The notes below the pieces were generated by a model that did not search any database, had not been told where the DNA came from, and saw only the letters and a program-made list of their open reading frames with translations. This document shows, in pieces, positions 1-32,095 of a stretch of DNA of 32,095 nt. How positions within the stretch are numbered: the first letter of the stretch is position 1; every line of letters begins with the position of its first letter. The translations under genes were made by a program, and so were the position numbers. Source of the DNA: Acidimicrobiales bacterium (lineage in GTDB: Bacteria; Actinomycetota; Acidimicrobiia; Acidimicrobiales; VFJN01); contig JAUXRW010000013.1 of assembly GCA_030681555.1 (NCBI GenBank), positions 1-32,095 of the forward strand, read 5' to 3'.

Positions 1-318
1 TTTTTTCTGGACGGGCGGCCAACCAGGCGGGCAATGTGGGGTGATGGCGGCGTGCCCCAAGCCTCGAGCACGGGCCCGGCTGAGCGACCCCCACACGCTG
101 GTCGTGAACAACCTCTTCGTGGATGGCACCATCGCCCTGCACAGCCGGGACATGGCCCCGCGTCGGCGAGCTCAGTGCCACCTCCACCTCGTTCATCGGG
201 ACCCTCGGTGAGCGGGCCGGCCGAGGACGCTGGCGTCGACCCCGACGAGCTGGCCGTCGATCTCGATGCCATCAGCGGACCCCTCGGAGCCCTCACCTGC
301 GGAGCGACGACGAGCTGA
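1..318 (+). pseudogene. Degenerate coding remnant (no intact gene)
   Basis: No single frame is convincing here, but protein-like stretches occur successively in different + frames: SDPHTLVVNNLFVDGTIA around 88-141, GELSATSTSFIGTLGERAG around 166-222, and PDELAVDLDAISGPLGAL around 242-295, ending at a TGA at 316-318. This is the pattern of a gene end broken by frameshifts, or of base-call errors at a contig end (the window opens with TTTTTT). I do not recognise the family. The rest up to about 350 shows nothing further. Confidence 0.25.
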
Positions 319-350
319 ACTGCGGTCACCCGACGCCACCGCCCAGGCGT

Positions 351-379
351 TTGCACCAATATAACACCCTTGCTACGGT
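351..379 (+). promoter_or_regulatory. Promoter of the diiron protein/BVMO operon
   Basis: A TTGCAC hexamer at 351-356 and a TACGGT hexamer at 374-379 are separated by 17 bp, an ideal sigma-70-type spacing. This is followed by GTCTCACAGGG and a 5' leader of about 48 nt to the GTG at 434. The local AT-rich stretch (CCAATATAAC) stands out in otherwise GC-rich DNA. The same TTGCAC -35 occurs before the TetR gene near 30463. Confidence 0.6.
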
Positions 380-433
380 GTCTCACAGGGACGATCGCGA
401 CAGGCGACGTAGCCCACTCGTCGAGGAGGATCC

Positions 434-1552
434 GTGACCGACCAACTGAGCTATGCGCCCGAGGAGTTGCTGGCGAGCCACCACTACGCCGAGCCGCTGG
501 TGCTCGACGGGCGACGCATGCACGGCGGCTTCGACGGCGATGGAACCTACGTGTCGCCCCGCACGCTCAACCGGTGGCCGGCGATCGAAGCGTGGCAGCG
601 CCAGTTGGCCGCGGACTCCAACGGCATGCCGTTGCTCGACTGCCCGCCGGACTTCTTCGCCGACTTCTACCCGAACGTTGATCAGACGAAGTACCTCCTG
701 ACGGCTGGGGTGCGCACGCCGCTGGCCCACGTGCTCACCCACATCGGCACCATCGAGGGGTTCGGGTCGATCATCCGCTTCGTCGAGCTCGGTGATCTGC
801 AGGCCCGCTTCGTCGAGTCGATCGAGGGAAGCGCCATGGCCCACCTCGAACGCGGTCTGTACGAGGCGCATGCGCGCGACGAGTCCGGCTTCGAGGACGA
901 GGGCGGTCACCAGCAGATGTGGTATTTGGTTCGCGACCTCGCCCTGGAACATCCCGATGTTGGCGACCCGCTGGCCCTCACGATGCAGACGATGGCCGCC
1001 GGCGGCGAGGGCGGCGAGGTCATGGCGTCGATGGCCGAGTCGCTCGGCGGCTTCACCCGAGTCGTTCCCGAGATCGACCTCCAGCTCGAAACGGCCATCA
1101 CCCGCATGACCGGGCTACTGCTGATCGAGCTGCTGGCCGCCAAGACGTTCTCGTGGGCCGAGCAGGTCGTCGGTGACGACCGCTACTGCGCCAACGCCGC
1201 CGACGCCGCCCGCCTCGTCGGCTACATCCGTGCCGACGAGGCACCCCACGTCGAGTACCTCCGCACCACGCTCACCGAGATGCGGGCCCGCACCTTCATC
1301 GGCGAGGACGGTCAGCAGATCGCCGGCACCACAGTGATCGATGCCTGCTGGGACTACTCGATGCGAGCCATGTTCGGCCTCGGCGGCAAGCGGCAGGGCA
1401 ACCGCAAGCTGTTCCTCTCGGTGATCGAGCGGGAACTGGAGCACCATCCCCGCCGGGCCGGCATCCTCGCCGACTTCCACGACCTCGAGACCCCCGATCC
1501 CGTGATCGACGAACCTGCGCCGCCCAAGGTCGGCGCCCAACCGTCGTACTGA
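434..1552 (+). CDS. Ferritin-like (putative diiron) protein
   Basis: A 372-aa protein with no family name I can give securely. The central part reads as a ferritin-like four-helix bundle: an acidic helix around [10 protein letters not shown] (E139/E144), an ExxH motif at E156-H159 (EGGH), a Glu in LIELLAA (E232) and a second ExxH at E269-H272 (EAPH). That spacing (E, ExxH, E, ExxH) is the ligand pattern of carboxylate-bridged diiron oxygenases, oxidases and ferritins, so a redox or oxygenase role is likely but the substrate is unknown. The GTG start is chosen because GAGGAGGA lies at 424-431, just upstream. The BVMO starts 17 bp downstream, so the two are probably co-transcribed and may act on the same substrate. 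No signal peptide or membrane segment is seen. The C-terminal 25 residues are Pro-rich and probably disordered. Confidence 0.75.
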
Positions 1553-1569
1553 CCCGCAGGCAGGCACCA

Positions 1570-3438
1570 ATGACCGACATCCACGAGCACACCGGCCACC
1601 AGCGCAGCCCCATCGACAAGGAGGCGTTGCGCCGCAAGTACAGGGAAGAGCGCGACAAGCGCTCACGACCAGACGGGATCGCACAGTACCGCCGGCTCAC
1701 CGGCGATCTGCTGCACGACCCGTACCTGCCCGTGCAGCCGCGTGAGCCTCGCACCGATCACGTGACCTTCACGTTCGTCGGCGGCGGGTTCGCCGGGCTC
1801 GTCACCGGGGCCCGGCTCAAGGAGGCGGGCGTCGACGATGTGCGCATCATCGACAAGGCCGGCGACTTCGGCGGCACCTGGTACTGGAACCGCTACCCGG
1901 GCGCGCAGTGCGACACGGCCTCGTTCGTGTACATGCCCCTGCTCGAAGAGACCGGCCACATGCCGACGGAGAAGTACGCGCACGCGCCGGAGATCCTCGA
2001 GCACTGCCAGCGCATCGGGAAGCAGTACGGCCTCTACGACGACGCCCTGTTCCACACCGAGGTCACCGGGCTGACGTGGGACGACGATGCCCAGGTGTGG
2101 GTGATGACCACCGACCGCGGCGACGAGTTCACGTCGCAGTTCGTCGGCCTGGGTACCGGCCCGCTGCACGTCGCCAAGCTCCCCGACATCCCGGGCATCG
2201 ACAGCTTCCGCGGGCACTCGTTCCACACGAGCCGCTGGGACTACGCCTACACCGGCGGGGGTCCCGAGGGTGAGCCGATGCGTCGCCTTGCTGACAAGCG
2301 GGTCGCCATCATCGGCACGGGCGCTACCGCCGTGCAGTGCATCCCGCACCTGGCCCGCGACGCCGAGGAGCTGTACGTTTTCCAGCGCACGCCATCATCG
2401 GTCGACGTACGCGGCAACGTGCCCACCGATCCTACCTGGTTCGCCTCCATCGCCCAGCCGGGCTGGCAGCAGAGGTGGCTGGAGAACTTCACCGCCAACA
2501 CGATGGGCGGATTCGGCGCCGGCGGCGACGACGACGACCTGATCCAAGACGGCTGGACCGACATCGCCCGACGGGTGAAGGCCAAGGTCTTCGAGCGCAT
2601 GTCCTCGGGCGGCGAGTTCAGCGGCGACACGCTGCTGGACGCCTTCGAGGACGCCGACTTCGAGAAGATGGAGGAGATCCGCGCCCGGGTCGACGCAGTG
2701 GTCGAGGACCCCGCGACCGCGGCAGCCCTCAAATCCTGGTACGGGCAGCTGTGCAAGCGTCCCTGCTTCCACGACGAGTACCTCCAGGCGTTCAACCGCC
2801 CGGGCGCGACCCTCGTCGACACAGACGGCAAAGGTGTCGAGCGGATCACCGAGCGCGGCGTCGTGGCCGGAGGCCGGGAGTATGAGGTCGACTGCATCGT
2901 GTGGGCGACCGGCTTCGAGGTCAGCACCGAGTTCACGTCCCGGGCCGGGTTCGACCTGGTGGGCCGAGGGGGGGTCCGTCTCAGCGAGTACTGGGCCAGC
3001 GGCATGCGTACCCTGCACGGCAGCCACGTGCTCGGCTTCCCCAACGCGTTCCTCGTGCAGCTCACCCAGGGCTCCAACCACATCGCCAACGTCCCCCACA
3101 ACATGAGCGAGACGGGGACCACCATCGCCAAGATCGTCGGGCACGCCGTTGCCCAGGGCCACGCCACCGTGGAGGTGAGCGCGGAAGCCGAGGAGGCCTG
3201 GATCCAGCGCCTGCTGAGTGGCGGGACGCCGCTGGACGGCCTGGGCAGCGGGGGCCGGTCGTTGCAGATCCCCGGTTCGCTGGAGTGCACGCCTGGCTAC
3301 TACAACAACGAAGGCCAGGCACCGACCGCGGCGGCTCGCTACAACTTCCTCGGCTTCCCCGGCGGACCGCTCGCGTTCTTCCAGTACATCGACCGCTGGC
3401 GTCGCTCAGGGGAGTTCGAGGGAGTCGAGTTCCGATGA
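1570..3438 (+). CDS. Baeyer-Villiger monooxygenase (long N-terminal type)
   Basis: A 622-aa flavin- and NADPH-dependent type I Baeyer-Villiger monooxygenase that should convert a ketone to an ester or lactone with O2. The FAD Rossmann motif is GGGFAGL at about residues 71-77, followed by [16 protein letters not shown] at about 98-113. The family fingerprint FxGxxxHxxxW(P/D) is present as [12 protein letters not shown] near residue 213. The NADPH Rossmann motif is GTGATAVQ near 248, and the ATG motif is VWATGFE near 450. About 65 residues precede the first Rossmann fold, including a charged KYREERDKR segment, as in the subgroup of longer BVMOs that act on bulky or large-ring ketones. The ATG start follows a GCAGGCAGG stretch. 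The gene is 17 bp behind the diiron protein. The substrate cannot be read from sequence; neighbours suggest steroid- or terpenoid-like ketones. Confidence 0.93.
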
Positions 3439-3702
3439 GGCACCGGACCGCGCCCTGACCACCACGCGGGTCGATCTGTTCACCCCGCGTTTCTTGGCAA
3501 CGTGGTCGAGCGAGTTGCGGTCGGCCCGGAAGGTCTCCGCATCGTCTCCGGACACCGTGGCGCGCCCGGTTCGCCGCCGCGACCAGCGTCACGCTGAACC
3601 GGTGTGGCGGGGCGTCCGCTCCCCACCGTTGCGCCTGCACGCCGTCTGAGCCCGCGACCCGGGGCGCGACCTCGGGCGTGGGAACCCGACCCACAGGAGG
3701 CT
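3439..3702 (+). other. Intergenic stretch without a recognisable gene
   Basis: No ORF with family resemblance or a good ribosome site is visible on either strand between the BVMO stop and the next promoter. A 49-codon - strand ORF (3406-3555) has no Shine-Dalgarno and overlaps the BVMO end, so it was not accepted. No clear terminator hairpin followed by a T-run was found. Confidence 0.4.
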
Positions 3703-3731
3703 GTGACAGCAACACGCTGCTGTTGTATCGT
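3703..3731 (+). promoter_or_regulatory. Promoter with inverted repeat, acyl-CoA synthetase
   Basis: GTGACA (3703-3708) and TATCGT (3726-3731) are spaced by 17 bp and form a good core promoter. Between them lies an inverted repeat, ACAGCA-N6-TGCTGT (3706-3723), spanning the end of the -35 and the spacer, where a repressor would block polymerase. The predicted leader is about 55 nt. The regulator is unknown. Confidence 0.5.
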
Positions 3732-3767
3732 CAAGGGCCGATTCCCTCGCCGAGAGGTCCACCAACG

Positions 3768-3797
3768 ATGCCCAGCGTCCACCGCTTCCACGTGTGA
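3768..3797 (+). other. Possible 9-codon upstream ORF coupled to the synthetase
   Basis: ATG at 3768 opens a 9-codon frame that stops at TGA 3795-3797. The GTG start of the acyl-CoA synthetase (3794-3796) overlaps this stop as GTGA. A GAGAGGT stretch lies about 10 nt before the ATG, whereas the synthetase GTG has no obvious ribosome site of its own. The short frame could deliver ribosomes by coupling, but it is short enough to arise by chance. Confidence 0.3.
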
Positions 3798-5371
3798 ACG
3801 TACGATCCGAGGCTCGGTCGCTCGTGACCCTGGCTCGTGCCGCGCGCATCCGGCCCCTACCGCCCCACCGACTTGCGGGCCTGGTCCGCGCCGTGCGCCG
3901 GTATCGCCTCGGCGCAGCGCCGGCGATCGGCGCGCTCCGCTTCCGCGACGCGACGGCCCTCGTGGACGAGCACGGGACGTTGACCTTCGAAGACCTCGAC
4001 GTCCGATCCAACGCCCTCGCGAACGCCTGGCGGGCCCTTGGGGCCGGGGAGGGAACCGGCATCGGGGTGCTGTGTCGGAACCATCGCGGCTTCGTGGACG
4101 CCGTGAACGCCGCCGGCAAGGTCGGGGCTCGCGCCGTGCTCCTGAACACCGAGTTCGCACCTCCGCAGGCGGCGGAGGTGTGCCGGCGCGAGGGCGTGGA
4201 GCTGTTGGTGCACGACGACGAGTTCCACGAGGTCGCCGCCGCCGTCGACGCCCCCTACGGGAGGCACGTCGCGTGGGGCGCGGCTGGCGAGGGTCCGACC
4301 CTCGAGGAGCTGATCGCGACGGGCGCTCCCCAGCCGCCGCCGCGACTGGCGCGGTCCGGCACGATCGTCCTGCTCACCAGCGGCACGACCGGCCTGCCCA
4401 AGGGAGCACAGCGTTCGAGCCCCCGGTCGCTCACGACGGCGGCCGGGGTCATCGCCGCCATCCCGTACCGGAGTGGCGAGGCGACCTTCGTGGCGCCGCC
4501 GTTCTTCCACGCGTGGGGACTGACCAACCTGCTCGTCACACTCGCCCTCGGCTCAACCGTGGTCACGCACCGACGCTTCGAACCCGGCCGCGTCCTGGGA
4601 GCGCTCGGTGCCCACGGCTGCACGGGCCTCGTGGTGGTCCCGGTGATGCTCCGCCGCCTGGTGGCTGCCGCCGACGCCGGAGCGGACGACGCCCTCGCGC
4701 TGCGGTTCATCGCCGTCAGCGGGTCGCAGCTCGACGGGGCACTCGCCGGCCGCGCCATGGACGTCTTCGGCGACGTGGTCTACAACCTCTACGGGTCGAC
4801 CGAGGTGGCCGTCGTCGCCATCGCCGGGCCCGACGACCTGAGGGTCGCACCGGGGTGCGCCGGTCGACCGCCGGGCGGCGTGAGCCTCCGGGTACTCGAC
4901 GACCAGGGCCAGCCGGTCGGACCCGGGGTCGTCGCCCGCATCTTCGCCAGCAATGGCGCCGAGTTCAGCGGCTACACCGGTGGTGGCGGCAAGCAGGTCA
5001 TCGACGACCACATGGCCACGGGCGACGTCGGCCACGTGGACGAGCAGGGCCGCCTCTTCGTCGACGGGCGCGAGGACGACATGATCGTATCCGGCGGGGA
5101 GAACGTGTTCCCTGGCGAGGTCGAGGACCTGCTCGCCGCCCATCCCGACATCATCGAGGCGGCGGTGAAGGGCGTTCCCGACGCCGACTTCGGGCACCGG
5201 CTCCGGGCGTTCGTCGTCCTGCGAGACGGTGCGACTCTCGATGCCGATGCCGTACGGGCCCACGTGCGGGCCAACCTCGCTCGCTACAAGGTGCCCCGCG
5301 ACGTCGTTTTCGTCGATCACCTGCCTCGCACGGCCACCGGCAAGGTCCTCAAGCGCGAACTCGAGCCCTGA
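3794..5371 (+). CDS. Acyl-CoA synthetase (FadD-like, AMP-forming)
   Basis: A 525-aa member of the adenylate-forming ANL superfamily that should activate a carboxylic acid to its CoA thioester through an acyl-adenylate. Visible core motifs: the P-loop-like A3 motif LTSGTTGLPKG (about residues 194-204), YGSTE (about 334), ATGDVGHVDEQGRLFVDGR with the ribose-binding Asp (about 410-428), the hinge and GENVFPGEVE (about 437), and RTATGKVLKREL with the catalytic Lys close to the C-terminus (about 515). The N-terminus (RIRPLPPHRLAGLVRAVRRY) resembles the leader helix of actinobacterial FadD2/FadD12-type enzymes and supports a start near 3794. It stands alone on the + strand under its own promoter. 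Substrate could be a fatty, aromatic or steroid side-chain acid; sequence alone does not decide. Confidence 0.9.
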   Translation: MNVRSEARSLVTLARAARIRPLPPHRLAGLVRAVRRYRLGAAPAIGALRFRDATALVDEHGTLTFEDLDVRSNALANAWRALGAGEGTGIGVLCRNHRGFVDAVNAAGKVGARAVLLNTEFAPPQAAEVCRREGVELLVHDDEFHEVAAAVDAPYGRHVAWGAAGEGPTLEELIATGAPQPPPRLARSGTIVLLTSGTTGLPKGAQRSSPRSLTTAAGVIAAIPYRSGEATFVAPPFFHAWGLTNLLVTLALGSTVVTHRRFEPGRVLGALGAHGCTGLVVVPVMLRRLVAAADAGADDALALRFIAVSGSQLDGALAGRAMDVFGDVVYNLYGSTEVAVVAIAGPDDLRVAPGCAGRPPGGVSLRVLDDQGQPVGPGVVARIFASNGAEFSGYTGGGGKQVIDDHMATGDVGHVDEQGRLFVDGREDDMIVSGGENVFPGEVEDLLAAHPDIIEAAVKGVPDADFGHRLRAFVVLRDGATLDADAVRAHVRANLARYKVPRDVVFVDHLPRTATGKVLKRELEP

Positions 5372-5404
5372 CCGACCGTCGCTCGGGGGCCGGGCGTCCC
5401 GTGA

Positions 5405-5479
5405 TCAGTCGGTGGAGAAGCCGCCGTCAGGCTCGACGATCTCCAGTGACGTAATAGGCGTCGTCGGCTGGCTGCTCAT
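5405..5479 (-). CDS. 24-codon small ORF coupled to the MBL-fold gene
   Basis: A 24-residue frame starts MSSQPTTPITSLE and ends EPDGGFSTD. Its ATG (5479-5477) overlaps the TGA of the upstream metallo-beta-lactamase gene in an ATGA junction, and the sequence AGGAAGGTGA lies 7 nt before the ATG, a stronger ribosome site than most genes here have. Both features argue that it is translated. The peptide is acidic at its C-terminal half, has no Cys and no hydrophobic membrane stretch, and does not match the precursor peptides I know (PqqA, with its Glu and Tyr, or MftA, with its C-terminal Val-Tyr). It might be a small subunit, a modified-peptide precursor, or chance. No family can be assigned. Confidence 0.5.
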   Translation of the reverse strand: MSSQPTTPITSLEIVEPDGGFSTD

Positions 5480-6594
5480 GGACGGTCACCTTCCTCGGCG
5501 AGGTCGTAGACGAGCGCGCCATGCTGGCGCCGGGCCCGGGCCGATCCGGCGCGGCGGAGGTGTTCGAGATGGGCGAACACCTCGCTCTCGGCCATCAGCC
5601 CCCACTGGCCGGGTGGGAACAGCGCGTGCGAGAAGGTCTCGACTGTCAGCGCTCCGTCAGCGGCCCCGATCTGGCGCAGGCGGTCGAGACGTTCGTCGTG
5701 ATGTCGGGCGATCTGGGCGGTGCGCGCCGAGAGATCTGTGAAGGGGTGCCCGTGAGCGGGGAGCGCGAGCCCGACGTCGAGACGGGCGACCGTCTCGAGT
5801 GCATCCAGATATTGGCGAAGCGGATCGCGGCCGCACCCGATGCCCGACACGTGCGGGGTGATGGTGGGCAGCACGTGGTCACCGGCGAGCAGAAGGCGGT
5901 GCTCGGGGTCATAGAGGCAGAGGTGGTCCGCCGTGTGGCCGGGGGTGTGCACCGCGAACCAGTCGCGATCCGCCAGCCGGATGGCGGCACCGTCGGTGAG
6001 CAAACGGGTCGGCGTCGGCGCTTGGAGGTACCGGCGCCCGAGTCGCCAAGCCAGCTTCAGGACCGGCCCGGGCACCGACCGGGGAAGCTGTGGCGGGCGC
6101 ATGGCGTCACCGGGCGCCCGCCACGGAACCCGAAGGCGGCCGGGATCGCTCACCGCCATTCCTGTGGTCCCCACGATGTCGTCGCCATCTTCGAGGCTGG
6201 CTACGTCGGGCTCCGCGGGGCCGAGCCACGGCACGTTGAAGTCGGCGTGGGCGACGACGGCGGCGCCGGCTTCGCGCGCCAGCCGGGCGGCACCCCCGAA
6301 GTGATCCGGATGCGAGTGCGTGATGACGACCGTGTGCACGTCGCCCACGCAGAAGCCGGCCCGGCGCAACGCAGCGACGACGGCGCGCCAGGACTGGCGG
6401 CCCGGCATGCCGGGGTCGACCACGGCGAGACCGTGCCGGTCGACCAAGCCGTACATGTTGACGTGCCCTAGGCCGGTGAACTGGATCGGCAACTGCATGC
6501 GAAGCACGCCGGGCGCCACTTCGGTGACCTCGTCGCTGGCCGGTTGCTGCTCTTGCTTGGGCACGCGCTGGCCTGCCGCCTCAGGCGCCCTCAC
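5476..6594 (-). CDS. Metallo-beta-lactamase-fold hydrolase
   Basis: A 372-aa MBL-superfamily protein. The metal-binding motif HxHxDH is present as THSHPDHFGG (His93, His95, Asp97, His98). Further ligands are expected in HTPGHTADHL, in LLLAGDHVLP (bridging Asp) and in LPAHGHPF (last His), so the dinuclear metal site looks complete. The arrangement matches glyoxalase II/thioesterase/lactonase-like members rather than antibiotic lactamases, so hydrolysis of a thioester or lactone intermediate is plausible. The GTG start at 6594 gives a short polar N-terminus; a later start near residue 33 cannot be excluded. It lies 46 bp behind the 102-aa gene of the ferritin-like operon and is likely part of it. 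A 24-codon ORF overlaps its stop. Confidence 0.88.
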   Translation of the reverse strand: MRAPEAAGQRVPKQEQQPASDEVTEVAPGVLRMQLPIQFTGLGHVNMYGLVDRHGLAVVDPGMPGRQSWRAVVAALRRAGFCVGDVHTVVITHSHPDHFGGAARLAREAGAAVVAHADFNVPWLGPAEPDVASLEDGDDIVGTTGMAVSDPGRLRVPWRAPGDAMRPPQLPRSVPGPVLKLAWRLGRRYLQAPTPTRLLTDGAAIRLADRDWFAVHTPGHTADHLCLYDPEHRLLLAGDHVLPTITPHVSGIGCGRDPLRQYLDALETVARLDVGLALPAHGHPFTDLSARTAQIARHHDERLDRLRQIGAADGALTVETFSHALFPPGQWGLMAESEVFAHLEHLRRAGSARARRQHGALVYDLAEEGDRP

Positions 6595-6640
6595 CCGGGG
6601 AGGTCCTGCGAGGGTGCGATGTGAAGGGGTTCGCGGTTGC

Positions 6641-6949
6641 TCACCGTCCGCGTCGGACCAGCTGCAGCACGGCGTCGAACGCCTGCGCCTTCACCGCCTG
6701 CTCGCCGATGGCGGCCAGGATCGTGGCTCCAGCGAGCTCGACGGTCTGCTGGTGGCGCAGGTAGCGCAGCGCCTCCTCCACGACCTGCTCGACAGTGTCA
6801 CCCTGGAAGTCGAAGTCGCCACCCGATCGGAGCACCTCGGGAAGCTGCGCGTAGCCGGCGTCGCGGAGCCGCTGTTCGATCTGCAGCGTCTCCGCCACGG
6901 CACCATCAGCCTCGTAGAGGTCGCGAGGCCGAGACCCCCGCTCCTCCAT
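6641..6949 (-). CDS. Small helical protein of the ferritin-like operon
   Basis: A 102-aa protein without a recognised family. Its ATG (6949-6947) overlaps the TGA of the preceding gene by one base (TGATG), which fixes the start. After a charged N-terminus (MEERGSRPRDLYEADG) it reads as mostly amphipathic helices (ETLQIEQRLRDAG, DTVEQVVEEALRYLRHQQ, AGATILAAIGEQAVKAQAF) with no Cys, no His cluster and no membrane segment. Size and position after two ferritin-like proteins recall a small accessory subunit such as those of multicomponent diiron monooxygenases, but that is by analogy only; I see no sequence link to PaaB. Confidence 0.75.
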   Translation of the reverse strand: MEERGSRPRDLYEADGAVAETLQIEQRLRDAGYAQLPEVLRSGGDFDFQGDTVEQVVEEALRYLRHQQTVELAGATILAAIGEQAVKAQAFDAVLQLVRRGR

Positions 6950-7800
6950 CAGGTAGCCGCGACCTTCGCCACCCCGCGCTTGTCGCGGAGCGCCTTCCCG
7001 AGCACGGCCTTGGCCGGCATGACGACGGCCGAGTGGCCGCCAAGCGTCTGCTCCCCGGCGACCCCCCCAGACCTGACGAGCAGCACATCGAGGTGCGTCT
7101 GCCACTTGCCGGCGCGCTCCCGGAGCTCGGTAGTGCGGGCCAGGTCCTGGATCATCATCTCGCCGGTGATCAGCTGCTCGACGTCGTCGTCGATCATGAA
7201 CTTGAGGATCCGAACCGTCGGAGCGTCCACGATGTCGGAGGTGACACGTTGGTGGAAGCTGTAGGTGGCCAGCAAGTGCGGCACGAGCACCCGGTAGACG
7301 CCCACCAGCTTCTCGATCGTCTCGTCGGGCCCACCCGGGCTCGTCAGCTCGGCCATGAAGGTTTCGAAGGCTTCGTTGACCGGCTCCGCCCGATCCTCTC
7401 TGGTCTCGCGCAGCTCGGGCAGACGCGTCCGCCAGAGATCGGCGTGCCACGCATGCTGGTAGCAGTGAGGGCCGAACATGGCCTTGACGTCGAGCTCGGG
7501 GATGGTTGCCACCCAGCCGCCCAGGGCGGCCGAGAGATGCTGCTCCGCGTACTTGTAGTTCACGATGCGCTCGACAGACTCCTCGACCGACCACTCACCG
7601 ATGAGTCGCCGCCGGTCCCAATAGGGGAACGGCTGAGCGCGTCGGGCGGTGCCGTAACCGGAGACGGCGTCCCTGCGACCGTCGCTCGTACCGTTGGACG
7701 CGGTCGTCTCCGTGGTGGGAGCTGGCGAGCGTGGTGAGGCCTTCTTGCCCTTCGTCGCCTTGGGCGCACCCTTCGACGGCGGGGTGCCCTTGGTCGTCAC
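6949..7800 (-). CDS. Ferritin-like protein without full diiron ligand set
   Basis: A 283-aa protein starting at a GTG (7800-7798) that overlaps the TGA of the previous gene as GTGA; the longer open frame upstream is the shadow of that gene. Residues 1-60 are a Lys/Pro/Thr-rich, probably disordered tail (KGKKASPRSPAPTTETT). The remainder is helical and ferritin-like in outline: YKYAEQHLSAALGGW (about 83-96), a His-rich helix HCYQHAWHADLW (112-123), FHQRVTSD (182-189) and DDDVEQLITGEMMIQ (204-218). The two ExxH motifs of active diiron proteins are missing; the second-helix position reads HAWH. It may be a structural partner of the ferritin-like protein encoded just upstream, as PaaC is to PaaA in phenylacetyl-CoA epoxidase. 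Function is otherwise unknown. Confidence 0.75.
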   Translation of the reverse strand: MTTKGTPPSKGAPKATKGKKASPRSPAPTTETTASNGTSDGRRDAVSGYGTARRAQPFPYWDRRRLIGEWSVEESVERIVNYKYAEQHLSAALGGWVATIPELDVKAMFGPHCYQHAWHADLWRTRLPELRETREDRAEPVNEAFETFMAELTSPGGPDETIEKLVGVYRVLVPHLLATYSFHQRVTSDIVDAPTVRILKFMIDDDVEQLITGEMMIQDLARTTELRERAGKWQTHLDVLLVRSGGVAGEQTLGGHSAVVMPAKAVLGKALRDKRGVAKVAAT

Positions 7801-8675
7801 TTGGACGCCACCACCTTCGGGCCTGCGCCCGCGACGTCGGCGATGTCCTCGTCGGTGAAGCCGGCCAGCTTGCGGAACTCGATGGCCAGCGGGAGGAACT
7901 GCTCGGTGTTGGCTCCGTCGTAGGACCCGCGCAGTCCGCCCAGGCTGAAGGCCCGGTCGACCTTGCGCTGGAAGGCGACGACCTTCTTGCGGCGGTCGGG
8001 ATCGTTCTCCGTCAGCGCCTTGGACCACACCTGCCCGAAGCGGACGTGGGTCACCTCGTCGGCTGCGACGTAGTCGACGGACCGCCAGATCGCCTCGTCG
8101 TCGGCCTGCTTGCCGAAGCGGATCGTGTCGTTGAACACGTCCAGGGCGAGGCCCTCCAGGCAGCGGTTGACGCCGACCACGCGCTCCGCCGGATCGTTGG
8201 AGCACCCGAACTCGAAGAGGAACAGGTTCTCGGAGAACTCCCCGATCTCGCCGCCCACGTGGTCGAGCAGGGCGGAGTAGATCTCCACGTGACGGGTCTC
8301 ATCCCAGCACTGGCGGGCCATGTCGAGCTGAAACTTCCAGGGAAGCTCATCGTCGTCGGTGAAGTCCCAGGCGCTGCGGCCGGCGGCCTCGAGGGCCTGC
8401 ATCTCACCGATGAAAATGCCGTGCATCTGGGTCTTGAGGAACACCGGGGCGTCGTCTTCGTCGGGGCGCACCCGCCTGAAGACGTTGGGAGCGCCGCCGG
8501 TTGCCTGGCCGTCCTCCATCATCTTGCGGACCTCGTCGTTGCCGAGGAGATTCATCATGGTCTCCTCGACCTGTTCGACGGTCACCTCCTCGGCCATCAA
8601 GAAGTCGAGCGGCACTGCCGTGCGGGTGAAGCGCTCGTCGCGCTGCAGCTCGTCGGGAACCATGAACTTCTTCAT
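7797..8675 (-). CDS. Ferritin-like diiron protein (putative oxygenase)
   Basis: A 292-aa ferritin-like protein with a complete diiron ligand pattern: E91 (FIGEMQALE), E126-x-x-H129 (DETRHVE), E174 (CLEGLAL) and E207-x-x-H210 (DEVTHVRFG). This E/ExxH/E/ExxH set is that of carboxylate-bridged diiron oxidases and oxygenases. DETRHVEIY and DEVTHVRFG resemble actinobacterial ferritin-like families of the DUF455 and AurF kind, but I cannot fix the family. Its ATG overlaps the ferredoxin stop (ATGA), and its own stop overlaps the next GTG, so ferredoxin, this protein and the next ferritin-like protein are probably made together in fixed ratio. The likely role is O2 activation with electrons from the ferredoxin; the substrate is unknown. 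Confidence 0.82.
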   Translation of the reverse strand: MKKFMVPDELQRDERFTRTAVPLDFLMAEEVTVEQVEETMMNLLGNDEVRKMMEDGQATGGAPNVFRRVRPDEDDAPVFLKTQMHGIFIGEMQALEAAGRSAWDFTDDDELPWKFQLDMARQCWDETRHVEIYSALLDHVGGEIGEFSENLFLFEFGCSNDPAERVVGVNRCLEGLALDVFNDTIRFGKQADDEAIWRSVDYVAADEVTHVRFGQVWSKALTENDPDRRKKVVAFQRKVDRAFSLGGLRGSYDGANTEQFLPLAIEFRKLAGFTDEDIADVAGAGPKVVASK

Positions 8676-8968
8676 ACGTTGCCTCCCTGGTCGACCAGGA
8701 TCGATTGCCAGTTCTCGAGGATGAACGGGCGGTTGGAATCACGGACGGCCTCGGCCCCGGGCGCATCCATCGGGATGATGGCGTCGACCGGGCACGGGTC
8801 GAGGCAGCGGTTGCAGCTCGGGCACTGCGAACCATCCACCACGTACTCGAGGTCGTCACTCATGAAGATGGCGTCGTAGGGGCAGACGCGCTCGCAGATA
8901 CCGCACTCGATGCAACCATCGATGATCACGTACGGCGCGCCGTGGCGCTTGCTGAACGTCCGGGCCAT
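8672..8968 (-). CDS. 2x[4Fe-4S] ferredoxin
   Basis: A 98-aa bacterial-type ferredoxin with two cluster motifs: C19-x2-C22-x2-C25-x3-C29-P and C49-x2-C52-x2-C55-x3-C59-P. It would hold two [4Fe-4S] clusters and serve as a soluble low-potential electron carrier. The C-terminal 38 residues (from IPMDAPGAEAV) extend past the cluster domain and may dock a partner. It heads the operon; its stop overlaps the start of the diiron ferritin-like gene, which makes that protein the obvious electron acceptor (inference). No Shine-Dalgarno is visible before the ATG, and the predicted transcription start lies at about the ATG, so the message is probably leaderless. Confidence 0.92.
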   Translation of the reverse strand: MARTFSKRHGAPYVIIDGCIECGICERVCPYDAIFMSDDLEYVVDGSQCPSCNRCLDPCPVDAIIPMDAPGAEAVRDSNRPFILENWQSILVDQGGNV

Positions 8969-8975
8969 GCAAGCA

Positions 8976-9006
8976 TTGTTACATATGCCGTCTTGTGTCG
9001 CAAGAC
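8976..9006 (-). promoter_or_regulatory. Promoter and operator of the ferredoxin operon
   Basis: On the - strand TTGCGA (9003-8998) and TAACAA (8981-8976) are 16 bp apart, placing transcription start close to the ATG at 8968. A perfect inverted repeat, GTCTTG-N5-CAAGAC (8990-9006), covers the -35 and is a likely repressor site. This region is clearly AT-richer than its surroundings. Confidence 0.5.
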
Positions 9007-9043
9007 CTCTTCAGGAGCTTTCGTACTTCTCCGGGAGGTTCGC

Positions 9044-10498
9044 TCAGCTCGCGACGTAATCGCCGGGCACGGAGATCGACTTGTACTCGAGGTAGGGTGC
9101 CAGACCCTCAGGGCCGAGCTCCCGGCCGATGCCGGACTGCTTGAACCCGCCGAAGGGTGCAGCGAGGTTCATGCCCAACCCGTTCACTGCGAAGCTGCCG
9201 GTGCGGATGCGCCGGGCCAGGGCCACACCCCGCTCGGTGTCGCCCGACCACACGGCTCCCGAGAGCCCGTAGATGCTGTCGTTGGCCAGTTGCACGGCGG
9301 CATCGTCGCCCTCGTAGGGGATGACCGCGAGGACGGGGCCGAAGATCTCCTCCTGTGCGATGCGCATCCCGTTGTCGACACCGACGAACACCGTCGGCTC
9401 GACGTAGTGGCCGCCGGCCAGCCCACTGGGCACACCACCGCCCGTGGCCACCTTCGCTCCCTCACGCTCCCCGATGTCGATGTAGCCGAGCACCCGCTCC
9501 TGCTGGCGCGCCGACACCATGGGACCGACGGTGGTGGTGGGGTCTCTCGGGTCACCGACGACCATCGCATCGAAGAGGGCCACGACGCGCTCGACCACTT
9601 CGTCGTGACGCGCTCGGGGCACCAGCAAGCGGGTCTGGGCGACACAGGTCTGCCCCGAGTTGAGGGTGGCCGCCTGGACCGCCCCGGGGACAGCCAGATC
9701 CAGATCGGCGTCGTCGAGGAGGATGCACGCCGACTTCCCGCCGAGCTCCAGGGTGACTCGGCGCACCGATTCCGCGCAGATGCCCATGATGCGCCGACCG
9801 GTGGCGGTGCTACCAGTGAAGCTGATCTTGTCCACGCCAGGATGGCCAACGAGCGCCTCTCCGACCTCGCGCCCTGCGGGTAGCACGTTGAGGACGCCCG
9901 GCGGCAGCCCGACGGCCTCGACCGCCTCGGCCAACAGATAGATGTCGAGTGGTGTCTCGGGCGCCGGCTTGATCACCACCGTGCACCCCGCCAGCAGCGC
10001 CGGGGCGACCTTGGCGAGGGTGAGGTAGAAGGGATAGTTCCAGGGCACGATCGCACCCACGACGCCGACGGGTTCCTGGACGACGATGCTCGGCCCGAGC
10101 ATGCCCGGCCGCACGTCCTCGGTGGCGTAGGTGCGACCCAGGTTGACGTAATAGTCCAGGAACATCATCGGGACCATCGCCTGGACCATCGTCGAGAACG
10201 AGATGGGAGTGCCGACCTCCTCGGTCACCAGCGCGGCCAGTTCTGCCTGGCGGCCGTTGAGCTCACCGTGCACCCGTCCGAGCTGTTCAGCCCGCTCGGC
10301 CATGGTGAGCCGAGGCCACGGGCCCTCGTCGAAGGCGCGCCGAGCGGCGGCGACAGCCCGATCGAGGTCGGTCAGGTTGGCCTCGGGTACCGAGCCGACG
10401 ATCTGTCCGTCGGCAGGAGAACGAACCTCGATCCTCTCAGAAGAGTCCGACGGGGTGAAGGCCCCGTCGATGAACAGCTCGCGTCGCTCGATGACCAT
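9044..10498 (-). CDS. NAD(P)-dependent aldehyde dehydrogenase
   Basis: A 484-aa ALDH-superfamily enzyme oxidising an aldehyde to its acid. Diagnostic motifs: PWNYPFYL near residue 153, the cofactor-binding GSTATGRRI, the general base Glu in TLELGGKSA (about 251) and the catalytic Cys in SGQTCVAQ (about 285). IFGPVL and the C-terminal APFGGFKQSGIGRELG are also typical. Length is normal. The ATG is preceded by GGAGGAGAACC, a strong ribosome site, and by a clear promoter. It is a single-gene unit between the ferredoxin operon and the Mce-associated genes. It may oxidise aldehydes arising from alcohol or side-chain breakdown; the exact substrate cannot be read. Confidence 0.93.
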   Translation of the reverse strand: MVIERRELFIDGAFTPSDSSERIEVRSPADGQIVGSVPEANLTDLDRAVAAARRAFDEGPWPRLTMAERAEQLGRVHGELNGRQAELAALVTEEVGTPISFSTMVQAMVPMMFLDYYVNLGRTYATEDVRPGMLGPSIVVQEPVGVVGAIVPWNYPFYLTLAKVAPALLAGCTVVIKPAPETPLDIYLLAEAVEAVGLPPGVLNVLPAGREVGEALVGHPGVDKISFTGSTATGRRIMGICAESVRRVTLELGGKSACILLDDADLDLAVPGAVQAATLNSGQTCVAQTRLLVPRARHDEVVERVVALFDAMVVGDPRDPTTTVGPMVSARQQERVLGYIDIGEREGAKVATGGGVPSGLAGGHYVEPTVFVGVDNGMRIAQEEIFGPVLAVIPYEGDDAAVQLANDSIYGLSGAVWSGDTERGVALARRIRTGSFAVNGLGMNLAAPFGGFKQSGIGRELGPEGLAPYLEYKSISVPGDYVAS

Positions 10499-10545
10499 GG
10501 TTCTCCTCCGCTCCGAGACGGCACGAGACTGCCGCCGATCATGCG

Positions 10546-10574
10546 ACAGTAGACGGACAACGTCTTACGAGCAA
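10546..10574 (-). promoter_or_regulatory. Promoter and operator of the aldehyde dehydrogenase gene
   Basis: On the - strand TTGCTC (10574-10569) and TACTGT (10551-10546) are exactly 17 bp apart. The spacer and its edge contain the inverted repeat AGACG-N5-CGTCT (10551-10565), a likely operator. The leader to the ATG at 10498 is about 40 nt. Confidence 0.55.
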
Positions 10575-10577
10575 GGG

Positions 10578-11108
10578 TCAGGTGACCTCGACGTTGCTGG
10601 CTCGCCAACCGTCTGGTGTCTCGACCAGCGTGACCTCCACCCGGAGGCGCTGCGTGGTGGGCTCGGTCTGCTTGCCCTTGACCTGTTGCTCCACGACCGA
10701 GAACAGCCTGGCTTCGTGATCCTCCAGCGAGGCCACCATCGGACCGACCGCGATCTCGCCGGCGGCCACGGCCTCGTTCGAGCGCAGGGCATCGCTGAGC
10801 CCGCTGCCGTCGAGGAGCTGCTCGAACTGCAGCTCGAAGCTGGGAAGCGCATCGGCCAGTACGGCTTCACGGGACGCATCGAGGTCGTTGTAGTCATAGC
10901 TCGTGATCCCCACGGTCACCCGCTGGCCGACCTCGAGCAGGTCGTCACGACGTTCCCTTTCCGATGGAGCGGCCAACGCGCCCACCAGGGCCGCCACGGC
11001 GGCGACCAACGCGAGCAGGGCAGCCAGCGCCCATGAGACGGCGTGGGCCCCGTGTAGATTCGAGCGGTGCGCCTCCCCCGCCTCCCCCGCCCGCGGCGTC
11101 TCTACCAC
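10578..11108 (-). CDS. Mce-associated membrane protein
   Basis: About 176 aa from a GTG at 11108; the open frame continues further upstream without a convincing start, so the N-terminus is uncertain. One membrane helix (WALAALLALVAAVAALVGAL, about residues 20-40) is followed by an extracytoplasmic domain with ITSYDYNDLDASREAVL and SFELQFEQLL, ending in RLRVEVTLVETPDGWRASNVEV. This is the layout of actinobacterial Mce-associated proteins, which accompany mce operons and are thought to help assemble or stabilise the Mce transporter. It lies on the same strand as the mce operon but is separated from mceF by a second Mce-associated gene of opposite direction, with which its 5' end overlaps by about 40 bp. 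Confidence 0.75.
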   Translation of the reverse strand: MVETPRAGEAGEAHRSNLHGAHAVSWALAALLALVAAVAALVGALAAPSERERRDDLLEVGQRVTVGITSYDYNDLDASREAVLADALPSFELQFEQLLDGSGLSDALRSNEAVAAGEIAVGPMVASLEDHEARLFSVVEQQVKGKQTEPTTQRLRVEVTLVETPDGWRASNVEVT

Positions 11109-11636
11109 AGCCGCGTCGCGGCCGGGATCGCCCTCGTCCTCGCCGCTGCGGCCGCCGGAACGGCTGTCCGGAGCCTCCTCGATGACGACGCCCTCCCCGA
11201 GGCCCCGCCCAGCACGGTCGACCTCGTCAGCGACTTCGCCGTCGCCGTCACGTCCTTCGATCATCGAACTGCCGCTCAGGACATCGCCGAGGTGCTCGAT
11301 CTCGGAACCCGTGGGTTCGAGTCCGAGTTCCGGAACGCGATGGGCGACGACTTCCTCAGCGGGATCGAGGGGTCCAAGTCCGTCAGCGTGAGCCAGATCG
11401 TCGCCGGGCCCACGCTGCAGAGTCGGGTCGATGAATCGAGCACCTTCCTGGTCGTCGTCAACCAATCCATCTCCACTCAGGTCGAAGGGCCGGCATCCAG
11501 CGAGCCAGCGTCGCAGGACACCTCTACTACGGCGTCGCCCGCCACGCCGGCGGCCGCTCCTCGCGTCGTGCGCGTGGGGATGCTCGTCACCGTCGACGAG
11601 GCGTCATCCAAGGTCGAGAGCGTCCAGATCCTTTGA
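11067..11636 (+). CDS. Mce-associated membrane protein (inverted paralogue)
   Basis: A 189-aa protein from GTG 11067. A basic N-terminus (RLPRLPRPRRLYHSR) precedes one membrane helix (VAAGIALVLAAAAAGTAV). The outer domain has VTSFDHRTAAQDIAEVLDL and GFESEFRNAM, which line up with ITSYDYNDLDASREAVL and SFELQFEQLL of the neighbouring - strand gene, so the two look like distant paralogues. A Ser/Thr/Pro/Ala-rich linker of about 30 residues (near 145-172) interrupts the last strands, and the protein ends in VTVDEASSKVESVQIL. It converges on mceF with only 31 bp between stops. Such genes normally follow mceF in the same direction, so this orientation is unusual. Confidence 0.75.
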   Translation: MRLPRLPRPRRLYHSRVAAGIALVLAAAAAGTAVRSLLDDDALPEAPPSTVDLVSDFAVAVTSFDHRTAAQDIAEVLDLGTRGFESEFRNAMGDDFLSGIEGSKSVSVSQIVAGPTLQSRVDESSTFLVVVNQSISTQVEGPASSEPASQDTSTTASPATPAAAPRVVRVGMLVTVDEASSKVESVQIL

Positions 11637-11667
11637 GCGCCCGGGGCATCCGCGCCGCCCAGGTCGG

Positions 11668-12873
11668 TCATGGGCGCGGTGCGACCGTCGGCGTGAGCGT
11701 GATGCCGGCGGCGTCGGCCTCTCGCTGCTGGATGGCCAGCAGCTGCACCGGATCGCTCGCTGCGGCGGCCGAGTCCTCCGGGCCCAACAGCTGGATAATC
11801 CCGGCCGGAGGGGTACCGCCCAGGTCGATCGTGACCCGCTGCGCCAGTGTGGGCGCCACGATCCGGTCGATCCGCAGGCCCGAGCCATAGATCGGGACGC
11901 CGAAGCGAGGCTGGAACCCTGGGAAGAAGACCGTGCCTCCGCCCGCTGACAGCCAGAAGTTGCCGCCCTCGAAAGTGAGGCCGAACCGGGTGATCATGAG
12001 CGGCGTCAGCGCGATCGTCTCCCGAACCCGCCCCGGTCGATCCGCGAGGTTGCTCAGCGTCACGTCGAGGCCTTCCAGCACGTCTCGCACGTCGGGGCGG
12101 ATATCGGCGATGAACCCGGATGCCGATTCGCCGAGGTCGGCGCCGGTGGCGAGGATCGAGGCCAGCTCGTCGGTGCGGGCGGCGAGCACCGTACCGAGCC
12201 GATCGAAGCCGACGATGCTGCGATCGAGAGCTGTGCGGTGCTCGTCGAGGGTGGAGACCAGCTGGGCTGCGTTGGCGGTCAGGGTGCCGAGCTCGGTTCG
12301 ACGCGCCGCGAGGACCTCCGAGATGTCGGCCGCGTCGGCAAGCAGGCTCTGCAGGTCTGCCTCGTGTCCGATGATGCCCGATGCCCCGTCGAGAAAGCGT
12401 TCGAGCTGTGTCGGGTCGACCCGGGAAAGCAGCCGGTCGGCGCTCCCGAGCAACGTGTCGAGGGACCGGGGGACGCCGACCCGCTCGAGGGGGATCGTCG
12501 AGCCATTCGGGTCGCCCACCGGTGTGGTCGGGAGAGCGGGGGCCAGGTCCACGTAGGGCTCGCCCAGTGCGCTCTTCTGGCGGATGTCCGCACGGAGCAC
12601 CTTCGCCATGGGACCGGCCGGGGTCAGCTCCAGCTCGATCCGGACCCCCCCGGGCACCAGATCGCTCGAGGTGACGCTGCCGGCCCGGACGCCCAGGTAG
12701 GTGACCTCAGCTCCCGGGAGCGCCCCCGCTGCGGTCGGGGCGATGAGGCTGATCCGGGTCGGCTTCGCGAACGGGTCGATTTCAGCCAGCCCGACCACCG
12801 CCCAGGCCACGGCCACGAAGCCGACGACGGTGATGAGCACCACGTTGACGATCTGGCGCAGGGTGAGCTTCAA
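11668..12873 (-). CDS. mceF: Mce family protein, sixth of operon (MceF position)
   Basis: A 401-aa Mce protein: one N-terminal membrane helix (VVLITVVGFVAVAWAVVGL, about 11-29), an MlaD/Mce beta-barrel domain at about 38-115 (LPGAEVTYLGVRAGSV; SALGEPYVDLAP), then a long helical region with repeated Leu/Ala heptads (about 135-270) that in the family builds the hydrophobic tunnel carrying lipid across the periplasm-like space. The C-terminal part contains GGNFWLSAGGGTVFFPGF. The letter is assigned by position, not by sequence. It is the last gene of the operon and converges with a Mce-associated gene. The ATG overlaps the mceE stop by 4 nt. Confidence 0.88.
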   Translation of the reverse strand: MKLTLRQIVNVVLITVVGFVAVAWAVVGLAEIDPFAKPTRISLIAPTAAGALPGAEVTYLGVRAGSVTSSDLVPGGVRIELELTPAGPMAKVLRADIRQKSALGEPYVDLAPALPTTPVGDPNGSTIPLERVGVPRSLDTLLGSADRLLSRVDPTQLERFLDGASGIIGHEADLQSLLADAADISEVLAARRTELGTLTANAAQLVSTLDEHRTALDRSIVGFDRLGTVLAARTDELASILATGADLGESASGFIADIRPDVRDVLEGLDVTLSNLADRPGRVRETIALTPLMITRFGLTFEGGNFWLSAGGGTVFFPGFQPRFGVPIYGSGLRIDRIVAPTLAQRVTIDLGGTPPAGIIQLLGPEDSAAAASDPVQLLAIQQREADAAGITLTPTVAPRP

Positions 12874-14051
12874 GGTTGCCCTCCTGAACCGCTGCGCTGC
12901 ACGACGCCGAGCAGCATGTCGACCATCCCGGAGCCGGATGCCGCGCGTGACCCGGCGTGGCCGTTGGCGCTGCCCGCCCCGATGTCGATGTTGCCTGTGC
13001 CCAGCGGGTCGTCCAGGTTCGGGGCAGTAACGCCCGTGACGCTGATCTGGCCATCACGTTCGCGCCCGTTCGGGCCCGCCTCCGGTTCGGCACACCGATC
13101 TGGGTTGGTCTCCACCGTGGCCAGCTCGGGTGTGAGTGGGAAGAGGAAGTTCAGGTAGTCGCCGTCAGAGGCGCAGGACCAGCCCCGGTTGAAGCCGGGG
13201 AGCCCCGTGACCACCGACCGCAGGTCATCGAGGTTGGCCACTACCTCCCCCAGCAGCGGGACAATCTGGTCGAAGGCCCGAACCATGGACACCTGGTTGC
13301 GCTCCAGGAGCCCCGACAGCTCGGCCGAGAGTCGCTGGACCTGGTCGATCACGGCGGGGATCTGGTGGTTCGAGCGAGCCAGGGCCTCAGCGCCGGCCGC
13401 GAACCGGTCGATGGCCACACCGTACCGGTCCGTGTCGGGAGCCAGCCGGGCGGCGAGCGTGTCCACGGCCTCGATGGCGCGACCCAGGTCCTCACGGGAC
13501 TGCGATAAGGCGTTGGCTGCGCCCGCCGACGCATCGAAGAAGCGCTGAAGGCGCGTGGGGTCGCTGCCAACACCGCGGTCGGCGGCAGCTAGGACACGGT
13601 TGAGGTTGTCGACGTTGACCTCGGCGGTGAGCTGGCCGCCCAGCTCGACCAAGGTCTCCAGCTCCTGGCCGCGGCTCGTCCGCTCGAGGGGAATCGTGGC
13701 CCCGCGGGCCAGGCGTCCGGTTCCTTCGGGGCGCAGCTCGATGAACTGCTCGCCCAAGAGGCTGGTCTGGCGGACCTCTGCGGTGGTGGCCGCTGGCAGC
13801 GCTCGGCCGTCATCGACCTCGATGTCGACGATAGCGACGAGCCCGTCGAGCTCGATTGCCGTGACCCGACCGACGATCACGTCGTCGAGGCGAACGTCGT
13901 TGCGCGCGACCAGGCCGGTCGCGTCGGCCAGTTCCACGCGGTACGGCACGGTGTGGTCAGCCAGGCTGTTCAGGATGAAGGGCGTCGCCGCGATTGCCGC
14001 GGCGACGAAGAACCCCACCCGCACCAGGGTCACCACCCGACGTCGGTTCAC
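12870..14051 (-). CDS. mceE: Mce family protein, fifth of operon (MceE position)
   Basis: A 393-aa Mce protein with an N-terminal helix (VGFFVAAAIAATPFILNSLA), MlaD domain at about 37-110 (RNDVRLDDVIVGRVTAIEL; SLLGEQFIELRPEG), helical tunnel region to about 285, then NRGWSCASDGDYLNFLFPL and a Gly/Ser/Ala-rich tail. In mycobacteria the fifth Mce protein is usually a lipoprotein with a lipobox Cys near the N-terminus; no Cys occurs in the first 40 residues here, so this one is anchored by its helix. Start and stop overlap both neighbours by 4 nt. Confidence 0.88.
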   Translation of the reverse strand: MNRRRVVTLVRVGFFVAAAIAATPFILNSLADHTVPYRVELADATGLVARNDVRLDDVIVGRVTAIELDGLVAIVDIEVDDGRALPAATTAEVRQTSLLGEQFIELRPEGTGRLARGATIPLERTSRGQELETLVELGGQLTAEVNVDNLNRVLAAADRGVGSDPTRLQRFFDASAGAANALSQSREDLGRAIEAVDTLAARLAPDTDRYGVAIDRFAAGAEALARSNHQIPAVIDQVQRLSAELSGLLERNQVSMVRAFDQIVPLLGEVVANLDDLRSVVTGLPGFNRGWSCASDGDYLNFLFPLTPELATVETNPDRCAEPEAGPNGRERDGQISVTGVTAPNLDDPLGTGNIDIGAGSANGHAGSRAASGSGMVDMLLGVVQRSGSGGQP

Positions 14052-15244
14052 GGCCCCGCCTCGCCGTCGCCGTCGGCGTCGAGCGCGATCGGCCCGATCT
14101 GCGTGTCCGGGAGCAACGGGCCCGTTCCGAGGTGGGGCGTCAGGTCGAACTGCTCGGGCACGGCCTCATCGGCGACTCCGTCGGTGAAGTCGACCTCGGG
14201 GACGACACGGTTGTCGCCCGTCTCGGAGCCGGGTCCGCCCCGAGAGTTCATGTTCGGGATGAAGGGTGCGAAGAACGTCCCGGTGACCTGCGGCTGGAGG
14301 AACCAGCGACCGTTGTCCTGGTGGATGGCCCGAGCGAAGCCGTAGCTGGCCAGCGGCAAGTACTCGATGACCTGCTTCCAGTCCTCCTCGTGCGCAGTGA
14401 GGATCTCTCCGGTCCGCGCGAGCACGTCGACCGACGAGGTCAGCCCGGCTCGCTGACCCCTCGTGAACTCGGTCAGCTCACCCAACATCCGGTCGAGGCC
14501 CTCCACGGCGCCGTCGAGGGCGCCGTCCTGGGCGACCAGTGCCTCGGTCACGACGGCGCCGCGCTCGAGGAGGGAGGCGATCCGGTCGTCGCGGGTCGCC
14601 AGGTTCGCGAGCACCCGGTCGGTCGCCACCAAGGTGTCGTCGAGGCGGTCCAGGTTGGCCTGCAAGGCCGCGCCCGCTCCCGAGAGCTCGGTCACGAACC
14701 CGGCCAGCACATCGCGATCACCACCGAAGGCCGTGGCCAGGCGCTCGACCACGCCCTGCACGGCCACGGGATCGAGCTCCTCGGTCACGCGGGTGGCCTC
14801 ATCGAGGACGTCGGAGATCTCCGCCGGAACCACCGTGCGGTCAAGCGGGATCGTCGCACCGTCAGCCAGCTGGGCTCCCTCCCCGGTCCACGTGGGACCC
14901 AGCTCGACGAAGCGCTCGCCGATCAGCGAGCGGAGGCGGAGCGTGGCGGTGGCGTCGGCCACGAGGGGCACGTCGTCGACGTGCATCGTCACCTCCACCC
15001 GGTCGGCCAGCGGCTCCACGTCGGTCACCATGCCGGCCTCGAGCCCGTCGACGTAGACCCGCGACTGCGGGTAGAGCCCGACGGCCCGGGGGAACTCGGC
15101 CACGACGGTGAAGCGACCTGGAGAGAACGGGTCGGACACGTCAACGGCAATGGCCTGACCGGCCAGGCTCAGGGTTGAGATCCCGGTCGCCAAGACGACG
15201 ACGGCGACCACGAGGCGTCGGACGGTGGATGTGTCGGGGGTCAT
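14048..15244 (-). CDS. mceD: Mce family protein, fourth of operon (MceD position)
   Basis: A 398-aa Mce protein. An N-terminal hydrophobic helix (LVVAVVVLATGISTLSLAG) is followed by the MlaD domain at about 44-120 (YPQSRVYVDGLEAGMVTDVEPL; SLIGERFVELGPTW) and a long helical segment (about 135-275). The C-terminal region contains YGFARAIHQDNGRWFLQPQVTG and an acidic tail. It forms one of the six stacked subunits expected in a heterohexameric Mce tunnel. ATG overlaps the mceC stop by 4 nt. Confidence 0.88.
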   Translation of the reverse strand: MTPDTSTVRRLVVAVVVLATGISTLSLAGQAIAVDVSDPFSPGRFTVVAEFPRAVGLYPQSRVYVDGLEAGMVTDVEPLADRVEVTMHVDDVPLVADATATLRLRSLIGERFVELGPTWTGEGAQLADGATIPLDRTVVPAEISDVLDEATRVTEELDPVAVQGVVERLATAFGGDRDVLAGFVTELSGAGAALQANLDRLDDTLVATDRVLANLATRDDRIASLLERGAVVTEALVAQDGALDGAVEGLDRMLGELTEFTRGQRAGLTSSVDVLARTGEILTAHEEDWKQVIEYLPLASYGFARAIHQDNGRWFLQPQVTGTFFAPFIPNMNSRGGPGSETGDNRVVPEVDFTDGVADEAVPEQFDLTPHLGTGPLLPDTQIGPIALDADGDGEAGP

Positions 15245-16392
15245 CGTCCGTACCCTTCGGGGGGCGGAATGGTGCGGTCGTCGCCGGTGCGAACGGTGGC
15301 CACGCCGGGCACCACCAGCTCGTCGGGCAGGAGCATGAGCGGGGTCTGTCCCGGATCCAGCTGGAGGCGGGGCAGCCCTCCCGTCTCCCCTGGTTCACCG
15401 CTCGTGCGGCTCCCCAGATCGACCGGATTGGTGAGGAAGGGGCTGGCGACGACGCCGACGATGTACACGTTCACCCACGACCCTTCCCGGGTCGTGTTGT
15501 AGAACCGCTCCGCCACGATCGGCAGCGAACCCAACGCGAGGTCGATGCGATGTCGCTGGGCGTCGAGCACCTGCGTGGTCTCGACGAGACCCGACACGAA
15601 GCGGTCCAGGGTGGCGCCGTTGCGGTCGAGCAGCGGGGTGACGGTGGACGAGAGGTCGCTCACCCCGGCCACGAGCGACCGCAGCTCGATCTGGCGTGCG
15701 GCCAGGACGCCGAGGACCACGTCGACCCCGTCGATGGCGGTGTTCACTTCACCTTCACGAGCCTGGAGGGCGCCGGACAGGCGAGCCGTGCCGTCCAGAA
15801 GACGCTGCAGATCGGCTTCGCTGTCGGCGACGCTCGCCGCGAGCATCTCCATATCGCCGAAGAGCGAGCGGAGCTGTTCGGCGCGCCCGTCGTCGAGGAC
15901 GTCGACGGTGGAGCGCATCACGGCGTTGATCGAGTCGACGTCCGTGCTCTCGATCACCGGTTCAGCGGAGTTGAGGAGGGTATCCACGTCGGTGGCCACT
16001 TCTGTGTGCTCGAGTGGGATCTTGGCCCCCTGGCGCAGAGGATCGCCGGCGCCGGCGTCGGCCAGGTTGAGGTACTTCCGGCCCAGCAACGTCCGCAGCC
16101 GGATCGATGCTCGAACCGACTGGGACACCTCGACGCCTTGTTGGAGACGAAGCTTGGCCACGACCGTCCCCTCCTCGGGACGACGGTCGATGGCGGCGAC
16201 CGACCCCACGTTCACCCCGGCGACCCTCACCGGGTCACCGGTCTCGAGACCCGACGCGGAACTGAACTCGGCCGTCACGGTGTAGGTCTTCTCGAAGAGG
16301 TGGAGGCCACCGACGGAGAAGGTGAAGGCCGTCAAGGCCAGCGTCAGGAGTACACCGATGATGCCGCAGCGGCGCAGGTTCCGAAACGTCAT
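15241..16392 (-). CDS. mceC: Mce family protein, third of operon (MceC position)
   Basis: A 383-aa Mce protein with membrane helix GIIGVLLTLALTAFTFSVGG (about 10-29), MlaD domain at about 36-112 (TGDPVRVAGVNVGSVAAI; TLLGRKYLNLADAG), helical tunnel region to about 290, then EGSWVNVYIVGVVASPF, a motif shared with the MceB-position protein (QGSWFQVYARGVGI). The tail is Pro/Gly-rich. 4-nt overlaps link it to mceB and mceD. Confidence 0.88.
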   Translation of the reverse strand: MTFRNLRRCGIIGVLLTLALTAFTFSVGGLHLFEKTYTVTAEFSSASGLETGDPVRVAGVNVGSVAAIDRRPEEGTVVAKLRLQQGVEVSQSVRASIRLRTLLGRKYLNLADAGAGDPLRQGAKIPLEHTEVATDVDTLLNSAEPVIESTDVDSINAVMRSTVDVLDDGRAEQLRSLFGDMEMLAASVADSEADLQRLLDGTARLSGALQAREGEVNTAIDGVDVVLGVLAARQIELRSLVAGVSDLSSTVTPLLDRNGATLDRFVSGLVETTQVLDAQRHRIDLALGSLPIVAERFYNTTREGSWVNVYIVGVVASPFLTNPVDLGSRTSGEPGETGGLPRLQLDPGQTPLMLLPDELVVPGVATVRTGDDRTIPPPEGYGR

Positions 16393-17591
16393 CCCGCACC
16401 TCCGAGGAGGCCCTCGAGCAGGGCTGCGAGCCCCGATGAGCCCTCTGGGGAGGTCGTGTGGTGGGGGTTGGCCGGGTTGACCGTGAAAGGACCGGCCGAG
16501 GTCTCGGGGATCGGCGGCAGGGGGAAGTACGGGGTGCCGAGGAGCGGGGGTGTGGAACTCGTGTCATCCACGCCGGCGTCGTTGTAGTTCGGTCCCACCA
16601 CGGGTTCCGACACCGAGCTGTTCACGATGCCGACCCCTCGTGCGTAGACCTGGAACCAGCTTCCCTGGCTGGTGGCGCGGGCGATGGCGGCGACTCCGGA
16701 GGGCAGGGTGCGAAGGCCCTCCCCGAGAGCCTCCTTGTTGACCGCCAGCTCGTCGAGCACTTGAGTGGAGCTGGCCAGGATGGCGTCGAGGTCCGCCTCA
16801 CTGGCCTCGAGGACCGAGTCGAGCACCGCCACCAGCTGGTCGGCACTCGTGAGCGTCGCACCGAGCCCGTCGGCCTGGCCGGCCAGCACCTCCGCTGTGG
16901 AGGCGAAGCTGATGAGGAAGCGCTCCACCTCCTCGTCGTGCTCGGCGATGCCCTGGACCAGCTGGGAGAGGTTGGTCACGGAGCGCTGGATTGCGGCGGC
17001 CCGGGGGGCCAGTGTGGCGACGAGGTCGGAACCGTCGCCGATGGCCTGGCCGATGGTGTCCTCGCGGCCCTCGAGGGCGGCCGCAAGCGTGGCCATGACC
17101 CGGTTGAGGGTGGCGGTGTCGAGCTTGCCGACCAAGGGCTCGGTGTTGTTGAGGAGCATGCTGAGATCGGCTGCCGCCTGAGTGCGGTCGGTTCCCAGGT
17201 GGGTGCCGTCGACGAGGGCGGGGCCGTCGGTTGAAGCGCCTACCGGTGGCAGCACCTCGACGACCCGCTGGCCGAGGAGGTTCCGCCAGCGCACCTCGAA
17301 GGTCGACCCGGCGGGGAGCGGGTGGCGCTCGTCGATGCTCATCGACACCACGGCCACCCCTCGCTGCACCTTCACGCTGCTGACCTTCCCGACGCGCACC
17401 CCGGCCAGGTTGACCGCGTCGCCGGGGACCAGCCCGGTGGCGTCGGTGAACTCGCCGGCCACCGAATACGTGTCCGACAGCGGCCCCGCGGCACCCCCGA
17501 GCTGACCGATCTGCACGGCAAGGAACCCCAGGCAGGCAAGACCGGCCGTGGCCAGCACGGCAAGGCGCGTGTAGAGGCCGGCGGGGCTCAT
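16389..17591 (-). CDS. mceB: Mce family protein, second of operon (MceB position)
   Basis: A 400-aa Mce protein. Helix LAVLATAGLACLGFLAVQIG at about 10-29, MlaD domain at about 40-115 (PGDAVNLAGVRVGKVSSVKV; NLLGQRVVEVLPP), helical region with many Leu/Ala heptads to about 300, then QGSWFQVYARGVGI and a Pro/Ser/Thr-rich C-terminus ending in a small hydrophobic LAALLEGLLGG. Same architecture as its neighbours; joined to mceA and mceC by 4-nt overlaps. Confidence 0.88.
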   Translation of the reverse strand: MSPAGLYTRLAVLATAGLACLGFLAVQIGQLGGAAGPLSDTYSVAGEFTDATGLVPGDAVNLAGVRVGKVSSVKVQRGVAVVSMSIDERHPLPAGSTFEVRWRNLLGQRVVEVLPPVGASTDGPALVDGTHLGTDRTQAAADLSMLLNNTEPLVGKLDTATLNRVMATLAAALEGREDTIGQAIGDGSDLVATLAPRAAAIQRSVTNLSQLVQGIAEHDEEVERFLISFASTAEVLAGQADGLGATLTSADQLVAVLDSVLEASEADLDAILASSTQVLDELAVNKEALGEGLRTLPSGVAAIARATSQGSWFQVYARGVGIVNSSVSEPVVGPNYNDAGVDDTSSTPPLLGTPYFPLPPIPETSAGPFTVNPANPHHTTSPEGSSGLAALLEGLLGGAG

Positions 17592-18712
17592 CGCTCCGAC
17601 CCGCCGAGGAGGCTCCCGAGCAGCTCCCCGAGGCCGAAGCTGCTCTCGGCGGGTCCGAGGTTGAGGGAGGGGGTGGGGAGCTCGAGGCCTTCGATGACGA
17701 TGTCGGGCCCGATGCCGGCGCCGCCCTGCGCCTCGCCGAAGGAACCGGGGGCGTCGAGGACGCTCCCGGGGTTCAGCACGACGAAGTTGGCGACCGGCGC
17801 CCGGAACGATCCGGTGGACGTGGCCGCGGCCAGCCCGTTCACGAACCGGGGTGCTCCGTCGAGCAGGGCGGTGATTGCCCCCGGGTACTCCGAGACGATG
17901 TCGAGCACCGTGTAGCCGTCGTCGAGGACCCCCTGGAGCACCTCACCGTTCTCGGTGAGCAGTGCAGCGGCTTCGGCGGACAGCGCGGTGGTGCCGTCCA
18001 GGAACCTCGCCAGCTCCGGCTGCTCGTCCACCACCAGGTCGGCCAGATCGCCGAAGTGCTCAGCGGCGCGGGCCAGCTCCGTGGCGCGGGCCTCCACCGT
18101 GCCGGCGACCCCGGGGATGGACCTGAACAGCATGCTGAGGTCGTCCTTGCGGCGAGTGAGCTCCTCGAGAACCGGCGGGAGGGACTCGAGGACGGAGTGG
18201 ATGTCGCTGCCCCTGCCCTCGACGCCTTCGGCGAAGGAGGCCAGGGTGTTGGACACCTGGACAGGATCGACGGACCGGAGGACGGGGACGAGCTCGTCGA
18301 GGAGCGTCTGGACCTCCGTGGCCGCGGCCGTGCGCTCCAGCGGGATCACCGCACCGTCGGCAAGCGCAGCACCGTGTTCGGGCGCCGGCTGCAGCTCGAC
18401 GAACTTGTCGCCGAAGAGGGTCTTGGGCACGAGGCGGGCGGTGGTGTCGGCGGCCACCCTGGCATCCGGATCGACTCGCAACGTGTAGCGGACCACGGCA
18501 CCGGCCTCGTCGAGCTCGATGCCGGCGATGCGGCCCACCGGGACGCCGCGCACCCGCACCTCGTCGCCCTTGCGCACGTTGAGTCCGGCGCGCTCGAACT
18601 CGGCGATCACCCGGATCGACGCGGCGGCGGGCTGGTGCAGATAGGCCGCCGCCACGCTCGCCACCAGGAGGGCCCCCACCGCCTTGGCGAGGATCGGCGC
18701 GACGCGGCTCAT
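17588..18712 (-). CDS. mceA: Mce family protein, first of operon (MceA position)
   Basis: A 374-aa Mce protein with short N-terminal helix (AVGALLVASVAAAYL), MlaD domain at about 32-110 (RKGDEVRVRGVPVGRIAGIEL; TLFGDKFVELQPAP), helical tunnel region to about 280, and a C-terminal tail ending LGLGELLGSLLGG-like (FGLGELLGSLLGGSER). It follows the two permease genes directly (ATG overlaps the yrbEB stop), the standard order in actinobacterial mce operons. Confidence 0.9.
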   Translation of the reverse strand: MSRVAPILAKAVGALLVASVAAAYLHQPAAASIRVIAEFERAGLNVRKGDEVRVRGVPVGRIAGIELDEAGAVVRYTLRVDPDARVAADTTARLVPKTLFGDKFVELQPAPEHGAALADGAVIPLERTAAATEVQTLLDELVPVLRSVDPVQVSNTLASFAEGVEGRGSDIHSVLESLPPVLEELTRRKDDLSMLFRSIPGVAGTVEARATELARAAEHFGDLADLVVDEQPELARFLDGTTALSAEAAALLTENGEVLQGVLDDGYTVLDIVSEYPGAITALLDGAPRFVNGLAAATSTGSFRAPVANFVVLNPGSVLDAPGSFGEAQGGAGIGPDIVIEGLELPTPSLNLGPAESSFGLGELLGSLLGGSER

Positions 18713-19620
18713 CCGGAGAACCTCACCGTGTCGACGCTGCCCCAGAAGAGGTACGAGAGCAGGAAGTTGACCACGAAGATGGTCGTGATCGAGAGGCGGA
18801 CCGCTCGCCCTACAGCCTGCCCGACGGCCTCGGGCCCGCCCGACACCCGGAACCCGTAGGCACAGTGGACGAAGGTGATGATCACGATGAACACGAGGAT
18901 CTTTATCACGCTGTACACGATGTCGATGCGCGGCAGGTAGAGGTCGAAGTACTGGTCGTACACGCCCGGCGCGATGCCGAAGAAGTGGACCGAGGTGAGC
19001 TTGGTGGTCAGGAGCTGGATCCAGAGCCCGATGATGTAGAGCGGCAGCACGGTCACGAACGACGCGATGAGTCGGGTGGACACCAGGAAGCGCAGCGCGG
19101 GGACGCTCATGACCTCGAGGGCGTCGATCTCCTCGGAGATCCGCATGGCTCCCAGCTCGGCCGTGAAGTTCGCGCCGATCTGGGCGGCGAAGATGATGGC
19201 CGCCGCCAGCGGGGTGATCTCCCGGACGTTCGCGAAGGCCGACAGGAACCCGATCAGGTCCTCGGCGCCGATGAGCTCCAAGCCCTTGACACCTTCGAGG
19301 CTCACCTGGACGCCGATCACGCCAGTCATGAACACGACGACGACCACCGCCCCGGCACCGACCACCAGGGCACCGGCGCCGACTGCCACGTCGGAGATGA
19401 GCGACACGATCTGGGCCCGATACTTGAGCGCGGCGGGGATGTTGACCGTCGCCCGCCAGGAGACATCGAGAATCATCCGAAGCGTTCGCAGCGGTGCCGC
19501 GACCGGCCCCAGGGCCTCACCGATGACGGACGGCAGTTCCGAGGTCAGGGCGCGTCGGGGGGGTGGAGGACCCTGCGGGTGGCCGTCCGTCTCGTCGATG
19601 GGTGCGGCGGTGGCGGTCAT
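18709..19620 (-). CDS. yrbEB: YrbEB, MlaE-family permease of the Mce transporter
   Basis: A 303-aa integral membrane protein of the MlaE/YrbE family. The ATG at 19620 overlaps the yrbEA stop as ATGA; the open frame upstream is not used. A cytoplasmic N-terminus (to about residue 85) precedes hydrophobic helices including VVVVVFMTGVIGVQVS, PLAAAIIFAAQIGANFTAEL, LIASFVTVLPLYIIGLWIQL, ILVFIVIITFVHCAYG and TTIFVVNFLLSYLFW. The cytoplasmic coupling segment RISEEIDALEVM, conserved in the family and thought to contact the ATPase, is present. With YrbEA it forms the inner-membrane channel. The partner ATPase (MceG/Mkl type) is not in this window. Confidence 0.93.
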   Translation of the reverse strand: MTATAAPIDETDGHPQGPPPPRRALTSELPSVIGEALGPVAAPLRTLRMILDVSWRATVNIPAALKYRAQIVSLISDVAVGAGALVVGAGAVVVVVFMTGVIGVQVSLEGVKGLELIGAEDLIGFLSAFANVREITPLAAAIIFAAQIGANFTAELGAMRISEEIDALEVMSVPALRFLVSTRLIASFVTVLPLYIIGLWIQLLTTKLTSVHFFGIAPGVYDQYFDLYLPRIDIVYSVIKILVFIVIITFVHCAYGFRVSGGPEAVGQAVGRAVRLSITTIFVVNFLLSYLFWGSVDTVRFSG

Positions 19621-20402
19621 TGGATGGCGTCCGGGACCAGGGCGAGGTAGCCGAAGGTGAGGATCATGTTCACGACGACCAGAGCGAGGATCGTGAGCAC
19701 GACCCCGTTGTTGACCGCCTTGCCGACCCCGCCGGGGCCGCCCTTGGCATAGAGGCCCTTCCACGCGGAGATGAGGGCCGCGACGATCCCGAAGACGAAC
19801 CCCTTCACGAGGGCCAGGTAGAGGTCGGGCATGCGGGCGAGGACCGTGAAGCCGTCGAGGAACGCGCCGCCGTTCGAGCCCTTGATGACGACCGCGTAGA
19901 AGTACCCCCCGGCGATCCCACCCACGATGACCATCCCGGTCAGGAGGAGAGCGGAGATCGCACAGCCGAGCACCCGGGGCACGACCAGGCGGTGGATCGG
20001 ATCGATGGACATCACCTGCATGGCTGCGATCTCATCACGTACCGTGCGTGCGCCGAGGTCGGCGGTGATGGCGGTGCCGCCCGCCGCGGCCAACATGAAC
20101 GTCGTCCCGAGCGGGCCGGCTTCTCGGACGATGGCAAGGACCATCGCGGCACCCTGGGCCGACTCGGCCCCGAACTGACGGGTGATGTTGTACACCTGCA
20201 GGCCGATGACCAGGCCGAACGACAGCGTCAGCAGCAAGGCGGGGAACAGCGTCACCGAGCACACGAACCAGGTCTGCCGGGCGACCTCCTGGGGCCGCCA
20301 GGGGCGCCTGGGCAGCCGCACGGCCACATCCATGGCGAGCGCGAAGAACCGACCCGTCTCGTCGACCCACCCTCCTATCCGCTGCGCCAGCGCACCCCCC
20401 AT
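19617..20402 (-). CDS. yrbEA: YrbEA, MlaE-family permease of the Mce transporter
   Basis: A 261-aa integral membrane protein. Motifs: LTLSFGLVIGLQVYNITRQFGAE, REAGPLGTTFMLAAAGGTAI, the coupling segment VRDEIAAMQVMSIDP, then GFVFGIVAALISAWKGLYAKGG and VVVNMILTFGYLAL. Compared with YrbEB the coupling helix has EIAAMQVM in place of EIDALEVM, the usual kind of A/B difference. It is the first gene of the eight-gene transporter unit; GGGGGGATC precedes the ATG. The substrate of this Mce system is inferred only from neighbours to be a sterol- or lipid-like molecule. Confidence 0.93.
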   Translation of the reverse strand: MGGALAQRIGGWVDETGRFFALAMDVAVRLPRRPWRPQEVARQTWFVCSVTLFPALLLTLSFGLVIGLQVYNITRQFGAESAQGAAMVLAIVREAGPLGTTFMLAAAGGTAITADLGARTVRDEIAAMQVMSIDPIHRLVVPRVLGCAISALLLTGMVIVGGIAGGYFYAVVIKGSNGGAFLDGFTVLARMPDLYLALVKGFVFGIVAALISAWKGLYAKGGPGGVGKAVNNGVVLTILALVVVNMILTFGYLALVPDAIQ

Positions 20403-20502
20403 GATCCCCCCGGTCCGCCTTGTCTACCCAGCGACGGCGTCACAGTACTGATTCGCTGGACCGCTGGGACATCCTGCTTACAAGTCGGGAAAGTCGCGCC
20501 GC
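20403..20502 (-). promoter_or_regulatory. Intergenic region before yrbEA with possible -10
   Basis: The 100 bp between the thiolase stop and yrbEA contain TACTGT (20447-20442, - strand), identical to the -10 of the aldehyde dehydrogenase and SDR promoters. No good -35 is seen at the right distance, so transcription may instead, or also, run in from the thiolase gene. Confidence 0.3.
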
Positions 20503-21645
20503 TCACTCCCGCTGCAGGACGTGGATGACGCAGACGGAGCCGGCACCCATCATGTGGGCCAGGCCGGTTCGAGCCCCTTCGACCTGGCAGCCGTCCGCTT
20601 CGCCCCGAAGCTGGCGGGTGACGTCGAAGATCTGGGCCAGCCCCGTCGGTCCGCCGGGGTGGCCCCGGGCGGTCAAGCCCCCGTCGGTCGAGAACGGGAT
20701 CCGACCTCCGAGCGCCGTGGCCCCCTCGGCGACCAGCTTGTCGCCCTCGCCATCACCGCAGACACCGAGCAGCTCGTAGTACATCAGCTCCTCGATGGGG
20801 AAGGCGTCGTGCACGTGCACCAGGTCCAGATCGGCCGGCCCGAGCCCCGCTTGCTCGTACGCAGCGCGCGATGTCGTTCGCGTCAGCTCCCCCGGTCCGA
20901 CCACGGCGCCCATGAACACGTGTCCGTCGGTGTAGCGCTCGGTCTCCTGGGCGGAGGCGGCGACCCGGACGAGGGGCCGGCTCGCGGCTACCCGCTCGGC
21001 GACCGACCGGGAGGCAACGATGGCACACGCCGCACCGGCCCCCGCGGCGCAGGCCATCTTCGAGGTGTGCGGGTAGGCGATCATCCTCGATGCGAGCACC
21101 TCCTCCACGGTGACCTCGTGGTCCGCCCGTCGCTGGGCCAAGGGGTTGTGCCTCGCGTGGTTCCAGTTCTTGGCCGCGATCTGCGCGAACGTCTCGACGG
21201 TGGTCCCGTAGTCGTGCATCCGGCGCGTGGCCCACATGGCGAAGAAGGCAGCCGGCAGCATCACAGTCTCCACGCCCGGCTTGAACAGGCCCGGGCCGCC
21301 CATGCGGTTCATGTCGTCGAAGCCGAGGGCCATCGCCACCTCGGCATGACCACCCGCGACCTGCAGCACGGCCTCGCGAAACGCCGAGGAGCCCGTGGCA
21401 GAGGCGTTCTCCACGTGGACGATCGGCAGACCGGTCAGACCGAAGTCCTTGGCCACGGTTATCCCCGCCAGGAGGCCACCCCCGCCGATGTACCCGTTGT
21501 AGAGCACCCCCACGTCGTCGAAGCGGATTCCGGCATCGGCGAGCGCGGCCACACCGGCCTCGAAGGCCAGGTCCCCGACCGGCACCTCGTGCTGACCGAA
21601 CGGCGTCATGCCGACACCGATGACATAGACGTCATCCAGCATCAT
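20503..21645 (-). CDS. SCP2-thiolase-like protein (putative retro-aldolase)
   Basis: A 380-aa thiolase-fold protein of the SCP-x/lipid-transfer (Ltp) group. The C-terminal motif GGLTARGHPGGPTGLAQI and HVHDAFPIEELMYYELLG are family-typical. The nucleophile position, normally Cys in a NNNCATGS-like motif, reads VENASATGSS with Ser82, so ordinary thiolysis is unlikely. Ltp2-type members paired with a DUF35 protein act as retro-aldolases removing the end of a steroid side chain, and this gene starts inside the stop of a DUF35 gene (ATGA overlap), matching that pairing. The Tyr residues in MYYELLG could take part. Substrate and reaction are inferred from family and context. Confidence 0.88.
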   Translation of the reverse strand: MMLDDVYVIGVGMTPFGQHEVPVGDLAFEAGVAALADAGIRFDDVGVLYNGYIGGGGLLAGITVAKDFGLTGLPIVHVENASATGSSAFREAVLQVAGGHAEVAMALGFDDMNRMGGPGLFKPGVETVMLPAAFFAMWATRRMHDYGTTVETFAQIAAKNWNHARHNPLAQRRADHEVTVEEVLASRMIAYPHTSKMACAAGAGAACAIVASRSVAERVAASRPLVRVAASAQETERYTDGHVFMGAVVGPGELTRTTSRAAYEQAGLGPADLDLVHVHDAFPIEELMYYELLGVCGDGEGDKLVAEGATALGGRIPFSTDGGLTARGHPGGPTGLAQIFDVTRQLRGEADGCQVEGARTGLAHMMGAGSVCVIHVLQRE

Positions 21646-22073
21646 GCGGCACCCGCGGCGGCGAGGGGCGCGAACCGGAACGTCAAGAGATCGGTGCCTT
21701 CCTCGTCCTGCATGACCGGATACAGCTCGAGGGCGACGGGCATGCCGATCTCCCAGTCACCCATGTCGCCACCGAGGACGGTCTGGACGCGCACCCCTTC
21801 GGGGAGGTCCACCTGGCCCACCCCGTGGCCCTCGAGGTCGCCCATGCGGTTCTTGCCCATCCAGGGAGACACGACGAAGGTCCATGAGTACAGGACGCCC
21901 TCTGGCGACAGTTCGACGTCGACGACGGCCTCCTGGCTGACCGGGCACCGACGGCGCCGAGGGAAGAAGTGGAGGTCAGCGGTCGGGCTGTAGGACCCGA
22001 GGAGGCGAGGTGGGCCGTCTCCATCGGCAGGCACGGTGAAGTAGCCCTGTTCCAATGCACGGCTCGTTGCCAT
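21642..22073 (-). CDS. DUF35 OB-fold protein, partner of the thiolase-like protein
   Basis: A 143-aa protein from ATG 22073, chosen because GAGGAGGA lies 5-6 nt upstream; an earlier ATG at 22124 has no ribosome site. It contains LHFFPRRRRCPVSQ followed by an OB-fold-like beta region (VLYSWTFV, GVGQVDLPEGVRVQTVL, MPVALELYPV, TDLLTFRFAPL). DUF35 proteins usually carry an N-terminal rubredoxin-like zinc ribbon with four Cys; only one Cys remains here (CPVSQ), so the metal site is lost. DUF35 domains bind acyl-CoA and partner SCP2-thiolases or aldolases, consistent with the downstream overlap. The SDR is transcribed divergently. Confidence 0.82.
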   Translation of the reverse strand: MATSRALEQGYFTVPADGDGPPRLLGSYSPTADLHFFPRRRRCPVSQEAVVDVELSPEGVLYSWTFVVSPWMGKNRMGDLEGHGVGQVDLPEGVRVQTVLGGDMGDWEIGMPVALELYPVMQDEEGTDLLTFRFAPLAAAGAA

Positions 22074-22124
22074 CGATGTCCTCCTCGGCTCCCCTGCCTG
22101 ATCGCCGCCTGGCTTCGAGTCCAT

Positions 22125-22155
22125 TTGACGACGAGAGACGCTGATCGCTTACTGT
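22125..22155 (+). promoter_or_regulatory. Promoter of the SDR gene
   Basis: TTGACG (22125-22130) and TACTGT (22150-22155) are 19 bp apart, slightly long. GTCTCACAGGGG follows, nearly the same string as after the -10 at 374. The 130-bp region 22074-22203 must also hold the promoter of the divergent DUF35 gene, which I could not resolve. Confidence 0.45.
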
Positions 22156-22203
22156 CTCACAGGGGAGATCGTCGAGTCGAGCCGGCGCCGCACCGCGGGC
22201 CGG

Positions 22204-23109
22204 ATGGCGGACATCGTGGACAACTTTGGTTACGACGGGAAGGTCGCCCACATCACCGGCGCCGGGAACGGGTTGGGGCGCGAGCACGCGCTCTTGCTGG
22301 CCGGCCGAGGCGCCCAGGTCGTGGTCAACGACCTCGGTGGCTCGGTGGCGGGCGACGGCGCCGACAGCGGTCCCGCGCAGCAGGTGGCCGACGAGATCGA
22401 GGCAGCCGGCGGCGTGGCGGTGGCGAGCACCGCCTCGGTGTCGACCCGGGCGGGGGGGGAGGACATCGTTCGCACCGCCGTGGATGCCTTCGGGCGCGTG
22501 GACATCGTCATCAACAACGCAGGCATCCTCCGGGACAAGGCGTTCCACAACCTGACCGACGACCTCCTGGATCCGGTGCTCGACGTCCACCTCCGAGGGG
22601 CCTTCTACGTGACCCAGCCGGCCTGGAAGCTGATGCGCGACCAGGGCTACGGACGAGTGGTCAACACGTCGTCGGCGGCGGGCATCTTCGGCAACTTCGG
22701 ACAGACCAACTACGGAGCCGCGAAGATGGGGCTCGTCGGATTCACCCGCGTCCTGGCCCAGGAAGGCGCCAAGTACGGCATCAAGGCCAACGTGATCGCC
22801 CCGGGCGCCAAGACCCGGATGACCGAGGACCTCATGGGCGCGATGTCCGACAAGCTGGACCCGCGCCTCGTCAGCCCCCTCGTGGCCTTCCTCGCGCACG
22901 AGGACTGCCCCGTGTCGGGTCAGGCCTTCTCGGTCGGTGGCGGGCGGGTGGCGCAGATCTTCATCGGCGTGACCCAGGGGATCTTCGATGCCGAGCTGTC
23001 GGTGGAGACGGTCCGGGACCGCTGGGAGGAGCTGTGCGACCAGACCGGCTACGTCGTCCCCACCAGCGCGACCGACGAGCTCGGGCTGCTCTTCCCGCAC
23101 CTCAGCTGA
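22204..23109 (+). CDS. SDR oxidoreductase, 17-beta-HSD type 4-like
   Basis: A 301-aa classical-type short-chain dehydrogenase resembling the dehydrogenase domain of peroxisomal multifunctional enzyme 2 (HSD17B4) and mycobacterial Hsd4A. NAD(P) binding: TGAGNGLGREHA (19-30) with VVVNDLGG after the second strand; NNAGILRD (105-112); catalytic Ser157, Tyr170 and Lys174 (NTSSAAG, NYGAAK). The insertion typical of the HSD17B4 group (GDGADSGPAQQVADEIEAAG) is present. Members oxidise 3-hydroxyacyl-CoA intermediates or 17-beta-hydroxysteroids, which suits a side-chain or sterol pathway with the divergent thiolase/DUF35 pair. The ATG has only a weak ribosome site. A truncated acyl-CoA synthetase ORF follows 10 nt after the stop. 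Confidence 0.9.
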   Translation: MADIVDNFGYDGKVAHITGAGNGLGREHALLLAGRGAQVVVNDLGGSVAGDGADSGPAQQVADEIEAAGGVAVASTASVSTRAGGEDIVRTAVDAFGRVDIVINNAGILRDKAFHNLTDDLLDPVLDVHLRGAFYVTQPAWKLMRDQGYGRVVNTSSAAGIFGNFGQTNYGAAKMGLVGFTRVLAQEGAKYGIKANVIAPGAKTRMTEDLMGAMSDKLDPRLVSPLVAFLAHEDCPVSGQAFSVGGGRVAQIFIGVTQGIFDAELSVETVRDRWEELCDQTGYVVPTSATDELGLLFPHLS

Positions 23110-23119
23110 TCGGGGGGAC

Positions 23120-23395
23120 ATGGATCCGGTCGGGTTCTTCGCCATCGCCCAGGCTCGGCCGGACGACCTCGCGGTCGTCGACCGCCACCGCCGTCTCACG
23201 TGGGCTGAGGCGCGCGTCAACAAGCTGGCCCGGCTCCTCCAAGGCGCAGGGCTGCATTGCCGAGAGAACCTCGCCGCCTACAAGTGCCCCCGGTCGATCG
23301 ACTTCGAGGACGAGCTGCCGCGGCACCCTACCGGGAAGCTCTACAAGCGGCTGCTCCGCGACCGCTACTGGTCCGGTGCCGGGCGCCTGATCTGA
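23120..23395 (+). pseudogene. Internally deleted acyl-CoA synthetase (91 codons)
   Basis: An open frame of 91 codons with ATG preceded by GGGGGGA. Residues 1-45 match the start of an AMP-forming acyl-CoA synthetase (FAIAQARPDDLAVVDRHRR, LTWAEARVNKLARLLQGAGL). Residues 46-91 match the very C-terminus (CRENLAAYKCPRSIDFEDEL, PRHPTGKLYKRLLRDRYW), including the late catalytic Lys. About 400 internal residues, with the whole nucleotide-binding core, are absent, yet the frame is kept. It cannot form an acyl-adenylate on its own. It sits 10 nt behind the SDR and was probably the next gene of that operon. An assembly collapse is a further possibility. Confidence 0.8.
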
Positions 23396-23399
23396 CCCA

Positions 23400-23425
23400 G
23401 CCTGACGCGAGACGCGAGGTCAGGC
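23400..23425. terminator. Hairpin between convergent genes
   Basis: GCCTGAC (23400-23406) pairs with GTCAGGC (23419-23425) around a 12-nt loop that itself can pair (GCG-AGA-CGC). It sits exactly between the stops of the convergent synthetase relic and DUF445 gene and could stop transcription from both sides. No T-run follows, as is common in GC-rich actinobacteria. Confidence 0.45.
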
Positions 23426-24622
23426 CAGTCCGAGCGCGAGGAGCAAGGCTGCCTGCACGCACCCGATTGCTCCGCCCAGCACGCCGCCCATCAGGATCAG
23501 CGTCACTTCGTCCTCCTCGAAGATCCCTCGGAGCACCCGCTCGAACTCGACCTTTGGCATCGAGCTCAGCGCCGTCTCTATCGTGGCGGCAACAGCGAGC
23601 TGCTTGCTGAGCACCTCCTCGACGTCCGGACGAACATGGTCGAGCATCGGACCCAGGTGCGGCAGCATCGCGAACAAGACCCGCTGACGGAGCGCTTCAT
23701 CGTCGGGCAGCCCGACGACGGTCGCGACCTCCGAGGCCAGGGGGGCGATCGCCTCCCCGACCAGCGGTAGCACCTCAGGGAGGAGCACAGGCGCGTCGGC
23801 CGCGGCCTGCGCGAAGAGGTTGTCCGGCGTGAGCACCTCAGCGGCCAGCATCACGCCGTATTCGCGCGCGATCTCGTGCTGCCGGGCCGGGAAGAGCCCC
23901 TGATACGGGAACACGCCGAGGTAACGGGTCCGCTCGAAGGGCCGAAAGATCATCTGGATGGCGAGGAAGTTGTTGATGAGCCCGTCGGCCGCGCCGACCA
24001 GGGGCAGGATCCACCAGCGCTCCAGGACGGCCGCGGGCAAGATGCCCACGGCACCGATCCCGAATCCGAGGATGCCGCCGTACCAGATCACCCACTGCAG
24101 CTCGCGGCCGGCCACGTGCCGCGTAAGGCGGGCCAGCCGATCGGCGTTTGCCCCGGACAGGAGGTCGACCACCAAGGCTCGCACGTCGAGGTGACGGCCG
24201 ATCGTTGGGCCCAGCGAGACCACCATGCGGCGGACCGCCTCCTCGGAGTGATCGGGGAGCCGGTCAGCCAGCTCGTCCCGGGCCCTCGACGAGGCGCTCG
24301 CACCCGGGCGCGCCGCGTCGAGCAGCGCCACCGAGAGCTCGGTGGCGTGGTCCTCGAACACGGGGCGGATCACGGCGGCCAGATCGTCGCCATCCAACCG
24401 CTGGAGCAGCGTGTCGATCGACAGCGCACCCCCGGTGATCGTGTCCGCGACACCGGCTGCGAACTTCGGGGACCGGCGCTGCACGATGCCCTGCCAGCCG
24501 ATGGGACCGATGCCCACGAACGTCGCCGGGTGGAACATCAGCTTGATCGCCGCCCACTTCGTCGCCAGCCCGATCAGCGCACCCGCGATCGGAAGGTAGA
24601 CGACCATCACATGGAGCTCCAC
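23420..24622 (-). CDS. DUF445 family membrane protein
   Basis: A 400-aa protein of the DUF445 (YheB-like) family, function unknown. The family segment occurs twice: GLATKWAAIKLMFHPATFVG followed by IGPIGWQGIVQRR near residues 18-52, and GLINNFLAIQMIFRPFERTR followed by YLGVFPYQGLFPARQHEIA near 213-255, each after a hydrophobic helix. A third hydrophobic helix closes the protein (LILMGGVLGGAIGCVQAALLLAL). Between them is a long helical soluble part. Start GTG 24622 is taken; ATG five codons later is an alternative. It is a single gene under a perfect 20-bp palindrome and has no obvious link to the catabolic neighbours. Confidence 0.82.
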   Translation of the reverse strand: MELHVMVVYLPIAGALIGLATKWAAIKLMFHPATFVGIGPIGWQGIVQRRSPKFAAGVADTITGGALSIDTLLQRLDGDDLAAVIRPVFEDHATELSVALLDAARPGASASSRARDELADRLPDHSEEAVRRMVVSLGPTIGRHLDVRALVVDLLSGANADRLARLTRHVAGRELQWVIWYGGILGFGIGAVGILPAAVLERWWILPLVGAADGLINNFLAIQMIFRPFERTRYLGVFPYQGLFPARQHEIAREYGVMLAAEVLTPDNLFAQAAADAPVLLPEVLPLVGEAIAPLASEVATVVGLPDDEALRQRVLFAMLPHLGPMLDHVRPDVEEVLSKQLAVAATIETALSSMPKVEFERVLRGIFEEDEVTLILMGGVLGGAIGCVQAALLLALGLA

Positions 24623-24654
24623 GGCACCTCATCCTCGTAGGGTTCGTTGAATAC

Positions 24655-24674
24655 GACATGTCGGCCGACATGTC
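24655..24674. promoter_or_regulatory. Perfect 20-bp palindrome upstream of DUF445 gene
   Basis: The half site GACATGTCGG is followed directly by its exact reverse complement, giving a 20-bp palindrome with no spacer, 33 bp before the GTG. On the - strand it fills the interval between a possible -35 (GGGACA) and -10 (TATTCA) spaced 17 bp. This is a strong candidate operator for a dimeric regulator. Confidence 0.6.
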
Positions 24675-24810
24675 CCATCTTAGGCGCGGCCCATCGACCA
24701 CGCTTATCCCCAGCGACCGTGGCAGCGGCTACAGCTTCACGAGAACTGCTGCGCTTCTCCGCTGCTCGCAACCAGCGCCCCAGGGCGGCTCGCGTGGGCC
24801 CATCGGCTGC

Positions 24811-26529
<1,719 letters not shown>

Positions 26530-26714
26530 TCAGCATCGCCGGTCCCGGGCGAACCGGGAAGCGTCGGAAGCCTCGAAGCACCGCGTTCGTCAACCGCTCG
26601 GCGCCGTCGGCCGCCCGCAGCGGTGTGCCGCAAGTCGAGGAGCTCCTCACCGGGGATGCGGGCCTCGAGCCTGGCCAGCGACGACCCCAGGCAGTAGTGG
26701 ATCGCGATCGCCAT
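26530..26714 (-). pseudogene. Cytochrome P450 C-terminal relic
   Basis: From ATG 26714 the frame reads AIHYCLGSSLARLEARIPGEELLD, the haem-binding Cys region and following helix of a bacterial P450 (normally FGxGxHxCLGxxLARxE). After about 30 residues the match moves to another frame, ERLTNAVLRGFRRFPVRPGP, the usual P450 C-terminus, so a frameshift is present. All of the protein before the Cys loop, roughly 340 residues, is missing, and the residues before AIHYC are not the usual FGxG. CAGGAGA lies upstream of the ATG, as if the original 5' end had been joined to the 3' end. Confidence 0.72.
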
Positions 26715-26814
26715 GCCGATCTTCTCCTGAGTGGTCAATGTGCGACAACTACCTTACGTTGTGTTCTTGTCCGAACGGGGGTGACGAACGTCTGGCGTGG
26801 CGGCTCACCGCGCT

Positions 26815-26833
26815 CGTAGCGGCGCGCGCTACG
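26815..26833. repeat. Inverted repeat upstream of the NMO-like gene
   Basis: CGTAGCG (26815-26821) and CGCTACG (26827-26833) are perfect 7-bp arms around GCGCG, 74 bp before the NMO-like start. It could be an operator or a hairpin in the 5' leader. No core promoter could be read nearby. The rest of 26715-26906 shows nothing else I can support. Confidence 0.4.
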
Positions 26834-26906
26834 TCACACGCCACCTGTTGCATGACGCGGGGACGATGCGCTTGGATGGCCGCCCACACCGTTCTTGGGG
26901 GAAGCC

Positions 26907-28064
26907 GTGCGCACCGCTGTCACCGATCTGCTCGACATCGAGTTCCCGATCCTCGCCTTCAGCCACTGTCGAGATGTCGTGGCCGCGGTCACCAACGCCG
27001 GGGGACTCGGCGTCCTGGGTGCGGTGGCCCACACGCCCGAGCAGCTGGAGATCGATCTGCAGTGGATCGAGGAGCAGGTGCGGGGCAAGCCCTACGGCGT
27101 TGACCTGCTCATCCCCACTCACTACGTGGGCGAGGACACGGGCGGGCTGGACGCCACCTCGTTGAGCGAGCTTCTCCCAGACGCGCACCGCCGCTGGCTC
27201 GATGAGCTGCTCGAGCGCTTCGACATCCCGGCTCTCCCGGCCAAGGACGGCGACGGAACCGCCCGCGAGTTCGCGGGGATGCGGATCGACCCCAAGAGCA
27301 TGGCCCCGCTCCTCGACGTCGCCTTCGGGCACTCGATCTCGCTCATCGCGAGCGCGCTGGGCCCGCCGCCGCCGTACCTGATCGAGCGGGCCAATGCCTC
27401 GGGTGTGGTCGTCGCGGCGCTGGCCGGAGCCACCGAGCACGCCGTCCGCCACGCAGCTGCCGGTGCCGATCTGATCATCGCCCAGGGCACCGAGGCGGGG
27501 GGCCACACGGGGCAGGTGGCCACGATGGTCCTGGTGCCAGAGGTGGTGGACGCGGTTGCGCCGGTTCCAGTCCTGGCCGCAGGCGGCATCGGTCGTGGTC
27601 GCCAGCTGGCGGCATCGCTGGCCCTCGGCGCCGAAGGCGTCTGGTGCGGGTCGGTCTGGCTCACCACGCAGGAGGCCGAGACACCTCCCGTCGTGCAGCA
27701 GAAGTACCTACGCGCGACGTCGAGCGACACCGTGAGGTCCAAGTCGATCACCGGCAAGCCCGCTCGGATGCTGCGGACGCCATGGACGGATGCGTGGGAG
27801 CAGCCGGACGGCCCGGGGCCTCTGCCCATGCCACTGCAGCCGATGTTGGTCGGGGAGGCCCTGCGGCGGATCAACCGCGTCGCCCATCATCCCGGGAGCG
27901 GGGCCGAGGATCTCGTCACCTACTTCGTGGGCCAGATCGTGGGATCGATGAACGAGGTGCAGTCGTCGGGCCGCGTGGTGCTCGAGATGATCGATGAGAT
28001 GATCGACGCCGTCCAACGGGTCGACCGGCTCCTCACTGCTGACCGTGCCAGCCTGGAGACATGA
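26907..28064 (+). CDS. Nitronate monooxygenase-like FMN protein
   Basis: A 385-aa TIM-barrel flavoprotein of the nitronate monooxygenase/2-nitropropane dioxygenase family. Typical features are the N-terminal PILAFSHCRDVVAAVTNAGG, AALAGATEHAVRHAAAGADL, AQGTEAGGHTGQVATMVLVP near residue 192, LAAGGIGRGRQLAASLALGA (phosphate binding) and GVWCGSVW. Family members oxidise alkyl nitronates, but many actinobacterial copies sit in lipid or steroid catabolic clusters with unknown, perhaps enoyl-reductase-like, roles. The C-terminal 110 residues extend beyond the minimal barrel. GTG 26907 is preferred because the family usually begins just before LLDIEFPI and GGGGGAAG precedes it; TTG 26895 is an alternative. 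It converges with the acyl-CoA dehydrogenase. Confidence 0.85.
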   Translation: MRTAVTDLLDIEFPILAFSHCRDVVAAVTNAGGLGVLGAVAHTPEQLEIDLQWIEEQVRGKPYGVDLLIPTHYVGEDTGGLDATSLSELLPDAHRRWLDELLERFDIPALPAKDGDGTAREFAGMRIDPKSMAPLLDVAFGHSISLIASALGPPPPYLIERANASGVVVAALAGATEHAVRHAAAGADLIIAQGTEAGGHTGQVATMVLVPEVVDAVAPVPVLAAGGIGRGRQLAASLALGAEGVWCGSVWLTTQEAETPPVVQQKYLRATSSDTVRSKSITGKPARMLRTPWTDAWEQPDGPGPLPMPLQPMLVGEALRRINRVAHHPGSGAEDLVTYFVGQIVGSMNEVQSSGRVVLEMIDEMIDAVQRVDRLLTADRASLET

Positions 28065-28077
28065 GTGACACAGGCCC

Positions 28078-28090
28078 CGCCCCTCGGGCG
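28078..28090. terminator. Short hairpin between convergent genes
   Basis: CGCCC-CTC-GGGCG forms a 5-bp GC-only stem with a 3-nt loop in the 28-bp gap between the NMO-like and acyl-CoA dehydrogenase stops. It is short but well placed for a bidirectional terminator. No T-run is present. Confidence 0.3.
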
Positions 28091-28092
28091 CC

Positions 28093-29340
28093 TCAGCGGT
28101 TGCGAAGGAGCTCGCGAAACGGCGTGCCGCTGGGCGGCCCGGGTTCCTTCGGGAGGCCGAGCACCCGTTCCCCGATGATGTTCCGCTGCACCTGATCGGT
28201 CCCGCCATAAATGGAGGGCGCCGGAGACATCAAGGTGAGCTCCTGCACATCGCCGCCGCTGGGGGAGCCCGGGCCGGTGATCGTGGCGCCGGCTCCCAGG
28301 ATGGCACACCCGACATCGCGGGCGAGGCGAAGCATCTCGCTGTTGCGGAGCTTGGCGATGTTGCCTTCGCCGCCCGTGTTGGCGTTCCCCGACTTCATGC
28401 GCCCGATGTGCCAGGCATTGATCTCGACCAGGGTGTGGAGGCGGGCCAGGCCCTGGCGGATCACGGGGTCGGCCGCCAGGCCTCGCCCTTCGGCCAGCTC
28501 CCGTAGCTGCGCCAGTCGTCCCGGCCCGACCATGCCCACGTTGATCATCGGCCGATCGGACCCGAAGCTGCCGGCGGGCCGCTCCAGGTGACCGGCGACG
28601 GTGCCCGGGACGGCGGCGGAGCGCGCCGCTACGCTGCCACCCCCGATGCTCGAGCGCTCGACCATGAGGGTCGTGTTGGCGACGCGCCAGCCATCGTCGA
28701 CATCACCGATGCGGTCCCGCGCGGGTACTCGAGCGTTGTCGATGAACACCTCGTTGAAGAGGGCGTGGCCCGTCATCTCGCGAAGCGGGCGCACGTCGAC
28801 GCCTGGCTGGATCATCGGGAAGGCGAAGTAGGTGATCCCACGGTGCTTCGGGGCGTCGGGCGAGCTTCGCGCCAGGAGGATGCCGAAGTCGGCGTATTGG
28901 CCACCAGAGGTCCACACCTTCTGGCCGTTGATGATCCACTCGTCGCCGTCGAGCACGGCACTGGTCTGCAGGCCTGCGAGGTCCGATCCCGCCCCAGGCT
29001 CGCTGAAGAGCTGACACCATCCGTCCCGACCATCCAGGATCCGGGGGACGTACCGGTCGATCAGGTCTGCCGAGCCGTGGGCGAGGATCGTGGGGAGGGC
29101 CAACATCATCCCGATCCCCGCCGGGGGACCGAGGGCTCCGCGGCGCTGCATGGCCTCGGCCAGGGCGGTGGCGGCGGCACGGCTCCATCCGCGTCCCCAG
29201 GGCTCGGGGAGCATCGGGTTGGACAGGCGGGCCTCGGCCAGCTCGTGCCACCACTCGGCGACGGTCGCTGCCGGGTCCCAGTGCGCGTCGAGCCACACGT
29301 CGACGTCGAGGTCGAGGTCGACGGCCGGGATCGTCGTCAT
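28093..29340 (-). CDS. Acyl-CoA dehydrogenase (FadE-like)
   Basis: A 415-aa FAD-dependent acyl-CoA dehydrogenase introducing the alpha,beta double bond in an acyl-CoA. Motifs: QLFSEPGAGSDLAGLQTSAV with the flavin-binding region, WIINGQKVWTSGGQYADFG, GHALFNEVFIDNARVP, and the C-terminal IYGGTDQVQRNIIGERVLGL, typical of actinobacterial FadE proteins. The ATG at 29340 was chosen because the family domain begins just after it; the open frame upstream looks non-coding. Mycobacterial relatives with this C-terminus often work as heteromeric pairs on steroid side chains, but no second FadE is in the window. It follows the alpha/beta hydrolase on the same strand after about 97 bp. Confidence 0.92.
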   Translation of the reverse strand: MTTIPAVDLDLDVDVWLDAHWDPAATVAEWWHELAEARLSNPMLPEPWGRGWSRAAATALAEAMQRRGALGPPAGIGMMLALPTILAHGSADLIDRYVPRILDGRDGWCQLFSEPGAGSDLAGLQTSAVLDGDEWIINGQKVWTSGGQYADFGILLARSSPDAPKHRGITYFAFPMIQPGVDVRPLREMTGHALFNEVFIDNARVPARDRIGDVDDGWRVANTTLMVERSSIGGGSVAARSAAVPGTVAGHLERPAGSFGSDRPMINVGMVGPGRLAQLRELAEGRGLAADPVIRQGLARLHTLVEINAWHIGRMKSGNANTGGEGNIAKLRNSEMLRLARDVGCAILGAGATITGPGSPSGGDVQELTLMSPAPSIYGGTDQVQRNIIGERVLGLPKEPGPPSGTPFRELLRNR

Positions 29341-29428
29341 GGCGCTTGTCCGATCTGTTCCAGGGCTGCGAGACGGCCGAGATCCAGCCGGCGCGCTGGC
29401 CCGCTCGGCCGCGACTGAACATACAACA

Positions 29429-29444
29429 GACGTTTGATCACGTC
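29429..29444. repeat. Inverted repeat before the acyl-CoA dehydrogenase gene
   Basis: GACGT-N6-ACGTC has perfect 5-bp arms and covers the hydrolase stop codon, just upstream of a possible - strand -10 (TATGTT, 29423-29418). It might control the dehydrogenase gene separately from the hydrolase. GACG/CGTC arms also occur in the aldehyde dehydrogenase and TetR promoters. Confidence 0.3.
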
Positions 29445-30400
29445 GCACGATCCCGAGAGGGAGCGCCGATGGCCGCGGGAATCCCGTCGGTGCCGAGCGG
29501 GTTGGAGTGCTCCCAATCGGCGAGCAGGGTTCGCAGGGCTGTCAGCAGCAGAAGGGGCTGGTCCAGCATCGCATGGTGGCCGGCCTCTGGTAGCTCGATG
29601 ACGGGCGCTCGACGCCCCAGCGCGTCGTACATCGTGGCGCTGATGTCCGACGTCACGAGCCCACACTCCGATCGGAGCAGGGCGAAGCGGCAGGTGACCT
29701 GCCGCAGGTAGGGCAGCGCGATGAAGCGAAGATCGCCCGCAAACTGCTCGAAGATCCGACGGTCGAGCTTCCAGACCCACCCGTCGGGCGTGGACCGCAA
29801 TGACTGGCGCGCCACGTGGTCCATCACGAAGGCCAGGTAGTGCTCTTGGGGTGGCACCGTGCGGAACCGAGCTACTGCCTCGTCAACGGTCGCATACGAG
29901 CGCCCGCCAGATCCGAACCCGTTCGCTGCGTGGGAGGTGATCTCCGGATCCGGCTCGGACACGGGAGAGTCGCAGACGATGACCCCAGCGAGTCGTTCGC
30001 CATGGAGCGCGGCGCTGACGATGGTCACGAAGCCGCCCATGCTGTGGCCGACGACCACGGGCTGGCCGGCGATCCCGCCGTGCTCGGCGACCGCGATCAC
30101 TTCGTCGGTCCACTGCTCGAGCGAGTACTCCTCGCGATGGTCGCTGTCGCCGTGACCAGAGAGGTCGATGGCGAGCACCCGGAACTCTCCGGCGAAACGG
30201 GCGGCGACGTGGGTCCACCAATGTGCGTTGGCGCCGCCCCCGTGCACGAAGAGCAACCCTCGCTTGCCCCTCGCCCCCCAGGCGAGGTAGCTGATCCTGG
30301 CGCCCCCCACCTCGGTGCTGGCACGCTCCATGCGCACCTCGAGCGCCTGGCGAAACCAGGGCGGCGCGTCGTGGGCGAGACGAGGCGGATGATCTGTCAC
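29438..30400 (-). CDS. Alpha/beta hydrolase
   Basis: A 320-aa alpha/beta-hydrolase-fold protein. The oxyanion motif is FVHGGGANAHWW, GHGDSD follows the third strand region, the nucleophile elbow is VGHSMGG with Ser120, and the catalytic His is in PEAGHHAMLDQP. The acid is less clear: Asp144 after strand 6 (VIVCDSPV) or Glu in LLRSECGLV. Esterase or lactonase activity on products of the Baeyer-Villiger enzymes is plausible but not shown. The GTG start is 11 nt after GGAGGT. It is divergent from the TetR gene, which is a likely regulator of it. Confidence 0.88.
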   Translation of the reverse strand: MTDHPPRLAHDAPPWFRQALEVRMERASTEVGGARISYLAWGARGKRGLLFVHGGGANAHWWTHVAARFAGEFRVLAIDLSGHGDSDHREEYSLEQWTDEVIAVAEHGGIAGQPVVVGHSMGGFVTIVSAALHGERLAGVIVCDSPVSEPDPEITSHAANGFGSGGRSYATVDEAVARFRTVPPQEHYLAFVMDHVARQSLRSTPDGWVWKLDRRIFEQFAGDLRFIALPYLRQVTCRFALLRSECGLVTSDISATMYDALGRRAPVIELPEAGHHAMLDQPLLLLTALRTLLADWEHSNPLGTDGIPAAIGAPSRDRAT

Positions 30401-30411
30401 TCGCCGACGGT

Positions 30412-30426
30412 ACCTCCCGAGGAGGT
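30412..30426 (-). promoter_or_regulatory. Hairpin that can mask the hydrolase ribosome site
   Basis: On the - strand ACCTCC-TCG-GGAGGT is a perfect 6-bp stem with a 3-nt loop, and its 3' arm is the Shine-Dalgarno of the hydrolase gene. If the transcript includes it, translation could be held back until the stem is opened. A -10-like TACCGT follows, which would instead give a leaderless message lacking the stem. Confidence 0.35.
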
Positions 30427-30462
30427 GGTCAACGCCAGCTGGCCTGGGCCGTAGTGGTGCAG

Positions 30463-30494
30463 TTGCACAGAGAGATGTAGGACGCGTATCGTCT
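30463..30494 (+). promoter_or_regulatory. Promoter and operator of the TetR gene
   Basis: TTGCAC (30463-30468) and TATCGT (30487-30492) are 18 bp apart. The ATG at 30500 lies only 7 nt past the -10, so the message is probably leaderless. GACG-N5-CGTC (30481-30493) overlaps the -10 and may be the self-regulatory TetR site. Confidence 0.55.
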
Positions 30495-30499
30495 CATGA

Positions 30500-31093
30500 A
30501 TGGTCGAGCATGACCTTCGGCGGGACATCCTGGCCGCGACCATGCGGTGCCTGGCCCGCTGGGGGTTGTCCAAGACGACGCTCGACGACATCGCCCGCGA
30601 GGCCGGTTGCTCCCGCGCCACCGTCTACAGGCTCTTCCCGGGTGGAAAAGACAACCTGCTCCGGCACCTGGTGGCCGACGAGGTCGCCCACTTCTTCTCG
30701 TCCATCGCCGATCGGCTCGACAGCGCCGCCGACATCGAGGACCTGCTGGTGGAAGGGCTCACCGAGGCCTTGCGTCAGCTGCGCGAACACCCTGCGCTCG
30801 GCTTCCTCCTCGAGCACGAGCCGACCACGGTCCTCCCCCACCCGGCCTCTGGCGCCATGGCCCACATGGTGGCCAGCGCCGGCGCGTTCGTCGAGCCGCA
30901 CCTCACCCGCTGGCTCGAGCCCCCCCACGCACAGCGGGTGGCGGACTGGACCGTACGGATGGCGCTGTCGTACGCCACCGTCCCCCCCGAGTCCCCTCCG
31001 CCCGACGACCAATTCGGCGTGCGGGCCTTGGTCGAGGAACTGCTCGCACCCGCGGTGCGCCGGCTTGCAACCCCTGCGCCCTCTACCCCCTGA
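30500..31093 (+). CDS. TetR-family transcriptional regulator
   Basis: A 197-aa TetR-type repressor. The N-terminal helix-turn-helix is clear: ILAATMRCLARWGLSKTTLD followed by DIAREAGCSRATVYRLFPGG (about residues 10-49). The rest is a helical ligand-binding and dimerisation domain without a recognisable ligand signature. It probably represses its own promoter and the divergent alpha/beta hydrolase or the diiron protein gene that follows 15 bp downstream in the same direction. Acyl-CoA or a pathway intermediate would be a typical inducer (inference). Confidence 0.93.
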   Translation: MVEHDLRRDILAATMRCLARWGLSKTTLDDIAREAGCSRATVYRLFPGGKDNLLRHLVADEVAHFFSSIADRLDSAADIEDLLVEGLTEALRQLREHPALGFLLEHEPTTVLPHPASGAMAHMVASAGAFVEPHLTRWLEPPHAQRVADWTVRMALSYATVPPESPPPDDQFGVRALVEELLAPAVRRLATPAPSTP

Positions 31094-31108
31094 GAAAGGA
31101 CCCCGACG

Positions 31109-32095
31109 ATGACCACCTATGAGGAGCTGCTCGGCCGCGCTGAGCTCGACGACCTCGACGCGATCCTGGCGGTGGCCAACACCGACACCACCTCGGCGCT
31201 CCACGCGGTGCAGGACAACGCGCACGCCATCTTCACCTGGGACTACGAGAAGGGCCAGCGACCGGCGCTCAACAAGCTCTATGAGAAAGCCAAGTCCTCC
31301 CAGTGGAACGGAGAGACCGACTTGCCCTGGGACACGGAGATCGACCAGGAGCTGCTGGCGCAGCTCATGGCCGCCCAGTTCGGCCTCCAGCAGATGGACC
31401 TCAGCCACACGCCGTTCCGGAGCTGGGGCGAGACCGAGTGGACCGAGCTCGGCATCGAGAGCCAGAACTGGGCGCTCTCGCAGTTCATGCACGGCGAACA
31501 GGGCGCGCTGCTGTGCACCGCAAAGATCGTCGAGACGGTGCCATGGATCGACGCGAAGTACTACGCCTCCACCCAAGTGATGGACGAGGCCCGCCATGTC
31601 GAAGTCTTCGCCAAGTACCTCGACAAGCTCTCCGGCCACTACCCGATCAACGCCCACCTGGGGATGCTGCTCGACGACATCGTCAAGGACAGCCGGTGGG
31701 ACATGACCTACCTCGGCATGCAGATCATGGTGGAGGGCCTGGCCCTCGCCGCCTTCGGCTTCATGCACCAGATCACGGCCGAGCCGCTCCTCAAGCAGCT
31801 CCTGCGCTACGTGATGAGCGACGAAGCCCGCCACGTGGCCTTCGGCGTGCTGTCACTCAAGGAGTACTACGCGGAGCTCAGCGACGCTGAGCTCGGTGAG
31901 CGTCAGGAGTTCGCCTTCGAGGCGGCCGTCCGCATGCGTGATCGCTTCCTCCAGCAGGAAGTGTGGGAGCGGATGGGCGTCGACGTGAAGGAAGCGTTGC
32001 AGCTCGTGCTCATGGACGAGAGCCGCGGCATGTTCCAGGCGCTGCTGTTCTCCAAGATCGTCCCGAACTGCAAGAAGCTCGGGCTGCTCGACGCC
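31109..32095 (+). CDS. Ferritin-like diiron protein, cut by window end
   Basis: At least 329 aa; the frame is open to the last base. It has a full diiron ligand pattern: E130 (FMHGEQGALL), E160-x-x-H163 (DEARHVEVF), E209 (MVEGLAL) and E239-x-x-H242 (DEARHVAFG). The paired DEARHV motifs resemble actinobacterial ferritin-like proteins related to AurF-type N-oxygenases and other diiron oxygenases, so O2-dependent oxidation of an organic substrate is likely but the reaction is unknown. AAAGGA lies 8 nt before the ATG. The gene directly follows the TetR gene, so it is probably under that regulator. It is related in motif to the proteins at 7797-8675 and 434-1552. Confidence 0.85.
   Translation, partial: MTTYEELLGRAELDDLDAILAVANTDTTSALHAVQDNAHAIFTWDYEKGQRPALNKLYEKAKSSQWNGETDLPWDTEIDQELLAQLMAAQFGLQQMDLSHTPFRSWGETEWTELGIESQNWALSQFMHGEQGALLCTAKIVETVPWIDAKYYASTQVMDEARHVEVFAKYLDKLSGHYPINAHLGMLLDDIVKDSRWDMTYLGMQIMVEGLALAAFGFMHQITAEPLLKQLLRYVMSDEARHVAFGVLSLKEYYAELSDAELGERQEFAFEAAVRMRDRFLQQEVWERMGVDVKEALQLVLMDESRGMFQALLFSKIVPNCKKLGLLDA

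Follow-up and report, generated by a model that had tools for sequence, protein, structure and literature searches.

A conserved actinobacterial four-gene unit that may encode a ferredoxin-fed diiron oxygenase built on a DUF455 protein

On the minus strand of the stretch of DNA analysed here (the window, 32,095 nucleotides of contig JAUXRW010000013.1 of an Acidimicrobiales bacterium), four genes coding for a ferredoxin (Fd), two ferritin-like proteins (A and B) and a small protein follow one another in tight succession. This core, Fd-A-B-small, stands on solid ground: it is real, conserved, apparently undescribed and of a known mechanistic class. We hold it rather probable that the unit specifies a soluble multicomponent enzyme that would activate O2 at a diiron site, be fed by ferredoxin and act on a lipid-derived CoA thioester. 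For DUF455, the uncharacterised family of protein A, this supplies an enzymatic hypothesis open to test, in which both the partners and the electron donor are named. Acidimicrobiia are a little-cultured actinobacterial class, and the unit may mark a novel oxygen-dependent step in their breakdown of lipids, terpenoids or steroids.

Gene order, junctions and distribution

The gene of the ferredoxin lies at positions 8672..8968 and codes for a protein of 98 residues with two 4Fe-4S motifs (Pfam Fer4_21, E=1e-10). It shares an ATGA overlap (8675 versus 8672) with the gene of A (7797..8675, 292 residues), the putative catalytic diiron subunit, which in turn is joined by a GTGA overlap (7800 versus 7797) to the gene of B (6949..7800, 283 residues, GTG start), a candidate degenerate ferritin-like partner of A according to a profile match. 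A TGATG at position 6949 then leads into the gene of the small protein (6641..6949, 102 residues), a putative bridging or effector subunit, homologues of which come directly after B in four other loci. These are the junctions, and this is the 102-residue protein, that the first-pass annotation had described. The A/B stop-start overlap recurs in three of the five other loci (L036, L046 and L047). Four of the five extend as far as the small gene (L036, L047, L048 and L049), and each of them shows the B/small overlap. Because these overlaps recur, translational coupling within the unit is beyond chance. No ferredoxin reductase gene lies inside the unit.

Known loci of this operon type, hereafter type 1, number six only, mostly from metagenome-assembled genomes. 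These independent loci are the window, L036 (in genome G114), L049 (in genome G004, L037 being the same contig) and L046, L047 and L048, the last three retrieved by a scan of 84,980 species genomes. The order Fd-A-B-small is kept at 49-84% identity in L036, L047, L048 and L049, while L046 displays Fd-A-B at 76-87% identity on a contig that stops just after B; the ferredoxin is 70-76% identical in these five loci. Conservation of gene order across actinobacteria, on which the first-pass annotation had made its proposal depend, is thus seen in four other genomes, and in L046 besides. The ferredoxin was found in three of 148 sampled Acidimicrobiia genomes, which are exactly the three operon carriers; the same three encode the small protein among 395 Acidimicrobiia genomes, and in a sample of 346 genomes across the phylum the ferredoxin was present in the window's genome only.

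When B was searched for in the 148 Acidimicrobiia genomes, 42 had a match, and the genomes with strong matches show two arrangements. The second one, type 2, consists of a B-A pair that lacks both ferredoxin and small protein; it is the commoner, being present in many more genomes. Its A (40-45% identity) and its B (46-55%) are homologous to those of the unit, its A has the same ligands and is also a DUF455 protein (67.3 bits). It differs by its reversed order, by the absence of a ferredoxin or small protein from its flanks, and by its core position, with nadE and a sigma-70 factor close by, where it is usually followed by a 200-residue protein without known family. Because this core pair lives without them, A-B as such needs neither ferredoxin nor small protein. 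Both types coexist in the window's genome, the second pair being located on contig 52. Type 1 forms a single clade in the tree of A and again in the tree of B (support 1.0 in each), and the two trees co-diverge: distances are correlated at r=0.96 over 28 A-B pairs, mostly as an effect of the split between types, and at 0.81 and 0.73 within types.

After a gap of 46 nucleotides, the small gene is followed on the same strand by the gene of an MBL-fold hydrolase (5476..6594; PF00753, E=1.1e-24), whose product keeps, as judged by eye, the metal motifs HSHPDH, GHT, GDH and HGH. Its stop codon overlaps, again by ATGA, with a micro-ORF of 24 codons, also on the minus strand (5405..5479). Both had been read as a continuation of the unit, a view that stands in part only. 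The MBL gene is real, and a 70% identical copy sits after the operon in L047, on the same strand, beyond a Mutator-type transposase and a reverse transcriptase, insertions that may have split an older adjacency. It is, however, not constant: other genes follow the operon in L048 and L049, where no MBL gene adjoins, and all that L036 offers is a relative of 32% identity at a distance of about 9 kb. Being linked to the operon in two loci, it is a facultative associate, and its status as a fixed subunit was rejected. None of the loci retrieved contains a homologue of the micro-ORF, which was discarded as a gene.

The ferritin-like pair and the small protein

With 75.2 bits (E=7.9e-21) against a gathering cut-off of 34.3, A is a member of DUF455 (PF04305), a family of ferritin-like proteins. 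The literature searched yielded no functional study of DUF455, COG2833, PF04305 or diiron enzymes of Acidimicrobiia; nor, there, is DUF455 a characterised non-oxygenase family, an assignment that would have spoken against an oxygenase. A keeps the diiron ligands E/ExxH/E/ExxH that had been noticed in it, in the form E96 (or E91), E126xxH129, E174 and E207xxH210; E91, E96, E126, H129, E174, E207 and H210 are invariant in all 28 full-length homologues, both types included. E96 would fit the spacing of a first ligand better than E91, because it stands 30 residues ahead of the ExxH motif, the spacing that separates E42 from E72 in PaaA (PMC4498308). The structural model of A is poor (pLDDT 48). 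At this low confidence it has the four-helix bundle of the ferritin-like superfamily, the ligands being borne by four long helices (78-104, 113-140, 162-190 and 194-222). The nearest folds by Z are those of R2lox and ADO; the T4MO/MMO hydroxylases and MiaE are also among the neighbours. A match to Crov588 in a PDB sequence search looks like an artefact, as this is a repeat protein, and searches of the PDB sequences with profiles of A, B and the small protein gave nothing meaningful.

B matches no Pfam or NCBIfam family. Profile comparison aligns it weakly with A (E=2.4e-4, probability 44), and its model, the better of the two (pLDDT 62), shows a ferritin-like fold, with Z around 15 to R2lox, ADO and the T4MO beta subunit. 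Foldseek found no match at E<=0.001 and placed chains of PaaA and PaaC only far down its list for B; Z values of 12-16 (VIA) to helical bundles tell of fold class only. The first-pass annotation had B devoid of diiron ligands, and the full set has indeed gone despite the similar predicted fold: in the weak profile alignment, the helix-3 Glu has mostly become V/I/L/A, and the helix-4 His is replaced by Q/D/N/G. Part of the set is nonetheless kept, namely E86, H116xxH119 and an acid at 206 (D/E), positions that come from that same alignment of probability 44. E86, H116, H183, D205 and E214 are invariant in 33 of 33 homologues, and H119 in 32. B is thus a degenerate and remote homologue of A, the remaining polar residues of which are still conserved.

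The small protein shares an invariant motif of the KAQAFDA type with its homologues; it has no credible Pfam match and no PDB match by profile. The profile searches that had been suggested for each protein therefore placed A in DUF455, the ferredoxin in Fer4_21 and the MBL protein in PF00753, but left B and the small protein without a family.

Precedents, proposed function and competing explanations

The layout had been likened to that of PaaABC. In the phenylacetyl-CoA epoxidase PaaABCE, PaaA is the catalytic, PaaC the structural and PaaB the bridging subunit (PMC4498308). The resemblance is one of layout alone, with a catalytic ferritin-like subunit, a degenerate homologue, a third subunit of about 100 residues, an iron-sulphur electron donor and a setting of CoA catabolism, but no homology to PaaA, PaaC or PaaB was detected. 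Neither A nor B matches PF05138 (PaaA/PaaC) at E<=1, the matches to that family in the window's genome lying on contig 97 only, and the small protein has no Pfam match at E<=1, and no PDB match with its profile, that would make it a subunit of the PaaB type. The donors differ too. That of the PaaE type is a FAD/[2Fe-2S] reductase, whereas the sole electron carrier encoded in the unit is a free 2x[4Fe-4S] ferredoxin, a substitution that had already been spotted.

A second precedent is the benzoyl-CoA epoxidase BoxAB. BoxA carries two [4Fe-4S] clusters there and serves BoxB, the diiron CoA epoxidase (PMC4498308). A two-[4Fe-4S] donor to a diiron enzyme with a CoA thioester as its substrate is what the two systems would share. 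BoxA, however, is a large FAD-containing reductase, while the window has a small ferredoxin only, which matches just the ferredoxin part of the BoxA equivalog model (38 bits versus 459); furthermore, BoxB needs no structural subunit, and A does not match the BoxB equivalog model. As an R2-like ligand-binding oxidase, A reaches 16.3 bits in the curated model, against a cut-off of 194, and none of the curated models for PaaA/PaaC, BoxB, R2lox and others rises above its cut-off for A or B. Paa and Box therefore serve as precedents for how the unit might operate, not as signs that it is a member of either. Our best reading is that the unit would work like PaaABC or BoxAB yet belong to neither. More tentatively, and as something possible rather than probable, it could represent a separate lineage of multicomponent diiron oxygenases born from DUF455, confined to Acidimicrobiia and actinobacteria close to them and devoted to the breakdown of lipid- or terpenoid-derived CoA esters; its layout would have been reached by a route separate from that of PaaABC and that of the bacterial multicomponent monooxygenases. 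If true, diiron oxygenases would offer one more, independent example of an 'active plus degenerate partner' plan.

As no characterised DUF455 enzyme was found, the predicted chemistry rests on ligands and context. A would hold the diiron site and carry out the chemistry. B, the ferritin-like partner that lost the full site, would pair with A in a presumed complex, and the 102-residue protein may act as a bridging or effector subunit. Reduction of the diiron site would draw on electrons supplied by the ferredoxin. The reaction might then be an O2-dependent hydroxylation, epoxidation or desaturation of an acyl-CoA derived from a lipid, a terpenoid or a steroid, and the MBL protein, where present, could act further along as the hydrolase of an ester, a thioester or a lactone.

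A role outside catabolism has to be weighed in view of the paralogous B-A pair that many Acidimicrobiia, and the window's genome with them, carry in a core locus close to nadE and a sigma factor, and of the presence of MiaE among the structural neighbours of A. Both would fit a ferritin-like pair meant for iron handling, peroxide defence or MiaE-like RNA modification, duplicated into a catabolic island with a ferredoxin serving that same role. We consider this unlikely: the operon type makes a separate clade, in which a ferredoxin and a small protein of its own accompany the pair, while its patchy distribution (3 of 395 genomes) and its neighbours in CoA catabolism suit a catabolic function. 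Little credit can likewise be given to the idea that A acts alone, as an oxidase or a deformylating or desaturating enzyme of the single-component type (R2lox- or ADO-like), B being a chaperone or a regulator. To be sure, R2lox and ADO are the nearest folds by Z, and ADO receives its electrons from ferredoxin, but translational coupling ties B and the small protein to A, B co-diverges with A, and the R2lox model yields 16 bits where 194 are required.

In a third alternative, B would itself bind metal in an altered site (E86, H116, H119, D/E206 and perhaps H183), giving the complex two different metal sites. The invariance of E86, H116, H183, D205 and E214, and the near invariance of H119, would agree with this. 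The loss of the helix-3 Glu and of the helix-4 His, together with site positions that derive from the weak alignment, make it quite improbable.

Neighbouring genes

The neighbourhood points to a hydrophobic substrate that is imported and degraded via CoA esters, be it a sterol, a terpenoid or a fatty acid. In the window, a thiolase-like protein (20503..21645, minus strand; Thiolase_C_1, E=2.4e-35) that has Ser at the place of the usual nucleophilic Cys (ENASATG) is encoded beside its partner, a DUF35-type protein corresponding to the C-terminal OB-fold of ChsH2 (21642..22124, minus strand; PF01796, E=1e-8, 35.4 bits versus a cut-off of 27.1). Copies of the former, 69-78% identical, are found near the operon in L036, L049 and L047, where the DUF35-type protein (53-64%) adjoins them, and none by the core B-A pair; orthologues of at least 73% identity are present in G000, G114 and G004, plus G110, a genome without type 1. 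This association recalls the retro-aldolases Ltp2 and Sal, whose site motif is YDHF/YDCY (PMC12329534). The thiolase-like protein has HDAF at that site, and its identity as either enzyme was rejected; a steroid is not claimed as the definite substrate.

Further away, a flavoprotein of the nitronate monooxygenase type (26895..28064, plus strand; PF03060, E=4.6e-51) has counterparts in L036 (77% identity) and L047 (65% over 130 residues), and type-1 loci are repeatedly accompanied by acyl-CoA dehydrogenases (37-50%). Neither these two nor the thiolase-like and DUF35-type proteins match anything in 11 type-2 flanks. The only window gene tested, besides A and B, that has a match there is that of an aldehyde dehydrogenase (9044..10498, minus strand; PF00171, E=6.4e-157). 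Located 75 nucleotides upstream of the ferredoxin gene, it is possibly co-transcribed with the unit in the window, and it is absent from the other type-1 flanks. Some type-1 loci also carry genes for a ligase, an alpha/beta-hydrolase, a P450, an enoyl-CoA hydratase or a Baeyer-Villiger enzyme. The window also contains an Mce/YrbE importer cluster.

The core pair in Acidimicrobiia and insertions beside an operon

In many Acidimicrobiia, the degenerate ferritin-like homologue B and the DUF455 putative diiron subunit A form a core pair. The next gene encodes a 200-aa protein that is conserved but belongs to no family, and nadE and a sigma factor gene lie nearby; the B-A pair and its follower at L042 (9583-11894) are a case in point. 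This arrangement is probably an unknown diiron unit with a housekeeping role. At another locus, L069, a lone B-like gene (1474-2109), devoid of an A partner, is flanked by nadE and the sigma factor gene. This is apparently an eroded core locus, in a genome that also has the type-1 operon (ferredoxin, A, B, small protein). At L047 (11123-14856), a Mutator-type transposase and a reverse transcriptase, the latter inferred to be of the group II intron type, separate the type-1 operon from the metallo-beta-lactamase-fold hydrolase gene.

Further ferritin-like proteins

The window may code for four ferritin-like proteins. An AurF/R2lox-like protein at its end (31109-32095, plus strand; PF11583, E=2.8e-8) is a weak relative of DUF455. 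A 372-aa protein (434-1549, plus strand), without match in Pfam or NCBIfam, is possibly another unknown metalloenzyme; two homologues, one of them 54% identical, adjoin the type-1 operon of L037/L049, a single contig. By eye, its E/H motifs have a ferritin-like look.

Lipid import and oxidation genes

Upstream lies a YrbE/Mce lipid importer cluster (10578-20402, minus strand), comprising two permeases and six MCE proteins. Two unclassified proteins of this region (10578-11465, minus strand; 11067-11636, plus strand) may be Mce-associated. Paired genes on the minus strand (20503-22124) encode a thiolase-like protein and a ChsH2-C/DUF35-type partner. The former, where serine replaces the usual nucleophilic cysteine in all four copies seen, is probably not a true thiolase. 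A Baeyer-Villiger monooxygenase (1570-3435, plus strand) is close to PtlE, an enzyme that forms a terpenoid lactone; it scores 718 bits against a cut-off of 1100.

Follow-up and report, generated by a model that had tools for sequence, protein, structure and literature searches.

A thiolase with serine at the nucleophile position and a DUF35 partner without a zinc ribbon: a possible BbsAB-like pair from an Acidimicrobiales bacterium

Background

In textbooks, thiolases are defined by a cysteine that becomes acylated. The window analysed here, a stretch of 32,095 nucleotides (contig JAUXRW010000013.1 of Acidimicrobiales assembly GCA_030681555.1), encodes a thiolase with serine at that position, next to a DUF35 protein with a single cysteine, and so raises the question of what reaction such a pair could catalyse. 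The original prediction for this locus was a retro-aldolase of the Ltp2/DUF35 type or a variant with new chemistry. Both proposals are weighed below against a thiolase reaction and several other alternatives.

The gene pair

Both open reading frames of the pair, and their coordinates, are exactly as first described (Table 1). The stop codon of the DUF35 gene and the start codon of the thiolase gene share four nucleotides (ATGA), and a GAGGAG stretch precedes the DUF35 start at 22073. Translational coupling, originally given as a fact, is plausible because of these two features; the overlap itself is certain. A misread frame, a misread start or a sequencing error was ruled out as the source of the unusual residues, as the same residues are found in independent genomes.

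Table 1. Features of the window around the thiolase-DUF35 pair
Feature	Coordinates	Strand	Evidence
Six-ORF run read as an Mce set (three of six by profile, other three by position)	11668..18712	-	
Mce ORF	11668..12873	-	Mce4_CUP1/MlaD
Mce ORF	16389..17591	-	TIGR00996
Mce ORF	17588..18712	-	Mce4_CUP1/MlaD
YrbE/MlaE permease B	18709..19620	-	Pfam MlaE 201 bits
YrbE/MlaE permease A, begins 100 nt past thiolase stop	19617..20402	-	Pfam MlaE 202.8 bits
Ser-type thiolase subunit P0001, 380 aa	20503..21645	-	Pfam Thiolase_C_1 121.8 bits, Thiolase_N 38.1 bits
His329 of GHP motif (Ltp2 Tyr344 position)	20659..20661	-	Alignment
Ala281 of HDAF (Cys in HDCF SCP2-thiolases; Ala also in BbsB)	20803..20805	-	Alignment
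His279 of HDAF motif (Tyr in Ltp2/Sal)	20809..20811	-	Alignment
Ser82 codon TCT, site of thiolase nucleophilic Cys	21400..21402	-	HMMER alignments, codon readout
DUF35/OB-fold partner P0002, 143 aa, one of four zinc Cys	21642..22073	-	Pfam OB_ChsH2_C 35.8 bits
Cys43, sole Cys of DUF35 partner, third zinc position	21945..21947	-	Alignment
Divergent SDR, peroxisomal MFE-2/17beta-HSD4 type, probable (3R)-hydroxyacyl-CoA dehydrogenase	22204..23109	+	PDB 2et6 E 1.2e-126, 1gz6 1.2e-77

Serine 82 and the active site

HMMER alignments place Ser82, in the motif VENASATGSS, on the nucleophilic cysteine of BbsB (7pxp, E 3e-63) and of zebrafish SCP2-thiolase (6hsj, 7e-60), as had been predicted. The thiolase has cysteines at positions 199, 207, 296, 353 and 372, and none of them is in register with the nucleophile, which disposes of the possibility that the catalytic cysteine had been overlooked elsewhere. 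The CxG site of classical thiolases falls on Met365 when aligned by eye.

Conservation was read from an alignment of 55 rows (A1), with a Ser group of 40 rows picked by Ser82 and Asn80, a Cys group of 14 rows picked by Cys82, and one other row. His279, Asp280, Ala281, Phe282 and His329 are present in all 40 Ser rows, which span several phyla, so that both the HDxF and the GHP histidines are found throughout, the window protein included. In the Cys group, His279 and His329 are each found in 13 rows and Cys281 in 11. Both catalytic cysteines of the SCP2 type are absent from the window protein, with Ser82 in place of the nucleophile and Ala281 in place of the HDCF cysteine; HDAF alone is no bar to thiolase activity, as BbsB and 7yvy combine it with a cysteine. 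One relative outside A1 (L098) has an HDAY motif. Among the positions that are near-invariant in the Ser group (39–40 of 40) and differ in most Cys rows are R141, R142, H144, R172, E236, H242, Y289 and D321. Three cysteines were tried as a relocated catalytic residue and rejected: C296 and C372 are frequent both among the 40 Ser rows (38 each) and among the 14 Cys rows (11 and 9), C199 is present in 37 Ser and 5 Cys rows, and none is at any active-site register known to us.

Serine is found at position 82 in all 44 distinct rows with at least 60% identity to the window protein (itself included; one row, L062, was aligned in its N-terminal part only) and in all five rows with 50–60% identity, or 49 of 49 rows at or above 50%. 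It is found in 4 of 6 rows with 40–50% identity and in 1 of 26 below 40%, this last being an Ltp2-like row with a YDCF motif. The count left out 35 locus ids with re-fetched copies, five identical rows and four rows lacking position 82. In eight distant rows with a YDxF/Y motif, where the alignment is unsure, the position is occupied by T (four), G (three) or S (one). The Ser82 codons of 52 Ser rows (one gene counted twice) are TCG (28), TCC (13), TCA (9), TCT (1) and AGC (1); because the third base varies freely and one row uses the other codon family, Ser82 looks as if it is held by selection.

Two alternatives bear directly on these residues. The protein could be an inactive pseudo-thiolase that binds acyl-CoA, or that regulates or scaffolds other enzymes: the nucleophilic cysteine is lost, and other thiolase-like proteins, e.g. 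MsTLP1, are of unknown role (PMC3406046). This is improbable, as conservation across phyla extends to His279, Asp280 and His329 and to most of the GHPGGPTG loop, in contrast to drifting pseudoenzymes. The second alternative is a retro-Claisen enzyme, hydrolase or decarboxylase that forms no acyl-enzyme; the two histidines would polarise a 3-oxoacyl-CoA or malonyl-type CoA, Ser82 would contribute only a hydrogen bond, and CoA or water would attack directly. The retention of both histidines with the loss of both SCP2-type cysteines is in keeping with this, as is the slow decarboxylation of malonyl-CoA by TbSLP that is described in PMC12329534. The presence of Ser rather than A, G or T in every row at or above 50% identity points instead to a reactive hydroxyl, and the alternative is unlikely, if to be taken more seriously than any other.

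The DUF35 partner

The DUF35 protein keeps one of the usual four zinc cysteines, as predicted: its only cysteine, C43, aligns with the third of the four in 6esq_E. The C-terminal OB fold of DUF35 (PF01796) is present (35.8 bits, cut-off 27.1), while the N-terminal zinc ribbon is absent. No full ribbon is hidden in a misread N-terminus, because the longer start at 22124 contributes no cysteine.

A C4 ribbon is found in 11 of the 14 DUF35 places in this genome. The three without one are the window pair, a Ser-type paralogue pair on contig C45 (thiolases 73% and DUF35 proteins 57% identical to the window pair) and a chimeric frame on contig C84. The last (L137, G000:C84:7900-8620) is a single frame that begins as an Ltp2-like thiolase and ends in a DUF35 OB fold, and is either a deletion or an assembly chimera.

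A DUF35 gene was detected in 42 of the 48 Ser-type loci surveyed below. For L098, with its zinc state scored 'no', no DUF35 was detected (L105). Four Ser-type rows (L057, L073, L074 and L097) have a full C4 zinc ribbon in DUF35. Two plasmids carry short forms: a 97-aa DUF35-like protein with no Pfam match and no ribbon cysteines, which aligns with DUF35, is encoded ahead of a Ser-thiolase in Diaphorobacter (L125:8700-8993), and a short DUF35-like protein without ribbon cysteines is encoded ahead of another in Rhodococcus (L127, upstream of 6001).

Phylogeny and distribution

In a tree of 71 rows, 45 Ser rows group together (support 100/99), and in a thinned tree of 55 rows, including three added plasmid rows, 32 do so (100/100). 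Columns 82 and 281 were excluded from both. The ribbon-less Ser rows are the sister group of the four C4-ribbon rows in the 71-row tree (100/98, 41 rows); the same group has moderate support in the thinned tree (85/76, 28 rows). Within the Ser part of the 71-row tree there is a single change of zinc state. Because of this sister relationship, the Cys-to-Ser and HDCF-to-HDAF changes probably preceded the loss of zinc ligands. One Ser-type row of 41% identity (L079) groups weakly with a Cys row, and a single Ser clade is compatible with the data (p-AU 0.40). This gene (G005:C26:81567-82679) has a zinc-ribbon motif upstream and may represent an independent Cys-to-Ser change.

A scan of named genomes found a relative at 51 loci, which belong to Mycobacterium, Acidimicrobiia, Gammaproteobacteria, Alphaproteobacteria, Dehalococcoidia, one 'Anaerolinea' and 'Deltaproteobacteria'. 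At E<=1e-100, matches were found in 4 of 60 near genomes and 3 of 396 genomes drawn from across the phylum (own genome included in both); among the near genomes, the same-genus (n=3) and same-family (n=3) ones had none. Identity to the window protein is 63–78% for most of the relatives from other classes and phyla, which together with the sparse distribution suggests horizontal spread. A plasmid search (E<=1e-60) gave three records; two are Ser-type (Diaphorobacter and Rhodococcus) and one, Sphingomonas pJE1, is Cys-type.

In one genome (G002:C6; L121 and L064), a Cys-type thiolase with an upstream zinc-ribbon motif lies ca. 7 kb from a Ser-type pair. In addition, 13,134 bases are 100% identical among six records labelled as different Mycobacterium species or strains (L016, L017, L019, L020, L021 and L052); the stretch carries an IS110-type gene, and is either a recent mobile element or cross-contamination.

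As far as the sequences go, Ser82 and the loss of zinc cysteines are neither decay nor chance. Both are common to a conserved clade, to which the 'variant with new chemistry' of the original prediction would fit well, and this clade is probably an uncharacterised working variant of a textbook enzyme.

Predicted structures and known relatives

AlphaFold2 models were built from alignments of the window and loci proteins (pLDDT 91.2 for the thiolase, 88.7 for DUF35). Pfam profiles and the model both give the window protein a thiolase fold. The best Foldseek match is BbsB (7pxp_D, TM 0.90), and the best VIA matches are tied between 6hsp_B (Z 55.8, rmsd 2.1, 367 residues aligned) and 7pyt_B (Z 55.4, rmsd 1.8, 366 aligned), against Z 46.3 for Ltp2 (rmsd 2.3, 359 aligned) and 45.0 for Sal (rmsd 2.5, 364 aligned). 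The DUF35 model is closest to BbsA (7pxp_B, Z 14.7, rmsd 3.4, 130 aligned), so the protein is predicted to retain its two-part fold even though the zinc cysteines are missing. In these models both subunits are nearest to BbsAB, with the thiolase tied with SCP2-thiolase.

BbsAB, the benzoylsuccinyl-CoA thiolase of the anaerobic toluene pathway (7pxp, 7pyt), resembles the window pair in having separate DUF35 and thiolase proteins, in its HDAF and GHP motifs, and in the predicted fold of the DUF35 subunit encoded by the adjacent gene. The SDR that makes its substrate is BbsCD, and the window SDR also matches BbsD (7pcs, 2.3e-33). However, BbsB has a nucleophilic cysteine and BbsA a zinc finger, and the window pair has neither. 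Identity to BbsAB is 34–36% over the fold alignments, and scores with the NCBIfam equivalog models for BbsB and BbsA (228 and 33 bits) are under the cut-offs of 750 and 250. SCP2-thiolase/SCPx (zebrafish 6hsp, 6hsj) shares the fold and the HDxF and GHP histidines with the window thiolase, but has a cysteine nucleophile and the HDCF cysteine; we know of no DUF35 partner for it. In peroxisomes SCP2-thiolase acts after MFE-2, the dehydrogenase of which resembles the window SDR.

Gene neighbourhood

Co-transcription with the downstream Mce genes, part of the original prediction, is plausible since the genes are on the same strand with a gap of 100 nt and no terminator- or promoter-like site; none was found in a scan of 19500-22600 for both.

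Gene content within ca. 6 kb was compared between 48 Ser loci, the window among them (four near-copies were dropped and five identical Mycobacterium loci left out), and 19 control thiolase loci, taken from 10 genomes in which a Ser-type gene is also present. An SDR similar to that of the window (at least 180 bits) is found in 14 of the 48 and none of the 19 (Fisher one-sided 0.005, which overstates independence because the loci still include close relatives). It was not seen within the stretch in the other 34 Ser loci, with contig ends accounting for some of these. The window SDR clusters with the SDRs that adjoin Ser-type pairs in other genomes. An MFE-2/MaoC hydratase is found in 6 Ser loci and no control. 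ACAD genes (16 of 48 vs 6 of 19) and AMP-ligase genes (12 of 48 vs 4 of 19) are not enriched near Ser loci. Apart from the window, none of the 48 Ser loci has YrbE genes within 6 kb; when seven stretches were followed further out, one more Mce run came to light, ca. 10 kb off in L103.

Several loci hold sets of beta-oxidation type: ACADs, thiolase, DUF35, SDR and hydratase (L101); a YrbE-Mce run followed by DUF35, thiolase, SDR, ligase and ACAD (L103); and ligase, ACAD, FadJ and Ser-thiolase, with a DUF35-like match (E 9e-9) overlapping the end of the FadJ frame (L060). On the plasmid of Diaphorobacter sp. HDW4B the order is SDR, the 97-aa protein, Ser-thiolase and MaoC hydratase, then TetR, CaiB, ACAD and ligase. 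No second thiolase-like gene was found within the stretch in 17 of 19 loci examined with five thiolase-type queries. The idea that each cassette has the Ser gene as its sole thiolase-like gene holds in part only, as TLP1-like genes are also found in L045, L051 and L054 and Ltp2-like genes in L045 and L054.

FadA5 is a thiolase, and Hsd4A of Mycolicibacterium is presumably related to the window SDR. Hsd4A makes the 22-oxo CoA ester within the branch to which fadA5 belongs (PMC10398937), and this supports the view that an enzyme beside an SDR of this type is supplied with a 3-oxoacyl-CoA.

A biosynthetic or priming acyltransferase similar to DpsC or PhlABC, with the acyl group moved via Ser82, would be a different use of the same residue. 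In PMC12664062, DpsC, a thiolase-fold protein with Ser in place of Cys, self-acylates on the serine of S118-H297-D302. It differs from the window thiolase in being FabH-like, with a Ser-His-Asp triad and a carrier-protein partner. PhlABC (5m3k) is a DUF35-thiolase and a Friedel-Crafts acyltransferase, but its Cys88 is essential, and the C88S form of PhlC is inactive, as stated in PMC6392133. No carrier-protein or polyketide genes are found among the annotated neighbours (a part of all), and the gene context is catabolic, which makes a role of this kind as improbable as a pseudo-thiolase.

Two further features of the surroundings were recorded. Flavin monooxygenases of Baeyer-Villiger-like type are encoded at 1570-3438 (+) and 24811-26490 (-) of the window, scoring 718 and 203 bits against pentalenolactone D synthase PtlE (cut-off 1100); they hint at catabolism of cyclic ketones or terpenoids nearby. 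A sterol substrate is not claimed: the extradiol dioxygenase model TIGR03213, which we took as a marker of sterol-ring degradation, has two matches of 19.9 bits (cut-off 366). Separately, in a mycobacterial stretch, a gene for an R2-like ligand-binding oxidase (R2lox; L019:4431-5372) lies directly ahead of a DUF35/Ser-thiolase pair, a lead to the role of R2lox; among the literature matches listed for R2lox, nothing was on point.

Comparison with the Ltp2 and Sal aldolases

Ltp2-ChsH2 and Sal-Shy (6ok1, 9myr) belong to the same superfamily as the window pair, likewise have a DUF35 partner, and have a thiolase fold that does not use a nucleophilic cysteine. These points favour an aldolase of this kind, acting on 3-hydroxyacyl-CoA with His279 in place of the catalytic tyrosine. 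According to PMC12329534, catalysis by both enzymes is independent of the nucleophilic cysteine, the catalytic residues are Tyr294 (YDHF) and Tyr344 in Ltp2 and Tyr302 and Cys304 (YDCY) in Sal, and the zinc finger is C4 or C3H1. The YDHF and GEAYI motifs of Ltp2 fall on HDAF and RGHP of the window protein, with a spacing of 50 residues in both. The tyrosine base of YDxF/Y is thus replaced by His279, and the acid (Tyr344 of Ltp2, Cys304 of Sal) by His329 and Ala281, so that the positions of the Ltp2 tyrosines hold the two thiolase histidines and the predicted Ltp2-type aldolase is not borne out. In the Ltp2 and Sal systems, moreover, DUF35 is within a MaoC-domain protein, whereas the window DUF35 is a single domain.

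The distribution of genes adds to this. The genome encodes separate Ltp2-like proteins with YDCF or YDSF motifs, including proteins nearer Ltp2 (L012; 6ok1, 3e-77) and nearer 4u4e (L008); an Ltp2-like gene is close to the Ser-type pair in L045 and L054; the YDxF rows separate in the trees with 100/100 support; and an aldolase would have no need of a ketone-forming dehydrogenase as its neighbour. A P450 gene, which would favour an aldolase, is found in 7 of the 48 Ser loci and 3 of the 19 controls. Overall, an aldolase of the Ltp2/Sal kind is distinctly unlikely.

Three clusters (L045:5980-9480, L051:519-3998 and L054:5977-12468) combine a Ser-type thiolase with a TLP1-like protein (PF18313) whose YSCF motif recalls YDCY of Sal, and those in L045 and L054 also encode the Ltp2-like protein (YDCF in L054). 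TLP1-type proteins might be aldolases.

A proposed reaction

Sequence register, conservation, clade, predicted fold and gene context support a BbsAB-like reading. The explanation tentatively preferred, and the most probable of those considered, is a thiolase-DUF35 heteromer of BbsAB architecture that cleaves 3-oxoacyl-CoA in beta-oxidation with Ser82-His329 as acyl acceptor; complex, reaction and substrate are what we infer. The MFE-2-type (3R)-hydroxyacyl-CoA dehydrogenase would supply the 3-oxoacyl-CoA, and its cleavage would close a round of beta-oxidation of a hydrophobic acyl-CoA, which may be imported by the neighbouring Mce system, a link that we infer. His329 would activate Ser82 to attack the 3-keto carbon, an oxyanion hole with His279 would stabilise the departing acyl-CoA enolate, and CoA (or water) would resolve the acyl-Ser ester. 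DUF35 would be a docking and substrate-wall subunit. C-C cleavage of 3-oxoacyl-CoA is the firmer half of this proposal, and Ser82 as covalent acyl acceptor the weaker half.

For serine as acyl acceptor on a thiolase fold, the self-acylating DpsC (PMC12664062) sets a precedent. Serine is not a drop-in replacement for cysteine, because the PhlC mutant made with this change is dead; since a bare swap can kill activity, co-adapted residues are expected. Among the matches listed in the open-licence literature (titles and abstract starts), none describes a Ser-type thiolase with DUF35.

Conclusions

On a wider and more doubtful view, which is possible rather than probable, the Ser clade is a natural serine thiolase, a cross-phylum family that cleaves 3-oxoacyl-CoA via an acyl-Ser oxyester, and in which DUF35 later lost its zinc site and in a few lineages became a mini-domain of ca. 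97 residues without ribbon cysteines. A clade that has fixed serine across phyla, in some genomes at the thiolase slot of beta-oxidation sets, would make the needs of an oxyester active site testable. Zinc ligands seem to have been lost step by step, which suggests that DUF35 can do without its metal. Labels assigned by similarity alone, such as thiolase, lipid-transfer protein or Ltp2-like aldolase, may be wrong for the members of this clade.
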